In this document: piece after piece, positions 1 to 64,000 of the stretch
How the letters are laid out: each line of letters begins with the position of its first letter
Numbering within the stretch: the stretch's first letter is position 1
Assembly: GCF_000967195.1 (NCBI RefSeq)
Contig: NZ_KQ033871.1
Coordinates: 399,090 to 463,089, forward strand
Length of the DNA stretch: 64,000 nucleotides
Source: Lactobacillus kullabergensis
Lineage (GTDB): Bacteria > Bacillota > Bacilli > Lactobacillales > Lactobacillaceae
Direction: 5' to 3'
The notes under the pieces: generated by a model
Told to the model about the DNA's origin: nothing
The model's database searches: none
What the model saw: the letters and a program-made list of their open reading frames with translations, nothing else
Position numbers and translations under genes: made by a program

Positions 1-13
1 CTGCCGTGCTTAT

Positions 14-86
14 GGAGGATTAGCTCAGCTGGGAGAGCATCTGCCTTACAAGCAGGAGGTCACAGGTTCGAGCCCTGTATCCTCCA
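14..86 (+). tRNA. tRNA-Val (anticodon UAC)
   Basis: A 73-nt cloverleaf with a fully paired GGAGGAT/ATCCTCC acceptor stem, a normal GGTTCGA T-loop and the anticodon loop CTTACAA. The 3' CCA is not encoded. It is the first gene of a 16-tRNA run; such arrays usually follow an rRNA operon, which would lie upstream of the window. Confidence 0.97.
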
Positions 87-90
87 TCTC

Positions 91-163
91 GAGTCGTTAG
101 CTCAGTTGGTAGAGCATCTGACTTTTAATCAGAGGGTCGACGGTTCAAGCCCGTCACGACTCA
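91..163 (+). tRNA. tRNA-Lys (anticodon UUU)
   Basis: A 73-nt cloverleaf with the GAGTCGT/ACGACTC acceptor stem and anticodon loop CTTTTAA. It follows tRNA-Val after only 4 nt, so both must be processed from one precursor. Confidence 0.97.
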
Positions 164-175
164 TGGCCCCATTTT

Positions 176-257
176 GCGGGTGTGGCGGAATTGGCAGACG
201 CGCTAGATTTAGGTTCTAGTGTTTTCGGACGTGTGGGTTCAAGTCCCACCACCCGTA
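176..257 (+). tRNA. tRNA-Leu (anticodon UAG)
   Basis: An 82-nt class II tRNA with a long variable arm, acceptor stem GCGGGTG/CACCCGT with a G-U closing pair, and anticodon loop TTTAGGT. It is one of four leucine tRNAs in the window, with UAA, CAA and AAG. Confidence 0.96.
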
Positions 258-289
258 TTCGCCAGTAATATATACCATATTTACATTTT

Positions 290-362
290 GCCGATTTAGC
301 TCAGTTGGTAGAGCATCTGTCTTGTAAACAGGGGGTCGTACGTTCAAATCGTATAATCGGCA
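290..362 (+). tRNA. tRNA-Thr (anticodon UGU)
   Basis: A 73-nt cloverleaf with acceptor GCCGATT/AATCGGC and anticodon loop CTTGTAA. The 3' CCA is not encoded. Confidence 0.97.
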
Positions 363-373
363 TCACATATCGT

Positions 374-445
374 GCGGAAGTAGTTCAGTGGTAGAACATC
401 ACCTTGCCATGGTGGGGGTCGCGGGTTCGAATCCCGTCTTCCGCT
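374..445 (+). tRNA. tRNA-Gly (anticodon GCC)
   Basis: A 72-nt cloverleaf with acceptor GCGGAAG/CTTCCGC and anticodon loop TTGCCAT. A second glycine tRNA (UCC) lies at 1176. Confidence 0.97.
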
Positions 446-455
446 TTCATTACTT

Positions 456-541
456 GCCGGGGTGGCGGAATTGGCAGACGCACGGGACTTAAAATCCCGC
501 GGTTGGTTTCAACCGTACCGGTTCGACTCCGGTCCTCGGCA
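456..541 (+). tRNA. tRNA-Leu (anticodon UAA)
   Basis: An 86-nt class II tRNA with a long variable arm and anticodon loop CTTAAAA. The D-arm sequence is shared with the other leucine tRNAs in the array. Confidence 0.96.
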
Positions 542-550
542 TTTAGTGAT

Positions 551-624
551 GCGCCCTTAGCGCAACTGGATAGAGTGTCTGACTACGAATCAGAAGGTTG
601 AAGGTTCAAATCCTTCAGGGCGCA
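551..624 (+). tRNA. tRNA-Arg (anticodon ACG)
   Basis: A 74-nt cloverleaf with acceptor GCGCCCT/AGGGCGC and anticodon loop CTACGAA. A34 of this tRNA is the usual bacterial target of TadA, which converts it to inosine. Confidence 0.97.
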
Positions 625-630
625 TAATTA

Positions 631-704
631 CGGGAAGTGGCTCAGTTTGGTAGAGCACCTGGTTTGGGACCAGGGGGTCGCAGGTTCGAATCCTGTCTTC
701 CCGA
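631..704 (+). tRNA. tRNA-Pro (anticodon UGG)
   Basis: A 74-nt cloverleaf with acceptor CGGGAAG/CTTCCCG and anticodon loop TTTGGGA. Confidence 0.97.
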
Positions 705-734
705 TTGTAATCTTTATAAAATGATTGCATTGTT

Positions 735-808
735 GGCGGTGTAGCTCAGCTGGCTAGAGCGTCCGGTTCATACCCGGGAGGTCGAGGGTTCGATCCCCCC
801 CGCCGCTA
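735..808 (+). tRNA. tRNA-Met, elongator (anticodon CAU)
   Basis: A 74-nt cloverleaf with acceptor GGCGGTG/CGCCGCT and anticodon loop TTCATAC. Of the three CAU tRNA types here, this one lacks both the initiator C1-A72 mismatch and the C4-G69/C5-G68 pairs linked to lysidine formation, so it is called elongator methionine. Confidence 0.85.
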
Positions 809-821
809 TTTCCCAGAGCTT

Positions 822-895
822 GGACCTTTAGCTCAGTTGGTTAGAGCAGACGGCTCATAACCGTCCTGTCGTAGGTTCGAGTCCTACAAGGTCCA
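822..895 (+). tRNA. tRNA-Ile2 (CAU, probably lysidine-modified)
   Basis: A 74-nt cloverleaf with acceptor GGACCTT/AAGGTCC and anticodon loop CTCATAA. The C4-G69 and C5-G68 pairs are known recognition features for TilS, which converts C34 to lysidine so the tRNA reads AUA. The isoleucine call is inferred from these pairs and from resemblance to the Bacillus Ile2 tRNA; a plain annotation would be tRNA-Met(CAU). Confidence 0.75.
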
Positions 896-934
896 TAAAG
901 TATGGAGTTTGTTTGTACTTTTATATTTTAAAAT

Positions 935-1008
<74 letters not shown>

Positions 1009-1011
1009 TAT

Positions 1012-1085
1012 GGTCCATTGGAGCAGTGGTTTATCTCGTCTCCCTGTCACGGAGAAGATCATCAGTTCAAATCTGATATGGACCG
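1012..1085 (+). tRNA. tRNA-Asp, copy 1 (anticodon GUC)
   Basis: A 74-nt cloverleaf with acceptor GGTCCAT/ATGGACC, discriminator G and anticodon loop CTGTCAC. Identical to the copy at 2048-2121. Confidence 0.96.
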
Positions 1086-1091
1086 TAGGAT

Positions 1092-1164
1092 GGCTCGGTA
1101 GCTCAGTCGGTAGAGCAAAGGATTGAAGCTCCTTGTGTCGGCGGTTCGATTCCGTCCCGCGCCA
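1092..1164 (+). tRNA. tRNA-Phe, copy 1 (anticodon GAA)
   Basis: A 73-nt cloverleaf with anticodon loop TTGAAGC. The acceptor stem GGCTCGG faces CCGCGCC, leaving a U4-C69 mismatch where an A at position 69 would pair. The same mismatch is present in the second copy at 2128. Confidence 0.93.
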
Positions 1165-1175
1165 TTTATATTAGT

Positions 1176-1246
1176 GCGGGTATGGTTTAGTGGTAAAACG
1201 AAAGCCTTCCAAGCTTTAGTCGCGAGTCCGATTCTCGTTACCCGCT
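1176..1246 (+). tRNA. tRNA-Gly (anticodon UCC)
   Basis: A 71-nt cloverleaf with acceptor GCGGGTA/TACCCGC, discriminator T and anticodon loop CTTCCAA. Confidence 0.96.
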
Positions 1247-1251
1247 TTTTG

Positions 1252-1325
<74 letters not shown>

Positions 1326-1329
1326 TTGT

Positions 1330-1419
1330 GGAGACTTACTCAAGTGGCTGAAGAGGCGCCCTTGCTAAGGGTGTAGATCGGGTTATTCTGGTGCGAGAGT
1401 TCGAATCTCTCAGTCTCCG
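1330..1419 (+). tRNA. tRNA-Ser (anticodon GCU)
   Basis: A 90-nt class II tRNA with a long variable arm, acceptor GGAGACT/AGTCTCC, discriminator G and anticodon loop TTGCTAA. It is the last gene of the first run and is followed by a terminator. Confidence 0.96.
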
Positions 1420-1435
1420 CTGATATAATTAAGAA

Positions 1436-1465
1436 GACCGTAGATTTTGTTCTAACGGTCTTTTT
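1436..1465 (+). terminator. Terminator of first tRNA run
   Basis: Stem GACCG(T)AGA / TCTAACGGTC with one bulge and loop TTTTGT, followed by TTTTT. It sits 16 nt after tRNA-Ser and closes the 16-gene run. Confidence 0.75.
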
Positions 1466-1622
1466 AATTACTAGATATGGGCTTTAATCAGTTGTTAAAT
1501 CTTTAAAGGAGTTGTAATTCAGCCTTTTTTGACAATATGTTATAACAATATTGGTATTGCCATAAGTAAAAATTTTAATTGGCGATCCTACGAAAAAAAG
1601 TTTAACTTTTTACACAAAACTC

Positions 1623-1651
1623 TTGCATGATGAATCATAATCCTGTATTAT
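1623..1651 (+). promoter_or_regulatory. Possible promoter upstream of second tRNA run
   Basis: TTGCAT and TATTAT separated by 17 nt. It lies about 125 nt before tRNA-Glu, in a stretch (1466-1775) where I see no gene; a better match lies closer at 1712. Confidence 0.35.
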
Positions 1652-1711
1652 TAATAACGTTGTGATTCAGCAACTTAAAAGGATTTATCGAATCAACTAA
1701 ATAAAAAATGG

Positions 1712-1740
1712 TTGACTTTTGGCAATAAGTTCGGTATTAT
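1712..1740 (+). promoter_or_regulatory. Promoter of second tRNA run
   Basis: TTGACT and TATTAT with exact 17-nt spacing, ending 35 nt before tRNA-Glu. It gives the 11-gene run its own start after the terminator at 1436. Confidence 0.7.
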
Positions 1741-1775
1741 AATTAAGCGTCTTATGGCGTAAGAACGATAAATAT

Positions 1776-1847
1776 GACCCGTTGGTCAAGTGGTTAAGAC
1801 ATCGCCCTTTCACGGCGGTAACATGGGTTCAAATCCCGTACGGGTCA
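1776..1847 (+). tRNA. tRNA-Glu (anticodon UUC)
   Basis: A 72-nt cloverleaf with acceptor GACCCGT/ACGGGTC and anticodon loop CTTTCAC. First gene of the second run. Confidence 0.97.
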
Positions 1848-1873
1848 TTACCATTCTTGGTATATTTACATTT

Positions 1874-1960
1874 GGAGGATTACCCAAGTGGCTTAAGGGG
1901 ACGGTTTTGAAAACCGTTAGACGGTCTTGCCGTGCGTGGGTTCAAATCCCACATCCTCCT
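1874..1960 (+). tRNA. tRNA-Ser (anticodon UGA)
   Basis: An 87-nt class II tRNA with acceptor GGAGGAT/ATCCTCC, discriminator T and anticodon loop TTTGAAA. Confidence 0.96.
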
Positions 1961-1970
1961 TTAATAAAAT

Positions 1971-2044
<74 letters not shown>

Positions 2045-2047
2045 TAT

Positions 2048-2121
2048 GGTCCATTGGAGCAGTGGTTTATCTCGTCTCCCTGTCACGGAGAAGATCATCA
2101 GTTCAAATCTGATATGGACCG
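2048..2121 (+). tRNA. tRNA-Asp, copy 2 (anticodon GUC)
   Basis: Identical to 1012-1085, with the same 3-nt spacer after tRNA-fMet. Confidence 0.96.
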
Positions 2122-2127
2122 TAGGAT

Positions 2128-2200
2128 GGCTCGGTAGCTCAGTCGGTAGAGCAAAGGATTGAAGCTCCTTGTGTCGGCGGTTCGATTCCGTCCCGCGCCA
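2128..2200 (+). tRNA. tRNA-Phe, copy 2 (anticodon GAA)
   Basis: Identical to 1092-1164, and carries the same U4-C69 acceptor mismatch. Confidence 0.93.
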
Positions 2201-2207
2201 TCAGCCT

Positions 2208-2289
2208 GGAGGAGTAGCGAAGTGGCTAAACGCGGCGGTCTGTAAAACCGCTCTCTCTGAGTTCGGCGGTTCGAATCCACCCTCCTCCA
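2208..2289 (+). tRNA. tRNA-Tyr (anticodon GUA)
   Basis: An 82-nt class II tRNA with acceptor GGAGGAG/CTCCTCC and anticodon loop CTGTAAA. Confidence 0.96.
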
Positions 2290-2293
2290 TAAT

Positions 2294-2364
2294 AGGGATA
2301 TCGTATAAAGGTAGTACATCGGTCTCCAAAACCGCTAGTGTGGGTTCAATTCCTACTATCCCTG
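2294..2364 (+). tRNA. tRNA-Trp (anticodon CCA)
   Basis: A 71-nt cloverleaf with acceptor AGGGATA/TATCCCT, discriminator G and anticodon loop CTCCAAA. It starts only 4 nt after tRNA-Tyr. Confidence 0.96.
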
Positions 2365-2375
2365 TTTACATTCAT

Positions 2376-2449
2376 GGCGGAATTGGTGAAGGGGTTAACA
2401 CACCGGTTTGTGGATCCGGCATACATGGGTTCGAATCCCATATTCCGCC
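2376..2449 (+). tRNA. tRNA-His (anticodon GUG)
   Basis: A 74-nt cloverleaf counted with the encoded G-1 (2376) facing C73 (2449), the histidine identity pair. Anticodon loop TTGTGGA. Confidence 0.95.
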
Positions 2450-2456
2450 CTAGCAT

Positions 2457-2528
2457 TGGGATATAGCCAAGCGGTAAGGCACTAGACTTTGACTCTATTA
2501 TGCGCTGGTTCGAATCCAGCTATCCCAA
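2457..2528 (+). tRNA. tRNA-Gln (anticodon UUG)
   Basis: A 72-nt cloverleaf with acceptor TGGGATA/TATCCCA and anticodon loop CTTTGAC. Confidence 0.96.
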
Positions 2529-2551
2529 TCTATTTATTAATAAAATTCGAT

Positions 2552-2622
<71 letters not shown>

Positions 2623-2666
2623 TTATCGGTTCACTCATTGAACTGTTAATTAAAACATATTATTAT

Positions 2667-2751
2667 GGCGGTGTGGCGGAATTGGCAGACGCGCCAGACT
2701 CAAAATCTGGTGTCCGTTTAGGACGTATCGGTTCGACCCCGATCACCGCTA
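2667..2751 (+). tRNA. tRNA-Leu (anticodon CAA)
   Basis: An 85-nt class II tRNA with acceptor GGCGGTG/CACCGCT and anticodon loop CTCAAAA. Last gene of the second run. Confidence 0.96.
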
Positions 2752-2759
2752 TTTACTGA

Positions 2760-2786
2760 GCAGCTCTCGCACGAGAGCTGCTTTTG
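2760..2786 (+). terminator. Terminator of second tRNA run
   Basis: GCAGCTCTCG and CGAGAGCTGC form a stem of up to 10 bp followed by TTTT, 8 nt after tRNA-Leu(CAA). Confidence 0.85.
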
Positions 2787-2861
2787 TATTGTTAATTTTT
2801 TCTATAAAAATTGCACAAGTTATGTGTAATCTTTATAATACCTTTTATGGAGGTATTTAAG

Positions 2862-4034
2862 ATGAATATAGGTATCTTTACCGATTCATATTTTCCACAA
2901 TTAAGTGGTGTTGCAACATCAATTAAAACCTTAAAGGATGCTCTTGAGGAGCAGGGTCATAATGTTTTTATTTTTACTACTACCGATCCTCATATAAAAA
3001 AAGGGACAGTTGAGGCTAACATATTCCGTTTCAGCAGCGTTCCCTTTATTTCGTTTACTGATAGACGTGTTGCGTTTAGAGGTTTTTTTGAAGCTACAAA
3101 GGTTGCTCGTGAAGTTAAATTGGATATTGTTCATACCCAAACCGAATTTGCTTTGGGTATGATAGGGAAGTACGTTGCCCACCAATTGAAAATTCCGGCA
3201 ATTCATACTTACCATACTATGTATGAAGATTACCTGCACTACGTTTTAAATGGACATTTGCTTAGACCATATCATGTTAAGCAATTTACTAATGCCTACT
3301 TAAAAAATATGGATGGCGTTATAGCTCCCAGTAAGCGTGTAGAAGCACTTTTAAAGCGTTATAGAGTAAACATACCTATGAGAGTTATTCCAACTGGAGT
3401 GGACATAAATAGCTTAAATAAGCTTGAGACAGTTGACGTTCGCAAAGAGTTAGATATACCAGACGATGTACCAGTATTGTTAACTTTGAGCAGAGTTGCG
3501 GAAGAAAAGAAAATTGACCGCATTCTGAATGCAATGCCAGAAATTATTGATGAGTTTCCAAAAACACGTCTAGTAATTGCTGGCGATGGACCAGATATGG
3601 AAGTTTTGCAAGAACAGGTTGAAAGATTAACATTGGAAGATAGTGTAATATTTACTGGGGATATACCTCATGATGATGTTGGTTCATACTATAAAATGGC
3701 TGATTTGTTTGTTTCGGCCAGTGATACGGAAACTCAAGGTCTGACATATATTGAAGCCCTGGCTTCAGGCACAAGATGCGTCGTTTATGATACAGACTAT
3801 ACTGAGCATGTTTTTGATGATGAAGAATTTGGCAAAGTCTTTAATGGTCCTGGCGAAATGTTAAATGAAATATTATTCTACTTAAGAAAAGGGAGAAAAC
3901 AAATCCCACATGATAAATTAGCTGCAAAAATGGATCAAATCTCTGCTCAAAAATTTGCCAGTTCAGTTTATCAATTTTATCAAGACACAATTTCAAATTA
4001 TCAAAAGGATCTCAAAGAGGAGACAAATGATTAG
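2862..4034 (+). CDS. GT4 glycosyltransferase, glycolipid anchor synthesis (diacylglycerol glucosyltransferase)
   Basis: A 390-residue GT-B glycosyltransferase of family GT4. The N-terminus (MNIGIFTDSYFPQLSGV) and the C-terminal EX7E signature (ETQGLTYIE, around residue 290) fit enzymes of the BgsB/LafA type, which transfer glucose to diacylglycerol at the cytoplasmic face. The product is the first sugar of the glycolipid that anchors lipoteichoic acid. I chose ATG 2862 because GGAGGT lies 6 nt upstream; a longer reading from 2811 has no ribosome site. The gene overlaps the next by 8 nt, and four genes in a row (two transferases, a membrane protein and LtaS) support the anchor role. The exact donor sugar cannot be read from the sequence. 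Confidence 0.85.
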   Translation: MNIGIFTDSYFPQLSGVATSIKTLKDALEEQGHNVFIFTTTDPHIKKGTVEANIFRFSSVPFISFTDRRVAFRGFFEATKVAREVKLDIVHTQTEFALGMIGKYVAHQLKIPAIHTYHTMYEDYLHYVLNGHLLRPYHVKQFTNAYLKNMDGVIAPSKRVEALLKRYRVNIPMRVIPTGVDINSLNKLETVDVRKELDIPDDVPVLLTLSRVAEEKKIDRILNAMPEIIDEFPKTRLVIAGDGPDMEVLQEQVERLTLEDSVIFTGDIPHDDVGSYYKMADLFVSASDTETQGLTYIEALASGTRCVVYDTDYTEHVFDDEEFGKVFNGPGEMLNEILFYLRKGRKQIPHDKLAAKMDQISAQKFASSVYQFYQDTISNYQKDLKEETND

Positions 4035-5070
4035 AATTAATATGTTTTCACAAGCTGCCTCAGTAAAAGCACAGGGAGTCGGTTCTGCTTATACGGAGCT
4101 GATAAGATTACTTAGAACACACTTGGTCGATAAGTTTTATGTCACTAACAACAAGTATGGCAAAAGTGATCTGACACATTATCATACGGTAAATCCAACT
4201 TATTTTGCTAACAGCTTTTCACCAGCACGTGGACGCAAAATTGGTTATGTTCACTTTTTGCCGGAAACGCTTGAAGGATCAGTTAAATTGCCATCATTGG
4301 CAAAAAATATTTTTTATAAGTATGTAATTGATTTTTATAAACGGATGGATGAGATCGTAGTTGTTAATCCGATTTTTATTGATAAGTTAGTTAAATATGG
4401 TATTAAGCGTGAAAATGTGAAGTATATTCCCAACTTTGTATCGAAGAATGAGTTTTATTCAGAAAGTCAGGAAAAAAAGAATTCATTTAGGCATCAATTA
4501 GGTATACCACTTAATAAATTTGTGGTTTTCGGTGATGGTCAAGTACAAGCTCGTAAAGGTGTTGATGACTTTGCCAAATTGGCCGAAGCAAATCCTGAGA
4601 TGCAATTTATTTGGGCCGGAGGCTTTTCTTTTGGCAAAATAACTGATGGTTATGATCATTTTAAAAAATTGGTCGAAAATCCGCCACATAATCTTAAATT
4701 TACGGGAATCATTGATCGACAGAAATTAGTTGACTACCTCAATATTGCAGATCTTTTTGTTTTGCCGTCTTATGATGAGCTGTTTCCTGTGTCTGTTTTA
4801 GAGGCCTTTAGCTGTGGTACGCCAGTTTTGTTGCGCGATCTCGATTTATATCAGGCAATAATTAGTGGTTACTACCTGAAGGGCAGCAATTTTACTGAAA
4901 TGAATCAGCAATTACAAGCAGCTGCTCACGATACTGCAATTTTAAATAAATATAGCAAGTTATCTGATGAAGCCAGTGAAAAATATTCTGAAGATAATTT
5001 AGCCCATATATGGGATGATTTTTATCACGAACAGTATGAAATTGGTCGTGAGCTGGGACAAATTCGCTAA
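4027..5070 (+). CDS. GT4 glycosyltransferase, second sugar of the glycolipid anchor
   Basis: A 347-residue GT4 enzyme with an EX7E motif (ELFPVSVLE, near residue 250). The start MIRINMFSQAASVKAQGVGS resembles BgsA/LafB enzymes, which add the second hexose to monoglycosyl-diacylglycerol. ATG 4027 lies in the tail of the preceding gene and is preceded by AGAGGAG; upstream in-frame starts lie deeper in that gene and lack a ribosome site. Its stop codon shares one base with the next start. Translational coupling with the preceding gene fits two enzymes acting in sequence. Linkage and donor (glucose or galactose) are not decided by sequence. Confidence 0.84.
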   Translation: MIRINMFSQAASVKAQGVGSAYTELIRLLRTHLVDKFYVTNNKYGKSDLTHYHTVNPTYFANSFSPARGRKIGYVHFLPETLEGSVKLPSLAKNIFYKYVIDFYKRMDEIVVVNPIFIDKLVKYGIKRENVKYIPNFVSKNEFYSESQEKKNSFRHQLGIPLNKFVVFGDGQVQARKGVDDFAKLAEANPEMQFIWAGGFSFGKITDGYDHFKKLVENPPHNLKFTGIIDRQKLVDYLNIADLFVLPSYDELFPVSVLEAFSCGTPVLLRDLDLYQAIISGYYLKGSNFTEMNQQLQAAAHDTAILNKYSKLSDEASEKYSEDNLAHIWDDFYHEQYEIGRELGQIR

Positions 5071-6095
5071 TGAATAAAAAACACTTGTGGGGTGTTGCCA
5101 TAGTTCTAGTAATAAGTGGCATAGTCTTATATGTTGACTTAAGATCAACTCCAATTGCGCAATTGGAGCAAGCAGCTCGCAATATTAATTTGATTGGATT
5201 AGTTGCTGTTTTTAGTTTGATGCTTCTTTCTTATGTTTTTGAAGCTAGCATTTTGGCAGTTCTTACCAAACGCAAAAATGAACCTAAACATTCAAAATGG
5301 TCTTTTTTTAGAATTCCTTTGATTCAAGCGCTTTTCAATGCCATCACTCCTATGTCAACTGGTGGACAGCCTTCGCAATTGGCTGCTATGGTTCAAATGG
5401 GAATAGAAGGCGGTCGGGCAACATCCTTACTACTAATGAAGTTTATTATTTATCAAATTGTAGTTTTTTTAGCTTACGTCACTACAATTATTACTGGCTT
5501 TCATATGGTTGCAACCAAGTTTGCGGGTTTAGCTGTTTTCATTGCAATCGGCTTTTTAATTCATGTTAGTTCTATTGCTTTTTTGCTGGCAATTTTGTTT
5601 GCCTATAATTGGACTAAAAATGCTGCCAATTGGATAATGAACTTACTGGCGAAATTTATTAATCAAGAGCGGGTCGCTATATGGCGCAAAAACACGCTTG
5701 ACAAAATTGAAACATTTTATGAAGAAAGCCAAAAGCTAAAAAGAGAAAAAAAGAAATTGCTAGTGTGTGTAGTACTCACTGTATTACAACTGTTATGTTT
5801 TTATTCAATTCCCTATATGACGCTGGTAGCATTAAATGTTTCTGCTGATTGGACAAGCGTAACTCAAATGAACATTATGATTATCATGTTCATGGCAATC
5901 ATACCTATTCCGGGAGCATCAGGTGGGGCAGAATATAGTTTTCAAACTTTATTTTCCACCTTTATTTCATCTAATGGTACCTTAATCGTAGGGATGTTCT
6001 TGTGGCGTTTTGTCACGTATTTTTTCGGCATGATTTTAGGAATCTTTGGTTGGATTTTTAAACCGCAAAAATTGCTAAGCCCACAAAATGATTAA
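5070..6095 (+). CDS. Flippase-like / LPG-synthase-type integral membrane protein (UPF0104)
   Basis: A 341-residue protein with about eight hydrophobic segments and the family region around residues 95-110 (ITPMSTGGQPSQLAA), as in the lysylphosphatidylglycerol synthetase transmembrane domain family. No catalytic aminoacyl-transfer domain follows, so lysine transfer to lipid is not supported. Position between the glycolipid transferases and LtaS suggests a role in moving the glycolipid across the membrane, which is inference. The start overlaps the stop of the previous gene by one base, so it is almost certainly cotranscribed. Confidence 0.75.
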   Translation: MNKKHLWGVAIVLVISGIVLYVDLRSTPIAQLEQAARNINLIGLVAVFSLMLLSYVFEASILAVLTKRKNEPKHSKWSFFRIPLIQALFNAITPMSTGGQPSQLAAMVQMGIEGGRATSLLLMKFIIYQIVVFLAYVTTIITGFHMVATKFAGLAVFIAIGFLIHVSSIAFLLAILFAYNWTKNAANWIMNLLAKFINQERVAIWRKNTLDKIETFYEESQKLKREKKKLLVCVVLTVLQLLCFYSIPYMTLVALNVSADWTSVTQMNIMIIMFMAIIPIPGASGGAEYSFQTLFSTFISSNGTLIVGMFLWRFVTYFFGMILGIFGWIFKPQKLLSPQND

Positions 6096-6164
6096 TTTTT
6101 ATTAAAATACCTGCGCATAATTGCACTTAAGGGTAAGATATAGGCTTAGTGAGAGGAGAATAGG

Positions 6165-8225
6165 ATGACACGTATTAAGTCTTTTCTACAATGGCTAACC
6201 CAAACCAAACTAGGCTTTTTTACTATTGTTTTAGTGACTTTCTGGTTGAAAACATACGTAATTTATCTAACAAAATTTAATCTAGGTGCTGAAGGTGCAA
6301 TGCAGAATTTTCTGTTATTTTTAAATCCTTTGCCTTCAGGACTACTTTTACTGGGAATTGGTCTTTTCTTTAAGGGCAGAAAGTCCTATTGGATTATGAT
6401 TGCAATTGATTTTGTGCTCAGTTTGTGGTTATTTGCCAATATCCTTTATTATCGCGAGTTTTCAAATTTTTTATCTTTGTCTATAATTAAAACTTCCGGC
6501 TCAACTGCTGATAATTTAGGCAAAAGTATTGTAGGAATAACTCGAGTTACGGATTTTTTAGCCTTTATTGACATTGTTCTTGTCATTCTTTTAATGGTTG
6601 CCAAAGTCGTTAAATATGATTTACGTCCATTAAAGTTAAGATTTAATCTTTTGCTTGAAGGTATTGCAGTTCTTCTCATTGGCGTTAATTTGTTGATGGC
6701 TCAAAAAGACCGCTCAGGTCTGTTAACTAGAACTTTTGACAACAGTTATATTGTAAAATATTTGGGTATGAATGAATATGCGGTATATGATGCTTTTAAA
6801 ACAGCTCAAACAAGCGAACAAATGGCAAAGGCTAACGTATCTGACTTGCAATCTGTTAAAAAGTACTTAAAGGTTAACTACGTTAAACCGAATAGCACAT
6901 ATACAGGTGTTGCAAAAGGCAAAAATGTGTTGGTTATACATCTTGAGAGCTTTCAGCAGTTTCTAATAGGGTATAAATGGCACGGCAAGGAAGTCACTCC
7001 TAATCTAAATAAGCTTTATCATTCTAAAAACACTCTTAGTTTTGCCAATTTTTATAATCAAGTAGGTCAAGGCAAAACTTCGGATGCCGAAATGATGCTG
7101 GAAAATTCTCTTTTTGGTTTACAATCAGGTTCAGCAATGTCTAGTTATGGCACTTCAAATACGTTTGAAAGCGCTCCTGCAATATTAAAACAACAGGGTG
7201 GATATACTACTGCCGTTATGCACGGTGGAGCCGGGTCTTTTTGGAATCGTAATAATGCCTACAAGCAATTTGGCTATGAGTACTTTATGCCGCTTTCTTA
7301 TTATCAAAATAAACCTAAGTATTACATAGGTTATGGCTTAAAAGACAAAATTTTTTTCTCGCAATCAATTAAGTATATTGAACGCTTGCCGCAACCTTTT
7401 TATCTTAAATTAATTACTGTAACTAATCATTATCCCTATGATTTGGATAAGAAAAATCAATCAATTGACAAAACTGACACTGGTGATGAAACGGTCGATG
7501 GTTATGTCCAAACGGCTCATTATTTAGATCAAGCCGTAGGGCAATTAATGCGGTGGATGAAAAAAACTGGTTTAGATAAAAATACATTACTCGTTTTTTA
7601 TGGTGATCATTATGGTATTTCTGGCAACCACCATAAGGCAAGTGCAGAACTTCTTAATCAGGATGAATTTACTAATTTTGATAACCTGAAATTCCAACGG
7701 GTTCCGCTAATGTTTCATATGAAGGGGTTAAAAGGTGGCATTAAAAAAACTTATGGTGGCGAAATTGACGTGTTGCCAACATTGTTAAATTTGCTTGGAA
7801 TTAGGAACAAGGGCACTATACAGTTTGGTCATGATTTATTAAGTAAAAAGGCACCACAAATTGTTGCCCAGCGTAATGGTGACTTTATAACACCGTTATA
7901 TGCAAAAGTAGGCAGTACATATTATGATACTAAAAATGGTGAGGAAATAATTCAGCCGGACAAAAAATTAAAAACTGAGTTGGTAGCAATTTCAAACAAG
8001 GTAACAACACAGCTTTCATTGTCTGATCGTGTTATAGCAGGTAACCTTTTACGTTTTTATCATCCAAAATGGTTTAAAAAGGTTAAACCGCAAGATTATG
8101 ATTATAATGAACAAAAAGCATTGAAGAATTTGTATGCAAAGAATAAAACTTCTTTATGGTATAAAAATCACCAAAAAACAACGCAAAATAAATTTAAAAC
8201 CGATGCACCTGAACTCGAAAAATAA
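6165..8225 (+). CDS. ltaS: Lipoteichoic acid synthase family sulfatase-fold enzyme
   Basis: A 686-residue protein with about five N-terminal membrane segments (to roughly residue 220) and an extracellular sulfatase-like domain. The catalytic threonine is in GQGKTSDAEMM (Thr305), and YGDHYGI carries metal-binding Asp481 and His482. LtaS takes glycerol phosphate from phosphatidylglycerol and polymerises it on the glycolipid anchor outside the cell. The start has AGAGGAG 9 nt upstream. A 69-nt gap separates it from the membrane protein gene. A primase role (LtaP) cannot be excluded, but linkage to the anchor genes favours the main synthase. Confidence 0.9.
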   Translation: MTRIKSFLQWLTQTKLGFFTIVLVTFWLKTYVIYLTKFNLGAEGAMQNFLLFLNPLPSGLLLLGIGLFFKGRKSYWIMIAIDFVLSLWLFANILYYREFSNFLSLSIIKTSGSTADNLGKSIVGITRVTDFLAFIDIVLVILLMVAKVVKYDLRPLKLRFNLLLEGIAVLLIGVNLLMAQKDRSGLLTRTFDNSYIVKYLGMNEYAVYDAFKTAQTSEQMAKANVSDLQSVKKYLKVNYVKPNSTYTGVAKGKNVLVIHLESFQQFLIGYKWHGKEVTPNLNKLYHSKNTLSFANFYNQVGQGKTSDAEMMLENSLFGLQSGSAMSSYGTSNTFESAPAILKQQGGYTTAVMHGGAGSFWNRNNAYKQFGYEYFMPLSYYQNKPKYYIGYGLKDKIFFSQSIKYIERLPQPFYLKLITVTNHYPYDLDKKNQSIDKTDTGDETVDGYVQTAHYLDQAVGQLMRWMKKTGLDKNTLLVFYGDHYGISGNHHKASAELLNQDEFTNFDNLKFQRVPLMFHMKGLKGGIKKTYGGEIDVLPTLLNLLGIRNKGTIQFGHDLLSKKAPQIVAQRNGDFITPLYAKVGSTYYDTKNGEEIIQPDKKLKTELVAISNKVTTQLSLSDRVIAGNLLRFYHPKWFKKVKPQDYDYNEQKALKNLYAKNKTSLWYKNHQKTTQNKFKTDAPELEK

Positions 8226-8293
8226 TACTCGAAATTAAATCTATTTTGTGCTAAAATTTACCAGTAACGTATCTGTATATTGGAGGCAGCGCA

Positions 8294-8527
8294 TTGTACA
8301 ATTTATTTATGACGCTACTAATTATTGTTTCAATCTTAATCGTTATTGCGACAATGATGCAGCCGCAAAAGCAGCAAGATGCATTGAATGCACTCTCTGG
8401 CGGTGCAGTTTTTAGTGGTCAAACGAAGAAACGTGGTTTTGAAGCATTTATGGAAAAAGTAACATCCGTTTTACTGGTGCTCTTTTTCGCTTTTGCTATT
8501 GTATTAGCTTATTTGTCTTCAAAATAA
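8294..8527 (+). CDS. secG: Preprotein translocase subunit SecG
   Basis: A 77-residue protein with two membrane helices (about 1-20 and 52-75) joined by the family loop (QPQKQQDALNALSGGAVFSG). SecG assists SecYE during SecA-driven protein export. It starts with TTG, with TGGAGG 7 nt upstream; no ATG near that ribosome site would leave the first helix whole. The order secG-rnr-smpB is conserved in Firmicutes. A terminator follows at 8536. Confidence 0.93.
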   Translation: MYNLFMTLLIIVSILIVIATMMQPQKQQDALNALSGGAVFSGQTKKRGFEAFMEKVTSVLLVLFFAFAIVLAYLSSK

Positions 8528-8535
8528 CTAATGGT

Positions 8536-8568
8536 TCCTCCCGATCAAGTGATGGGAGGACTTTTTTT
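8536..8568 (+). terminator. Terminator after secG
   Basis: TCCTCCC pairs with GGGAGGA, with further pairing of ATC/GAT inside, followed by seven T. It may reduce read-through into rnr. Confidence 0.8.
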
Positions 8569-8599
8569 ATCTTTTTACTAACGAAATGGAGTTAAGTGC

Positions 8600-10924
8600 A
8601 TGGCACAAAACGAGAATATCTTAGCCAATGTTTTAGAGATTTTTCGTCACAATCCTAAAAAACAATATCAAGTTGAACAAATTGACCGTATGTTGCGCCG
8701 AGACAGACTTGGCAGTTTTTCAGATATGGTCAAAGCATTATCCTATTTGGAACAGGAAAAGAAAATAATCACCGATGGCAATGGCCGATACCAATTAGCT
8801 GAAGAAAATACCGAAGTTGAAGGCACTTTTAAGGCAAACAGCAAGGGTTTTGGTTTCGTCAAACTCGAAGACGAAGATGCTGATGATATTTTTATTGCTC
8901 GTGATTATACAGCATATGCCGTAGACGGTGATCGTGTTAAAGTCAAAATAACTGCTGGTGGTAATCCTTGGAATGGCAAAGGGCCCGAAGGACAAGTAGA
9001 AGAAATTCTCGAACGTGGTACAAAAACACTTGTCGGTGAATTTCATTCAATGACTGATGCTCAAATAAAAACCAGTCATTTTATTGGTTATGTTCTCAGC
9101 TCCAATAAAAAACTGGCGAACTATCGCGTTTATATTAGTCAGGACAGTTTGCGTCCGCAAAGACAAGATATTGTCAAAGTATCGCTTGCTAACTATCCTG
9201 ACAAAGATAATCCAGATTCGATGACTGGTGTTGTTACCAATATTATTGGTAACAAAAATTTACCAGGCGTCGATATTATGGCCATTGTTTCTGAGCATGA
9301 TGTTCGTACAGAATGGTCTGAAGATGCTCTTGAGCAGTCTAATGCCATTCCTGATCACGTGACTGAGGCAGAAATGGCGGATAGAGAGGACATTAGGGAC
9401 CAGCCCGCAGTTACCATTGATGGGGATGATTCTAAAGACTTCGATGATGCCGTGGTTTTATGGAAACTTCCTAACGGTAACTATCATTTAGGGGTTCATA
9501 TTGCTGATGTAGCGCATTATGTGACGGAAAATTCTCCTTTGGACAAAGAAGCTTTTACCAGGGGTAATAGTACATATCTTGTTGACCGTGTTATTCCAAT
9601 GTTGCCGTTTAGATTATCTAATGGCATCTGTTCTTTAAATGAGGGGCAAGATCGTCTTGTTTTGTCTTGCGAAATGGAAATTTCTCCGGAAGGAAAAAGA
9701 GTTAATTATCGTATTCATCCCTCTGTTATGCGATCACACGGCAGAATGACTTATAACAATGTCAACAAGGTCTTAGATCAAGATAATCATGAAGAACTAG
9801 AGGAAAAATACGTTAAACTGGCACCCATGTTGCAAGATATGGCCGAACTGCATAATGTGTTATACCAGCAAAGGCATCAGCGTGGTGCAATAGATTTTGA
9901 GGAACCTGAAGCAAAAATTATTGTTGATGATCAAGGTAAACCCACAGATATCGTGTTACACGATCGTGGTATAGCTGAAAAAATGATCGAATCATTCATG
10001 CTTATAGCAAATGAAACTGTTGCCGAAGACTTTTATCGCAAACACGTTCCATTTCTGTATCGTGTACATGAAACTCCAGATGGTGAGCGTATTAAAGGCT
10101 TCTTTGAATTTTGCAGTGCTTTTGGATTGCATATTACTGCTGATCCCAATCACGTTAAACCAATTGACTTGCAAAAAGTCGTGGCTAAAACAACTGATAC
10201 ACCTGAAGAAGCAGTAGTTCAAATGATGATGCTTCGTAGCTTAAAGCAGGCACATTATTCAGAAGAACCACTAGGGCATTTTGGTCTTGCTGCTAAATAC
10301 TACACTCATTTTACTTCACCAATTAGACGGTATTCCGATTTAATGGTGCATAGAATGATTCATGCATATAGTGAAAATGGTATTAACCAAAAAGTACAGG
10401 ATCATTTTGCCAGCTATCTACCTGAAGTTGCAGATCAAACTTCAACACAGGAACGTGTATCTGTTGATACTGAAAGAGAAGTAAACGACTTAAAGATGAC
10501 AGAATATATGGCGGATAAAGTTGGAGAACACTTTGATGCTGTTGTTTCTTCTGTGACTAGTTTTGGCATGTTTATCCAGTTGCCCAATACAGTTGAAGGG
10601 TTAATTCATATTTCAAATTTGACGGATGATTTCTACAGTTATAATGAAAAAAGCATGACACTGACTGGACGCGGTACTCATAAACAATATCATGTCGGGA
10701 TGCCCCTTAAAGTAACCCTTACTAATGCCAACGTTGAACAACATCAGCTTGATTTTGAAATCTATGATCCTAATGCTCCTAAGAAGTCTCATAACAATCG
10801 CGGTGCTAAAAACGAAAGACATGGTAATCGGGGCTTTCGCAACGATCACGCACATAAGGGTCACTATCGTAACAATTTTCAAAAAAATGGTAATCATCCA
10901 CATTTAAGTAGATACAAACATTAG
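8600..10924 (+). CDS. rnr: Ribonuclease R
   Basis: A 774-residue 3'-5' exoribonuclease. A winged-helix region (about 5-65) and cold-shock-type OB domains precede the RNB catalytic domain (about 250-590), whose DGDDSKDFDDA motif near residues 273-283 supplies the metal-binding aspartates. An S1 domain follows (about 635-715), then a tail rich in His, Asn, Arg and Lys, typical of RNase R. It degrades structured RNA and works with SmpB and tmRNA on stalled messages, in line with smpB 9 nt downstream. ATG 8600 is preceded by GGAG. Confidence 0.95.
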   Translation: MAQNENILANVLEIFRHNPKKQYQVEQIDRMLRRDRLGSFSDMVKALSYLEQEKKIITDGNGRYQLAEENTEVEGTFKANSKGFGFVKLEDEDADDIFIARDYTAYAVDGDRVKVKITAGGNPWNGKGPEGQVEEILERGTKTLVGEFHSMTDAQIKTSHFIGYVLSSNKKLANYRVYISQDSLRPQRQDIVKVSLANYPDKDNPDSMTGVVTNIIGNKNLPGVDIMAIVSEHDVRTEWSEDALEQSNAIPDHVTEAEMADREDIRDQPAVTIDGDDSKDFDDAVVLWKLPNGNYHLGVHIADVAHYVTENSPLDKEAFTRGNSTYLVDRVIPMLPFRLSNGICSLNEGQDRLVLSCEMEISPEGKRVNYRIHPSVMRSHGRMTYNNVNKVLDQDNHEELEEKYVKLAPMLQDMAELHNVLYQQRHQRGAIDFEEPEAKIIVDDQGKPTDIVLHDRGIAEKMIESFMLIANETVAEDFYRKHVPFLYRVHETPDGERIKGFFEFCSAFGLHITADPNHVKPIDLQKVVAKTTDTPEEAVVQMMMLRSLKQAHYSEEPLGHFGLAAKYYTHFTSPIRRYSDLMVHRMIHAYSENGINQKVQDHFASYLPEVADQTSTQERVSVDTEREVNDLKMTEYMADKVGEHFDAVVSSVTSFGMFIQLPNTVEGLIHISNLTDDFYSYNEKSMTLTGRGTHKQYHVGMPLKVTLTNANVEQHQLDFEIYDPNAPKKSHNNRGAKNERHGNRGFRNDHAHKGHYRNNFQKNGNHPHLSRYKH

Positions 10925-10933
10925 GTTAGAAAA

Positions 10934-11392
10934 TTGAAAAAAGAAAAAAATGAAAATTTAATTGCTCAAAATAAAAAAGCACATCATGATTATTTCATTA
11001 AAGAAACATATGAAGCAGGCATTGCTTTAACGGGCACGGAAATAAAATCAGTGAGGGCACGGCGTATTAATTTACGCGATGGCTATGTACAAATTATTAA
11101 CGGTTCCGCTTTTCTTGAGAATGTCCACATCAGCGAATATAAGCAAGGCAATCGGTATAACCATGAACCACTTCGCTCAAGGAGGTTGCTTTTACATAAA
11201 AAGGAACTGGCACGACTTGCTAAGGACCAGTCTGCACGCGGGATTGCAATTATACCTTTGAAAGTTTATCTAAAACATGGTTTTGCCAAAGTCCTCATTG
11301 GTGTCGGTCAAGGAAAGAAAAAATATGACAAGCGTGAGGCAATTAAGAAACGGGATCAAGAACGAGAAATACGCAGACAATATAAAATATAA
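10934..11392 (+). CDS. smpB: SsrA-binding protein SmpB
   Basis: A 152-residue small basic protein with the SmpB core ([30 protein letters not shown]) and a basic C-terminal tail ([15 protein letters not shown]). SmpB binds tmRNA and brings it to stalled ribosomes. The start is TTG, 9 nt after rnr. The ssrA gene was not seen nearby. A weak terminator follows. Confidence 0.95.
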
Positions 11393-11396
11393 ATGG

Positions 11397-11432
11397 ACGG
11401 TTTAATTTGTTTTATAGTTAAACTGTTTTTTA
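11397..11432 (+). terminator. Terminator after smpB
   Basis: ACGGTTTAA pairs with TTAAACTGT (one G-U) across a 12-nt loop, followed by TTTTT. Confidence 0.6.
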
Positions 11433-11840
11433 ATTTTGTATTTGTTTAAAGCTTAACAAATTGCAAATAACTATTGTAATAATCTCTGTATATAAATTAC
11501 TAAACTTGATTTAACAGTAAAAGCAAAAAAAATAAGTTTGTGAATTATACACAAAGTTTTAAATAAATTAATCTTTTTTTATAAATTTTTTTGTTATCTT
11601 TGCCAAATACCTTTGCAATATTGCGTAGAATTTATTAATATTATTAATGTGTATATGACTGATTTTATTAGATAGTAATGCTTAAATTTGTAACTTTAAT
11701 AGAAGTGTAAACAAGTGAGTATTGAAAGAATAGAATATTTTTGATTATTTCTGCCTGTATTTGAAATTCTAGAGAAATTTGTTTTTAAAAAGTAGAGTGT
11801 TTCATTATTGCTCTCTTTATATGTAAGGATTTGAATCGGA
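11433..11840. other. Long AT-rich intergenic stretch
   Basis: About 400 bases with very low GC and no open reading frame worth calling on either strand, no tRNA-like fold and no clear repeat. It must hold the nitroreductase promoter, but I cannot place it with confidence. Confidence 0.5.
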
Positions 11841-12497
11841 ATGGAATTTAATAAAGTTTATAACCATGAACGAGTAACTCGCAAGTTTACTAGTAGAAAA
11901 GTTAACGAAAAATTACTTGCTAAGATTATTCAAAGGGCACAGTTATCCCCATCATTACTTAACTCACAGCCTTGGAAGGTTTATATGTTAACTGGTGATG
12001 CGCTTGCTGGTCTAAAAAAAGAAGTGAAAACTCAAATAGATAATAATGTTGAGCCTCACGAAGATTTTGTCAAAATGTTGTCACTTAATTGGGATTCATA
12101 TCCTAGTCAAAATATGGCTGCTGTTGGGGCTTCCCAACCGTATTTTTTTAAGAACAAAATGGAACTTTTCTCGGAATCAAACAATGAAATGTTCAACGCC
12201 CAGGATATCGCGTTCTTGACGATTCCCAGAACCTCTCCAGCTTGGTCAGTTTACGACTTAGGGATTTTTTCACAAAGTATTATGCTGCTTGCGCTCAATG
12301 AGGGATTATCAATTATGCCAGCGCACTCAATGGTATCTTATCCTGAGCTGGTACGTAAGTATTGTAAAATCCCAGAAGATGAACTTGTGGGTATGGCAAT
12401 TGGGTTAGGATACCAGGATAATGCGGCAGAAGTTAATGATCCCAAATTTTATCCTGATCGTTTACCGTTTAAAAAAATATATAAATTAGTTAAATAG
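11841..12497 (+). CDS. Nitroreductase family protein
   Basis: A 218-residue flavin-dependent oxidoreductase of the nitroreductase fold. The N-terminal region has the usual RxxRKF-like segment (HERVTRKFTSRKV) and the FMN/substrate segment SPSLLNSQPWKVY; the C-terminal GMAIGLGYQD is also family-typical. Members reduce quinones, nitro compounds or flavins with NAD(P)H; the natural substrate cannot be inferred. It stands alone, with long gaps on both sides. Confidence 0.85.
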   Translation: MEFNKVYNHERVTRKFTSRKVNEKLLAKIIQRAQLSPSLLNSQPWKVYMLTGDALAGLKKEVKTQIDNNVEPHEDFVKMLSLNWDSYPSQNMAAVGASQPYFFKNKMELFSESNNEMFNAQDIAFLTIPRTSPAWSVYDLGIFSQSIMLLALNEGLSIMPAHSMVSYPELVRKYCKIPEDELVGMAIGLGYQDNAAEVNDPKFYPDRLPFKKIYKLVK

Positions 12498-12592
12498 ATA
12501 AGTAATTTAATTAAAATAAAGCGCTATTAATGATAGAATGTTTAATGAGGAAATTTAATTTAAACGATAAACTAATAAAGGTGATATAAATT

Positions 12593-13939
12593 TTGAGTAC
12601 GGCCCAAATAGTTACTAATTTAATAGCAACTTTAGTTATTTTTGTTTTTGCAGCTTTCTTTGTGGCTGCAGAATTTGCTTTGGTTCAAACTAGGCCCAGC
12701 CAGCTTGAAGATATGCTGTCCAATAAAATTGGCAACCATCGCAAAGTTAAGCGCGCTCTGCATATGACTCATAATTTAAATGAGTACCTCTCCACGACAC
12801 AGGTCGGGACTACTTTAGTTGGAGTAGTCTTGGGCTGGTTTTCAGCTGATACTTTAGCTGCAATATTTGAAAGAATGTTTAATTTAGTTGATCTTAACCA
12901 TTCTGTCATTCGCTCTATTAGCGCAATATTAGGCGTTATTCTTTTAACTTATTTAGAAGTTGTGGTTACAGAAATTGTGCCCAAAAATATTGCAATTGAC
13001 ATGCCCGTAAAGATTTTGCTAAAAATTGTGACACCTTTGCAGTTATTTCATACTTTGGTTTACCCTTTCGTTTGGTTACTTAATGCTAGTTCAAATGGTT
13101 TACTGAAAATGTTAGGTTTTGAGCCAGCTGATGAGGAAAATCAGGTTTATTCTCAATCAGAAATCATTAAATTATCACGTAAAGCTGTTCATGGGGGTTC
13201 ACTTGATAAAAACGATCTGACCTATATGAAACGTGCTTTTGAACTGAATGACAAAATAGCTAAAGACATTATGACTGATAGAACACGGCTAGTAGTTATT
13301 AATTCAACTGAAACAATTAAGCAAGCTCTTAAAATGTATTTAGATGAAGGTTCAAGCCGAATTCCAGTTGTGCGCGATAACAATAAAGATGATGTTGTTG
13401 GCTATATCTATGCTTTTGATGTTATTCAGCAGGGTCAGATTGACGAAAATGTGCCAGTTACGCGTATTATTCGAACGATGATTACTGTACCTGAATCGAT
13501 GCCAATTCAAGATATTCTCCAATTAATGATTAAAAAGCATACCCCAATTGTCCTTGTTGTGGATGAATATGGTGGTACCAGCGGAATAGTTACAGATAAG
13601 GATATTTACGAAGAATTATTTGGTACTGTCAAAGATGAAATTGATGATGTTTCTGATGATTATATAATTAGAGACGAGCAAGGTAATATTCATGTATCCG
13701 GCAAAACCACTTTATATGATTTTGCCCGCTACTTTAAAAAGGATTTAAAAAGCTTCCAAGACAGTGACATTATTACAATTGGTGGCTACATGATGGAACA
13801 TTATCCAGATTTGAAAAAAGGTGAAAAAGTTGAGTTAGAAGGATTTGAATTCAAACTTGACGATATAGAGCAGGGATTTATGCGCTGGTTTATTGTTAAA
13901 GCTGTCGACCATGAAAAAGAATCACCTAAAGCAGAGTAG
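12593..13939 (+). CDS. CNNM/CorC-type transporter-associated membrane protein (hemolysin family)
   Basis: A 448-residue protein with an N-terminal CNNM (DUF21) membrane domain (to about residue 190), a pair of CBS domains (about 215-335) and a C-terminal CorC/HlyC domain (about 345-430). Such proteins are linked to Mg2+ or Co2+ export and are often misnamed hemolysins. The start is TTG with AAAGGTGA upstream. The sequence AAGCGCTA just upstream recurs before two other promoters in the window. Confidence 0.88.
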   Translation: MSTAQIVTNLIATLVIFVFAAFFVAAEFALVQTRPSQLEDMLSNKIGNHRKVKRALHMTHNLNEYLSTTQVGTTLVGVVLGWFSADTLAAIFERMFNLVDLNHSVIRSISAILGVILLTYLEVVVTEIVPKNIAIDMPVKILLKIVTPLQLFHTLVYPFVWLLNASSNGLLKMLGFEPADEENQVYSQSEIIKLSRKAVHGGSLDKNDLTYMKRAFELNDKIAKDIMTDRTRLVVINSTETIKQALKMYLDEGSSRIPVVRDNNKDDVVGYIYAFDVIQQGQIDENVPVTRIIRTMITVPESMPIQDILQLMIKKHTPIVLVVDEYGGTSGIVTDKDIYEELFGTVKDEIDDVSDDYIIRDEQGNIHVSGKTTLYDFARYFKKDLKSFQDSDIITIGGYMMEHYPDLKKGEKVELEGFEFKLDDIEQGFMRWFIVKAVDHEKESPKAE

Positions 13940-13945
13940 ACAGTT

Positions 13946-13976
13946 AAAAGGAGTTGTCAGTTAGACAACTCCTTTT
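13946..13976. terminator. Bidirectional terminator between the CNNM gene and hpt
   Basis: AAAAGGAGTTGTC pairs with GACAACTCCTTTT across a 5-nt loop, with T-runs in both directions. The two convergent genes share it; its 3' arm touches the hpt stop codon. Confidence 0.88.
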
Positions 13977-14545
13977 TATTTATTATTAACTAATTTAATA
14001 ATTTCAGGTTTTAATACACCAATATATTTTAAATTACGGTAAAAATTCATAAAATCAAGTCCGTAGCCAACTACAAACTCATTTCCGACTTTTGAACCAT
14101 AATACTCAATATCAACATCTACTTTGCGATTTGCCTCTTTGTTAAGTAAAACGCAGCATTTAACGCTTTTAGCACCACGTTTTTTAAGCAATTCTTTCAT
14201 AAAATCCAGAGTCAATCCAGTATCAACGATATCTTCAACAATTAACACATCACGATCTTTAACATCTGTGGCTAAATCAGAAACAAGCTTAACTTTGCCG
14301 GAAGACTCCATTTCGTTACCATAACTGGAAACGTCCAGGAAATCAATTTCTGCTTTAACATCCATTTCTCTTACTAAATCGGTTAAAAAGAAGATGGCAC
14401 CTTTAAGAGCCCCCACAATTAAAGGCTTTTTACCAGCATAATCTGTAGTAAGCTGCTTTCCTAACTTGACACACATCTGATGAATGTCATCTTCACTAAA
14501 CAATTTATGATCAATAATATTATTAATATTGTCGTTTTTTGGCAT
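13976..14545 (-). CDS. hpt: Hypoxanthine phosphoribosyltransferase
   Basis: A 189-residue purine salvage enzyme that makes IMP or GMP from hypoxanthine or guanine and PRPP. The PRPP-binding motif is VLIVEDIVDTGLT near residues 100-112, and LKGAIFF near residue 48 belongs to the PPi loop. Length fits the family. It is convergent with the CNNM gene and divergent from the M42 peptidase. In many Firmicutes hpt sits beside tilS and ftsH; here it stands alone. Confidence 0.94.
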   Translation of the reverse strand: MPKNDNINNIIDHKLFSEDDIHQMCVKLGKQLTTDYAGKKPLIVGALKGAIFFLTDLVREMDVKAEIDFLDVSSYGNEMESSGKVKLVSDLATDVKDRDVLIVEDIVDTGLTLDFMKELLKKRGAKSVKCCVLLNKEANRKVDVDIEYYGSKVGNEFVVGYGLDFMNFYRNLKYIGVLKPEIIKLVNNK

Positions 14546-14786
14546 TTATCTACCCTTCATTTAAAACAATTAAAATTTCTAATATTTTCGATTATATCAT
14601 TTTTTGGCTAGAAAAACAGATTATTTTGAAGCAATTTAAGTATTTAGGGACTAAATTACGTACAAAAAGCATATATATTAGTAAAAGCAGTAGGATTATT
14701 TATCATCTTATTTATTTTTTTAAAGCCTGTAACTCAAGTTTTTGGTAGAATTAATAGATAAGATATTTTAAGTGGAAGGTAAAAAG

Positions 14787-15869
14787 ATGGATAAACAACA
14801 AGAAATTAAAATGCTCAAAGCTTTTTCCGATGCTAATTCTACTTCAGGTTTTGAAGAAGAATTTGTTAAATTGTTTACTGAAACTGTGCATGACTTTGCT
14901 AATGTCAAAGTTGATGGCATGCTCAACGTTTATGCAGCTAAGAAAGAAAATAAAAAAGATCAACCGGTAATTCAATTAGATGCTCATTCCGACTCTGTTG
15001 GTTTTATTACGCAGGCTGTTCGGCCTAATGGAATGATTAAATTTGTACCATTGGGTGGCTGGGTCAAATACAATATTCCTGCTTTACGCGTCAAAATAAA
15101 AAATCGTGCAGGTGAGTATGTGCCCGGAGTAGTTGCAACTAAACCCCCGCACTTTATGACTGCAGCTGAAAAAAATAATGTACCCGATGTAGCAGATATG
15201 TCAATTGACGTTGGTTCCAGTTCTCGAGCTGAAACTATAAATGATTATCAAATTGATACTGGTTGTCCAATTTTTGTTGATGTCAAATGTGAATACAATG
15301 AAAAAAGTGGTCTATTCTTCGGTAAGGACTTTGATGACCGTTTTGGCGCAGCTGCTATGGCAGATGTTCTTGACAATTTAAAGGACGAACAATGCGATTT
15401 TAACGTTGTTGCTGCACTTTCAAGCCAGGAAGAAGTGGGTTTGCGAGGTGCATATGTCACAGCTAGAGCTGTAAAGCCGGATTTAGCTATAGTCTTGGAA
15501 TCTTGTCCAGCGGATGATACTTTTACCCCAGAGTGGTTATCGCAGACAGGGTTAAAACGAGGACCAATGCTGCGTGACATGGATACATCCTTTTTACCTA
15601 ATCCTAAATTTCAGCAATATGCCTGTGATTTAGCAGATAAAAATCATATTCCGTATACTCGGTCGGTTCGTACCGGTGGCGGACAGGATGGAGCTGCAAT
15701 TTATTATGAAAACGGAGCACCAACTATTGTAATTGGCATTCCAGTGCGCTATGAACATTCGCCATATTGTTTTAGTGCTTATTCCGATTTTAAAGCTTCC
15801 GTAGATCTGACGCTAGCTATTATTCGTGATCTTACAAAAGAGAAATTAGCAAGTTTTAGTCAGTTTTAA
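14787..15869 (+). CDS. M42 family metallopeptidase (glutamyl/leucyl aminopeptidase type)
   Basis: A 360-residue two-zinc aminopeptidase. Metal-ligand and catalytic motifs are visible: LDAHSDSVGF (His68 region), KDFDDRFGAA (near 180), SSQEEVGLRG (near 212) and a C-terminal EHS segment. Family members form cytosolic dodecamers that trim peptides. I start at ATG 14787 because GGAAGGT lies 7 nt upstream; a GTG at 14772 falls before that ribosome site. Substrate preference is not readable. Confidence 0.9.
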   Translation: MDKQQEIKMLKAFSDANSTSGFEEEFVKLFTETVHDFANVKVDGMLNVYAAKKENKKDQPVIQLDAHSDSVGFITQAVRPNGMIKFVPLGGWVKYNIPALRVKIKNRAGEYVPGVVATKPPHFMTAAEKNNVPDVADMSIDVGSSSRAETINDYQIDTGCPIFVDVKCEYNEKSGLFFGKDFDDRFGAAAMADVLDNLKDEQCDFNVVAALSSQEEVGLRGAYVTARAVKPDLAIVLESCPADDTFTPEWLSQTGLKRGPMLRDMDTSFLPNPKFQQYACDLADKNHIPYTRSVRTGGGQDGAAIYYENGAPTIVIGIPVRYEHSPYCFSAYSDFKASVDLTLAIIRDLTKEKLASFSQF

Positions 15870-15937
15870 AAATACTTGTTCTTTTGAATAGAGCAGAAAA
15901 ACTAGTTAAAATGTGATATACTAGTAAGAAATGAATA

Positions 15938-16018
15938 TCAGTCACTAGGGGTGCCAAATAGCTGAGAAATACCCTCTGAACCTGAACGGGACAATACCTG
16001 CGTTAGGGAAGTGTTAAA
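15938..16018 (+). promoter_or_regulatory. TPP riboswitch (THI element)
   Basis: The conserved THI-box parts occur in order: CACTAGGGGTGC, GCTGAGA, ACCCTCTGAACCTGA, GGGACAATACCTGCG and AGGGAAGTG. CACT at 15943 and AGTG at 16010 close the core. It binds thiamine pyrophosphate and should switch off the ykoE-like gene starting at 16069. Confidence 0.96.
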
Positions 16019-16034
16019 TTTAGTTACTAAAGAT

Positions 16035-16067
16035 ACTCCTAATGACATATAAAGTTAGGAGTATTTT
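16035..16067 (+). promoter_or_regulatory. Expression platform of the TPP riboswitch
   Basis: ACTCCTAA (16035-16042) pairs with TTAGGAGT (16055-16062), followed by ATTTTT. The 3' arm contains the AGGAG ribosome site of the gene at 16069. The hairpin could act as a terminator, as a cover on the ribosome site, or both. Confidence 0.75.
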
Positions 16068-16068
16068 T

Positions 16069-16647
16069 ATGTTTACAAGGTCTTCAAAATGGAATGTGAA
16101 GTCAATTATTTTAATTGCACTGATTGGTATCATTATGGGTGTTATTTATACCTATGGTTTTAACTGGGCTTTTAATTTAGTTAAGATGCTTTTGGTACCC
16201 ACAGGTTTTGCGCCAGTAACAGACACTGTTTTTTCTGGTTTATGGCTTATGGCGGGACCACTGGCAATGTATTTTGTTCCTACGCCTGGTTCTGGGACAA
16301 TAGGTGAACTGCTGGCATCAATTGTTGAAATGGCTATTGGTGGGCAGTGGGGAGCCACTACTATTCTTTCAGGTGTCATTCAGGGTGCGACTAATGAAAT
16401 TGGCTTTTTTCCTAAAAAAGAGCGTTACCAAAAGTTTACCTGGAAAAGCGTATTAACCGGTGCATTCTTTGCATCATTTGGCTGTTTTATCCCATCATAT
16501 ATTTTATATGGTTGGAGTAAATTCAGTATGCAGGTTCAAATTGTGATGTTTATTACTAATATCATTTCTTCGCTAGTTTTCGATGGCGTTTTAGTTAAAC
16601 TGATCACAAATTTATTCGATAATGCGTTAAAGCCAAAAGTTGATTAA
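16069..16647 (+). CDS. ykoE: ECF transporter substrate-binding protein, YkoE type (thiamine/HMP uptake)
   Basis: A 192-residue integral membrane protein with about five or six helices, matching S components of energy-coupling-factor transporters of the YkoE family (SSKWNVKSII near the start, GSGTIGELLASIVEMAIGGQ in the middle). The TPP riboswitch directly upstream makes thiamine or its pyrimidine precursor the likely substrate. ATG 16069 follows AGGAG by 7 nt; an ATG at 16042 lies inside the regulatory hairpin and is rejected. The ATPase and T components are not here, so it must use a shared ECF module. Confidence 0.88.
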   Translation: MFTRSSKWNVKSIILIALIGIIMGVIYTYGFNWAFNLVKMLLVPTGFAPVTDTVFSGLWLMAGPLAMYFVPTPGSGTIGELLASIVEMAIGGQWGATTILSGVIQGATNEIGFFPKKERYQKFTWKSVLTGAFFASFGCFIPSYILYGWSKFSMQVQIVMFITNIISSLVFDGVLVKLITNLFDNALKPKVD

Positions 16648-16653
16648 ATACGC

Positions 16654-16729
16654 AAAAAGGAGTAATGCATTTTGTACTGAGCCCCAAAAGTTATCGAACT
16701 TTTGGGGCTCAGGTCGCTTACTCCTTTTT
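16654..16729. terminator. Nested double hairpin, bidirectional terminator
   Basis: An outer stem, AAAAAGGAGTAA (16654-16665) with TTACTCCTTTTT (16718-16729), encloses a perfect 16-bp inner stem, CTGAGCCCCAAAAGTT (16677-16692) with AACTTTTGGGGCTCAG (16697-16712) and loop ATCG. It lies between the convergent ykoE-like gene and udk and reaches the udk stop codon. Confidence 0.85.
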
Positions 16730-17370
16730 TATTGCTCTTTTTTACTTAAAATAGAATGAACCTTAGTAGTCAACATATCAATTGCCACATCATTTTTGCC
16801 ACCTTCCGGAACAATAATGTCGGCATAACGCTTAGTAGGTTCTATAAATTGATGATACATTGGCTTAACCGTGCTCAGATACTGGTCAATTACAGATTCA
16901 ATAGAGCGACCCCTTTCATTTAAGTCCCGTTCTAAGCGCCTAATGAAACGAATATCGTCGTCTGTGTCAACATATACTTTGATATCCATTAAATCACGAA
17001 TCTCTTTGTTAGCTAAAACAAGAATTCCTTCAAGGATAATGATATCGGCTGGTTCCTTGTGAATGGTTTTTTGGCTGCGATTATGTTCTTTAAAGTCATA
17101 AACGGGCATCTCAATTGGCTTGTATGCCAGCAAATCACGCAGTTGCTTTTCGAGTAAAGGTACATCAAAGGCATCGGGATGATCATAATTGATCTTCATT
17201 CGTTTAGCCATGGGGATACCGGTATTATCTTTATAGTAAGAGTCCTGCGTCATAATCAGAACATGTTCATTTTCCTGCATTTGTGCAACAATTTTTTGAG
17301 CAATTGTGGTTTTCCCACTGCCTGAGCCACCAGTAATACCGATCACGACAGGCCTTTCTAGTCTCGACAT
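16729..17370 (-). CDS. udk: Uridine kinase
   Basis: A 213-residue P-loop kinase with GITGGSGSGKTT at residues 11-22, which phosphorylates uridine and cytidine to UMP and CMP. The Asp of MTQDSYY and the RRLERDLNERGRS lid fit the family, and the length is normal. It is transcribed on the minus strand, away from the PTS operon. Confidence 0.95.
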   Translation of the reverse strand: MSRLERPVVIGITGGSGSGKTTIAQKIVAQMQENEHVLIMTQDSYYKDNTGIPMAKRMKINYDHPDAFDVPLLEKQLRDLLAYKPIEMPVYDFKEHNRSQKTIHKEPADIIILEGILVLANKEIRDLMDIKVYVDTDDDIRFIRRLERDLNERGRSIESVIDQYLSTVKPMYHQFIEPTKRYADIIVPEGGKNDVAIDMLTTKVHSILSKKEQ

Positions 17371-17496
17371 TATGCCACTCCTTTTTTAATCCTTAAACAT
17401 TTTACTTTACTTTGCCCCTAATTACCAACAGTTAAGGCAAATTCCACTATTAAAACGTCCTCAAGCAGATAAAAATGCGGATTAAATAAAAAAACA

Positions 17497-17525
17497 TTGA
17501 CAATGTAAGTGGAAGCGATTACTAT
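17497..17525 (+). promoter_or_regulatory. Promoter of the Amadori-type PTS operon, with cre-like overlap
   Basis: TTGACA and TACTAT are 17 nt apart. TGGAAGCGATTACT (17510-17523) lies between and over these boxes and matches the catabolite-response consensus TGWNANCGNTNWCA except at two positions, so glucose repression by CcpA is plausible. Confidence 0.55.
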
Positions 17526-17528
17526 AAG

Positions 17529-17538
17529 TCTGGTACCA
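17529..17538 (+). promoter_or_regulatory. Candidate GntR operator half-site 1
   Basis: TCTGGTACCA lies just after the -10 box of the PTS operon promoter. Its reverse complement, with one change, recurs at 17634. Confidence 0.4.
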
Positions 17539-17633
17539 AAAATAATAAAGATATATTTTAAAATATTGATTGCCTTGATTTTAGCCCCTTAAAAAGGGAA
17601 ATCTTTAAAAAAAGAAGCAATAAAATAAAATAA

Positions 17634-17643
17634 TGATACCAGA
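17634..17643 (+). promoter_or_regulatory. Candidate GntR operator half-site 2
   Basis: TGATACCAGA is, apart from one base, the inverted form of the site at 17529, and lies 14 nt before the first GntR start codon. That placement suits autoregulation; no binding evidence exists. Confidence 0.4.
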
Positions 17644-17657
17644 ACGAAGACGATATC

Positions 17658-18377
17658 ATGGAATTTAAAGAAAGAACTGCTGCAGTACAAGTACAAGAAT
17701 ACTTAGAATTTTTAATTCACTTTAAAAAAGTGAGTGAATTGCCTTCACAACGGGAAATTTCAGAAAAATTACAAGTTAGTCGTAATGCAGTTAAACATGC
17801 TTTAGACAGGCTTAAAAATGAAGGCCAAATACAAGCCAAAGAACGAACGGGAATAATTTCTAACAGGAAAATTGACATTAATATGCTAGGCATGGACTCA
17901 ATGACAACTGAACTTAAGAATAAAACTGTCAAAATTAAGCACTTGGCAACCACCATTGAAAAAATGCCAGGGAGATTAAAGGATTTTTTTAATGCACCTG
18001 AAGGACTGGTTATCAAGATTGCACGAATTAGGTTTGTCAAAGATATTCCTTTAACCTATGAAATAACATATTTTAATCAAACAGATTTTACCAGACTGGC
18101 AAATATTGATTTTACTAATAAGTCACTTTATGAGGTACTGGAAAAAGAATATCAGATCAAACCAACATATGGTAGAGAGAGTATCTGTTGTTTTTTGGCT
18201 GATAAAAAAATAGGCAGTCTGTTGCAGGTCAAAAAGGGGACTCCTCTCTATCAAGTGAACAGCTTTAATTATCAAGATGACGATTTTCCAATTGAGAGTA
18301 CTACCCAATATTTATTAGGAAATAAATTTAAATATCATTTTAATGCCAATAATATTTATGATTATCAAGAGGATTAG
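17658..18377 (+). CDS. GntR family regulator with UTRA sensor domain (first of pair)
   Basis: A 239-residue regulator. The N-terminal winged helix (about 10-70) contains PSQREISEKLQVSRNAVKHAL; the rest fits the UTRA ligand-binding fold, which senses small molecules, often sugar phosphates. It opens the mannose-family PTS operon, 2 nt ahead of a second GntR gene. The likely ligand is a phosphorylated Amadori compound handled by the downstream SIS proteins, which is inference. Confidence 0.87.
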   Translation: MEFKERTAAVQVQEYLEFLIHFKKVSELPSQREISEKLQVSRNAVKHALDRLKNEGQIQAKERTGIISNRKIDINMLGMDSMTTELKNKTVKIKHLATTIEKMPGRLKDFFNAPEGLVIKIARIRFVKDIPLTYEITYFNQTDFTRLANIDFTNKSLYEVLEKEYQIKPTYGRESICCFLADKKIGSLLQVKKGTPLYQVNSFNYQDDDFPIESTTQYLLGNKFKYHFNANNIYDYQED

Positions 18378-18379
18378 TT

Positions 18380-19069
18380 TTGCTTTTTAAAGAAATATAT
18401 GCTGATTTGGATCAAAGAATCAATAATGGCGGTTATCCGCCCGGTAGCACGCTCCCAAATGAAGCTGAATTGCAAAAAAAATATGATGTTAGTAGAACCA
18501 CAATTAGAAAAGCTGTTAATAAATTAGTAGCTGAAAATAAAGTTGTGCGTAAAAAAGGAAGTGGTTTATTTGTTGCTCCAATAATTTCTAAGCAAAATAT
18601 TTTGGAAATGACAGGCATTATTAGGCCGTTATATTTGGAGTCATCGGACAAAATAAAATTTAAGGATACTTATCTAAGGCTAGTTGGTTCATATTATGCT
18701 GCAGTTTTTAATGTGAACTCACAGGAGTTATTATATGATATTTCTTTTAGAGCGGAAATTAAGGGTGAAATTACCTGTGAACATTTACTTTTACTTTTAG
18801 ATAACTTTCCGGGATTTGATTCAAATTGCTTAAAAGTAATGTCAATTATTGAAGCGGTCAATACCGGTACACAGAAGCCAGATGATGTTTACCAAGACTT
18901 TCAGTTAATTAAAGCAACAGAAGAAATTAGTAAGCAATTTCATATCCAAGAAAAAGATCCTGTGTTTAAAATTACGAACCTGTTTTCAACTAGACAAGGT
19001 AAAATTGTAGCCCTAGAGTACAGACTGCAGGATGCTGTAAAAACAAGGTACTCAATAGATTTTAGTTAA
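18380..19069 (+). CDS. GntR family regulator (second of pair)
   Basis: A 229-residue regulator with a clear GntR winged helix (about 1-65, including GSTLPNEAELQKKYDVSRTT) and a UTRA-like C-terminal half. It begins with TTG 2 nt after the previous regulator, with AGAGGA upstream. Two different GntR proteins in tandem at the head of one catabolic operon is unusual; they may respond to different substrates or act as a pair. They are only distantly alike outside the DNA-binding part. Confidence 0.84.
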   Translation: MLFKEIYADLDQRINNGGYPPGSTLPNEAELQKKYDVSRTTIRKAVNKLVAENKVVRKKGSGLFVAPIISKQNILEMTGIIRPLYLESSDKIKFKDTYLRLVGSYYAAVFNVNSQELLYDISFRAEIKGEITCEHLLLLLDNFPGFDSNCLKVMSIIEAVNTGTQKPDDVYQDFQLIKATEEISKQFHIQEKDPVFKITNLFSTRQGKIVALEYRLQDAVKTRYSIDFS

Positions 19070-19083
19070 TGGAGGAAAGAAAA

Positions 19084-19554
19084 ATGATTAAACTAGTGCG
19101 AGTTGACCATCGCTTGGTCCATGGGCAAGTAGCTGTTTCCTGGTTTAATAGTTTAGACGTTAATACGATATTTGTAGTAAATGATGATGTTGCCCATGAT
19201 GATTTTCGCAAATCGGCCATCAGATTGGCAAAACCGGAAAAGTCTAAACTGGTAATGAAGTCTGTAGCAGACAGTATTAAAGCAATTAATTCTGGGGTAA
19301 CCGATAAATATAAAATGTTAATCGTAGTGGAATCGGTTGCTGACGCCGTTGAATTAATTAAAGGAACTGGAGACAAAATAACGAGCCTTAATCTTGGTGG
19401 CACTAAGCCTAGAGAAGGAACAACAAACTACTCTAAAACAATTAATTTAACTGCAGAGGAGGCTAATGAATTAGCTCAGTTGCAGCAAAAGGGAGTAGAT
19501 GTTTGGATTCAGCAGGTGCCAAATGATGAGAAACAAGAATTTCATAAAAAATGA
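19084..19554 (+). CDS. PTS mannose-family IIB component
   Basis: A 156-residue cytosolic phosphocarrier of the mannose/fructose/sorbose family. The phosphorylated histidine is in VDHRLVHGQV, near residue 13. It passes phosphate from IIA to the sugar carried by IIC/IID. ATG 19084 follows GGAGGAAAG; an upstream in-frame ATG at 19069 overlaps the regulator stop and is less likely. IIC, IID and IIA follow in the operon, so the permease is complete. Confidence 0.92.
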   Translation: MIKLVRVDHRLVHGQVAVSWFNSLDVNTIFVVNDDVAHDDFRKSAIRLAKPEKSKLVMKSVADSIKAINSGVTDKYKMLIVVESVADAVELIKGTGDKITSLNLGGTKPREGTTNYSKTINLTAEEANELAQLQQKGVDVWIQQVPNDEKQEFHKK

Positions 19555-19567
19555 TTGGAGGTAAATA

Positions 19568-20398
19568 ATGAATGTATATTTAACCGCAATTATTTTGGCT
19601 TTAATTGCGATGATGGGTAACGGTGAATACTTTGTTGGTTCATCCATGCTGTCAAGGCCACTTGTAACCTGTACGCTAACTGGCTTAGTCTTGGGTAATC
19701 TGCATCAGGGAATTATTATGGGGGCAACTTTGGAGTTAGCCTTTGTTGGTTCATTTTCTATTGGTGCGGCAATCCCCCCAGAAATAATTTCCGGTAGTGT
19801 TTTGGGAACTGCTTTCGCCATCGGAGCGGGCAAGAGTACTGCGGTTGCTTTAACCTTGGGGATTCCAATTGCATCTCTGGTTTTGGTAATCAAAAATTTG
19901 TGCTTTATTTTCATATTACCGTTCTTCGTTCACCGCGCTGATAAATATGCCGAAGAAGCTGATGGCAGTGGTGTAAGTCGGATGAACGTACTGGGCGGCT
20001 TTTTCTCGGTTAACCTGCCAATAGGTTTAGTAGTTGGTATTTCCTATGTCCTAGGCAGCCCGGTAATTAAAGCAATTTTAGCAGTCATTCCCCAATTTAT
20101 TATTAATGGCTTGGGAATTGCCACAGGGCTTCTACCAGCATATGGTTTTGCTCTGCTGCTTAAGATGATGGTCAACAAGAATAATGTCACTTTCTTTATT
20201 ATTGGTTTTGCCTTGGCAGTCTATCTCAAAGTATCAGTAACTGGGGTAGCTATTTTCGGCGCATGTTTGGCCCTTATTCTAACTGGCTATTCCGCTTTTA
20301 AAGGCCAACCGTTAGTAAATACTGCTGCTAATTCTAATAACACAAGTGAAAAAGATGCAGATGATGGAGGCATAGATTATGAAGATGAAGAATTCTAA
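19568..20398 (+). CDS. PTS mannose/sorbose-family IIC component
   Basis: A 276-residue membrane channel subunit with about seven or eight hydrophobic segments and the family segment GIIMGATLELAFVGSFSIGA near residue 55. A GGAGGT ribosome site precedes the ATG. The C-terminal 30 residues form an acidic tail (EKDADDGGIDYEDEEF). It overlaps IID by 20 nt. The IIB-IIC-IID set, next to two SIS-domain enzymes, is like gfr-type fructoselysine/glucoselysine systems. Confidence 0.92.
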   Translation: MNVYLTAIILALIAMMGNGEYFVGSSMLSRPLVTCTLTGLVLGNLHQGIIMGATLELAFVGSFSIGAAIPPEIISGSVLGTAFAIGAGKSTAVALTLGIPIASLVLVIKNLCFIFILPFFVHRADKYAEEADGSGVSRMNVLGGFFSVNLPIGLVVGISYVLGSPVIKAILAVIPQFIINGLGIATGLLPAYGFALLLKMMVNKNNVTFFIIGFALAVYLKVSVTGVAIFGACLALILTGYSAFKGQPLVNTAANSNNTSEKDADDGGIDYEDEEF

Positions 20399-21200
20399 GT
20401 TACTCACTAGAAAAGATTTAATGAAAACATTCTGGCGGTCCTTTACGATGGAATGGGCTTGGAATTATGAACGCCAAATGAATCTTGGCTATGCCTACTC
20501 TATGGTTCCGGCTTTACGAAAGATCTATGGTAAAAACAAGGAAAAATTAAAGGACGCTTATAAGCGGCACCTTGAGTTTTATAATGTTACGCCATGGCTA
20601 AGTACTTTTCCTTTAGGTATTTCAATCGCAATGGAAGAGCAAAACGAACTTGATCCAGATTTTGATGCTGCCTCAATCAATAACATTAAAGTTGCTTTAA
20701 TGGGACCTTTGAGTGGTATTGGTGATTCATTCTTTTGGGGTACGTTAAGGGTTATTGCTACAGGAATTGGTACTTCTCTTGCAATGCAAGGTAATATTTT
20801 AGGACCAATTTTGTTCTTGCTAATTTTTAATATTCCGGCCATTATCACTAGATACTACGGTTTGTTTATTGGCTACAATATCGGTTCCTCCTTTATCGAC
20901 AAAGTGCAAAAGACAGGTTTAATGGATAAGCTAACTTATGGCGCTTCAGTTTTAGGACTTGCTGTTGTCGGGGCTATGGTTGCGACCATGGTAACGTTAA
21001 AAATGCCTTTGAAGATTGGCAGTGGTGCTGAAGCAACCACCGTCCAAAAAATTTGTGATGGCATTGTTCCTGGTATTTTACCTCTGTTGTTCACATTCTT
21101 TATTTTCTGGCTTGATAAAAAAGGTTGGAAATCACAATATATTTTGTTGCTGATAGCAGCAATCGGAATATTTGGTGCCTGGTCAGGACTGCTGGGTTAG
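20379..21200 (+). CDS. PTS mannose-family IID component
   Basis: A 273-residue membrane subunit with the family N-terminus (WRSFTMEWAWNYERQMNLGY), the ALMGPLSGIGDSFFWGTL segment near residue 110, and C-terminal membrane helices. It pairs with IIC to translocate the sugar. ATG 20379 lies 8 nt after GGAGG and within the end of the IIC gene; ATG 20385 is also possible. Confidence 0.92.
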   Translation: MKMKNSKLLTRKDLMKTFWRSFTMEWAWNYERQMNLGYAYSMVPALRKIYGKNKEKLKDAYKRHLEFYNVTPWLSTFPLGISIAMEEQNELDPDFDAASINNIKVALMGPLSGIGDSFFWGTLRVIATGIGTSLAMQGNILGPILFLLIFNIPAIITRYYGLFIGYNIGSSFIDKVQKTGLMDKLTYGASVLGLAVVGAMVATMVTLKMPLKIGSGAEATTVQKICDGIVPGILPLLFTFFIFWLDKKGWKSQYILLLIAAIGIFGAWSGLLG

Positions 21201-21218
21201 TAATTTAAGGAGACTCTT

Positions 21219-22286
21219 GTGAAAAGTATAGAAGATTATGTCCACTTAGAACCAAAATACTATGAAGCAGTTTTGCAAAATTATGCCGACTTGTTTGACA
21301 ATCAGATAGCACAAATAAATCATAATATTACTAATGTTGTTATTTATGCAACTGGTTCAAGTTCTAACGCCGCATATGGTGCATTGCCGTTTATGAGTAA
21401 TATTTTAAAAATGCCGGTAAAAATTGAAGAGCCTTCTATTGCAGAAAATTATTTGCTTCATGTTGAGCCAAATTCTTTATGCATTGCAATATCTCAAGGC
21501 GGTCACAGCTATTCCGTAGTAAAAATTATTCAGCGATTACAAGATGCCGGTAATACGGTCTTTGCTTTAACCAGTGAGCTTGATAGTCCAGTTGGAAAAG
21601 TTTGTCAGCACGTTTTGGATATGGGAATGCCAATTGAAGAAATGCCTTATGTCAGTGCTGGCTATAGCGTAGAAATTTTAGATTTAATGTTGCTAGCAAT
21701 GTTAATTGCACAAAAAACAGGCAAACTTTCGTCTGTAGAATTTACAAAACTTTTGGCTGAAATAAAAAGTATAGTCCTTAAAATGCCTGAAGTAATTAAT
21801 AGTGCAAGCAACTGGGTTGAAAATAACATTAGTAATTTTGCCACTGCGAAAAGATTAGTTTTTATCGGTTACGGTGCAGCTTATGGTGTCAGCCGCGAAG
21901 GTGAAACCAAGACGACTGAAGCTGTCAGAATTAATTCGTGGGGAAAAGAACTGGAAGAATACATGCATGGTCCTTATCTGGGATTGAATGCGGATGACTT
22001 TATCATTTGTATAGACCCGATGGGAAAACTCCACGATAGGATGGATCTTTTAAAGCAGTTCTTAAATAAGCATGTTAAAAATGTCTACACAATATATGCA
22101 GGTAAAGATGAAAATGCAACAGCTGACGACCTCAGTTTAGGTATTACAACAAGTGAACTTTTGGCTTCTTTATTTATGACGGTACCGGTTCACTTGCTAG
22201 CCTATAAGTTATCACAAGTGAAGAAGATAGATTTGCAACATTCTGCGTACCCGGATTTTGATCAGATAACAGCTTCAAAAATATAG
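21219..22286 (+). CDS. SIS-domain protein, likely glucoselysine-6-phosphate deglycase (GfrE-like)
   Basis: A 355-residue protein with two SIS (sugar isomerase) domains, as in the isomerase half of GlmS but without a glutaminase domain. SQGGHSYSVVK near residue 92 is the phosphate-binding segment of the first domain, and EEYMHGPYLG near 247 lies in the second. The start is GTG with AAGGAG 8 nt upstream. Together with the second SIS protein and the PTS, the closest described arrangement is gfr, in which GfrE and GfrF split glycated-lysine phosphates to hexose 6-phosphate and lysine. The exact substrate is inferred from context. Confidence 0.75.
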   Translation: MKSIEDYVHLEPKYYEAVLQNYADLFDNQIAQINHNITNVVIYATGSSSNAAYGALPFMSNILKMPVKIEEPSIAENYLLHVEPNSLCIAISQGGHSYSVVKIIQRLQDAGNTVFALTSELDSPVGKVCQHVLDMGMPIEEMPYVSAGYSVEILDLMLLAMLIAQKTGKLSSVEFTKLLAEIKSIVLKMPEVINSASNWVENNISNFATAKRLVFIGYGAAYGVSREGETKTTEAVRINSWGKELEEYMHGPYLGLNADDFIICIDPMGKLHDRMDLLKQFLNKHVKNVYTIYAGKDENATADDLSLGITTSELLASLFMTVPVHLLAYKLSQVKKIDLQHSAYPDFDQITASKI

Positions 22287-22312
22287 AATAATTTTAAAAA
22301 AGAGGAAGAAAA

Positions 22313-23308
22313 ATGCGTAAATTTAACAAGCAAAAATTAATTGATAGTATGACTGGTGCCCTTAAACTGCGGAGCCAAATTAACGATGTGATTGATCCAC
22401 TATTTAAAAAAGGCATAACCAATATTTGCTGGCTGGGAATCGGTGGCACCTATGCTTCGGGGATGCAGGCTAATATCCACATGAAAGAAAAAAGTGGTTT
22501 AGAAACTTTTTATCAAAATGCCGCTGAATATAATGTAACTGGTAATAAACGTATTACCGACAAGACCTTGGTGGTAATTTCCTCAGTTACTGGAAATACC
22601 AAAGAAATGGTTGATGCAGTTAAAAACATAAATCAAGTTGGTGCAATCATTTTAGGTTTTATGGACGACCCACACGCTAAATTAGCTTCAATGCTAACGT
22701 ATTGTATTTCTTATCCTGAAAATGAACAGTTAAAATTCTTTATGGTCGGAGACCGCTTAATGTATTTGAACGGTGAATTTCCAGATTATGATGAGTTTTA
22801 TCAAGAAATGGATCAACATTTTGCACAAGACATTGCTGATATTGAAGAAAATGCGGATGATTTTGCCCAAAAATTTGCCGAGAAACACCATGACGATGAA
22901 ATTCACTATTTTGTCGGTGCCGGCAATCAATGGGGCGCAACTTATTCATATGCAATGTGCTATTGGGAAGAACAACACTGGATTAGAACGCGCGCAGTGG
23001 AAGCAGCAGAATTTTTCCATGGGATGTTTGAAATCGTTGATCGTGATACTCCAGTTACTGTCTATGTTGGTGAGGACAGTCAACGGCCATTAAGTGAACG
23101 TGTTGCTAAATTTTTACCAGAAATTTGTGGTAACTATACTATTATTGATTCTAAAGACTATGACCTGCCAGGTTTTTCAGAAAAATATCGTGGCACCTTG
23201 TCACCGTTTGTCTTCCATGCGATTAATAACAGAATTGACGTTCACATTGAACATATTAACCGTCATCCGATGGATATTCGCCGTTACTACCGCTGTTTAG
23301 ATTATTAA
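22313..23308 (+). CDS. SIS-domain protein, likely fructoselysine-6-phosphate deglycase (GfrF/FrlB-like)
   Basis: A 331-residue SIS protein. SSVTGNTKEMVDAV near residue 94 is the first phosphate-binding segment, AEFFHGMFEIVDRD near 238 carries a likely catalytic region, and the C-terminus ends in DIRRYYRCLDY. That ending and the EFFHG motif recur in the FrlB-like protein at 44259 (AEYFHGPFEV, DVRRYMGHLDY), so the two are homologues. Frl/Gfr-type deglycases convert fructoselysine 6-phosphate to glucose 6-phosphate and lysine. AAGAGGAAG precedes the ATG. Confidence 0.78.
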   Translation: MRKFNKQKLIDSMTGALKLRSQINDVIDPLFKKGITNICWLGIGGTYASGMQANIHMKEKSGLETFYQNAAEYNVTGNKRITDKTLVVISSVTGNTKEMVDAVKNINQVGAIILGFMDDPHAKLASMLTYCISYPENEQLKFFMVGDRLMYLNGEFPDYDEFYQEMDQHFAQDIADIEENADDFAQKFAEKHHDDEIHYFVGAGNQWGATYSYAMCYWEEQHWIRTRAVEAAEFFHGMFEIVDRDTPVTVYVGEDSQRPLSERVAKFLPEICGNYTIIDSKDYDLPGFSEKYRGTLSPFVFHAINNRIDVHIEHINRHPMDIRRYYRCLDY

Positions 23309-23323
23309 TTATAGTGTGATTAT

Positions 23324-23737
23324 ATGGTTGGAGTAATTATTTGTACACATGGTAATTCAGCACCTGAATTATTAAAGTCAGCAGAAATGATTTGTGGTAA
23401 ACAAGAAAATTGCCAAACCGTGAGTTTCAAAGAGGGCGAATCTTTAGAACAATTAAAGTCTGAAATAAGTGAAAAAATCAGCCAACTAAAAGGAACAGTT
23501 TTTTGTTTAACAGATCTAAAGGGAGGAACTCCTTTTAATACGCTGGTCAGCTTACTAAAGAGCAATCCGGAAATGGAAATTATCACGGGTGTTAATATTC
23601 CCATGTTGCTGGAACTGTTCATCAATCGTAGTCAGTTAGAAACAGAGGAGTTGCTTTCTGCTACTTTAGAGGCAGGTAAAACTGGAGTTTATCACTACCA
23701 AGATATTGATTCTGGGACAGCAGATGAAGAATTCTAA
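23324..23737 (+). CDS. PTS mannose-family IIA component
   Basis: A 137-residue phosphocarrier with the active-site histidine in IICTHGNSAPELL (His9) and the family segment LTDLKGGTPFN near residue 64. It takes phosphate from HPr and gives it to IIB. It closes the operon and is followed by a strong terminator. IIA being last, after the two SIS genes, differs from the usual IIA-first order. Confidence 0.9.
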   Translation: MVGVIICTHGNSAPELLKSAEMICGKQENCQTVSFKEGESLEQLKSEISEKISQLKGTVFCLTDLKGGTPFNTLVSLLKSNPEMEIITGVNIPMLLELFINRSQLETEELLSATLEAGKTGVYHYQDIDSGTADEEF

Positions 23738-23744
23738 ATAAGAG

Positions 23745-23772
23745 AGTATAGCAAAGATGCTATACTTTTTTT
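23745..23772 (+). terminator. Terminator of the Amadori-type PTS operon
   Basis: AGTATAGCA pairs with TGCTATACT across a 4-nt loop, followed by seven T, 8 nt after the IIA stop codon. Confidence 0.9.
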
Positions 23773-23840
23773 ATTAAAAGACTTATAATAGGAAAAACTA
23801 AAATGAAAGGGCTTTTTTAATATCGAAGAAGGCGGTTGTA

Positions 23841-24059
23841 ATGAGAAGCTTTTTCAATGGTATAATATTTCAGAAAATAATAGGCATAGTTTTAATTGTA
23901 TTGGCTGTCTTTGAAATAATTAGCAGTTACAAATATACTAAGAAAATTTTGCAGAATGGTACAAATAACGGGTTCTCGCTTTTTGCAATTATTTTTGCTT
24001 TTATTTTTGGGATAATACTATTAGTTGGCGGATTTATTTGTGTGTTTTATCATTTTTAA
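23841..24059 (+). CDS. Small two-helix membrane protein (paralogue 1)
   Basis: A 72-residue protein with two predicted membrane helices (about 10-28 and 47-70) joined by a short loop containing KKILQNGTNNGFSLFA. I do not recognise the family. The next small gene encodes a protein of the same size and plan with a matching loop (RGILHKGTNNGFMPLA), so the two are paralogues. The start is ATG 23841; the ribosome site is weak. It lies between the PTS operon and the cellobiose-type PTS genes, with no clear link to either. Confidence 0.65.
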   Translation: MRSFFNGIIFQKIIGIVLIVLAVFEIISSYKYTKKILQNGTNNGFSLFAIIFAFIFGIILLVGGFICVFYHF

Positions 24060-24091
24060 ATTTAAAGTTAAAAAAATATGATAAATTTTCC

Positions 24092-24113
24092 CCACCTTAT
24101 TTTCAAAAGGTGG
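24092..24113 (+). other. Hairpin between the small paralogues
   Basis: CCACCTT pairs with AAGGTGG across an 8-nt loop, with further imperfect pairing of flanking A/T-rich arms. There is no strong T-run, so termination is uncertain. Confidence 0.4.
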
Positions 24114-24161
24114 TAAAATTGATTTATAATATAGTAAGTTAATTTAAAAGAGGGTGTTAAA

Positions 24162-24389
24162 ATGACAAACTTTTTAACAAGTGCAGCTTTTTTAATGATC
24201 GTTGCTGTGATTATGATGGCCTTAGGGTCTTATCAAATAGTTAATAGTGTCGTTTATATCCGTGGAATTTTGCATAAAGGTACCAATAATGGATTTATGC
24301 CACTTGCAATGTGGACATCTTTAATTCTTGGTTTGGCTTTGCTAATTATTGGTATTGCTGGAATTGTTATGACTTTTAGAGGATTTTAA
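24162..24389 (+). CDS. Small two-helix membrane protein (paralogue 2)
   Basis: A 75-residue protein with two membrane helices (about 8-28 and 49-71) and the loop RGILHKGTNNGFMPLA, which matches the upstream paralogue in the GTNNGF core and in spacing. AGAGGGTG precedes the ATG. Function is unknown. The conserved polar loop should face one side of the membrane. Confidence 0.7.
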   Translation: MTNFLTSAAFLMIVAVIMMALGSYQIVNSVVYIRGILHKGTNNGFMPLAMWTSLILGLALLIIGIAGIVMTFRGF

Positions 24390-24459
24390 TTGATTTTTAA
24401 AAGACCATAGATGATTATTGTGTAAATTTTCAAAAGATGCATTTAGACTATATTATATT

Positions 24460-24507
24460 AATATTCGTGGTAAGCAAAGTAGTGCATAACCACGAATATT
24501 TATTTTT
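24460..24507 (+). terminator. Terminator after the small membrane protein pair
   Basis: AATATTCGTGGT pairs with ACCACGAATATT across a 17-nt loop, followed by TATTTTT. Confidence 0.75.
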
Positions 24508-24642
24508 AATTAGAAAAAATTAGATGTAATTATACATTTCGAATAATGTAAAAATTAATGGATATATTAGTAAGCGCTATTTTAAACGTGCTATAATAGA
24601 AGATATTAATATTAGGATACATTTTAGGAGGAAAGTATTATT

Positions 24643-24978
24643 ATGGCAGAACAAACTATTATGCTTAATTGCAGTGCTGGAATGAGTACATCTTTATTAG
24701 TTACCAAGATGCAGCAAGCTGCGAAGGATCAGGGTATTGATGCACATATTTTTGCGTGCCCAGCTTCAGAAGCTTCACAACACATTGAACAAGATCATCC
24801 CGACTGTGTGTTGCTTGGGCCGCAAATTCGTTATATGGAAGACGATTTTAAGAATAAAGTCCAAGGTCAAGGAAAAGAAGGCAAGGACATTCCTCTTGGA
24901 GTTATTGATATGCGTGCTTATGGCATGATGGATGGTAAAAAAGTTTTACAACAAGCTGAAGACTTAATTAACGGATAA
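24643..24978 (+). CDS. PTS lactose/cellobiose-family IIB component
   Basis: A 111-residue phosphocarrier with the active-site cysteine in MLNCSAGMSTSLLV (Cys9) and the family segment VLLGPQIRYM near residue 60. It is paired with IIA 7 nt downstream. IIC is not adjacent; the nearest is at 28840. A TATAAT box with extended TG at 24592 and TAAGCGCTA just upstream suggest its own promoter. Chitobiose, cellobiose or another beta-glucoside is likely. Confidence 0.92.
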   Translation: MAEQTIMLNCSAGMSTSLLVTKMQQAAKDQGIDAHIFACPASEASQHIEQDHPDCVLLGPQIRYMEDDFKNKVQGQGKEGKDIPLGVIDMRAYGMMDGKKVLQQAEDLING

Positions 24979-24985
24979 GGGGATT

Positions 24986-25363
24986 ATGATGTCTGAAAAG
25001 GAAACACCTGAACAAAAGGAACAAGAAACTTTAGAAGCAGCCATGGGACTTATTGCCAATGGTGGTAACGCTAAAAGCCTTGCTTTTGAAGCTATTCGTC
25101 TCGCAAAAAAGGGTGACATTGCAGGTGCACGTGCCAAATTGAAAGAATCGGATCAATCTTTGAACGAAGCACATAATTCTCAAACAGGGATGTTAACAAA
25201 AGAAGCTCAAGGAGATCATACGAAGGTTACCCTTCTGGTAGTTCATTCACAAGATCACTTGATGAATGCAATAACCTTTAGGGATTTGGCTGGAGAAATG
25301 GTAGATCTATATGAAAAACTTTTCAAAGCAGGTGCGTTAAAGAAAGAAACTGAGAATAAGTAA
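24986..25363 (+). CDS. PTS lactose/cellobiose-family IIA component
   Basis: A 125-residue helical-bundle phosphocarrier. The active-site histidine is in LLVVHSQDHLMNA, near residue 87. AAGGGG precedes overlapping ATG starts at 24986 and 24989; the second is equally possible. The N-terminal 20 residues are acidic and slightly longer than usual. It forms a two-gene unit with IIB. Confidence 0.92.
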   Translation: MMSEKETPEQKEQETLEAAMGLIANGGNAKSLAFEAIRLAKKGDIAGARAKLKESDQSLNEAHNSQTGMLTKEAQGDHTKVTLLVVHSQDHLMNAITFRDLAGEMVDLYEKLFKAGALKKETENK

Positions 25364-25556
25364 TTAAAAACTAATGACTGTGGTATCTCAATCAGTTTAA
25401 TATTGGGGATTTTTTATAAATTCCATAGGTAGAAACACTGAATTAACATAATTGATTTAGCTTTACTTGAAATATGGTCTGCTTTTTTCTTACATGTATA
25501 AATTACAAAACTATTGCCTTGAGCCTCTCAAGTCATTTATTTAGGAGAGAATCAAC

Positions 25557-26498
25557 ATGAAACAAATAAAAATTGGTAAAAGTGACGTTTATACTACTCC
25601 GTTAGGTTTAGGAACTAACAAAGTTGGTGGACATAACTTATTTCAGAATTTAGATGAACAAGATGGCTATGATCTTTTAAGAGAAGCTTTAAAACAAGGA
25701 ATTAATTTTTTTGATACAGCTTATGTATATGGTCTTGGAAGATCTGAAGAAATTATTGGTGATGTAGTGCAAGACTATGATCGTTCAAAAGTAATAATTG
25801 CTACTAAGGCTGCCCAAGATAAGTCTCATGATATGGCTATCAATAATAGTCCTGAGTTTATTAAAAAAGCGGTCGATGAAGCCTTGTTAAGGTTGAAAAC
25901 TGATTATATTGATATTTTTTATATTCATTTTCCAGACAAGGATACACCAAAAGATGAAGTAATTGAAACTTTAGATGAAATACGAAAAGCAGGCAAAATA
26001 AGAGCAATCGGCGTTTCCAATTTTTCTTTAGCTCAGATTAAAGAAGCAAATAAAAATGGCAAAGTTGATATTGTTGAAGACCAGTTCAGCCTAGTTCACC
26101 AAGCTCCAGTTAAAGAGGAATTAAAGTACTTACAGGAAAATAATATTTCCTTTGTACCTTTCTTCCCATTAGCATCAGGACTTTTAACAGGAAAATACTA
26201 TCTAAAAGACTGGGAAAAGTTTAAAAATAGTGATGGTGGACAATTATTGGGAGATTTCAGTGAAGAGCAGTATAAAGATGCTATGAAAGGGATTGATGGA
26301 ATACGAAAAATTGCTGCTGATCATCAAGCAACGGTTACACAAACCGTATTAGCTTGGTATATGGCAAATCCAGCAATTAGTGTTGTAATTCCAGGTGCTC
26401 GTAATGCTGATCAAGTTAAAAGCAATGCAGCTGCAATGCAGGTTAATTTGACAACAGACGAATATCAGCAAATAGATCAATTATTTAGTAACTTTTAA
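25557..26498 (+). CDS. Aldo/keto reductase
   Basis: A 313-residue NADPH-dependent oxidoreductase with the (beta/alpha)8 motifs NFFDTAYVYGLGRSEE (catalytic Asp and Tyr near residues 52-57), a Lys in ATKAAQ, and IHFPDKD with the catalytic-pocket His. The C-terminal VVIPGAR binds the cofactor. AGGAGAG precedes the ATG. Its substrate is not evident; it is followed by a shared terminator with the convergent GH1 gene. Confidence 0.9.
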   Translation: MKQIKIGKSDVYTTPLGLGTNKVGGHNLFQNLDEQDGYDLLREALKQGINFFDTAYVYGLGRSEEIIGDVVQDYDRSKVIIATKAAQDKSHDMAINNSPEFIKKAVDEALLRLKTDYIDIFYIHFPDKDTPKDEVIETLDEIRKAGKIRAIGVSNFSLAQIKEANKNGKVDIVEDQFSLVHQAPVKEELKYLQENNISFVPFFPLASGLLTGKYYLKDWEKFKNSDGGQLLGDFSEEQYKDAMKGIDGIRKIAADHQATVTQTVLAWYMANPAISVVIPGARNADQVKSNAAAMQVNLTTDEYQQIDQLFSNF

Positions 26499-26600
26499 AA
26501 AATAGTAACGAAGTTAATTTAACAGTATAGTTATGCTTTTATTACTATCTGTTACTTTTAAGGGCTTTTCAGGATCTATGATAAAAATTTGAATACTTAA

Positions 26601-26645
26601 AAAATAAGCGATTCCTGCTAATTGGCGGAATCGCTTATTTTATGA
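26601..26645. terminator. Bidirectional terminator between aldo/keto reductase and GH1 gene
   Basis: AAAATAAGCGATTCC pairs with GGAATCGCTTATTTT (15 bp) across an 11-nt loop, with T-rich flanks in both directions. Confidence 0.92.
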
Positions 26646-26662
26646 TTTTTTTAAATATTATT

Positions 26663-28177
<1,515 letters not shown>

Positions 28178-28259
28178 TCAAGGCGTACAATTATTATCAT
28201 TATTTGATTAATTTAGACTATACTTATTAATATAATATAATAAAGGAATGAAGCTTAAA

Positions 28260-28760
28260 ATGAACAGTTCTTCAGAGAAAAATAAAGTTGAACGTAAAAA
28301 GCATGATGATAAGATCAAATATCTTTATTTTAGCCGTTATCTAATGGTTCGTTATTGTGTTGTCATTTTTTTGTTTGCTAACCTTTTTTGGCTGTTAATT
28401 TTAGTTCAATATAAAAAACTCTTAGGGATAATTTTATCTGGTATACTAACTCTCTTCTCCTGCATTGCTGCTATAGAACAGTTAACAAAAATGTACAACC
28501 ACAAGAGTGATGAACCAATTACAAGAATTTATTTTTGGATTCAAATTGTTGCTAATACTTTTCTGATCTTTTGTCTGTTTTTACCTTTTAAATTGCAAAT
28601 TTTCCCTTTTATAACCAGTACAAGCTCAAATTATTTTATGATTGCTATTTTATTAGTTGGCATTTTATTAGCTTATTTCTGTGAACGTAGAATACATAAC
28701 ATTATTATTGGAAAAGATAAATATTTAAACGCAATCGAAACTGTAATAAAAGATAAATAA
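28260..28760 (+). CDS. Four-helix membrane protein of unknown function
   Basis: A 166-residue protein with a charged N-terminus (about 25 residues) and four hydrophobic segments (about residues 33-53, 57-75, 95-117 and 127-144). I do not recognise the family. I prefer ATG 28260 because AAAGGA lies 12 nt upstream; an ATG at 28248 touches that site directly and is less likely. It precedes the PTS IIC gene by 79 nt and may be cotranscribed with it. Confidence 0.6.
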   Translation: MNSSSEKNKVERKKHDDKIKYLYFSRYLMVRYCVVIFLFANLFWLLILVQYKKLLGIILSGILTLFSCIAAIEQLTKMYNHKSDEPITRIYFWIQIVANTFLIFCLFLPFKLQIFPFITSTSSNYFMIAILLVGILLAYFCERRIHNIIIGKDKYLNAIETVIKDK

Positions 28761-28839
28761 TTGCATTTCATTTGAACACGCTTACAATATTTATTAATAG
28801 TAGTTAATTATGTGTTACTATTTGAAAGGAGTATATTTT

Positions 28840-30144
28840 ATGGCTGAACCAAATCAAAAACCAATAAAAGATCGAATTGCTGAAGTGGCCGGTAAATTTG
28901 CTGCCACAAGATTTGTAAGGTCGATTATGGATGCTGGTTATAGCGTTATTTCATTTTCGATAATTGGGTCTATTTTCTTAATTTTGACTGTATTGCCACA
29001 AGCAATTCCCGCTCCAGAGTTTGCTACTTGGTACGCGGGAACAATAGGTCGTCTTACTAATCTGTTTCAGTCTGTGTATAATGCTACTATGGGCATCATC
29101 GCACTAGTTTTCTCTGGTACTTTTGCTTACTCTTATACAAAAATTTACCGTGATGAAGAACATTTAAACTTGATACCTATAGATGGCTTGATGATGTTCT
29201 TAATGGGGTTCTTTATTACCGTAGCTGAATTAGTTTGGAAAAATGGCAGAGTAGAATTTATAACCATATTTACTAAAGACAAAATGGTTGCTGGCGGATA
29301 CCAAGCAGCTCCATTAACCGGTATTTATCGTATAGGTGCTGTAGGTATTTTTATTGGATTAGTGGTAGCGTGGATAACCGTTCAGATTTATCGCTTTACA
29401 ATTAAGCACAACTGGCAAATAAAAATGCCAGATTCAGTCCCATCAGGAGTGGCAAACTCATTTAGTGCCATGATACCTGGTTTTTGTGTTGCTGTAGTGA
29501 TGTCGGCAATTAATATGGCCTTAGTTTTGGCAGGAACTGATTTATTCAATGTGTTATTTATCCCGTTTTCTTTCATCAGCAATATTGCGGATACTTGGTG
29601 GGGATTCCTGATCATACTCTTTTTAATTCACTTTTTATGGTGGTTTGGAATTCATGGCGCAACAATTATTAGCTCCTTTTATTCACCAATAGTTTTAGCC
29701 AATATGCAAGCAAATGTTAATCAAGGTACTCACCATGTTTTTGCTGGTGAAATTTTAAATGCGTTTGTTACAATTGGTGGTTCAGGTGCCACATTAGGTG
29801 TTGCTATCTGGCTGGTATTAAGAGCACGTTCAACACAGTTGAAAGAATTAGGTAAAGTTGAAATTGTACCAGCAATTTTCAATATAAACGAACCAATTCT
29901 GTTCGGGTTGCCAATTGTGTATAATATTGACTTATTTGTGCCGTTTATTTGTGCTCCAATGGCTTCCGGACTGGTAGCTTATTTAGCTATTGCGGCAAGG
30001 ATAGTTCCGGTCATTAGAGTACAACAGCCTTGGCCAACACCAGTTGGTATTGGTGGCTACTTAGCTACGACAAGCTGGCAAGGAGGGGATCCTCGCAATT
30101 ATATGTGCAATAGTTGCATTTATAATCTGGTATCCGTTTATTAA
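28840..30144 (+). CDS. PTS lactose/cellobiose-family IIC component, apparent C-terminal frameshift
   Basis: A IIC channel of the lactose/cellobiose family with about ten membrane segments, GIHGATIISSFYSP near residue 268 and the hallmark NINEPILFGLPI near residue 348. ATG 28840 follows AAAGGAG by 8 nt. After WQGG the frame runs into 18 unrelated residues and stops at 30144, while the +1-shifted frame continues with a normal hydrophobic ending. Probably the membrane partner of IIB and IIA at 24643-25363 and of the GH1 enzyme. If the frameshift is real, the last helix is lost and activity may be impaired. Confidence 0.85.
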   Translation: MAEPNQKPIKDRIAEVAGKFAATRFVRSIMDAGYSVISFSIIGSIFLILTVLPQAIPAPEFATWYAGTIGRLTNLFQSVYNATMGIIALVFSGTFAYSYTKIYRDEEHLNLIPIDGLMMFLMGFFITVAELVWKNGRVEFITIFTKDKMVAGGYQAAPLTGIYRIGAVGIFIGLVVAWITVQIYRFTIKHNWQIKMPDSVPSGVANSFSAMIPGFCVAVVMSAINMALVLAGTDLFNVLFIPFSFISNIADTWWGFLIILFLIHFLWWFGIHGATIISSFYSPIVLANMQANVNQGTHHVFAGEILNAFVTIGGSGATLGVAIWLVLRARSTQLKELGKVEIVPAIFNINEPILFGLPIVYNIDLFVPFICAPMASGLVAYLAIAARIVPVIRVQQPWPTPVGIGGYLATTSWQGGDPRNYMCNSCIYNLVSVY

Positions 30145-30205
30145 GCATTATGACAATGTTACTCTAAAGAAAGAGAAGAACAATGCAACCCCAGATGTTG
30201 CATAA
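30085..30205 (+). other. Frameshift site and displaced C-terminal tail of the PTS IIC
   Basis: At the GGGG run 30085-30088 the reading frame changes. Removing one G would join WQGG to ILAIICAIVAFIIWYPFI and a lysine-rich end, stopping at 30205 for a protein of about 454 residues, a usual family length. It is either a real one-base insertion, a phase-variable run or a sequencing error. Confidence 0.85.
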
Positions 30206-30220
30206 AAAATAGATTATTTA

Positions 30221-30248
30221 AAATCTGTCTGGTAAAGGCAGATTTTTT
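30221..30248 (+). terminator. Terminator after PTS IIC
   Basis: AAATCTGTC pairs with GGCAGATTT across a 7-nt loop, followed by six T. It lies just after the end of the restored IIC frame, which supports 30205 as the ancestral end. Confidence 0.85.
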
Positions 30249-30353
30249 ATTATAGTAAGACTAAAAAATGCTAAACAATATTTTAGTATTAATAGCGCTT
30301 ACTCGCTATAATAAAAGTGTAACAATATTATTTAATTTTGGAGGCACTTTTAT

Positions 30354-30824
30354 ATGAAATATCCAAAGACTAAAGAAGTTTTAAATCAATTGGTCGCTGA
30401 TTTGACACAATTACATATGGTAGTTCACCAACATCACTGGTACATGCGTGGTAATCGCTTTTTGAAATTACACCCATACTTAGACAAGGTAATGGATGAA
30501 CTAGCTGACCAACTGGATGAAGTGTCTGAACGTTTAATTACCCTTGATGGTTCTCCAGTTTCAACCTTAAGTGAAATAGCAGCTAAAACTAAGATTCCTG
30601 ATGAAAAGGGCAATTGGGATGAAACAATTGATGAGCGCTATGCAAAAATTATTGCTGATTACCATTACCTTGATCAGCTCTATGAAGAAGGCATTAAAGT
30701 CAGTGATGAAGAAGGAGATTACTCAACCAATGATTTGTTGACCGGTTTTCACACTGATGTAGAAAAGAGAATTTGGATGATGTCAGGCGAAATTAATAAG
30801 GCTCCTGAAATTGATCCAGAATAA
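30354..30824 (+). CDS. dps: Dps-family ferritin-like DNA-protecting protein
   Basis: A 156-residue four-helix protein with the Dps ferroxidase signature: HQHHWYMRG (His near residue 25) and LHPYLDKVMDELADQLDEVSERL with acidic ligands. Dps dodecamers oxidise and store iron and protect DNA from peroxide. GGAGG lies upstream of ATG. A TATAAT box at 30307 is overlapped on its upstream side by TAGCGCTTA. It is monocistronic with terminators on both sides. Confidence 0.92.
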   Translation: MKYPKTKEVLNQLVADLTQLHMVVHQHHWYMRGNRFLKLHPYLDKVMDELADQLDEVSERLITLDGSPVSTLSEIAAKTKIPDEKGNWDETIDERYAKIIADYHYLDQLYEEGIKVSDEEGDYSTNDLLTGFHTDVEKRIWMMSGEINKAPEIDPE

Positions 30825-30837
30825 TAAAGTCAAGTTT

Positions 30838-30864
30838 AAAAAGCAGTTTATGACTGCTTTTTTT
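30838..30864 (+). terminator. Terminator after dps
   Basis: AAAAAGCAGT pairs with ACTGCTTTTT across a 5-nt loop and ends in seven T. Confidence 0.9.
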
Positions 30865-30940
30865 GTGTCTTCTTTTGCTAATATCTTTGCTATAATAATT
30901 TTAGTCACAGATCAATTACGTATTTTAGAAAGCATGAATT

Positions 30941-31633
30941 ATGGATAAAGAAGAGCAGGATAAGTTAAAAAAGCAAGCTGCTGTAAAAGCTGCTGAATTA
31001 GTCAAATCAGGAATGAAACTGGGAGTAGGCACTGGTTCGACAGTAGCATTTTTAATTGCTGAATTAGGCAGAAGAAAAAAAGAAGAAGGTCTTGACCTTG
31101 ATGCTGTGGTAACAACTTCAAGCAGAAGTAAGAAGCAAATGGAAAGCTACGGTTTTCATGTTGATGACTTGAATGCAGTAGATCAACTTGATTTGACTAT
31201 CGATGGCGCAGACAGGCTAGCAGCTAACTTTGATGGTATTAAAGGCGGCGGTGGCGCTTTGACCATGGAAAAAAATGTTGCAATTAATTCTCGCAAAATA
31301 ATTTGGATTGTAGACGAATCTAAAGTGGTTGAGCGTTTAAGCGGTTTTCCTCTGCCTGTTGAAGTTTTACCTGTTTCATGTGAACAAAATTTTAGACTTT
31401 TTCAAGCTGAAGGCTTGCATCCACAGTGGCGCATGGCAGGTAATGAACGCTTTGTAACTCATTATGGCAATTTTATTATCGACTTGAATATTGATCCTAT
31501 TCCTGTTCCTAGTGGTTTGGCCGATTATTTGGATCATACCGTAGGGGTGGTCGAACATGGGCTTTTTCTTGGAATGTGCGATGAGGCATTTATTGCACAT
31601 TCTAATGGCAAGATCGAAGATCGAAAAAAGTAG
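30941..31633 (+). CDS. rpiA: Ribose-5-phosphate isomerase A
   Basis: A 230-residue enzyme that interconverts ribose 5-phosphate and ribulose 5-phosphate. The motifs are GVGTGSTVAFLI (near 28), TIDGADRL (near 87) and KGGGGALTMEK (near 101). With the nucleoside hydrolase downstream and the phosphoketolase at 34933 it links nucleoside ribose to central carbon flow, an inference from function, since each has its own surroundings. ATG 30941; the ribosome site is weak (AAAGCA). Confidence 0.94.
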   Translation: MDKEEQDKLKKQAAVKAAELVKSGMKLGVGTGSTVAFLIAELGRRKKEEGLDLDAVVTTSSRSKKQMESYGFHVDDLNAVDQLDLTIDGADRLAANFDGIKGGGGALTMEKNVAINSRKIIWIVDESKVVERLSGFPLPVEVLPVSCEQNFRLFQAEGLHPQWRMAGNERFVTHYGNFIIDLNIDPIPVPSGLADYLDHTVGVVEHGLFLGMCDEAFIAHSNGKIEDRKK

Positions 31634-31666
31634 CTTTTAAGTTAGCTTGAAACATAACTGTGAGTT

Positions 31667-31707
31667 AAATAAGTCCCAAATAGTTTTCTAACTTTCGGGG
31701 CTTATTT
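31667..31707 (+). terminator. Hairpin after rpiA, related to the one at 16677
   Basis: AAATAAGTCCC pairs with GGGGCTTATTT (one G-U), enclosing AAATAGTTTTCTAACTTTC. The T-run is short. The apex, GTCCCAAA-AGTT-AACTTT-GGGGCT, resembles the inner stem of the nested hairpin at 16677-16712. Confidence 0.6.
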
Positions 31708-31793
31708 CAATGTCAGCTCTTTTTATTTTTACAGCAACGAGCAGCTAAATTTGGTATTATTGTTTTATAACCATTTTTAAAAAGAGGATACTT

Positions 31794-32717
31794 ATGTTAA
31801 AAAAACCATTGATAATTAGTACAGATCCCGGAATTGACGATGTTGTAGCAATCACCGTTGCTCTTTTTGCTCCAGAATTTGATGTTAAATTGATAGCAGC
31901 GACTTGGGGCAATGTACCATTGAAAAATACTTTGGACAATGCTTTAAAATTGGAAACATTTTTAAAAACCAATGTCCCCGTTGTAAGTGGTGCTGACAGA
32001 CCTTTACTGCGGAATCAAATCGATGCTTCAGATGTTCACGGTAAGAGCGGACTGGCTGGTTTTGACTTTCCAGCACCTGACTACAACTTATTAAAACCAG
32101 GTATTGCTGCAGAGGCAATTCATGAAGTTGTTGCTGGCAGTGCTGAAAAAGTAACGTTAATGCAAATTGGACCAGCAACAGATTTTGCACTTTACTTTAG
32201 ACAATTTCCAGAAGATTTGCCTAAAATTGAGCAACTGGTAATTATGGGTGGTGCAATCGGTCGTGGCAATTGGGGACCTTATGCAGAATATAATGTTGCG
32301 GGCGATCCTGAAGCAGCACAGATTGTTTTTTCAAGTGGCATAAAGATTTTATTAGCACCACTTGAATTAGGACATCAAGCATATGTGACTCCAGATGTTT
32401 TGGATCAAATTAAGCAATCGGGCAGAACGGGAGATATGCTCTATCATATTATGAGCAATTTACATGATCATACTGAAACCAATGGCCGTGAAGTTTACGA
32501 TGCACTGGCGGCTGGTATGTTGGTAAAGCCTGAAATGTTTGCTTTTAAGCCAGCTTATGTCATAGTAGATACCAAAAGTCCAAGTGCCTATGGTGCTTCT
32601 TTGATTGATTTTAATAACTTTTTTAATAAACAGGCAAATGTTCAAGTTGGTGTAAAAGTTGACCGAGATCAATTTTCAGAGTGGTTAGTTTCTTCCATCA
32701 GGAATATAAATAGTTGA
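31794..32717 (+). CDS. Nucleoside hydrolase (inosine/uridine-preferring family)
   Basis: A 307-residue Ca2+-dependent N-ribohydrolase with the N-terminal metal-binding aspartate cluster STDPGIDDVVA (residues 8-18), TWGNVPL, and the later GNWGPYAEYNVAGDPEAA with the Asn and Asp ligands (near 165). It releases free base and ribose. AGAGGA precedes the ATG. A GntR regulator follows 8 nt downstream and probably controls it. Purine or pyrimidine preference cannot be read. Confidence 0.9.
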   Translation: MLKKPLIISTDPGIDDVVAITVALFAPEFDVKLIAATWGNVPLKNTLDNALKLETFLKTNVPVVSGADRPLLRNQIDASDVHGKSGLAGFDFPAPDYNLLKPGIAAEAIHEVVAGSAEKVTLMQIGPATDFALYFRQFPEDLPKIEQLVIMGGAIGRGNWGPYAEYNVAGDPEAAQIVFSSGIKILLAPLELGHQAYVTPDVLDQIKQSGRTGDMLYHIMSNLHDHTETNGREVYDALAAGMLVKPEMFAFKPAYVIVDTKSPSAYGASLIDFNNFFNKQANVQVGVKVDRDQFSEWLVSSIRNINS

Positions 32718-32725
32718 GGTAGATA

Positions 32726-33451
32726 ATGGCAGATTTCGTTTATCGTACTGTGATGCGTGATATCAAACAAAATATTCTAGATAACAAATATGAGGGGATG
32801 CGCCTTCCAGACGAGCGTAGTCTAGCTGAACACTATCAAGTAAGTCGTTCCTCAATGAAAAGGGCGATGGAGCTGCTTTCTCAACAAGGTATTGTCTTTA
32901 AAAAAAGAGGCAGCGGAACATTTATTAACCCTTTGTATTTAAAAAATCAATCTTTGTTTCGGTATGAAGGGTCTAACTTAGGTTTGACTGATAGTTTGAA
33001 GGTTCCTGGTAAAAAGCAGGGGATCAAATTGCTTTCTTTTAACGTGATCAAGACTCCGAAAGGGATAGCACAAGACTTATTCCTTAAAGAGAATGACTTT
33101 GTTTATGAGTTTAAAAGGCTGCGTTTTTTAGATGAACAACCATTTTTAATAGAAACTGGGTATGTGCCTATTAAAATTGTTCCTGAACTCAAACCAGAAC
33201 ACTTGAAAAAATCACTTTTTAATTACCTAGAAGATTCGCAAAATAAAGTCGTTACCAAAGCGTTTTTGAATATTACGGTTGAGCCTTCAAATGATGAAGA
33301 CCAATCTCGACTCAATTTAAAAAAGATTGAACCAGTGGGAGTGATGGAAGGCATCTTCTTTTTGGATGATGGAACTCCATTTGAAGTTTCTACGATGCGA
33401 ATTCATTATCAATATATGAAATTCAATACATTTGTTAATCTGAACAAATGA
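32726..33451 (+). CDS. GntR family regulator with UTRA domain (nucleoside hydrolase neighbour)
   Basis: A 241-residue regulator with a winged helix (about 5-68, containing LPDERSLAEHYQVSRSSMKRA) and a UTRA effector domain. It is cotranscribed with the nucleoside hydrolase (8-nt gap, GAGGT ribosome site). Ligand unknown; a ribose or nucleoside derivative is a reasonable guess from the neighbour. Confidence 0.85.
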   Translation: MADFVYRTVMRDIKQNILDNKYEGMRLPDERSLAEHYQVSRSSMKRAMELLSQQGIVFKKRGSGTFINPLYLKNQSLFRYEGSNLGLTDSLKVPGKKQGIKLLSFNVIKTPKGIAQDLFLKENDFVYEFKRLRFLDEQPFLIETGYVPIKIVPELKPEHLKKSLFNYLEDSQNKVVTKAFLNITVEPSNDEDQSRLNLKKIEPVGVMEGIFFLDDGTPFEVSTMRIHYQYMKFNTFVNLNK

Positions 33452-33477
33452 AAAAGCAGGCTTAAGCCTGCTTTTTT
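33451..33477 (+). terminator. Terminator after GntR gene
   Basis: A perfect 27-bp palindrome (AAAAAGCAGG ... CCTGCTTTTTT around CTTAAG). It begins inside the TGA stop codon; the convergent gene ends 28 bp away, so it could serve both strands. Confidence 0.9.
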
Positions 33478-33504
33478 GGGATACATTCTATTTAAAAAAG
33501 AAAA

Positions 33505-33876
33505 TCAAACATTTTTGAATTGTTGCATATCCGTGATCCGTCCAGTATAAACAAAATTTAAGTTAATGTTTTTAGTTTTTTCACTTAAATCATGTAAAAG
33601 TTTTTGCTGCAAGGTCGTTAAATGCAAATGCTGAAGTGCGACACAAGCTTCAATATACAATACTAATTTACCAGTATAATCTAATGGGTGATCTTGACTG
33701 TCAAACTTACGCATTACCATACCAATAGCATCACGAATTTGCTTATATTTATTAATATTCAATTCATTATATATATTAGAGTAGAAACTCCTATAAAACT
33801 GATCTAAGTCTTTATAAACTTCTTCGATTAGTTGTTGCCGTTTTGTTAAAAACAAACTACCAAAAAAGTTCCACAT
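33505..33876 (-). CDS. Hypothetical protein coupled to a DeoR regulator
   Basis: A 123-residue soluble, mostly helical-looking protein with no motif I can assign. It has many charged and aromatic residues (RQQLIEEVYKDLDQFYRSFY near the N-terminus). It lies 4 nt after the DeoR-type regulator on the same strand, so it is probably cotranscribed. A resemblance in size to bacteriocin immunity proteins is too weak to use. No signal peptide or membrane segment is seen. Confidence 0.55.
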   Translation of the reverse strand: MWNFFGSLFLTKRQQLIEEVYKDLDQFYRSFYSNIYNELNINKYKQIRDAIGMVMRKFDSQDHPLDYTGKLVLYIEACVALQHLHLTTLQQKLLHDLSEKTKNINLNFVYTGRITDMQQFKNV

Positions 33877-33880
33877 AGCC

Positions 33881-34645
33881 TCACTTCCTTAGTACTGAAA
33901 TAATTTGCGTTTTGGGCGAAAAACTATTCTGAAATTTTTCGGACAAAGGCAAATCGGTAATTAGAACGTCAACCTTTGTTAATGGAATTGACATGTAAGG
34001 AGAAGTATTCTGATTATCAAATTTGTATTTTTCTGCGACCACAACCACTTGTTTTGCTCTGGAACAGGCTACTTTGATTAATTCTGAATCACCCATTTTT
34101 GCTGAATAAATACCATCGCTTCTAATATTAGACGTGCCAACAAAAACTGTGTTAAAACTTAGACGATGCAAAAGTTCAAGTGAATCAATAGAGTAATTAA
34201 ACCTGTCTTCCTTGTCCATAGTGCCTCCGAGAAGTCTCACACTGGGTAATTTAGATTGCATCAAGGCTAAAGAGTTGTCGATTGAATTAGTAACGATTTG
34301 TAAATTAGCACCACAAATTAATTCACATAATTTCTTTAAAGTGGTTGATGGACCGATAAAGTCACACTGGTTAGGATGGATAAATCTCTGAGCCATTTTT
34401 GCCATTTTAGTTTTAACTGGTGAATCTATTTGACTTCTCATGAGGAAATTGGGTACATCACTACGGTCTATCGCAACTAATCCACCATGAACGCGAATTG
34501 CTTGTCCAGTTGCAGTTAAGCGAACTACATCTCGTCTAGCTGTATCAAAAGAAATTTTGAAATAATCAGCTAACTTGCGAGTACTCAAATGATTTTCTTT
34601 ATTAAGCATTTGCTTAATTTGTCGCAGTCGTTCTTCTTGTGTCAT
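33881..34645 (-). CDS. DeoR/GlpR family transcriptional regulator
   Basis: A 254-residue regulator with an N-terminal DeoR helix-turn-helix (LSTRKLADYFKISFDTARRDV, near residues 19-39) and a sugar-phosphate sensor domain with NSIDNSLALM and LLGGTMD. Family members usually bind phosphorylated sugars. It is divergent from the phosphoketolase gene, and three AGTGTTTA-like direct repeats lie in the shared intergenic region, so control of either itself or xpkA is plausible. Confidence 0.87.
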   Translation of the reverse strand: MTQEERLRQIKQMLNKENHLSTRKLADYFKISFDTARRDVVRLTATGQAIRVHGGLVAIDRSDVPNFLMRSQIDSPVKTKMAKMAQRFIHPNQCDFIGPSTTLKKLCELICGANLQIVTNSIDNSLALMQSKLPSVRLLGGTMDKEDRFNYSIDSLELLHRLSFNTVFVGTSNIRSDGIYSAKMGDSELIKVACSRAKQVVVVAEKYKFDNQNTSPYMSIPLTKVDVLITDLPLSEKFQNSFSPKTQIISVLRK

Positions 34646-34702
34646 TTTACCTCTCCTATGCCTAATTTAGCACTTGAATAAATATTGTTTAATCACTTTT
34701 TC

Positions 34703-34740
34703 AGTGTTTAATTTGAAAAATAAGTGTTTATCAGTATTTG
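34703..34740. promoter_or_regulatory. Direct repeats, candidate DeoR operator
   Basis: AGTGTTTA at 34703 and 34723 and AGTATTTG at 34733 are spaced 20 and 10 bp apart, so they lie on one face of the helix. They sit between the divergent DeoR gene and xpkA. Confidence 0.45.
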
Positions 34741-34857
34741 AACATAAATATGCTGATCTGTAAATAGAAAATGGCATAATAATAGTATTACTTATCTACT
34801 TGGCAATAATTAAACGCTTATTTTTTATAAATTGGAACGAACCAATTTTCAAAATGG

Positions 34858-34885
34858 TTGAACTTTACCAAAAACTTGCTATAAT
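34858..34885 (+). promoter_or_regulatory. Promoter of the phosphoketolase gene
   Basis: TTGAAC and TATAAT with a 16-nt spacer and an extended TGC before the -10 box. Just upstream, AAATTGG and CCAATTT (34829-34848) form an inverted repeat with a 6-bp gap that may be an operator. Confidence 0.75.
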
Positions 34886-34932
34886 ATGTTTATAAAATGA
34901 ATTTTAGCAAATATTAAAAAGGGAGAATAAAA

Positions 34933-37335
34933 ATGGCAGCTGATTACGACTCTAAAGAATTTCTCAAAAGTGTTGATGCTCACTGGCGTGCAGCAAATTA
35001 TTTATCTGTAGGTCAACTTTTCTTAATGAGTAATCCGTTATTAAAACATGATCTCAAAGCAAGTGAAGTTAAACCTAAGCCAATTGGTCACTGGGGCACT
35101 ATTTCACCGCAAAACTTTATTTATGCTCATTTAAACAGAGTTATCAAAAAGTATGGTTTGAACATGTTCTATATTGAAGGCTCAGGTCATGGTGGTCAGG
35201 TTATGGTATCTAATTCATACCTTGATGGTTCATATAGTGAGCTTTACCCTGAAATTCAACAAGATGAAAAAGGAATGGCTAAGCTCTTTAAGCGTTTCAG
35301 TTTCCCAGGTGGTTCTGCTTCACACGCTGCACCTGAAACTCCTGGTTCAATGCACGAAGGTGGAGAACTAGGTTACTCACTTTCCCATGGTACAGGTGCA
35401 ATTCTAGACAATCCTGACGTAATTGCAGCGGTTGAAATTGGTGATGGTGAGGCAGAAACAGGACCACTTGCAGCTAGCTGGTTTAGCGATAAATTTATCA
35501 ATCCTATTAAGGACGGGGCAGTTTTACCAATCTTGCAAATTAATGGTTTCAAGATTTCAAATCCAACGATTGTTTCCAGAATGTCGGACGAAGAATTGAC
35601 CAAGTACTTTGAAGGCATGGGCTGGCATCCTTATATTATTTCTGCATATAATGGCAGCGAGTTTGATGGCTATAAAGACCACATGCAGATTCATGAAGAA
35701 ATGGCTAAATTGATGGATACTGTCATTGAAGAAATTAAGGCTATTCAAAAGAATGCTCGTGAGAATAATGATGAAACTTTGCCGCATTGGCCAATGATCG
35801 TTTTCCGTGTACCAAAGGGTTGGACAGGTCCAAAGAAGGATCTTGATGGTAATCCAATTGAAAACTCATTTAGGGCTCATCAGATTCCAATTCCAGTCGC
35901 TCAAGATGACATGGAACATAAAGATATGTTGGTTGATTGGCTTAAGAGTTATAAACCGGAAGAGTTATTCGATGAAAATGGCGTTCCAACTGAAATAGTC
36001 ACGGCTGATAATGTTACTGGCGATAGCAGAATGGCCATGAACCCAATCACTAATGCAGGTGGAGAGAAAGCTAAGCGTCTTAGTTTGCCTGATTACCGTA
36101 AGTATGCCTTAAAATTTGATCAACCAGGTTCTATTGAAGCTGAAGACATGACGGAATGGGCTAAATATTTGAACGAAATTGCTGAACTAAATCCAAATAC
36201 TTTCCGGGGTTTTGGACCAGATGAGTCTAAGTCAAACCGCTTATTTAAGTTTATTGATGAACAAAAACGGCAATGGGAAAGCTCCGTTCATACACCTAAT
36301 GATGAAAACTTGGCACCAAGTGGTCGTTTAATTGATTCTCAATTATCAGAACACCAAGCCGAAGGCTGGCTTGAGGGTTACGTTTTATCAGGTCGTCATG
36401 GTTTCTTTGCTACTTATGAGTCATTTGGTCGTGTTGTAGATTCAATGCTGACTCAACACATGAAATGGTTAAGAAAAGCTAAGGAACAATATTGGCGTAA
36501 GGATTATCCATCATTAAACTTCATTGCAACTTCAACTGTCTTCCAACAAGATCATAATGGTTATACTCACCAAGACCCAGGTGTCTTGACTCACATGTAT
36601 GAAAAGAATCGTCCAGATTTAGTTCATGAGTATTTACCAGCTGATACAAATTCATTACTCGCTATTTCACAAAAAGCTTTCAGCGATCGTGAATGCATCA
36701 ACATTTTGGTTACTTCAAAGCAGGAAAGACCTCAGTGGTTCTCAATTGATGAAGCAACTCGTATTGCAAACCACGGCTTATCATACATTGATTGGGCATC
36801 GACTGACCAAAATGCTAAGCCTGATGTTGTATTTGCTTCAACTGAAACGGAGCCGACAATGGAATCTCTTGCTGCAATTGACATTTTGCATAGGAACTTT
36901 CCTGATCTTAAGATTCGTTATATTAACGTAATTGACGTTATGAAATTGATGAATACTAAGGATAATCCAGAAGCAATTTCTGATGCAGAATTTGATCAAT
37001 TATTCCCAAGTGATGTGCCGGTAATCTTTGCATGGCATGGCTATAAGGCAATGATGCAATCCATTTGGTTTGGTCGTAAGCGTAGCAATGTTCATATTCA
37101 CTGCTATGAGGAAGAAGGAGACATCACAACGCCATTTGACATGCGGGTGGTTAACGAACTTGATCGTTTCCATTTGGCAAAAGATGCCATTTTAAGTGTT
37201 CCTCGTTACGCTGAAAAGAGTGCAGGCTTTGTAGCGGAAATGGATAGATTACTTGCAAAACACCACCAATACATTCGTGACAATGGTAAAGATATGCCTG
37301 AAGTTACTGAATGGAAGTGGACCGGTCTTAAGTAA
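34933..37335 (+). CDS. xpkA: Phosphoketolase (xylulose-5-phosphate / fructose-6-phosphate)
   Basis: An 800-residue thiamine-diphosphate enzyme that splits xylulose 5-phosphate into acetyl phosphate and glyceraldehyde 3-phosphate. Visible motifs are [10 protein letters not shown] (His near residue 55), EGSGHGGQ, the ThDP motif GDGEAETGP (near 170) and [11 protein letters not shown] in the pyrimidine domain. The length is right for the family. GGGAG precedes the ATG. Strong promoter and own terminator indicate monocistronic expression. Confidence 0.96.
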
Positions 37336-37353
37336 ATATTAGTATTTATTAAA

Positions 37354-37388
37354 AACATGACCTCTCGAAATACGAAGTCATGTTTTTT
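37354..37388 (+). terminator. Terminator after phosphoketolase gene
   Basis: AACATGAC pairs with GTCATGTT across a 15-nt loop, followed by TTTTTT. Confidence 0.85.
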
Positions 37389-37444
37389 ATTTAATTAATT
37401 TAATAGCCTAATTCTTGTTAAAAGTAATAAATTTATTTATAATA

Positions 37445-37545
37445 AGAAGCATCATAAGGGAGTAACAGCAATTACTTGCGATAAGCCCAACACCCGAAGA
37501 AATACTTCTGGACTTATCTTAAATAGTGAGACTTGTGTGCGTTGT
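37445..37545 (+). promoter_or_regulatory. Mn2+-sensing riboswitch, yybP-ykoY class
   Basis: AAGGGAGTAACAGC at 37456 and AGTGAGACTT at 37525 correspond to the two conserved internal loops of the yybP-ykoY motif, with a paired arm between them. The class binds Mn2+ and often precedes P-type ATPase genes in lactic acid bacteria. The terminator at 37528 shares the GAGACTT segment, which gives an on-switch. Confidence 0.78.
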
Positions 37546-37564
37546 ACATATAAGTCTCTTTTTT
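37528..37564 (+). terminator. Riboswitch-controlled terminator
   Basis: GAGACTT (37528-37534) pairs with AAGTCTC (37552-37558), followed by TTTTTT. The 5' arm belongs to the riboswitch core, so metal binding should prevent the terminator from forming. Confidence 0.8.
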
Positions 37565-37581
37565 GTTATTAGGAGGTAAAG

Positions 37582-40251
37582 ATGCCCCGGAATTTTTACA
37601 ATCAAAATATTGAGGATGTTGCAAAGGACTTTGCAACGTCTGTATCCAGTGGTTTAAAAGCGAGTCAAATAGATGGATTACGAGCACAGTATGGCTCTAA
37701 TAGTTTGACTAGCAAAAAGAAAGTTAGCATTTGGCAACGTTTTTTAGCCCAGTTTAAGGATTTTATGATCATTGTTTTGATAGTTGCAGCATTGCTTTCA
37801 GGCTTTGTGGCTCAAGAATGGACAGATGCGGCTATTATTATGATTGTGGTCATTTTGAACGCAGTATTAGGCGTTTTTCAAGAAACACGCTCTGAAGAAG
37901 CAATTAATGCTTTAAAGAAAATGGCTACTCCTAACGCCCATGTTCGGCGTGACGGTCAAATTGTGGAAATACCGAGTACAGAACTAGTACCTGGGGATGT
38001 GGTCTTGCTTGAAGCAGGCGATGTTGTACCAGCTGATTTGCGGTTGACTCTTACTAAAAGTCTCAAAATCGAAGAATCGGCTTTGACTGGTGAGTCCGTT
38101 CCAGTTGATAAAACTAGTGATCCTGTTAATGAAGAAAAAGTAGCATTAGCCGACCAGGATAACATGGCATTTGCTAATACTAATGTTACTTATGGTCGCG
38201 GTGAAGGAATTGTTACAGCAACAGGTATGACCACTGAGGTCGGTAAAATAGCTACAATGCTTAACAACACTGATGAAACGGATACACCATTAAAGCGTAA
38301 TCTCAACCAGTTAGGCAAAACGTTAACTATCATGATCCTGCTAATCTGTGCTGTGGTCTTTGTTGTAGGCTTTTTTACCAAAAAGGGTACGGAACCCACA
38401 GATAAGTTAGCAATCGATATGTTCTTAGTAGCTGTCTCACTTGCTGTTGCAGCAATTCCGGAAGGTTTACCTGCAATCGTAACTATTATTTTGGCTCTAG
38501 GTACTCAGGTAATGGCCAAGCACAATTCAATTGTGCGTAAGTTGCCAGCAGTAGAAACTTTAGGGGCAACGGATATCATCTGTTCTGATAAAACTGGTAC
38601 TTTAACTCAAAATAAAATGACAGTTGAACAAGTTTATTATGATAACCAGGTTCATAATTCTTCAAATAGCATTAATCATGATAATCATGCTTTGATGGCA
38701 ATGGTTTTAGCTAATGATTCAAAACTTGATGATAACAATCAATTGTTGGGCGACCCAACTGAAACAGCTTTGATTCAGTATGCGCTTGACCAAAAAATTG
38801 ATGTGCATAATTTAATTGCCAAGCATAAAAGGGTGCAAGAGGTCCCATTTGATTCTGGGCGCAAGTTGATGAGTACTGTGAACGAAAATAATGGTCAATA
38901 TTTCGTAGCTGTCAAAGGTGCTCCTGATCAACTGCTTAAGCGGGTTACACGCATTGATCTTGACGGTAACGTCACTGCAATCACCGACAAACAAAAAAAT
39001 GAAATTATGCTTTCAAATCAGAATATGGCTAAAAATGCTTTGCGAGTTTTGGGGTTAGCCTATAAACCAGTTGAACAATTATATGATGATCCTACAACTG
39101 ATAACGTTGAGCAGGACTTGATTTTTGCTGGCTTGGTGGGGATGATAGACCCAGAGCGTCCTGAAGCAAAAGAGGCTATTAAAGAAGCTCACAGTGCCGG
39201 TATTAGAACAGTTATGATTACAGGTGACTTTCAAGTCACTGCTCAGGCAATTGCAGAAAGACTGGGCATTTTGAAGCCTGGCCAAGATGAGCGGGTAGTT
39301 ACCGGTGCACAGCTGGATGAATTTAGTGATGAATATCTGGAAAAGCATGTAGCTGATTTTGATGTTTATGCCAGGGTTTCACCAGAACACAAAGTTCGTA
39401 TCGTTAAGGCCTGGCAAGCCCAAGGCAAAATTGTAGCTATGACAGGAGACGGAGTTAATGACGCACCTAGTTTAAAGCAAGCTGATATTGGAATTGGTAT
39501 GGGCATCACTGGTACAGAAGTGTCAAAGGGTGCTAGCGACATGGTTTTAGCTGATGACAACTTTGCAACTATTGTTGAAGCAGTTAAACAAGGACGCAAG
39601 GTCTTTAGCAATATTCAAAAAGCCATTCTTTACCTCATGAGTTGTAATGTCGGGGAAGTTTTAACAGTATTTATGATGACCATGCTGGGTTGGGATATTT
39701 TAGCTCCAGTGCAATTGCTGTGGATTAACTTGGTGACAGATACTTTACCAGCTATTGCCTTGGGACTTGAACCAGTTGAAAAAGGTATTATGAAGCGTAC
39801 GCCTCGGGGTAAAAAATCAAACTTCTTCAGTGGTGGCGTTGCCAGCTCAATTGTTTACCAAGGAATACTCGAAGGTGTCATTGTTTTAACTACTTATCAA
39901 CTAGGCTTAAATTTTGGCCCTCACATGGGTAATGCCAATCTGCAACACGCTGATGCTCTGACAATGGCCTTTCTTACATTAGGACTTATTCAACTGTTTC
40001 ATGCCTTTAATTCTAAGTATATTCACCAATCAATTTTTTCTAAGAGGACATTTGCTAATAAGTGGTTTAATTGGGCAATCTTGATATCAGCTATTGTCAT
40101 GGCAGCAGTTGAATTACCATTTATGACAAAGTTCTTTGATGTCACAGAGTTAAATTCAACACAGTGGTTAATAGTTTTGGGAGCTGGAATTTGTATGATT
40201 TTAATAGTAGAAATTGTGAAGGGATTTCAGCGTCTCTCCGGTAAAAAATAA
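37582..40251 (+). CDS. P-type cation ATPase (P2A type), Mn2+-riboswitch controlled
   Basis: An 889-residue P2-type ATPase. The phosphorylated aspartate is Asp336 in SDKTGTLTQNKMT; LTGESVPVDK (actuator domain, TGES) and TGDGVNDAPSLKQADIGI (hinge) are intact, as is PEGLPA in the fourth membrane helix. The family exports Ca2+ or Mn2+. The riboswitch in its leader favours Mn2+ export, as described for YoaB/MgtA-type pumps of lactic acid bacteria and streptococci; Ca2+ cannot be excluded. AGGAGGT lies 7 nt before the ATG. Confidence 0.93.
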   Translation: MPRNFYNQNIEDVAKDFATSVSSGLKASQIDGLRAQYGSNSLTSKKKVSIWQRFLAQFKDFMIIVLIVAALLSGFVAQEWTDAAIIMIVVILNAVLGVFQETRSEEAINALKKMATPNAHVRRDGQIVEIPSTELVPGDVVLLEAGDVVPADLRLTLTKSLKIEESALTGESVPVDKTSDPVNEEKVALADQDNMAFANTNVTYGRGEGIVTATGMTTEVGKIATMLNNTDETDTPLKRNLNQLGKTLTIMILLICAVVFVVGFFTKKGTEPTDKLAIDMFLVAVSLAVAAIPEGLPAIVTIILALGTQVMAKHNSIVRKLPAVETLGATDIICSDKTGTLTQNKMTVEQVYYDNQVHNSSNSINHDNHALMAMVLANDSKLDDNNQLLGDPTETALIQYALDQKIDVHNLIAKHKRVQEVPFDSGRKLMSTVNENNGQYFVAVKGAPDQLLKRVTRIDLDGNVTAITDKQKNEIMLSNQNMAKNALRVLGLAYKPVEQLYDDPTTDNVEQDLIFAGLVGMIDPERPEAKEAIKEAHSAGIRTVMITGDFQVTAQAIAERLGILKPGQDERVVTGAQLDEFSDEYLEKHVADFDVYARVSPEHKVRIVKAWQAQGKIVAMTGDGVNDAPSLKQADIGIGMGITGTEVSKGASDMVLADDNFATIVEAVKQGRKVFSNIQKAILYLMSCNVGEVLTVFMMTMLGWDILAPVQLLWINLVTDTLPAIALGLEPVEKGIMKRTPRGKKSNFFSGGVASSIVYQGILEGVIVLTTYQLGLNFGPHMGNANLQHADALTMAFLTLGLIQLFHAFNSKYIHQSIFSKRTFANKWFNWAILISAIVMAAVELPFMTKFFDVTELNSTQWLIVLGAGICMILIVEIVKGFQRLSGKK

Positions 40252-40305
40252 AAAAGTGAAACGGAATAATTTTTCGCCAGAGATCTAAAGTCGTTTATAA
40301 GTTAC

Positions 40306-40348
40306 AAAGACCAATAAGTCATTTAAAAGATGATTTATTGGTCTTTTA
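40306..40348 (+). terminator. Terminator after the P-type ATPase
   Basis: AAAGACCAATAA pairs with TTATTGGTCTTT, with extra TCAT/ATGA pairing inside, followed by T-rich sequence. It may also serve the convergent gene. Confidence 0.85.
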
Positions 40349-40373
40349 TTTTATGCAAGATTATTTCTTTCGC

Positions 40374-40823
40374 TTAATTAAATAGTAGTTCTGCTATTTT
40401 TGATAAATATTGAGCATCAATTTGATCAAATCTGTCAAAGTCATTGCTGTCAAGGTCAAGAACAGCGACAAGTTTTTTATTGTGGATAATGGGAACAACG
40501 ATTTCTGAATTGGTATTGGCATCACAGGCAATATGACCACTAAACTCATGAACATCCGGAACAATTTGAATTTGACCGGTTTGTGCAGCTGTGCCGCAGA
40601 CACCCTTTCCTAACTGAATATGCATGCATGCCACCGGTCCTTGAAAAGGTCCTAAAATAAGCTCTTGCTCTTGAAAGCGATAAAATCCGGCATAACTTAC
40701 TTCAGGTAACCCATTAAAAAGCAGTGCACTAATGTTACTCATTTTGGCAATTAAATCGTGTTCTCCTTGCAGAAGACTGCTGGCTTGTTTTAAAAGTAAT
40801 TTATAAGTTTTTTCTTTATCCAT
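40374..40823 (-). CDS. msrC: Free methionine-(R)-sulfoxide reductase (GAF domain)
   Basis: A 149-residue single GAF-domain protein. The three family cysteines are seen in ACMHIQLGKGVCGTA and GHIACDANTNSE (near residues 85, 95 and 119), as are the SEIVVPI and LDLDS segments. It reduces free R-methionine sulfoxide, protecting against oxidation. GGAG precedes its ATG on the minus strand. Confidence 0.92.
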   Translation of the reverse strand: MDKEKTYKLLLKQASSLLQGEHDLIAKMSNISALLFNGLPEVSYAGFYRFQEQELILGPFQGPVACMHIQLGKGVCGTAAQTGQIQIVPDVHEFSGHIACDANTNSEIVVPIIHNKKLVAVLDLDSNDFDRFDQIDAQYLSKIAELLFN

Positions 40824-41155
40824 AAGTTTTCTCCTTAGTTAGAGTGTATGCTAGTTGAACTGTTTTTGGAAGAAAAAAATGCAAATAGGAGTATATTTTT
40901 CACAGATAATTTTAATTATAAATGGCAATTTTTGACATTAAATTGTCATTAATGAACATACAAAAAGGCTTTTTATTATTGTTCTTTCCTGTCATAACGC
41001 TAACTAAATGACTTCCAGTTCAATGTGAATTAAACAGATCTTTCTATAAATTTTTATTAAAAACACTGTATTACTTTTAAAATTCTTAACGGTTATAGTA
41101 AAATAGATTCTACAACTTATTATTTCATGCATTGATTATGAAAGGGGCGATGACA
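40824..41155. other. Intergenic region between msrC and the amino acid transporter
   Basis: About 330 bases, AT-rich, holding the start regions of two divergent genes. A TATAGT box at 41094 may drive the transporter operon. I see no gene or strong repeat in it. Confidence 0.4.
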
Positions 41156-41893
41156 ATGTCGATGATAGAGTTCCATGACGTGCAAAAATTTTACGGCCAT
41201 TTTCATGCACTGCACGACATTAATTTAGAGATTGATGAAGGTGAAACGGTGGTTCTGATTGGACCATCTGGTTCAGGTAAAAGTACTTTAGTACGGACCG
41301 TAAATGGTCTTGAGTCAATCCAGAAAGGTAAGTTAGTAGTTAACGGTCACGATCTTTCAGATCCAAAGACAAACCTCAACATCTTACGTAGTGATGTTGG
41401 GATGGTTTTCCAGCATTTTAATTTGTATAAAAATAAAGATGTATTGGAAAATATTATGCTGGCTCCCAGAATAGTAAGTCACATGCCTGAAGAAGAAAAT
41501 AAAAAACAGGCGTTAGATTTACTTGATATGGTTGGGCTACGCAAATGGGCACATAATATGCCTTCACAAATTTCCGGTGGTCAAAAACAGCGTGTTGCTA
41601 TTGCCAGAACGCTGGCAATGAGACCAAAACTTATTTTATATGATGAACCAACATCTGCTCTTGATCCGGAAATGATTGATGATGTTTTACAAGTTATGAA
41701 GAAGGTTACCAATGAAAGTGGTATGACTTCATTAATTGTTACTCACGAAATGGGCTTTGCTAAAGAGGTAGCAAATAGAGTTATCTTTATGGATCAAGGC
41801 CGAATTGTTGAGGATGATGATAGCGAGAGCTTCTTTAAGCAGCCTAAGACGGAGCGGGCACAACAATTTTTGAGTAAAATTATTTCTCACTAA
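41156..41893 (+). CDS. glnQ: Polar amino acid ABC transporter, ATP-binding protein
   Basis: A 245-residue ABC ATPase with Walker A GPSGSGKST (near 38), signature ISGGQKQR (near 138) and Walker B LILYDEPTSALD, in the polar amino acid (GlnQ) group. ATG 41156 lies 8 nt after AAAGGGG; upstream ATGs at 41132 and 41150 overlap or precede that ribosome site. First gene of a four-gene transporter operon. Confidence 0.92.
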   Translation: MSMIEFHDVQKFYGHFHALHDINLEIDEGETVVLIGPSGSGKSTLVRTVNGLESIQKGKLVVNGHDLSDPKTNLNILRSDVGMVFQHFNLYKNKDVLENIMLAPRIVSHMPEEENKKQALDLLDMVGLRKWAHNMPSQISGGQKQRVAIARTLAMRPKLILYDEPTSALDPEMIDDVLQVMKKVTNESGMTSLIVTHEMGFAKEVANRVIFMDQGRIVEDDDSESFFKQPKTERAQQFLSKIISH

Positions 41894-41904
41894 GGAGGCC
41901 AATT

Positions 41905-42720
41905 ATGAAAAAGAAATTTTGGCTACTTCCTTTATTAGCATGTATTTTAATGCTAACCGGTTGTGGTAAAAGTCTTAGTGACCAATCTGTTTTAAATAAT
42001 GCCAAGAAATCAAATACTATTGTTTGGGGCGTTAAAGGTGATGTTAAACTTTTTGGCTTAATTGATGTAAAGGACGGCCAGCAAAAGGGTTTTGATGTTG
42101 ATATGGCAAAACATATTACAAAACATATATTAGGACCTCAAGGAAAAGCTGAATTTGTCACTACAACGTCTCAATCCAGAATCCCACTTTTAAAGAACGG
42201 GAATGTGGATGCCGTTATTGCAACAATGTCAATTACGCCAGAGCGCAAAAAGATTATTTCTTTTTCAAAGTCATACTTTGATGCGGGTCAGTCACTTTTA
42301 GTTCCTAAAAATTCATCAATTAAGAGTACAAAGGACCTTAATGGTAAGACAGTTATCGGTGTTGTAGGTGCAAACTCCGTCGACAACATTAAAAAAGTTG
42401 CTCCAAGAGCAAAAGTGATTGAGTTGCAAGACTATGCTCAGGCAATGAACGCTTTAAAATCACATCAGGGGGATGCATTAACTACTGATAACGGAATTTT
42501 GTTTGGGTTAGCAGTTCAAAATCCGGGCTACGAAGTTCGTGGCGGCACTTTTACTGTTGAACCATACGGTGTTGCGGTTAATAAGGGACAAACCTCATTT
42601 ACTGAAGCTGTAGACAAGGCGGTTCTTGAGATGCAGCATAATGGTGAATATAATCGCTTAATTAAAAAGTGGTTTGGCGATGTTCCAGGATTTAAGTATA
42701 AGGAGCTGTATCGCCGATGA
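41905..42720 (+). CDS. Polar amino acid ABC transporter, substrate-binding lipoprotein
   Basis: A 271-residue family 3 solute-binding protein. A lipobox (LMLTGC) at residues 15-20 predicts lipid anchoring after Cys20. The core includes GFDVDMAKHI and SITPERKKIISFSKSYFDAGQSLLV, typical for glutamine/glutamate/aspartate binders. Its stop overlaps the next start by 4 nt. Confidence 0.91.
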   Translation: MKKKFWLLPLLACILMLTGCGKSLSDQSVLNNAKKSNTIVWGVKGDVKLFGLIDVKDGQQKGFDVDMAKHITKHILGPQGKAEFVTTTSQSRIPLLKNGNVDAVIATMSITPERKKIISFSKSYFDAGQSLLVPKNSSIKSTKDLNGKTVIGVVGANSVDNIKKVAPRAKVIELQDYAQAMNALKSHQGDALTTDNGILFGLAVQNPGYEVRGGTFTVEPYGVAVNKGQTSFTEAVDKAVLEMQHNGEYNRLIKKWFGDVPGFKYKELYRR

Positions 42721-43355
42721 TTAATATTTTTTCAAAATTCAGCAGCCAGCTGTTTGTAGGCTTGGGCTGGACAATACTATCTAGTGTAATTGCTTTATTT
42801 TTCAGTTTAATAATTGGAACAATATTTGCAATTATGGAAGTTGTTCCAAGTAAAGTAATGCGTGTAATTGGACATGCTTATGTGGAAATAATGCGTAACA
42901 TTCCTTTGCTTGTAATCACTATGTTTTTCTACCTGGTAATTCCGATTTACGTTGTCAAAATAAACGGTTTTACTGCTGGTACAATCGGGTTAACCTTATA
43001 TACTTCTGCTTTTATTGCCGAGACAATTCGTTCAGGAATTCAATCTGTTTCTGGCGGTCAAATGGAAGGTGCAAGATCAACTGGTATGACCTACTGGCAG
43101 GCAATGCGTTATATAATTTTGCCTCAGGCATTCAAGATAGTAATACCACCTTTAGGCAACCAGTTTGTTAACTTGGTCAAAAACTCTTCAGTTCTAGCCT
43201 TTGTGGCAGGATTTGATTTAATGTATCAAGCAAATTCAATTGCTTCAGCAACTTTTGACACTATTAACAGTTATTTGGTTGTAGGTGTTTTATATTTGAT
43301 CGTTACATTGCCGATTAGTTATTATATGCGGCACCTGGAAAAGAAATTAGGTTAA
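42717..43355 (+). CDS. Polar amino acid ABC transporter, permease 1
   Basis: A 212-residue His/Glu/Gln-type permease with about five helices and the ATPase-docking EAA-like segment GQMEGARSTGMTYWQAM near residue 115. It pairs with the permease that follows after 15 nt. Confidence 0.91.
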   Translation: MINIFSKFSSQLFVGLGWTILSSVIALFFSLIIGTIFAIMEVVPSKVMRVIGHAYVEIMRNIPLLVITMFFYLVIPIYVVKINGFTAGTIGLTLYTSAFIAETIRSGIQSVSGGQMEGARSTGMTYWQAMRYIILPQAFKIVIPPLGNQFVNLVKNSSVLAFVAGFDLMYQANSIASATFDTINSYLVVGVLYLIVTLPISYYMRHLEKKLG

Positions 43356-43370
43356 AGGAGGTACTAGAAA

Positions 43371-44024
43371 ATGCAAAATTGGGTTAACGCCTTTTCATGG
43401 CTTAATGTACGCTTTTTGTTAATGGGCCTCTGGGTAACTATTTACATTTCCGTAATTTCGGTCATTTTAAGTTTTATTATTGGCTCGATTTTAGGAATAA
43501 TTAGATATTCTAAAATTAAGTATGTTTCAGCTGTTGTAGGTTTCATTATTGATATTATTCGTAATATTCCCCTGCTGCTGATTATCTTCTTTACTTATTT
43601 TGGGCTACCAAACTTTGGTTTAAGGCCGGAAACCATACCGGCAGCGATTATTGCCATGACAGTATTCGAATCCTGTATGATTGCTGAAATTGTGCGTTCA
43701 GGTATTCAATCTGTTTCTATCGGTCAGATGGAGGGTGCAAGATCAACTGGTATGTCGTTTGTTCAGGCTTTATGGCATGTTGTTTTGCCTCAAGCTTATA
43801 AAAACATGATTCCAACAATTATTAGTCAGTTTGTTTCTCTAATTAAGGACACATCTTTGGCAACAATCATAGTTGTTCCGGAAATGATGCAGCACGCACA
43901 AGTTATTTATGGTCAAAATGCAAATTACATTTTGCCGATGTTTGCTGCTTTAGCTGTTTTGTATTTTGCTGTGTGTTTTACATTGTCAATTATCGGCAGT
44001 GCAATAGGCAGGCATTTGTCTTAA
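43371..44024 (+). CDS. Polar amino acid ABC transporter, permease 2
   Basis: A 217-residue permease with the same plan as its neighbour (GQMEGARSTGMSFVQAL near residue 121), so the two are paralogues that form the channel. AAAGGAGG precedes the ATG. A strong terminator ends the operon, so it is separate from the frl-type operon downstream. Confidence 0.91.
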   Translation: MQNWVNAFSWLNVRFLLMGLWVTIYISVISVILSFIIGSILGIIRYSKIKYVSAVVGFIIDIIRNIPLLLIIFFTYFGLPNFGLRPETIPAAIIAMTVFESCMIAEIVRSGIQSVSIGQMEGARSTGMSFVQALWHVVLPQAYKNMIPTIISQFVSLIKDTSLATIIVVPEMMQHAQVIYGQNANYILPMFAALAVLYFAVCFTLSIIGSAIGRHLS

Positions 44025-44049
44025 AATAAGAATTTGATTAGTAATTATT

Positions 44050-44085
44050 AAAAAGCAATTCACGAGTTTGTGAATTGCTTTTTTT
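44050..44085 (+). terminator. Terminator after amino acid transporter operon
   Basis: AAAAAGCAATTCAC pairs with GTGAATTGCTTTTT across a 6-nt loop, ending in seven T. Confidence 0.93.
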
Positions 44086-44187
44086 GTTTGCTCTGATACA
44101 TAGGCAATTGGTTCATACCATTTCACAAACTTTTTTATTTGATTTTACTAGTCAATTATTTTTATTAAATAATTTTAAGAAAAATGC

Positions 44188-44216
44188 TTGACATATTAAA
44201 AATTAGCTATTATCTT
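44188..44216 (+). promoter_or_regulatory. Promoter of the frl-opp operon
   Basis: TTGACA at 44188 and TATCTT at 44211 are 17 nt apart. Immediately downstream the sequence ATATAAC is repeated with 10-bp period (44221-44236), a possible regulator site. Confidence 0.5.
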
Positions 44217-44258
44217 ATAATATAACATCATATAACAAGAATGATTGAGAGGTTAAAA

Positions 44259-45236
44259 ATGAAAAAAGAATATCAACAAGAAATTAAGAATGCTCTTGCC
44301 GCTGCAGAAAAGATTGATGGCATTAATCATGTCTATTTTGTAGCTTGTGGAGGATCGATGGCTTTTATGCAACCAGCTGAATATATTTTCAACCGCGAAT
44401 GTGATATTCCAGCCACAATTTTACCAGCACGGGAATTTACAACACGTAATCCTCATGATTTGTGCAATCATAGTTTAGTAGTTTCTTGTTCACATTCAGG
44501 TAGTACGCCAGAAACAAATGAGGCAGTTAATTTTGCCAAGAGTAAAGGTGCTCTAACAGTAGGTATTACCTATACAGCAGGTTCTGACTTAGAAAAGAAT
44601 TCCGATTTCACTTTGCACTACAGTTGGGGCAAAGGTACCGATGCTTCTGATTTAAATAATGGTGTTTTGTATGGTTTCATATTTAGTCTATTGAAGTCCA
44701 TAACTGGTGATAACAAATTTGAAAAAGGCCTGAAAGCTTTGGATAGCTTAGAAACTATGGCTGACAGGGTAAGAAAACAATTTGGAGAAACTGCAAAGAA
44801 ATGGACCAGTGAATTAAAACGCGAAAAATTAATTTATGCTGTAGGATCAGGTATTAATACTGGAGAAACATATTCATTTTCAGCTTGTTGGCTTCAGGAA
44901 ATGCAATGGATTCATAGTGGATATATCAATTCTGCTGAATATTTCCACGGTCCTTTTGAAGTAACAGATTTTGATGTGCCATTTATCATTTGCAAAGGAT
45001 TAGGCGTTACCAGAAAAATGGATCAACGTGTAATCGATTTTGCTAAAAAGCATAGTCAAAAAGTTTACGTGATTGACGACGCTGACTTTGATATGCATGA
45101 AGTAGATGACGACTTTAAAGAATACTATTCTCAGATTCTTTCAGGAGTTGCTTTCCGTCAATTAGCCGAAGGATTTGCTTATGAAAGAGGACACTCACTA
45201 GATGTCCGTCGTTATATGGGACATCTGGATTATTAA
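44259..45236 (+). CDS. frlB: SIS-domain deglycase, FrlB-like (fructosamine-6-phosphate deglycase)
   Basis: A 325-residue SIS protein. SCSHSGSTPETNEAV (near residue 83) is the phosphate-binding loop, SAEYFHGPFEVTD lies near 227, and the protein ends DVRRYMGHLDY, matching the homologue at 22313. FrlB-type enzymes split fructosamine 6-phosphates to glucose 6-phosphate and a free amine. ATG 44259 follows GAGAGG; ATG 44241 precedes that site. It is followed 14 nt later by a FrlD-like kinase, the same pairing as in frl operons, then by a peptide-type ABC transporter. Confidence 0.8.
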   Translation: MKKEYQQEIKNALAAAEKIDGINHVYFVACGGSMAFMQPAEYIFNRECDIPATILPAREFTTRNPHDLCNHSLVVSCSHSGSTPETNEAVNFAKSKGALTVGITYTAGSDLEKNSDFTLHYSWGKGTDASDLNNGVLYGFIFSLLKSITGDNKFEKGLKALDSLETMADRVRKQFGETAKKWTSELKREKLIYAVGSGINTGETYSFSACWLQEMQWIHSGYINSAEYFHGPFEVTDFDVPFIICKGLGVTRKMDQRVIDFAKKHSQKVYVIDDADFDMHEVDDDFKEYYSQILSGVAFRQLAEGFAYERGHSLDVRRYMGHLDY

Positions 45237-45250
45237 AAAGGCTGTAAATC

Positions 45251-46066
45251 ATGAAAATAATTGCAGTTGGTGACAATGTAGCTGATACATACATCAAGCA
45301 AAAGATATTTTTTCCAGGCGGAAATTGTGTCAATGTATCAGTTGATGCCAAAAAAGCCGGAGCTGATGTTTCAGCTTATCTGGGAATGTTTGGAGATGAC
45401 GATCGAGCACAGCATATTAAAGAATCTTTAACAGAAGAAAATGTAGAACTTATTAATTGTCGTAAGGTCTATGCTCCCACAGCACAGCCTCGAGTTATTC
45501 TCACAGATGAAGGTGATAGAACTTTTGCTCCTGGTCCTAAAAATTCAGTAATGCATTTGTTATCCTTAAGGCTTACCCCAACAGATTTTGCGGAAATAAA
45601 AAAATTTGATGTTGTTCATGTTGGAATTGATTCGGGAATTGAAAATTATCTTGATGAATTACATCATATTACCAAAGTATCATTTGATTTTTCAGATTCT
45701 CGCAATGAAAGTTATTTTAAACGTGTTTTACCGTTTGTAGATTATGCTTTCTTTTCAGGTTCAGAGATGTCTGATGAACAAGTGGAAGAATTTGCTAAAA
45801 AATATTTAACTTTGGGACCGGAAGTCATAGTCATCACAAGAGGTGCAAATTCTGCATTCTTGTTAACTTCACAGAAATCCTATTATCAAAAACCACAAAA
45901 AGTAAAAGTCGTTGACACTATGGGTGCAGGTGACAGCTTTATTGCTGGTTTTCTAGTTTCTTACTTAAATAAAAACAATCTGCAAGAAGCTGCTTTAGCA
46001 GCTAGTAAAAATGCTGCAGCTACTTGCCAACTATCTGGTGGTTTTGGTCATCAGAAATCTTTTTAG
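45251..46066 (+). CDS. frlD: PfkB-family kinase, FrlD-like (fructoselysine 6-kinase type)
   Basis: A 271-residue ribokinase-fold kinase. The start MKIIAVGDNVADTY, the FPGGNCVNVSV segment near 24 and the C-terminal DTMGAGDSFIAGF (near 222, with the catalytic Asp) are close to FrlD. Such kinases phosphorylate fructosamines at O6 after entry, producing the FrlB substrate. A separate kinase is needed because an ABC transporter, unlike a PTS, delivers unphosphorylated substrate. Only 15 nt separate it from the binding-protein gene. Confidence 0.82.
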   Translation: MKIIAVGDNVADTYIKQKIFFPGGNCVNVSVDAKKAGADVSAYLGMFGDDDRAQHIKESLTEENVELINCRKVYAPTAQPRVILTDEGDRTFAPGPKNSVMHLLSLRLTPTDFAEIKKFDVVHVGIDSGIENYLDELHHITKVSFDFSDSRNESYFKRVLPFVDYAFFSGSEMSDEQVEEFAKKYLTLGPEVIVITRGANSAFLLTSQKSYYQKPQKVKVVDTMGAGDSFIAGFLVSYLNKNNLQEAALAASKNAAATCQLSGGFGHQKSF

Positions 46067-46081
46067 AAAAGAGTGATATTT

Positions 46082-47701
46082 ATGAAAAAAAGTGCATTGT
46101 TTGCAACTGCAATTGCATGTGTAGGCTTGTTAATAACAGGATGCCAGAAAAACTCCAGTTCTGGTACAAAAAATCAAGATAAAATTACTGTTGTTCAAAA
46201 TGCAACGGTTGACTCTCTTGACCCGATTTTAGCGTATCAAAACACATCTTCAACAGTTGTAGCTAATACAACCGAAGGCTTGTACACTATTGATGCCCAC
46301 GATAAGCCCCAATTGGCATTGGCCTCTAAAGTTAAAACGAGTAATCATGGACTCACCAAGACTTTTACTATTCGTAAAAACGCCAACTGGTCAAATGGTG
46401 ATCCTGTAACAGCAAATGATTTTGTTTTTGCCTGGCGGCGGTTGTCTGATCCTAAGATTGCTTCAGCCTTTAACTTCCAACCAGGTGCGGCTGGCATTAA
46501 AAATGCTAATGACATTGTAGCTGGCAAGAAGCCGGTCAAGTCATTGGGCGTTAAGGCTACAGGTCCTAAAACTCTAGTAGTGCAATTGGATCATGTTGTA
46601 CCTTACATGAACAAGTTGCTGGCATTCAGTGATTTTGCTCCTGTCAATCAGAAATACTTCCAAAAAACTGGTAAAAAATTTGCACAAGATTCCAGTCATT
46701 TAATTTATTCTGGTCCATACCAAATCAAGGATTGGAAATTAGGCGATAACACTATCCAGTTAGTTAAAAATCCTAAATATTGGGATGCCAAAAATGTCAA
46801 AATTAAGAATGTTAAGCTTGATATTATTACAGACCCAGAAAAGGCAGCTATTGCATTCGAAAATGGCAGTGCAGACTATGTTCACTTAAGTGGTCAGCTT
46901 GTTTCTAAATATCGAAAAGATAAGAACTTTGTCAATGATGTTGGTAATTTTACACAGTACATTATGTTTAATCTGAAAAAACCGGGATTAGATAATGCTG
47001 ATCTGCGTAAGGCAATTTCTTGCAGCATTAACCGTAAAGAAATAACAACTCACATCCTAAAAGATGGTTCAATTCCTTCTCATTCTATGGTTATGAAAGA
47101 TTTGGTTAAGAATCCGACAACAGGCAAAGATTTTGCAGATGAATCAACTACTAATCTTTACGAGTATTCACCAGCTCAAGCTAAAAAGTATTGGAATAAG
47201 GCAAAAAAAGCAACTAACTTGCGTTCATTTACCTTGCTTTATGATGACAGTGATCCTTCATATGCTAACGTAGCTGCGTATATCAAGGCTCAAGTTGAAA
47301 AACACCTTCCTGGCATGAAAGTGACACTGCAGCAAGTAGCAAAGAAGACTAGAACTGATAAGATGTCAAAAGCTACTTATGATGCTACTTTAACTCGTTG
47401 GGGACCAGACTATGCTGATCCAACAGCGATCTTGAGTATGTATCAATCTAAGAACGACAGCAATTACGGTCGCTGGGCAAATTCAGAATTTGATAAGTTA
47501 ATGGCTCAATCTGATCAAACAACTGATCAAGCTAAGAGATACAAATTGCTTCTTAAGGCAAACAATATCCTAATTGACAGTGCTTCTTGCCCACCGCTAT
47601 ATCAGATTGGTGCACCAGTTTTGGAACGATCTAATATTAAAGATTTACCGATGCATATTGCAGGTGTACCATTCTTCTTCAAATATGCTTCAATTAAATA
47701 A
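46082..47701 (+). CDS. Peptide-type ABC transporter, substrate-binding lipoprotein (OppA/DppA family)
   Basis: A 539-residue family 5 solute-binding protein with a signal peptide and lipobox (LLITGC, Cys near residue 21). NATVDSLDPILAYQ near 45, KTFTIRKNANWSNGDPVTANDFVFAWRR region near 100-125 and LTRWGPDYADPTAILSMY near 438 are typical. ATG 46082 follows AAGAGTG. It binds peptides or similar extended ligands outside the cell. Its place behind frlB and frlD suggests glycated peptides or amino acids. A hairpin follows it. Confidence 0.88.
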   Translation: MKKSALFATAIACVGLLITGCQKNSSSGTKNQDKITVVQNATVDSLDPILAYQNTSSTVVANTTEGLYTIDAHDKPQLALASKVKTSNHGLTKTFTIRKNANWSNGDPVTANDFVFAWRRLSDPKIASAFNFQPGAAGIKNANDIVAGKKPVKSLGVKATGPKTLVVQLDHVVPYMNKLLAFSDFAPVNQKYFQKTGKKFAQDSSHLIYSGPYQIKDWKLGDNTIQLVKNPKYWDAKNVKIKNVKLDIITDPEKAAIAFENGSADYVHLSGQLVSKYRKDKNFVNDVGNFTQYIMFNLKKPGLDNADLRKAISCSINRKEITTHILKDGSIPSHSMVMKDLVKNPTTGKDFADESTTNLYEYSPAQAKKYWNKAKKATNLRSFTLLYDDSDPSYANVAAYIKAQVEKHLPGMKVTLQQVAKKTRTDKMSKATYDATLTRWGPDYADPTAILSMYQSKNDSNYGRWANSEFDKLMAQSDQTTDQAKRYKLLLKANNILIDSASCPPLYQIGAPVLERSNIKDLPMHIAGVPFFFKYASIK

Positions 47702-47720
47702 TTTCGTTAAAAGTATTAAT

Positions 47721-47745
47721 AGAGCTGGGATACAATCTCAGCTCT
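47721..47745 (+). terminator. Intra-operon hairpin after the binding-protein gene
   Basis: AGAGCTGGGA pairs with TCTCAGCTCT (one G-U) around TACAA. Only a weak T-rich run follows, so it is likely a partial terminator or an mRNA-stabilising hairpin that keeps binding protein in excess over permease. Confidence 0.65.
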
Positions 47746-47778
47746 GTTTGCTTATTTAGGAAGATTGGAGGGAAAAAC

Positions 47779-48711
47779 TTGAAAAAGTATGTCTTGAAAA
47801 GAATCTTAATTGCAGTGATTACATTATTTTTGATTACTTTGATTCTTTTTATTATGGAAAAGGCAATGCCTGGTTCACCATTTAATGATGAAAAAATGTC
47901 ACATGCTCAAGTAGCGGCACTTTATCATAAATATGGTTTGGATGGCCCAGTGCCATTACAATTTTTTAATTACTTGAAAAATATGTTGTCTGGCGATTTT
48001 GGTGTTTCGTACACGGTTCAGGTTAATACGCCGGTTACTACAATGATTTTGCAGCATTTTACCATTTCACTCCAGATAGGTTTACAGGCTACTGTACTAG
48101 GTTCACTTTTAGGCTTTCTGATGGGAATTTTGGCAGCAATCAAAAAAGGTACAATTTGGGATAACTTAATGACTGGCATTTCTGTTTTGGGAATAAGTCT
48201 TCCTAACTTTGTAGTAGCATTGATCGTGTCAATTATATTTTCTTATAAACTAATGGTCTTTCCAGGAACGTACCAACCAAGTCAGCCTTTTGTATCAAGT
48301 ATTCTGCCTACAATAGCATTGAGTACTTTTACTATGGCAAGTATTGAACGATATGTTAGAAATGACATGATTGATATTATGAATTCTGATTATTATCGTT
48401 TAGCGGATTCAAAAGGAATTAAAAAGTTCCAGTTGATCGGACACCATGTTATCAGAAACACTTTAATTTCAGTTATTACAGTATTAGCACCACTGATGAT
48501 TGACCTAATTGCCGGGAGTATGGTAATTGAAAAAGCTTTTGCTATTCCAGGCTTGGGAACATTGTATATCAGTGCTATACAAGCTAATGACTACAATGTA
48601 GTCTTAGGTATAACTTTCTTTTATGCAGTGCTTTTTATTGGTATTATGTTAATAGTTGATATTCTTTACGGGTTAATAGATCCGCGTATTAGATTAGATG
48701 AGGGCAAATAA
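47779..48711 (+). CDS. oppB: Peptide-type ABC transporter permease, OppB/DppB family
   Basis: A 310-residue permease with six membrane segments, the N-terminal KRILIAVITLFLITLILF helix, and the inner-membrane-component region YYRLADSKGIKKFQLIGHHVIRN near 211 that docks the ATPase. TTG start with GGAGGG upstream. Overlap-free, 2 nt before OppC. Confidence 0.92.
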   Translation: MKKYVLKRILIAVITLFLITLILFIMEKAMPGSPFNDEKMSHAQVAALYHKYGLDGPVPLQFFNYLKNMLSGDFGVSYTVQVNTPVTTMILQHFTISLQIGLQATVLGSLLGFLMGILAAIKKGTIWDNLMTGISVLGISLPNFVVALIVSIIFSYKLMVFPGTYQPSQPFVSSILPTIALSTFTMASIERYVRNDMIDIMNSDYYRLADSKGIKKFQLIGHHVIRNTLISVITVLAPLMIDLIAGSMVIEKAFAIPGLGTLYISAIQANDYNVVLGITFFYAVLFIGIMLIVDILYGLIDPRIRLDEGK

Positions 48712-48713
48712 TT

Positions 48714-49622
48714 ATGACTAATATAGAAAATAATGATTTTGAATTTGCCCATAAATCTGAAACAGTTGACCATTATTCTGGTAAATCTTATTCATATGGG
48801 CAGTTGGTTTGGCATCGCTTTTTAAGAAATAAAGGTGCGGTGATTAGCGCAGTTGTTTTAATTATTATTGCTTTAATAGCCATTCTGGCGCCTTACCTTA
48901 GTCAATACTCACCCACTACACCGTATCCTAACCAGTCTAATTTAGCTCCTGGAGTTAATGGTCATTGGTTTGGAACAGACAACTTAGGCAGAGATATTTT
49001 TGTAAGAGTTGCTGCTGGTACTTCAGTTTCACTAAGGGTTGCTCTGGTGGCAATGGCAATTGATCTGGTTATTGGTACTAGTTATGGCCTGATTTCAGGA
49101 TATTTTGGTGGCAAAATTGATTTATTCATGCAAAGAATAACAGAAATTCTTAGTACTATTCCTATGATCATTATTGTTACTTTGCTTGTTCTGGTCATGA
49201 AGCCAGGTCTAGTAAGCATAATTACTGCGATGATGATTGTCGGCTGGATTAATATGAGTAGAATAGTTCGCGCACAGGTGTTGGAACTAAAAACCAGCGA
49301 GTATGTTTTATCAGCAAAGACAATGGGAGAATCTGATATTAAAATTATTTTCTCTCAAATTTTGCCTAATACATTAGGACAAATAATTACCACATTTATG
49401 TTATCTATTCCGAACGCAATTTTTTTGGAAGCATTCTTAGCCTTTATCGGTTTAGGTGTTCCGGCACCATTAGCTTCATTAGGAACAATGATTAATGATG
49501 GTTATACCCAGGCTATCGTTTACCCATACATGGTCATTTTCCCCGTATTGTTTTTAGCACTAATTATGCTGAGTTTTAATATTATTGCGGATGGCTTACG
49601 GGATGCTATTGAAGGAAGTTAG
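48714..49622 (+). CDS. oppC: Peptide-type ABC transporter permease, OppC/DppC family
   Basis: A 302-residue permease with the N-terminal OppC region (WHRFLRNKGAVISAVVL), GTDNLGRDIFVRV near 83 and the docking segment EYVLSAKTMGESDIKII near 197. It forms the channel with OppB. Confidence 0.92.
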   Translation: MTNIENNDFEFAHKSETVDHYSGKSYSYGQLVWHRFLRNKGAVISAVVLIIIALIAILAPYLSQYSPTTPYPNQSNLAPGVNGHWFGTDNLGRDIFVRVAAGTSVSLRVALVAMAIDLVIGTSYGLISGYFGGKIDLFMQRITEILSTIPMIIIVTLLVLVMKPGLVSIITAMMIVGWINMSRIVRAQVLELKTSEYVLSAKTMGESDIKIIFSQILPNTLGQIITTFMLSIPNAIFLEAFLAFIGLGVPAPLASLGTMINDGYTQAIVYPYMVIFPVLFLALIMLSFNIIADGLRDAIEGS

Positions 49623-49630
49623 GTAAGATT

Positions 49631-50695
49631 ATGACCGAAACAGTTTTAGAAATAAAAAATTTACAAGTAGCCTATCATACCGATCACGGAGAAGTGCAAG
49701 CTGTTAGAGGAATAAGTTATCAGGTAAAAAAGGGTGAAACAGTTGCTTTAGTTGGTGAATCCGGTTGTGGCAAGTCAGCTAGTGTAAAGCCAATCATGGG
49801 CGAAAAAGAAGCCAATCAAATAATTAAATCCGGTGAGATCAATTTCACTTACCAGACTGAAAATGGTCCACAAACAGTTAATTTATTAAAAATTAGTCCC
49901 AAGATTATGCAAAATCGTATTAAGGGCAAAGAAATAGCAATGGTTTTTCAAGACCCAATGACTTCTCTCGATCCAACCATGAAAATTAATAAGCAAATCG
50001 CTGAGGCAGTAAAGGCTTCTCATCCTGAGATGAACAAGGATCAAATCAACGAACGGGTGCTTAATTTAATTGAAACCGTTGGCATTCAAAACATGAAGGT
50101 TGTTCAGAACCAATATCCACATCAACTTTCTGGAGGAATGAGACAGAGAATTGTTATCGCCATTGCGTTGGCCGGGAATCCCAGTTTACTGATCTGTGAT
50201 GAACCAACTACGGGTTTGGATGTTACTATTCAGGCTAAAATTTTGAACCTGATTAAAGATATACAAAAGAGCAGGAAATTATCTGTTATTTTTATAACCC
50301 ATAATTTAGGGGTGGTTGCCAATATTGCAACATATGTGAACGTCATGTATGCTGGAAAAATAGTTGAGACTGGAACGAGCCAAGATATCTTTTTTGAACC
50401 TCGTCACCCATATACTTGGGGTCTGCTTGAATCAGTACCTGATATCAATGAGAAAGTTGACGAATTACCGACTATTGCCGGAACGATTCCAGACTTAACA
50501 CAACCGATTGTTGGAGATGCTTTTGCTCCCAGAAATAAGTATGCCTTAAACATTGATTTTAAAAAACAACCGCCAATGTTTAAAATTAATGACCACCATT
50601 ATGCTGCAACTTGGCTCTTAGATAAAAGAGCTCCCAAAGTACCAATTCCAGTAGTTTTGCAAAAGAGAATTTTAAAAATGAAGGGGGCATCATAA
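49631..50695 (+). CDS. oppD: Peptide-type ABC transporter ATPase, OppD/DppD family
   Basis: A 354-residue ABC ATPase with Walker A GESGCGKSA (near 42), signature LSGGMRQR (near 166), Walker B LLICDEPTTGLD and the C-terminal oligopeptide-transporter extension (EPRHPYTWGLLESVPD). The extension commonly binds an iron-sulfur cluster in some members, but the cysteine set is not seen here. Confidence 0.92.
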   Translation: MTETVLEIKNLQVAYHTDHGEVQAVRGISYQVKKGETVALVGESGCGKSASVKPIMGEKEANQIIKSGEINFTYQTENGPQTVNLLKISPKIMQNRIKGKEIAMVFQDPMTSLDPTMKINKQIAEAVKASHPEMNKDQINERVLNLIETVGIQNMKVVQNQYPHQLSGGMRQRIVIAIALAGNPSLLICDEPTTGLDVTIQAKILNLIKDIQKSRKLSVIFITHNLGVVANIATYVNVMYAGKIVETGTSQDIFFEPRHPYTWGLLESVPDINEKVDELPTIAGTIPDLTQPIVGDAFAPRNKYALNIDFKKQPPMFKINDHHYAATWLLDKRAPKVPIPVVLQKRILKMKGAS

Positions 50696-50698
50696 GCA

Positions 50699-51601
50699 AT
50701 GACTAAAAATATCCTTGAAGTTCATCATTTAAAGCAATATTTTCCAGTTGCAAATAAAAAAATAGTTAAAGCGGTAGATGATGTTTCCTTTAACATTACT
50801 AATGGTGAAACTTTTGGTCTGGTAGGTGAGTCAGGAAGTGGAAAGACCACTATTGGCCGCTCTATTATTCGTCTTTATTGGCCTACTGCTGGTGAGGTGA
50901 TTTTTGAAGGTGAACAAATAGCAGGTCAGTTAAGTAAAAAGCAGACTGCTAAGTTGCGTAAAGACATGCAGATGATTTTTCAAGATCCTATGTCTTCACT
51001 AAATCCTCGTAAAAAAGTTGGTGACATAGTCAAGCTGGGTCTTGATATTCATTATCCTAAATTAACTAAGGATGAAAAACTGCAAAAAGTTATTGAAATG
51101 TTAAAAATAGTTGGTCTTGACTCATCATTTGTTAACCGCTACCCGCAAGAACTTTCAGGTGGACAAAGACAGAGAGTTGGTATTGCCAGAGTAGTTATCA
51201 TGCATCCCAGACTTATTATTGCAGATGAAGCTATTTCTGCTCTAGATGTTTCAGTACAAGCTCAAGTTGTTAATCTTCTTCAAAGAATACAAAGAGAAAG
51301 TGGCAGTGCCATGCTCTTTATTGCCCATGACTTGGCAATGGTCAAACATATTTCAAGTCATATAGGAGTAATTCATTTGGGACATATTGTCGAGATTGGG
51401 CCAACAGAAGCAATTTTTGACGATCCTGTGCATCCTTATACAAAAAGTTTGTTAACCGCTATCCCCACTACTAATCCAATAGCAGAACAAAATAAAAAGT
51501 TATCAAATTATCATGCATTTAGACAACAATATGAAAATAAAGAAATGGCAGATTTAGGCAATGGTCACTATGCAATAGACGATGGGTCGTGGACTAAGTA
51601 A
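50699..51601 (+). CDS. oppF: Peptide-type ABC transporter ATPase, OppF/DppF family
   Basis: A 300-residue ABC ATPase with Walker [10 protein letters not shown] (near 43), signature LSGGQRQR (near 150), Walker [13 protein letters not shown] and the family ending [12 protein letters not shown]. It is the last transporter gene; 62 nt later comes a ClbS-like gene with no terminator between, so the transcript may continue. Confidence 0.92.
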
Positions 51602-51663
51602 AACTCCTTATGATAAAATATTGATAAATAAATTTTTAATATTATCAAGAAAAGGAAAAATAG

Positions 51664-52197
51664 ATGCCACGTCCTAAAACCAAGCAAGAATTAGTTGATG
51701 CAAGTAATTCGTCATACCAGAAGATAGTTGATTTAATCGCTAAGTTGCCAGAGGATGCTCGCACTGGCAGTTTCAATTTTGATACGAGTAAACTAAAAGA
51801 AGCCCATTGGAAGAGAGATCATAATGTACGCGATGTTTTGATCCATTTATATGAATGGCAAAAATTGTTGCTAGAGTGGGTTAAAAGCAATCAATCCGGT
51901 GAAAACAAAGAATTTTTGCCTGAAGGGTATAATTGGCGTAATTATGGTGAAATGAATCAAGAATTTTGGCAAAAGCACCAATCTACGCCACTTGCAGAAG
52001 CAGAAAAAATGCTGGCGAATAGTCATAAACAAACTATGGCTTTGCTTGATACCTATACTGAAGAGCAACTCTTTCAAAAGAATGTTTTTCCTTGGACTGG
52101 TAATAATGCATTAGGTACTTATTTCATTGCAAATACTTGCAGTCATTATGAATGGGCTTTAAAGAAGTTACGAAAATATCAAAGGTCCTTGAAATAA
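51664..52197 (+). CDS. ClbS/DfsB family four-helix bundle protein
   Basis: A 177-residue protein of the DinB-like four-helix superfamily, ClbS/DfsB group, with the typical N-terminus PRPKTKQELVDAS, RDVLIHLYEWQ near 58 and SHYEWALKKLR near the C-terminus. ClbS protects against colibactin by hydrolysing its cyclopropane; most relatives have no known substrate. It may be read from the opp transcript. AAGGAAAA precedes the ATG. Confidence 0.85.
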   Translation: MPRPKTKQELVDASNSSYQKIVDLIAKLPEDARTGSFNFDTSKLKEAHWKRDHNVRDVLIHLYEWQKLLLEWVKSNQSGENKEFLPEGYNWRNYGEMNQEFWQKHQSTPLAEAEKMLANSHKQTMALLDTYTEEQLFQKNVFPWTGNNALGTYFIANTCSHYEWALKKLRKYQRSLK

Positions 52198-52206
52198 TGG
52201 CTTATT

Positions 52207-52237
52207 AAAACCGTTAGCGTAAAAGCTGGCGGTTTTT
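52207..52237 (+). terminator. Terminator after the ClbS-like gene
   Basis: AAAACCG(T)TAGC pairs with GCT(G)GCGGTTTT across a 6-nt loop, ending in TTTTT. It is the first clear terminator after the frl-opp operon. Confidence 0.85.
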
Positions 52238-52490
52238 GTTTTTAATGAGCCACTTATTTAAATAAATCAAAAGTTTGACAATTTATTTATAAAAAATTCT
52301 GATAAAAAACTTTTATAGCTAATGCTCTAAAGCAATATTTCAGGCTTTAAAATATTTTTAGAGTTTTTTAGTTAGTATAATCTACCAAACTTTTCATTCA
52401 GTTATAATTTTAAATGACTGTTATACTAATCTTTGAGTTTGTTATTTTTATTTTAATTTAGTAATATTGAATAGTTAAGGAAGTGTGATA

Positions 52491-53249
52491 ATGAATTCTG
52501 TCAAAACAATAGCTGGCGTACCACTTTACAAAAAAATCTACTTAGATATCAAACAAAAGATTCAGCAAAACATTTTGAAAACTGATGAAAAATTACCGAG
52601 TGAACAATATTTGTGTCAACAATATCAGGTTAGCAGAATAACAGTGCGTAAAGCTCTGAAATTATTGACTGATGAAGGATTAGTAGTTACTATCCAGGGG
52701 AAAGGCTCCTATGTCAATGTCAAAAAAATGAGGGGAAGATTGGAACAAATTGAAGGATTCTCTGAATTTTCTGAGTCTCGCTCTAAAACAAATAAAAAGA
52801 TTATTTTAAAAAGAGAAATTTTACAAAATTCTCAAATTGCTAAGATTTTGCAACTGTCTGAGCCAGCAGATTTAGTTTATATTAAAAGAATTTCTCAAAC
52901 AGGAAATGAGCCTATGGCAATTGATGAAGCCTGGCTATCAGCTGAACGCTTTCCGGAATTACTTACAAATATTCATGAAGATACCTCACTATACCAATAC
53001 CTAGCAGATAATTACCATGAAACTTTAGCAAGTTCATATCGCGAAATCAGCACTATCCTACCCAGTAGTGAACAAGCTAGATTACTGGCATTAACTAATG
53101 TAGTACCACTTTTTGATGTAAACAAGACTGTTTACAATCAGTTTGATCAGCCGCTGGAATTTTCTCATTATGTTGTAAGAGGAGATAAAATGGTTTATAC
53201 TATCGACTCCAAAAATGACAGCAATATTTATTTTAACCACAAAAAGTAA
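52491..53249 (+). CDS. GntR family regulator with UTRA domain (probable frl-opp regulator)
   Basis: A 252-residue regulator with a GntR winged helix (about 10-75, containing KLPSEQYLCQQYQVSRITVRK) and a UTRA domain of the kind that binds phosphorylated sugars or amino sugars. AAGGAAG lies upstream of ATG 52491; a GTG two codons earlier is possible. Frl operons elsewhere are controlled by a GntR protein (FrlR), so this is the best candidate for control of 44259-51601, which is inference from proximity. Confidence 0.86.
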   Translation: MNSVKTIAGVPLYKKIYLDIKQKIQQNILKTDEKLPSEQYLCQQYQVSRITVRKALKLLTDEGLVVTIQGKGSYVNVKKMRGRLEQIEGFSEFSESRSKTNKKIILKREILQNSQIAKILQLSEPADLVYIKRISQTGNEPMAIDEAWLSAERFPELLTNIHEDTSLYQYLADNYHETLASSYREISTILPSSEQARLLALTNVVPLFDVNKTVYNQFDQPLEFSHYVVRGDKMVYTIDSKNDSNIYFNHKK

Positions 53250-53276
53250 TTGTATTTTAAAAACTTTTCAATATTT

Positions 53277-53314
53277 AAAAACGATCAGTTGAAATGAATT
53301 CATCTGGTCGTTTT
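53277..53314 (+). terminator. Terminator after GntR gene
   Basis: AAAACGATCAG pairs with CTGGTCGTTTT (one G-U) across a loop of 15 nt, followed by T-rich sequence. Confidence 0.75.
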
Positions 53315-53378
53315 ATTATTTTTTAGGCTTTAAATGTTGAGAGTAGGTACGAATATTATTTTGTACAAAAGCATGTGG

Positions 53379-53909
53379 CTAAGTTTGAAAAACACAATTA
53401 GGAAAGGAATGCTGCATAATAGCTTGACCTAAATTGAGTAAAACTAAATTATCAATTTCAACATTTTTATCAATATCTTGAGCAATTTCTTCTGTTTTTT
53501 GCATTTGTTCAAACTTTTCAGCTAAAATTTTTCTGATTAAATCGAGAAGATTTTTAATCACTGTTTGCAGTTCTGGCAAATTTTGAGATTCACGAATACC
53601 AGTTAAAAACAAAGCTAGATGTTGCTTTATAAAATTTTGATAGATGATGGAAAAATTCATAATATCCTTATCTAAATCGCCAACTAACTGATAATTTTTA
53701 TTGATCATTTGAATATCATCATGATACTTGGATATCAGTTGCTGCAAAATACCACGTTTGTCTTTAAAATGTCTGAACAAGGTGCTTTCATTAACTTGAG
53801 CGACTTGAGCAATTCTTTTAGTAGTGGTTCTTTGATAACCATTGTGAATCAATAATTGTGAGAAAGCTGTTAAGATTCTCTGTTCAACATTACCACTCAT
53901 TTTGGCCAC
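53379..53909 (-). CDS. TetR family transcriptional regulator
   Basis: A 176-residue regulator with the N-terminal TetR helix-turn-helix (TTKRIAQVAQVNESTLFRHFKDK, near residues 24-46). The ligand domain is not characteristic. A 13-bp palindrome AATTGTAACAATT (53957-53969) lies in its upstream region and may be its operator. A CPBP membrane protein gene lies upstream on the same strand, 318 bp away. Confidence 0.87.
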   Translation of the reverse strand: MAKMSGNVEQRILTAFSQLLIHNGYQRTTTKRIAQVAQVNESTLFRHFKDKRGILQQLISKYHDDIQMINKNYQLVGDLDKDIMNFSIIYQNFIKQHLALFLTGIRESQNLPELQTVIKNLLDLIRKILAEKFEQMQKTEEIAQDIDKNVEIDNLVLLNLGQAIMQHSFPNCVFQT

Positions 53910-53956
53910 CCACCTTAACTCAACTCTTTAAATATCAATAATGGCTATTTGTGTCT

Positions 53957-53969
53957 AATTGTAACAATT
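53957..53969. promoter_or_regulatory. Palindrome, candidate TetR operator
   Basis: AATTGT-A-ACAATT, 48 bp upstream of the TetR start codon. Within 53910-54227 this and the terminator at 54164 are the only structures I see. Confidence 0.35.
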
Positions 53970-54163
53970 ATCACATTAAGTAACAAGACAAGTAATAAGT
54001 AAATTCCAACAATTTGTTAATGTTCTTATAATTACCGCAGACGTTAAGTTAAAATGATTGTATATTTCATAGTAGACAGGTAAGAAATATTGAACTGTCA
54101 TATAGAACACATTAAGGACTGCAGATAAAATATTCATGTTTATAAAGTGATTTGATTACGCCT

Positions 54164-54201
54164 AAAATAAAAATCATAACTAGAAAAAACTCCAGTTATG
54201 A
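54164..54201 (-). terminator. Terminator of the CPBP gene
   Basis: Read on the minus strand, TCATAACT pairs with AGTTATGA across a 12-nt loop, followed by TTTTTATTTT, about 27 bp after the CPBP stop codon. Confidence 0.75.
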
Positions 54202-54227
54202 CTTGAAATTAATTTGAGTATATTTGT

Positions 54228-54968
54228 TTACTTAGTTGCTAATAATAAAATTAAAAAGGCTAATGTATCAAATAAGAAGTGGACTAAAAAGCTGACCCAA
54301 ATATTATGTGTTTTTATAAAAGCCCAGTTTAAAACTAGGCGTGTAAAAGCCAAACCTAAAATAACATAGCCTAAATTATAGTCATAAGTAGAAAGATGAA
54401 GTAAAGAAAAAATCAGGGCAGAGGCAATATTACCCCAAAATAGCGGGTGAGGCATATGGCAAGAATCAGCTAATTGGGTAACAGCTAATAAAGGCATAAT
54501 TGCTAAAAATTCTTCGCCCAATATTTGGATAGCACTGCTTAAACGTTGATAGAGAAAAATTGGCCAAACATGTGGCGTCTTCATAGTCAATCCTGCAGCT
54601 GCATTGCCAGAAACAGAACCAAATAATTTTTGAGAAATTGTTCCTGATAACACAGATATGAAATAGGCAAAGACAAAGAAAACAAGAATCCAAAGCCATT
54701 CTTTAGCATGTGGTACATGAAATAAATGATGCCATTTTTTACCAGTAGCAATTTGTACACCGATTATTTGAATTACTAAAAAAATGGTTACAATTAATAG
54801 CTGAAAACATGCAGCTGCTAAAGAGGGATGATTTTCATCAAAGACTAAATAGTCTGGAACTTGTATACCCGGCATTATCAAACAGCAGTATGCAATTATG
54901 TTCGATAATAATATTAATAACCATTTTTTACCAGATAAATGAAATGAATTTGTTAAATTATTTGTCAT
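54228..54968 (-). CDS. CPBP family intramembrane glutamic endopeptidase-like protein
   Basis: A 246-residue integral membrane protein with about six to eight helices. The CPBP/Abi motifs are present in part: GEEFLAI (Glu-Glu near residue 150) without the usual Arg three residues later, FSLLH (FxxxH, near 196) and HFLFD near the C-terminus. Family members include Rce1-type prenyl-protein proteases and bacteriocin self-immunity proteins. No bacteriocin gene was seen beside it. AGGTG precedes the ATG. Confidence 0.8.
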   Translation of the reverse strand: MTNNLTNSFHLSGKKWLLILLSNIIAYCCLIMPGIQVPDYLVFDENHPSLAAACFQLLIVTIFLVIQIIGVQIATGKKWHHLFHVPHAKEWLWILVFFVFAYFISVLSGTISQKLFGSVSGNAAAGLTMKTPHVWPIFLYQRLSSAIQILGEEFLAIMPLLAVTQLADSCHMPHPLFWGNIASALIFSLLHLSTYDYNLGYVILGLAFTRLVLNWAFIKTHNIWVSFLVHFLFDTLAFLILLLATK

Positions 54969-55257
54969 TAAAATTCACCTTTTTATTTTTGATTTTATAT
55001 TGCCAATCATAAAAATACAATCCCCAAGCTTGTGAAAAGCAAAACATGATATTTTTGTATAACTACTCTATGAGATTCTGATACCTTAACTTAAAGGTGA
55101 ATTTACACAAATATAGACTAGTGGAACATGTGTTACAATTAATTATATCGAGATTGGAAAATCCATAAGTGGATGCTATTAAAATTTTGTTTATTTTCGC
55201 TTATATAATTATATATATATGCACAATAGTTTAGATAGAATCATAAGGAGGTTGCTT

Positions 55258-56106
55258 ATGAAAAATGTTACTATCAATAATCAAGTTCTGCCAGCTTTAG
55301 GTATTGGTACTTCGGAAATGGGGGATGACCCAGAAGTCAGAGAAGAAGAAATAACAGCTATTCGTTCAGGACTTGATGCTGGCTTAACAGTGATTGACAC
55401 GGCCGAGATGTATGGCAATGGTCATTCGGAAGAACTAGTTGGTGAGGCGATAAAGCCTTATCAAAGATCACAAATTTTTTTAATATCTAAAGTATTGCCT
55501 CAAAATGCTTCTGCACATAAAATGTGGCAAAGTTTGGCAGCTAGTCTTAAGAGGCTGCAAACTGATTATTTAGATCTGTACCTTTATCATTGGCGCGGAA
55601 TGGTTCCTCTGTTAGAGACAGTTTCAGAACTGCAGTCACTGCAAGATGAAGGACTTATTCGTGCCTGGGGAGTATCAAACTTCGACATAGATGATATGGA
55701 GGAACTCTGGCAGGTGCCAAATGGTCAGAACTGCGTTGTTAATGAGGATTTGTATAATTTGGAGACTAGGGGAATTGAATTCAGTCTTTTGCCTTGGCAA
55801 AGAGAACATCATATTCCATTGATTGCATACAGTCCTCTGGGTCGAGGACCTAAAATGGGTAGCACAATGATGAAAAATGAGGCGGTCATACAAGTAGCTG
55901 AAAAACACAAGGCAAGTCCTTATCAGATTTTATTGGCTTGGGTAATGCAACAACCAGATGTTTTGGCGATACCAAAAAGTAGTAGTTCAAAGCACTTATT
56001 ATCTAATCTTAGGGCGTTAGATATTGAGCTAACAAAGAAAGATTTACAAGTTTTGGAACAGGCTTATCCGAAACCAGATCATAAAGAGCCTCTGGCAATA
56101 TATTAA
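55258..56106 (+). CDS. Aldo/keto reductase
   Basis: A 282-residue NADPH-dependent reductase with TVIDTAEMYGNGHSEEL near residue 47 (catalytic Asp and Tyr), Lys in ISKVLP near 80 and YHWRG with the His near 113; IPKSSS near 242 binds the cofactor. AAGGAGG lies 5 nt before ATG 55258; an upstream ATG at 55219 has none. Related in fold but not closely to the one at 25557. Substrate unknown. Confidence 0.9.
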   Translation: MKNVTINNQVLPALGIGTSEMGDDPEVREEEITAIRSGLDAGLTVIDTAEMYGNGHSEELVGEAIKPYQRSQIFLISKVLPQNASAHKMWQSLAASLKRLQTDYLDLYLYHWRGMVPLLETVSELQSLQDEGLIRAWGVSNFDIDDMEELWQVPNGQNCVVNEDLYNLETRGIEFSLLPWQREHHIPLIAYSPLGRGPKMGSTMMKNEAVIQVAEKHKASPYQILLAWVMQQPDVLAIPKSSSSKHLLSNLRALDIELTKKDLQVLEQAYPKPDHKEPLAIY

Positions 56107-56551
56107 AAAGACGGAAATGTTTCTTGACTAGTTGTGGGTATTCGAATTTTACTTGAGGCGAATACTTCCTAACTAAAAAAATGTGGGAATGCTCCGAGTA
56201 ATAAATTTAACTGATAGTCTCAATAGGACTTATGACAAAATATTACTGTATAGTCCCAATTTGCAGCTCTTCGACAGTCCACCAAAGGTAAAAAAGTGCT
56301 AGATAAAGTGCTAAAACTTTATTTGGTACTATATTTTCAGTGTTCATTTTTGCTCTTTCTTAAAGTTTCTAATAAATATATTTTAATTGTGGCAAATTAT
56401 GTGAGTAATGTAAATTGCTGAAAAATGGCAGCTAATATAATTATTTGTTAGTCATAATCATTAAAAAACTAAAAAATAAAGTAAAAAAGCTTGAGTTCTC
56501 TCAGGCTTTTTCTGTACTCTTATACTAGGTAAGAAATTGGGAAGTTGAATA
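56107..56551. other. Intergenic region before the surface-polymer genes
   Basis: About 445 bases without a gene. It holds a GTATTCG/CGAATAC inverted repeat at 56138-56165, a tandem AAGTGCTA pair (56294 and 56306) and, near its end, a terminator-like hairpin at 56487. Confidence 0.5.
56487..56513 (+). terminator. Terminator-like hairpin
   Basis: AAAGCTTGAG pairs with CTCAGGCTTT (one G-U) around TTCT and is followed by TTTTCT. It lies 380 nt after the aldo/keto reductase and 39 nt before the next gene, so it may act as an attenuator of that gene. Confidence 0.6.
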
Positions 56552-57694
56552 ATGAAGAGTTTTTTGTTTCGTTTATATTTGGTGGCAATGAAATTAATTG
56601 CTCGTTTCACACCAGTGCAAGATAATAAAGTGGTGATTCTTAATGGCGCAGGTAGATCGGGTTCAAATGGTTATTTATTTGGCAAATATTTGAAGAAAAA
56701 TCATCCTGAATATGAAGTTATTACCGTTGAACCATGGCCGTCTTCACATTTATCGTTAAAAACTTGGCGACAAATCGGTGCAGCAAAGTTTGTAATAACG
56801 ACACACCAGCCATTTAAAGTTCATGCTGGACAAATCAATATTCAGTTCTGGCATGGTATTCCACTCAAGCGTATGGGATTTATGGCTAATAATACTAGTC
56901 GCAAAACTGATCAGCATAATGCTAATTTGTGGCAAAAAAATGCGGATATCGTGTGCTCGAGCAGCGATTTATATGAAAGTTTAATGAGTGCTTGCTGCGC
57001 GATTGAAACTAACAAATATCGAAAAACTGGGTTTCCTCGTCTTGATGCCTTGAAAAATCCTGCTATTAGTAAAAAGAAATTATTAACTGACTTATTCAAA
57101 GCTGAGGATAATGATGCTCAAATTGGAATATACATGCCAACTTTTCGTTATGAAATGGATGATCGACAAATTATGACGCAAGTTGAGCAGGGTAATTTCT
57201 TTGCATTGCCTGATTTTGATGCTGTGAAGCTGAATAATTCTTTAAAAAAGAACCATCAGTATTTAATAGTAAAGTTGCATCCCTATGAAATGAATCTGTT
57301 TAAACACCTGCGGAGCAGCTTTTCAAATATTGCCTTTCTCAATAACGACTATTTGTATCAACTTGATATTGATTTATATGAACTTTTAGGTAATACAGAC
57401 TTTTTAATTACTGATTATTCTTCGATTTATTTTGATTATTTAAACATTGACAAACCAATCATATTTATTACCAATTATTTGAGGCAATACGAAAAAAAGC
57501 GAGGACTTTTAATGGGTCCTTATGAAGAAATTGTGCCTGGACTGTGTGTGAAAACGCAGCAGGAGCTTATTAAGGCACTTGTAATGCCTGATCAATTCAG
57601 TCAAAAGCGGCACTACTGGCTAAATTTAACTAATGAGGTGCAGGCTGATTCAAATTGTGAAAATGTATTTAAGTCGTTAAAAAATAGAGGGTAA
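56552..57694 (+). CDS. CDP-glycerol glycerophosphotransferase family protein
   Basis: A 380-residue TagB/TagF-type transferase. The hallmark motifs occur in order: FWHGIPLKRMGF (near 95), YMPTFR (near 194), KLHPYE (near 246) and DYSSIYFDY (near 291). Such enzymes move glycerol phosphate from CDP-glycerol to a wall polymer or glycan. No other teichoic acid genes are beside it; a flippase and a GT32 enzyme follow closely, so a modified surface glycan is likely. The start has a weak ribosome site (GGGAAG). Confidence 0.88.
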   Translation: MKSFLFRLYLVAMKLIARFTPVQDNKVVILNGAGRSGSNGYLFGKYLKKNHPEYEVITVEPWPSSHLSLKTWRQIGAAKFVITTHQPFKVHAGQINIQFWHGIPLKRMGFMANNTSRKTDQHNANLWQKNADIVCSSSDLYESLMSACCAIETNKYRKTGFPRLDALKNPAISKKKLLTDLFKAEDNDAQIGIYMPTFRYEMDDRQIMTQVEQGNFFALPDFDAVKLNNSLKKNHQYLIVKLHPYEMNLFKHLRSSFSNIAFLNNDYLYQLDIDLYELLGNTDFLITDYSSIYFDYLNIDKPIIFITNYLRQYEKKRGLLMGPYEEIVPGLCVKTQQELIKALVMPDQFSQKRHYWLNLTNEVQADSNCENVFKSLKNRG

Positions 57695-57697
57695 GTT

Positions 57698-59128
57698 GTG
57701 AAAAGAACATTTTTAAACATTCTATATAATGCGGTTTACCAAATATTTTTGGTATTAGTACCACTAATAACCGTGCCTTACCTTTCCCGAATTTTGGGCC
57801 CTAAAACATATGGTATTTATAGTAATGTGAATAATATTGTTCAGTTCTTAATGATATTCTGTACCCTGTCTGTGTCATATATTGGTATGAGGACCATTTC
57901 GCAGATTAGAGCTTTTGGCAGTGGTCAAGATTTAACCAAAGCCTTTTGGGGATTGTGGTACTTTCAGGCCATAGCTGGATTCGTCACAATAGTGATAGTG
58001 ATTGTTGTTACCAGTTTTTTCCATATTAAGTACGGTCAATATTTGTTATTAATGGTGCCTTACCTTATTTCAGCACAAATAGATATTTCCTGGTTCTTTC
58101 AGGGACTGGCCGATTTTGGCCGGGTGGTTTTAAAAAATACTGCCGTTAAGCTAGTATCTGTTATATTGATTTTATTATGGGTTAAAAATCCGGGTGATCT
58201 TTGGAAGTATATGTTGATTATGTCGGTTTCAACTATGTTAGGATCATTTGTCTTTTGGTTTGACATTCACCGCTATGTTGGTGGGCCGGTCAAACACTTT
58301 TATCAATATCGCGCGACTGTTAAAGCAATTATTACTCTCTTGATTCCGCAAATTGCCACGCAAATTTACACTTCACTCGACAAGCCTATTTTAGGACTTT
58401 TTCAAAATTCGACGCAGGTTGCCTTTTATGACAACTCCCAAAGAATTTCCAACATGGTTTTGGGAATTGTAACCAGTATTTCCTTAGTGATTATGCCTAA
58501 AATGGCGGGTGAAGGTAAAAAAGAACAACGGATAGTTTTAAAAAAATCCCTGGAAGCGACAGTGATGCTGGGAACTTTGTTTGCAGTTATTATTATGGCG
58601 AATACTAAAGAATTTGTGCCTTTCTTTTTTGGACATAAATTTATCCCGATGACGCCGTTAATGTTTTTCTTCACTTTGACTATCATAATGATTCCAACTG
58701 GTGGGGTTTTTGCCAATCAATTTGCCCTTGCCAATCATCGAGACCGAGATTATGCTATTCCCGTTATAGTGGGAGCTATTTTAGAAGTAGTATTAAGCTA
58801 CTTTTTGGATCAACTGTACGGTGCAACAGGTGCTATGATTGCAATTTTAATAACTGAATTTATAGTTTTGCTTTTACGACTATGGATTGTTCGTGATGGC
58901 TATGATTTTAAATATTCTTTTCGTGAAATTCCTAAATATTTCCTAATTGCAATTATTGTTTTGACAGCGGGGATGCTTTTGCCACAATTGTTTTCATCAG
59001 CATTTCTTAATATGCTAGTCAAATCAATCATTATGTTTGTTTTGTATATAGCTCTAATGTTCTTGTTGAAACTAGACTTTAATCAAGACATAATTTTGTT
59101 ATTGAAAAAATTTTTTACCAGAGGTTAA
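57698..59128 (+). CDS. Oligosaccharide flippase (Wzx/MurJ-like)
   Basis: A 476-residue membrane protein with about 12-14 helices of the polysaccharide transporter family; the N-terminus (NAVYQIFLVLVPLITVPYLSR) and GPKTYGIYS near 33 are characteristic. It should flip a lipid-linked glycan to the outer face. GTG start, 3 nt after the previous stop, with AGAGGGTAAG upstream. Confidence 0.9.
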   Translation: MKRTFLNILYNAVYQIFLVLVPLITVPYLSRILGPKTYGIYSNVNNIVQFLMIFCTLSVSYIGMRTISQIRAFGSGQDLTKAFWGLWYFQAIAGFVTIVIVIVVTSFFHIKYGQYLLLMVPYLISAQIDISWFFQGLADFGRVVLKNTAVKLVSVILILLWVKNPGDLWKYMLIMSVSTMLGSFVFWFDIHRYVGGPVKHFYQYRATVKAIITLLIPQIATQIYTSLDKPILGLFQNSTQVAFYDNSQRISNMVLGIVTSISLVIMPKMAGEGKKEQRIVLKKSLEATVMLGTLFAVIIMANTKEFVPFFFGHKFIPMTPLMFFFTLTIIMIPTGGVFANQFALANHRDRDYAIPVIVGAILEVVLSYFLDQLYGATGAMIAILITEFIVLLLRLWIVRDGYDFKYSFREIPKYFLIAIIVLTAGMLLPQLFSSAFLNMLVKSIIMFVLYIALMFLLKLDFNQDIILLLKKFFTRG

Positions 59129-59131
59129 TAA

Positions 59132-59830
59132 ATGATTCCCAAAATAATTCATTATGTGTGGGTAGGGGGTAACCCTAAACCACAAAATATTCAGCGTTGC
59201 ATGAAGACCTGGTCAAAGCACTTGCAGGATTATCAAATTATTGAATGGAACGAACACAATTTTGATATTCACGAAAATAAATATGTAGAACAAGCATATC
59301 AAGCTAAAAAATGGGCCTTTGTTTCAGATTACATTCGAGCTAAAGCAGTCTATGAAATGGGCGGTATCTATATGGATACGGATGTTTTAGTTTTGGATAA
59401 TTTACACGATTTGTTAAATAATAAAGCTTTTGTCGGTTTTGAAAATAAGGAGAATCCCTTCACAGCAGTATTTGGCGCAGAAAAAGGTCATCCACTGATT
59501 AAAGACATGCTTTCTTATTATGATGACCGTAATTTTACGTTTGACAAACAAGACCAATTAGCAGGAGTCAATACTGTATCGGTGTCTGACATTTTAAAAA
59601 ATAAATATGGTGCTCAGCCTAATAACAAGGAGCAGCAATTGCAGACCGGTATACACGTTTATCCTGACGGTGTTCTTTGTAATCCTTCTGCGCAGTCAAA
59701 GACTATCCATGTTTTTACCGGAACATGGATGGAAGGAGCTAAGCCACTGAAAAGAAAAATAGTGACAGCTCTTAAAGTCAGGATCAAAACGAAAAAAGAG
59801 GCAGCTCTTTATGCCAGATTTTTCAGGTAA
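59132..59830 (+). CDS. Glycosyltransferase, GT32-like (DXD)
   Basis: A 232-residue glycosyltransferase with the N-terminal IPKIIHYVWVGG, AFVSDYIRAKAVYEMGG near 64-80 and the metal-binding DTD in YMDTDVLVLD near 86. It would add a hexose in the cytosol to a lipid-linked glycan. It starts 3 nt after the flippase gene, so the three genes form one unit. Confidence 0.9.
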   Translation: MIPKIIHYVWVGGNPKPQNIQRCMKTWSKHLQDYQIIEWNEHNFDIHENKYVEQAYQAKKWAFVSDYIRAKAVYEMGGIYMDTDVLVLDNLHDLLNNKAFVGFENKENPFTAVFGAEKGHPLIKDMLSYYDDRNFTFDKQDQLAGVNTVSVSDILKNKYGAQPNNKEQQLQTGIHVYPDGVLCNPSAQSKTIHVFTGTWMEGAKPLKRKIVTALKVRIKTKKEAALYARFFR

Positions 59831-59831
59831 C

Positions 59832-60287
59832 ATGACGGAAGAAGAATTACAGAACCTGGTGGCAGAAGTTTCTCTTAAGTATTTTGGCAGACAGTTTAAA
59901 CACCAAGTAAAAATTAATAAGCGCATGACAACAACTGGTGGTCGGTATCATTTGGATGATCACCACATTGAAATTAATGCGCATTTTTTAGTGCCGCAAT
60001 ATTATCAAGAATTGATTGGCATAATTAAGCACGAATTGACGCATTACCACTTACATTTAAATCACAGAGGATATCGTCATCAAGACCATGATTTTAAAGT
60101 TTTACTTAATAAAGTTGGTGGTTCAAGGTATGCCCCGGACATAGGTCTTAAACGCAAAAGAAAAGCAAAATATTTGTATGTTTGCACTATATGCGGTCAA
60201 CAGTTTGTGCGGGTTCGGCGCGTTAATGTACGTCGTTATGGCTGTGGCAAATGCGGCGGCAGGTTAAGATTAGTCAGCTATAGATAA
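59832..60287 (+). CDS. SprT-like metalloprotein
   Basis: A 151-residue SprT-domain protein with the zinc motif HELTHYHLH (near residue 65) and a C-terminal zinc ribbon (CTICGQQF ... CGKCGG). Function is not settled in bacteria; the eukaryotic relative SPRTN cuts DNA-protein crosslinks. I prefer ATG 59832, one base after the previous stop and at the usual family start; an ATG at 59811 overlaps the previous gene but has AGAGG upstream. Confidence 0.86.
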   Translation: MTEEELQNLVAEVSLKYFGRQFKHQVKINKRMTTTGGRYHLDDHHIEINAHFLVPQYYQELIGIIKHELTHYHLHLNHRGYRHQDHDFKVLLNKVGGSRYAPDIGLKRKRKAKYLYVCTICGQQFVRVRRVNVRRYGCGKCGGRLRLVSYR

Positions 60288-60315
60288 AATAATAAAATTT
60301 ATTTTGACATTTTGT

Positions 60316-60345
60316 TTGACAAACTGTTAGGTATCAAACTATAAT
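60316..60345 (+). promoter_or_regulatory. Promoter of the MarR-ABC exporter operon
   Basis: TTGACA and TATAAT with an 18-nt spacer. TTAGGTATCAAA (60327-60338), an imperfect copy of the palindrome at 60362, lies within the spacer. Confidence 0.75.
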
Positions 60346-60361
60346 TTAATTGTAAATTATA

Positions 60362-60373
60362 TTAGGTACCTAA
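60362..60373. promoter_or_regulatory. Palindromic operator, probably for the MarR protein
   Basis: TTAGGTACCTAA is a perfect palindrome in the leader of the marR gene. With the partial copy 35 bp upstream, inside the promoter, it gives two sites for autorepression. Confidence 0.6.
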
Positions 60374-60397
60374 CTTTTTATTTAAAGGAACTTAATT

Positions 60398-61072
60398 ATG
60401 AGTCAAACAAGTGATCAATTAATGAGACAACTTCATTTTATTTTGCGGGCTAGTCGTTACTATATGTTTCAAAACAAAGAACCGATATCGGGACAAAAAC
60501 GGGTATTGGCTGTTTTAAAACTTGAAGACGGTTTAACCCAAAATTATTTAGCTGAAATTTTGGCTTTGAAACCTGGGTCTTTAGCTGAATTATTGAAAAA
60601 AATGGAACTAAAAGGAGATATTTCACGTGAAGTTGATGAGCAGGACAAACGAGTTAAACGTGTTTATCTCACAGCAGCTGGGAAAGAAAAGGCTGCCAAG
60701 CTGGCTGAATTAAAAGACAAGCAAGATACCGAGCCTTTCTTTGCCGGTTTGACTGCGGAAGAGCAGGAGCAATTTGGTCAATATCTGCAAAAAATTGCTG
60801 CTGGCTGGGATGAAGATTTTAAGGAAAAAGCCACTGATTTTGTTGATCCTGCCTACCGTATGGAAAGGATTAAAAAATGGCGTAAATATGCTGCAGACCA
60901 TGACTTCTCCAGGTCTGATATGCGAGACATGTGCCGCCACATGTATAGGAAGCATCACTGCCATCATGACTTTGAACCAGGTGATTTTACCAAAAATTGT
61001 TACAATTATGATAAGATGCATAAATATGATAGGGACTTTTGGCGCAAATTCTGGCATAATGAAAATGAATGA
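60398..61072 (+). CDS. MarR family regulator with His/Cys-rich C-terminal tail
   Basis: A 224-residue regulator: a MarR winged helix (about 25-110, with LTQNYLAEILALKPGSLAELLKK) followed by an unusual tail of about 60 residues after WRKYAADHDF. The tail has a dense His/Cys/Asp pattern (MCRHMYRKHHCHHDF, NCYNYDKMHKYD) that could bind metal ions, though that is inference. It precedes an ABC exporter by 86 nt and likely represses both genes through TTAGGTACCTAA sites. AAAGGAAC precedes the ATG. Confidence 0.85.
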   Translation: MSQTSDQLMRQLHFILRASRYYMFQNKEPISGQKRVLAVLKLEDGLTQNYLAEILALKPGSLAELLKKMELKGDISREVDEQDKRVKRVYLTAAGKEKAAKLAELKDKQDTEPFFAGLTAEEQEQFGQYLQKIAAGWDEDFKEKATDFVDPAYRMERIKKWRKYAADHDFSRSDMRDMCRHMYRKHHCHHDFEPGDFTKNCYNYDKMHKYDRDFWRKFWHNENE

Positions 61073-61158
61073 TTATAATTAGCAAGATAAAATAAAGAGC
61101 TTTTCAATTATTGAAAAACTCTTTTATTTAGTCTAACTAAGGAAAGCCGGTATCTTTT

Positions 61159-62910
61159 ATGGCATTCAAGTCACTTAAAGATAAAACACAAGGTGTTAAA
61201 TTCAGTGATTTTTTAAACTTGCTAAAAAGTTTGAATGTTAAAAAATCGTTATTTGCACTAGGGCTGTTTCTCAGTCTGGTCACAAGTGTAGCAAATTTGG
61301 TCTTACCACTATTAACCAGAGAATTAGTGGATACGAGCAAGTGGGATAATTTTAATTATTCGAGCCTAATTATTATTATCATTGTGTTTGTCCTGCAATT
61401 AATTTTAGGAACAGTTGGCGGATTTGTTCTGCGCTATTTTGGTGAAAGTGTAGTTAAGAGCCTTCGTGAACGCTTATGGGGACATCTTTTAAAACTACCT
61501 GTAAGTTATTTTGATGTTACCAAAGTAGGTGAAAGCAGTTCTCGTTTGGTTAATGATACGGGAATTATTAAAGATTTGCTGGCTTCTCAATTCCCTAACT
61601 TTATTACTGGCGCAATTCAACTCTTTTTCTCATTAATCATTTTATTTGTGATGGATTGGCAAATGGCCACCTTAATGTTTACTGTAATTCCTATTGTGGT
61701 AGTAATTTTATTGCCAATTGGTCGCATTATGGTCAGACTTGGTCGCAAATTGCAGTCAGAAACAGCTAAATTTAACGGTGATGTCAGTGAAAAATTGTCT
61801 GAAGTACGTTTAATTAAATCCAGTAATGGCGAAAAGTATGAACAAGAATCGGGTAACCACAGGATCAAGAAGATTTTTACTATTGGCGTATTGGACGCTC
61901 GTGTTGAAGCTATTTTGCAGCCGATTATCATGACTTTGATGATGGCGGCTTTTGCAGGCATTCTGGCATTTGGCATTATTCGCGTAGGTCAGGGTTCTTT
62001 GACCAGTGGTTCTCTTGTAGCATTCTTACTATATCTGTTTAACGTGATTGCACCAGTTGCTAATTTTGCAACTTTCTTTTCACAGATACAAAAAGCCTTG
62101 GGTTCAACTGAACGCATACAAGCAATTTTACAAATTGAACCTGAAAAGAATTTAAGTCATCGTACTTTTGATTTGAGTAATAAAACATTGACAGCACAAA
62201 ACGTTAGCTTTAACTATGTTAAAAATGAACCCGTTTTACAATCTATTTCATTTGTTTCAAAACCTAACTCTGTCATTGCCTTTGTGGGACCTAGTGGTGG
62301 TGGCAAATCTACGATTTTTGCCTTACTAGAACGCTTTTATCAGCCTGAAAGTGGCAAATTCACTATTGGGGATGAAAATATTCAAGATATTGACCTGGCA
62401 AATTGGCGCTCCCAAATAGGCTATGTTTCTCAGAACAGTGCTATTTTTTCCGGAACGATCCGGCAAAATTTGGTTTACGGTTTAACCAGAGATATGACTG
62501 ACGATGATCTTTGGCATGGACTCGCTTTGGCTTATGCCGATCAATTTGTGCGTGAATTTCCTGATCAAATGGAAACTGAAATTGGTGAACGGGGAATTAA
62601 ACTATCTGGTGGTCAGAAACAACGTTTAGCTATTGCCAGAGCCTTTTTGCGTAATCCTAAAATTTTGATGCTGGACGAAGCGACTGCCAGCCTTGATTCA
62701 GAATCTGAGGGAAAGGTGCAACAAGCACTTGATAAACTAATGGTCAATAGAACAACCTTGGTTATTGCACACCGCCTGGCTACAATAGTTAATGCTGATC
62801 AAATTTATTTTGTAGAGAACGGTAAAATTACAGGTCATGGTACTCACCACGAATTAATGCAAAATCACAGTTTGTATGCCAAGTATGTAAATGAGCAAAT
62901 GGTCAATTAA
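61159..62910 (+). CDS. ABC exporter, fused permease and ATPase (multidrug type)
   Basis: A 583-residue half-transporter with six N-terminal membrane helices (to about 310) and an ATPase domain with Walker A GPSGGGKST (near 377), signature LSGGQKQR (near 484) and Walker B ILMLDEATASLD. It resembles LmrA/BmrA-type drug exporters and would act as a homodimer. Control by the upstream MarR protein suggests a role in toxic-compound export. Confidence 0.92.
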   Translation: MAFKSLKDKTQGVKFSDFLNLLKSLNVKKSLFALGLFLSLVTSVANLVLPLLTRELVDTSKWDNFNYSSLIIIIIVFVLQLILGTVGGFVLRYFGESVVKSLRERLWGHLLKLPVSYFDVTKVGESSSRLVNDTGIIKDLLASQFPNFITGAIQLFFSLIILFVMDWQMATLMFTVIPIVVVILLPIGRIMVRLGRKLQSETAKFNGDVSEKLSEVRLIKSSNGEKYEQESGNHRIKKIFTIGVLDARVEAILQPIIMTLMMAAFAGILAFGIIRVGQGSLTSGSLVAFLLYLFNVIAPVANFATFFSQIQKALGSTERIQAILQIEPEKNLSHRTFDLSNKTLTAQNVSFNYVKNEPVLQSISFVSKPNSVIAFVGPSGGGKSTIFALLERFYQPESGKFTIGDENIQDIDLANWRSQIGYVSQNSAIFSGTIRQNLVYGLTRDMTDDDLWHGLALAYADQFVREFPDQMETEIGERGIKLSGGQKQRLAIARAFLRNPKILMLDEATASLDSESEGKVQQALDKLMVNRTTLVIAHRLATIVNADQIYFVENGKITGHGTHHELMQNHSLYAKYVNEQMVN

Positions 62911-62982
62911 AGCTTTTTAGCTAAAATGAGTAAGAAAAGTCTTGTGTTAAATTTAATTTTGGGTTATAGTATTGAATGTGCT

Positions 62983-63068
62983 GCGGGCATGGCGGAATGG
63001 CAGACGCGCAAGACTAAGGATCTTGTGATCGCTTTTAGATCGTGGAAGTTCGAGTCTTCTTGCCCGCA
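62983..63068 (+). tRNA. tRNA-Leu (anticodon AAG)
   Basis: An 86-nt class II tRNA with acceptor GCGGGCA/TGCCCGC, long variable arm and anticodon loop CTAAGGA. A34 is unusual for bacterial leucine tRNA, which normally has GAG; it may be deaminated to inosine by TadA. It stands alone and is followed by a terminator. Confidence 0.94.
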
Positions 63069-63074
63069 TTTTTT

Positions 63075-63099
63075 AATGGAGCTTTGGCTCCATTTTTTT
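63075..63099 (+). terminator. Terminator after tRNA-Leu(AAG)
   Basis: AATGGAGC pairs with GCTCCATT around TTTG, followed by a T-run. Confidence 0.92.
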
Positions 63100-63232
63100 G
63101 TATACTTAATTATAAATGAGCAAAATTGTTATGTCAGCTTACTACTTTTATTTTAAAAATTAATTACATTGCATAATTTATATCCAAGAGAGGTTATACT
63201 TAAGAAGAGATTTTTAAAGCAAGGGAAAACAA

Positions 63233-63880
63233 ATGGCGAGAAAACGAAAAAGCAAAAAATTATCTAATACAGCGATCATCATTCGAACATTTATAATTCT
63301 ATTTTTATTGATTATTGCTTTTGCAACTTTTCGTTATTATCGCAGACAGGCAATTCAATCAGAGCAGATTAGACAGGAGCAGCTTGCTCGAGAACAGGCC
63401 AGGCAGAAAATCATCAGGCAACACAAAGCTTTTATCAGAGAAATAGGTCCGATAGCTAAAGAAGTGGATAAATCCTTTGACCTTTTGCCAAGTATTACTA
63501 TCGCTCAGGCTTGTCTTGAAAGTGACTATGGCAAAAGCGACCTTTCACAAAAATACAATAATCTGTTTGGCGTCAAAGGAAATAATCCTAATACTTCGGC
63601 AGTACTTAAAACCAAAGAGTTTGAAAAAGGTAAATGGATAGTTGTTAAAGCTCGCTTTCAAATCTATGATTCCTATGAAGCTTCTATAAGGGCTCATGCG
63701 CGCTTGTTCCAAAAGGGGACAACTTGGGATGCAAAACAATATCGTCACGTTTTAGCTGCTAAGAACTATCAAACGCAGGCTCGAGCTCTAGTTAAAGACG
63801 GCTATGCGACTGACCCCAATTATGCGGACAAATTGATTAAGTTAATCGAAGAGTATGATCTTGCGCGTTTTGATAAATAG
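63233..63880 (+). CDS. Glucosaminidase-domain protein (GH73), membrane-anchored
   Basis: A 215-residue protein with a positively charged N-terminus, one membrane helix (about 13-33), a charged linker (about 36-62) and a GH73 domain. The motif LPSITIAQACLESDYGKSDL near residue 83 holds the catalytic glutamate, and NNLFGVKG near 105 is typical. It cleaves peptidoglycan glycan strands outside the cell. It lacks wall-binding repeats, so the N-terminal anchor holds it at the membrane. AGCAAGG precedes the ATG. Confidence 0.9.
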   Translation: MARKRKSKKLSNTAIIIRTFIILFLLIIAFATFRYYRRQAIQSEQIRQEQLAREQARQKIIRQHKAFIREIGPIAKEVDKSFDLLPSITIAQACLESDYGKSDLSQKYNNLFGVKGNNPNTSAVLKTKEFEKGKWIVVKARFQIYDSYEASIRAHARLFQKGTTWDAKQYRHVLAAKNYQTQARALVKDGYATDPNYADKLIKLIEEYDLARFDK

Positions 63881-63960
63881 AATGCAATCAACTCAAATTA
63901 TGGTCATGATTTTTGGTACAATAGAATAGTTAAAAAATTTTTGGGGTGAAAGAATTCAAA

Positions 63961-64000
63961 ATGAGCGCAGAATCAATTTTAGCAGGTTTAAATCCACAGC
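63961..64000 (+). CDS. pcrA: DNA helicase PcrA, 5' end only
   Basis: The reading begins MSAESILAGLNPQ, the usual start of the UvrD/PcrA helicase in lactobacilli, and runs off the window end after 13 codons. GGGGTGAAAG lies 12-20 nt upstream. PcrA unwinds DNA in repair and rolling-circle replication. Confidence 0.8.
   Translation, partial: MSAESILAGLNPQ

Follow-up and report, generated by a model that had tools for sequence, protein, structure and literature searches.

A conserved cassette that joins FrlB- and FrlD-type enzymes to an Opp-type ABC importer in Lactobacillus and Weissella, probably serving small Amadori compounds

Heated and stored foods, honey among them, are rich in Amadori products, and to our knowledge only a few bacterial systems for their uptake are known. 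What, then, would a peptide-type ABC importer carry when its genes directly follow those of a candidate fructosamine deglycase and kinase? We addressed this question at a locus of Lactobacillus kullabergensis, probably a bee-gut Lactobacillus, within a 64,000-nucleotide stretch of contig NZ_KQ033871.1 (hereafter the window), whose relevant features are as follows.

17658-23737, gfr-type mannose-family PTS cluster of eight genes, separate from the cassette
ending at 44024, separate upstream amino-acid ABC operon of GlnQHPP type
44188..44216, + strand, promoter-like site TTGACA-17-TATCTT upstream of frlB
44220..44237, + strand, operator-like element ATATAACATCATATAACA with two direct repeats of 8 bases each, immediately 3' of the -10
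44259..45236, + strand, frlB-type SIS deglycase of 325 aa (Pfam SIS; alternative in-frame ATG at 44241)
45251..46066, + strand, frlD-type PfkB kinase (Pfam PfkB)
46073..47701, + strand, oppA-type binding lipoprotein (Pfam SBP_bac_5; start GTG 46073 or ATG 46082)
47718..47748, + strand, stem-loop of 14 pairs, 5 of them G-C, within the 77 nt separating oppA from oppB
47779..48711, + strand, oppB-type permease with a TTG start (Pfam BPD_transp_1; best NCBIfam family Opp3B, 349 bits, cut-off 480)
48714..49622, + strand, oppC-type permease (Pfam OppC_N and BPD_transp_1; best NCBIfam family Opp3C, 360 bits, cut-off 450)
49631..50695, + strand, oppD-type ATPase (Pfam ABC_tran and oligo_HPY)
50699..51601, + strand, oppF-type ATPase (Pfam ABC_tran and oligo_HPY)
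51664-52197, DUF1706 gene between oppF and the GntR/UTRA gene
52485..53249, + strand, GntR/UTRA regulator (Pfam GntR and UTRA)

The seven genes from SIS to oppF are co-directional. The initial annotation had placed the SIS and PfkB genes 14-15 nt apart, and the gap is indeed 14 nt; PfkB and oppA are separated by 6 nt if oppA starts at the GTG and by 15 nt if it starts at the ATG, and the further gaps are 2 nt between oppB and oppC, 8 nt between oppC and oppD, and 3 nt between oppD and oppF. Coordinates and Pfam domains likewise bear out its claims that a binding lipoprotein (with a lipobox-like LITGC, by eye), two permeases and two ATPases come directly next, and that a GntR regulator lies nearby. 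A terminator-like hairpin (44050-44083) follows the GlnQHPP operon, and most orthologous loci have, as judged by eye, a similar -35/-10 layout ahead of frlB. The whole cassette is predicted to be cotranscribed. The stem-loop between oppA and oppB had been overlooked in the initial annotation; hairpins occupy the same position in the remaining Lactobacillus loci that were folded, and oppBCDF may thus be expressed less than oppA. L. apis carries two oppA copies, with a GC-rich hairpin that has A and T runs after the first (not listed as a terminator by a consensus scan) and a TTGACA-17-TATCTT promoter-like site ahead of the second, so that oppA2-oppBCDF may form a separate transcript there. Both the hairpin after oppA and this second promoter-like site weaken the case for cotranscription.

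The initial annotation had proposed a search for genomes in which an OppA gene is joined to frlB and frlD, and this search recovered the seven-gene cassette from 13 species-level genomes (11/75 Lactobacillus and 2/28 Weissella). FrlB and GlnH served as queries for the genus, and OppA for a draw of 221 genomes of the family; a contig scan with two short peptide patterns returned at least 8 loci, and a search of the class gave a match in 17/398 genomes, from which 18 regions represent 19 of the 21 places other than the window's own (the two places of G1013 were left out). The flanks are unrelated in Weissella and in a metagenome-assembled genome (MAG), and conservation in 13 genomes rules out a chance neighbourhood. 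A GntR regulator is near the cassette in 11/13 loci; in the two Weissella loci and the MAG it is oriented divergently to frlB. The 16-base core of the operator-like element, TATAACATCATATAAC, precedes frlB in exact form in 11/13 opp-linked genomes, and its occurrences in 28/189 loci all fall in stretches of these same 11 genomes; the element has a single exact copy genome-wide. Pairwise identities of the eight proteins co-vary with r of 0.92 to 0.99 (10 loci; 8 for GntR), values that are inflated by kinship among the genomes. The FrlB/FrlD-type enzymes and the Opp genes are a conserved, co-inherited unit. Two neighbours were considered as further members and rejected: DUF1706, which is not found beside the G098, G659, G682, MAG and Weissella cassettes, and GlnQHPP, which the Weissella and MAG cassettes lack.

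Three features of an frl pathway are present at the family level: an FrlB-type SIS, an adjoining FrlD-type PfkB and a linked GntR/UTRA protein. The best PDB match of the deglycase is 3eua, a 'putative fructose-aminoacid-6-phosphate deglycase' (282 bits, residues 26-331), and the second is a SIS protein (9otj/9otu) with a deposited variant in which the Glu aligned to Glu214 (325-residue form) is replaced by Ala. The closest NCBIfam family of the kinase is fructoselysine 6-kinase (NF007321, 167.3 bits, below the cut-off of 247), and in the FrlB tree the SIS of the window falls among SIS proteins of frl/gfr-like loci. These matches argue against the reading, which we consider very improbable, that the SIS and PfkB proteins act on a different amino- or N-linked sugar and not on Amadori compounds, even though both families are broad and the scores fall short of the NCBIfam equivalog cut-offs set for FrlB and FrlD of E. 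coli. The deglycase reaches 102.7 bits with NF008481 (cut-off 430), and the protein is thus not of the E. coli subtype. Kinase and deglycase activity on fructosamines is what these family assignments would predict; as regards the exact substrate, the missed cut-offs also count against our main reading.

The FrlB tree also bears on the transporter: the Opp-linked deglycases form one clade, whose sister is PTS-linked and whose next relatives are linked to sugar-type ABC importers (with SBP_bac_1 binding proteins in all four), an order expected if the transporter was swapped while the job of the enzyme was kept. Transporter labels in this tree were assigned by eye from gene order and sequence starts, or by similarity to window proteins, and Pfam confirmed SBP_bac_1 for L130-L133 and L138, an amino-acid permease for L146, DcuC for L141 and L143, SBP_bac_3 for L028 and L136, and SBP_bac_5 for L145.

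The importer has the full part set of the Opp/Dpp (peptide/opine/nickel) family, namely an SBP_bac_5 lipoprotein, two permeases and two oligo_HPY ATPases, and it resembles B. subtilis DppE/OppA, Listeria OppA, PrgZ and MppA in fold and domain set; unlike them, it is joined to frlBD and its OppA belongs to a separate clade. Cassette OppAs are 59-100% identical to that of the window, whereas the remaining listed OppAs of the family reach at most 42%, and the cassette clade has 100/100 support against 15 other family OppAs. We considered whether the cassette Opp is simply the general Opp of this genome and rejected this, as the genome has another Opp system, at C2:1171-1176 kb, whose OppC is 32% identical.

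The Opp genes could still encode an ordinary peptide importer that merely shares the locus, with the Amadori compound entering via GlnQHPP or another system. GlnQHPP is directly upstream in 10/11 Lactobacillus loci, amino-acid ABC transporters accompany SIS-PfkB pairs elsewhere, and the hairpin after oppA and the second promoter-like site in L. apis are as this reading would have it. However, opp is present in 13/13 cassettes, including those from which GlnQHPP is missing, and in 13 of the 23 Lactobacillus genomes whose GlnH is at least 85% identical the cassette is missing at the FrlB threshold applied (2/13 are incomplete). The co-variation of the eight proteins also speaks against it, as does the confinement of close OppA orthologs to genomes with frlBD: among the 221 family genomes, only 3 have an OppA above 730 bits, all three bear the cassette, and the next score is 361. 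We regard this alternative as improbable; the possibility that the upstream amino-acid ABC operon imports the substrate was nonetheless counted against our main reading. Given a conserved, co-inherited unit with a nearby GntR regulator, the cassette is best read as including an Opp-type importer dedicated to the substrate of FrlBD.

A model of the cassette's binding protein aligns structurally with DppE, OppA, PrgZ and MppA. The best structural matches bind tripeptides, longer peptides or the murein tripeptide, although the same fold list also includes sialic-acid binders, AccA of A. tumefaciens and NikZ with Ni(L-His). An Asp, D443, is invariant in 29/29 OppA rows and was equated through the W-x-x-D pattern with Asp439 of MppA (Trp436/Asp439), which is described as holding the ligand amine (PMC6022919). 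The clade has 46 distinctive columns, among which R439 and P442, both at this amine-anchor motif, are the most clade-specific changes; Arg439, immediately before W440-x-x-D443, is found in 14/14 cassette OppAs vs. 0/15 others, and from this position it could hold a carboxylate. Two observations were counted against the main reading, namely that D443 would be expected in an ordinary peptide binder too, and that the nearest solved OppA structures bind peptides.

Two narrower forms of the dedicated-importer reading follow. The first, that a re-tooled peptide-type binding protein serves free fructosyl-amino acids only, has a chance that we place somewhat short of even: the closest deglycase relatives accompany PTS or sugar-type ABC importers, the fold accommodates non-peptide ligands, Arg439 adjoins the amine anchor, and B. 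subtilis FrlONM is described as importing fructosevaline (PMC12632257); the peptide ligands of the best structural matches argue against it. The second, which we hold more tentatively, is that the cargo consists of glycated peptides, either N-terminally glycated or Lys-glycated and trimmed inside the cell to fructoselysine ahead of FrlD and FrlB. The peptide type of the importer, the retained Asp443 and the largely peptide-fed life of lactobacilli favour this form. On the contrary, the deglycase is closer to 3eua than to 3fkj (175 bits), which we take to stand for the alpha-glycated and the fructoselysine type, respectively; the cassette has no peptidase gene; and the Bacillus enzymes are described as specific for alpha-glycated amino acids (PMC12632257). 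The initial annotation had gone from a peptide-type importer to glycated-peptide uptake; a dedicated Opp-type importer holds up, whereas peptide binding and import by the cassette Opp is one possibility among others, as the fructosevaline handled by B. subtilis FrlONM-FrlBD is a free compound and sialic-acid binders share the OppA fold.

Like B. subtilis frlBONMD-frlP/FrlR, it combines an FrlB-type SIS, an FrlD-type PfkB, a dedicated ABC importer and a GntR-family regulator, for which we propose an FrlR-like role; unlike the type I sugar-type importer of B. subtilis (FrlONM with FrlP or MsmX), the cassette importer is of the peptide family with its own OppD and OppF, and Pfam identified SBP_bac_5/OppBCDF and no FrlONM-type sugar ABC importer in the cassette. 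The B. subtilis system is described as serving alpha-glycated amino acids, fructosevaline for example, which its FrlBD favour, with FrlR as repressor (PMC12632257), and this was counted in favour of the main reading. The gfr-type PTS loci share with it an FrlB-like SIS and GntR-type regulators. A PTS phosphorylates its sugar during uptake; the cassette has instead an ABC importer and a separate kinase, whereas the gfr cluster of the window, with eight genes, includes no kinase gene, and no mannose-family PTS component is found among the genes at 44241-53249. Intestinimonas AF211 likewise combines a kinase, a deglycase and an ABC transporter, proposed for fructoselysine (PMC4697335).

The initial annotation had limited known frl and gfr operons to a sugar-type ABC transporter, a permease or a PTS, which proved too narrow: SIS-PfkB pairs in the loci examined adjoin SBP_bac_3 amino-acid ABC, polyamine-type ABC, DcuC-family, MFS or TRAP transporters, and on two rhizobial plasmids another peptide-family (SBP_bac_5) ABC transporter. 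The Allorhizobium ampelinum / Agrobacterium vitis plasmid cluster (AVI_RS23970-AVI_RS24025), from a survey in which 10/228 plasmid records with a SIS match were examined, shares SIS, PfkB, GntR and a peptide-family ABC transporter with the cassette (at L191, SBP_bac_5, two permease domains and oligo_HPY ATPases by Pfam; L197 is annotated alike). Its transporter genes, however, run divergently to those of the enzymes, the binding protein is only ~20% identical to the cassette OppA, and the cluster includes oxoprolinase, aspartate dehydrogenase, dehydratase and aminotransferase genes, unlike the cassette; rhizobia thus seem to have recruited a peptide-family importer on their own. A description of Opp genes joined to frlBD was not found in the open-licence PMC literature at the level of titles and abstracts, which is not proof of absence.

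We therefore favour, as the probable reading, a module for the dedicated uptake and catabolism of small Amadori (fructosamine) compounds. The OppA/DppE-fold surface lipoprotein would capture an alpha-fructosyl amino acid or a short fructosyl-peptide, OppBC and OppDF would import it in an ATP-consuming step, the FrlD-type kinase would phosphorylate the sugar at C6, and the FrlB-type SIS would split the product, releasing glucose 6-phosphate together with the free amino acid or peptide. Repression of the frlB promoter would fall to the linked GntR/UTRA protein, until the phosphorylated compound relieves it. A more specific version, which we think unlikely, is that OppA binds N-terminally fructosylated di- and tripeptides and that these stay intact as substrates of FrlD and FrlB, with deglycation unblocking the N terminus for aminopeptidases.

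Candidate substrates occur in honey: buckwheat honey is reported to contain N-fructosyl Tyr, Val, Leu, Ile, Phe, Pro and pyroglutamate (PMC12114437); a pollen-raised feature has been reported in L. kullabergensis, for which the main text of the source gives no locus tag (PMC8456714). Read from its genes, the cassette suggests a further bacterial route to feed on early Maillard products. If this is true, a peptide-type importer in an frl cassette of two genera would widen the list of Amadori importers, and would offer both a handle on glycated-peptide feeders and a protein with which glycated amino acids or peptides could be sensed. Should the intact-peptide version hold, it would represent a bacterial pathway for peptide-bound Amadori products, suited to the sugar- and pollen-rich bee gut, and would show how a peptide importer can be adapted to ligands with a blocked N terminus.

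We re-read the open reading frames and domains of the frlB-frlD-oppABCDF cassette in the window and found the coordinates and gene spacing of the initial annotation to be correct. The features of the locus are as follows:

44188-44216, + strand, promoter-like TTGACA-17-TATCTT
44220-44237, operator-like ATATAACATCATATAACA, two direct 8-base repeats between the -10 and frlB
44241 or 44259 (ATG) to 45236, + strand, SIS enzyme (FrlB)
45251-46066, + strand, PfkB kinase (FrlD)
46073/46082-47701, + strand, family-5 binding lipoprotein (OppA)
47779-48711, + strand, OppB, TTG start
48714-49622, + strand, OppC
49631-50695, + strand, OppD
50699-51601, + strand, OppF
51664-52197, + strand, DUF1706 gene
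52207-52236, + strand, terminator-like hairpin
52485-53249, + strand, GntR/UTRA regulator

To survey the genus, we searched 75 Lactobacillus genomes with a four-row FrlB alignment (E <= 1e-100) and read the neighbourhood of every match. Thirteen genomes matched, and 11 of these carry the cassette (the window's genome, L. apis, L. huangpiensis, Lactobacillus sp. W8174, L. kimbladii, L. laiwuensis, the MAG G670, G098, G646, G659 and G682); at this threshold G661 and G665 have only a PTS-linked frlB, and G659 has both the Opp-linked and the PTS-linked kind. In Weissella (E <= 1e-40), frlB was found in 2/28 genomes, W. hellenica and W. bombi, both with the cassette. The joining of Opp genes to frlBD, originally proposed from the window alone, is thus firmer than first claimed, the same seven genes recurring in 11/75 Lactobacillus and 2/28 Weissella genomes. 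A GntR/UTRA regulator lies near the cassette in 11/13 stretches; none was found within the stretches read for L. huangpiensis and G646. Because the Weissella and MAG cassettes have unrelated flanks and yet retain a regulator divergent from frlB, we regard gntR plus the seven genes as the conserved unit. Across ten loci (eight for GntR), pairwise identities of the eight proteins correlate with one another at 0.92 to 0.99, a figure to which genome relatedness contributes. The closest named relatives of the cassette include L. kimbladii (OppA 100%, FrlB 99% identity). L. huangpiensis, L. laiwuensis and W. bombi are bee-derived. In the window, as in the loci of L. kimbladii, L. huangpiensis, L. 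laiwuensis, W8174, L. apis and G646, the next gene after oppF is a DUF1706 gene; none was seen beside the remaining cassettes. In W. hellenica NBRC 15553 the oppB frame is broken into two ORFs of 205 and 91 aa (L021:13105-14007), unlike the single full ORF of W. bombi, and this cassette may be inactive.

Promoter-like sites are about as numerous in the region as in shuffles (50 vs. 46.8), so the site at 44188-44216 is credible only through its conservation among loci. The 16-base core of the operator-like element is exact in 11/13 cassettes, including both from Weissella, whose upstream DNA otherwise differs; it has one mismatch in G659 and has drifted in the MAG. A whole-genome scan returned one exact copy; three further matches each need three mismatches, as many as the backwards control gave. 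The repeat is likely a regulator-binding site, and the linked GntR protein presumably binds it. The oppA/oppB gap contains a 14-pair hairpin, with hairpins at the same place in the other Lactobacillus loci folded; it likely acts by partial termination or mRNA stabilisation, favouring the binding protein. What speaks against a single transcript everywhere is that L. apis and G646 have a second, tandem oppA (L038:13720-15348 and L087:12562-14190, sharing 74% and 72% identity with the window's OppA) after longer gaps of 277 and 220 nt. The L. apis gap contains a hairpin, rich in GC and with runs of A and T, that a consensus terminator scan does not list. It also contains a TTGACA-17-TATCTT pair resembling the one before frlB, without an intact operator-like repeat; by eye, G646 has a similar-looking stretch.

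Among solved structures the SIS protein is closest to 3eua (282 bits), a putative fructose-aminoacid-6-phosphate deglycase; 9otj (185) and 3fkj (175) come next. Glu214 and His230, which we take to be the FraB catalytic pair, are kept and are invariant across the four alignment rows; aligned with Glu214 are Glu in 9otj and Ala in 9otu, the latter as would be expected of a catalytic variant. In a quick tree of 63 SIS proteins, whose deep forks are partly open, the 13 Opp-linked proteins group in a single clade (SH-aLRT 100); its sister group is made up of eight PTS-linked proteins, and next come four from other Bacilli linked to sugar-type ABC genes (SBP_bac_1 binding proteins). It would seem from this that related deglycases have had a sugar-type ABC, a PTS and an Opp importer as partners.

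The window's genome (2.12 Mb, six contigs; window GC about 35-37%) has five FrlB-like SIS matches, the cassette's own and four across three PTS-rich regions. One of these regions is a gfr-type cluster at window 17658-23737 (two GntR-type regulators, PTS IIB, IIC and IID, two SIS proteins and EIIA-man); the others lie near 1505-1516 kb and 327-333 kb of contig C2. The window also holds 27 clustered tRNA genes (13-2752, a Met-Asp-Phe block repeated) and a lone tRNA-Leu (anticodon AAG, 62982-63069).

Across the class sample, we read 18 kinase regions from 17/398 genomes, and none had a co-oriented Opp set. Most have sugar-type ABC genes, labelled by eye and Pfam-tested in five (L130-L133, L138), and others have DcuC-family carriers, amino-acid permeases or amino-acid ABC genes. 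In G802 (L145), an SBP_bac_5-OppB-OppC set is divergent from a row of amino-acid ABC, SIS, GntR and PfkB genes. Stretches L028, L029 and L030 (genomes G066, G190 and G241) have a lone family-3 (amino-acid-type) binding protein gene just 5' of SIS-PfkB-GntR, with no adjoining permease gene in the stretches read. Ten plasmid records were also read, and in two, Allorhizobium ampelinum S4 and A. vitis CG78 (L191/L197; Pfam on S4), a peptide-family ABC adjoins gntR-SIS-PfkB; there gntR separates the ABC genes from a SIS-PfkB-oxoprolinase A/B-aspartate dehydrogenase-dehydratase-aminotransferase row that runs divergently to them. This importer was probably recruited separately in the rhizobial plasmids, because the S4 binding protein is only ~20% identical to the window's OppA. 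By annotation, the other eight records have polyamine-type, unspecified, sugar-type or amino-acid ABC, MFS or TRAP transporters. SIS, PfkB and oxoprolinase genes occur together, with MFS, in Priestia filamentosa (L195).

In B. subtilis, according to PMC12632257, FrlONM imports fructosevaline, FrlBD prefer alpha-glycated amino acids, and FrlR, earlier reported as an activator, is a repressor. The initial suggestion that FrlBD and an Opp importer handle Amadori compounds is reasonable, and glycated peptides may be among the cargo. As to niche, the N-fructosyl forms of Tyr, Val, Leu, Ile, Phe, Pro and pyroglutamate are present in buckwheat honey (PMC12114437), and fructoselysine/glucoselysine PTS genes are noted for Firm-5 lactobacilli of Apis cerana (PMC9478171). 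Most likely the cassette serves the use of small alpha-fructosyl compounds: the Opp importer would take them in, FrlD would phosphorylate them, and FrlB would cleave the products, releasing glucose 6-phosphate along with either an amino acid or a peptide, with the GntR regulator controlling the genes.
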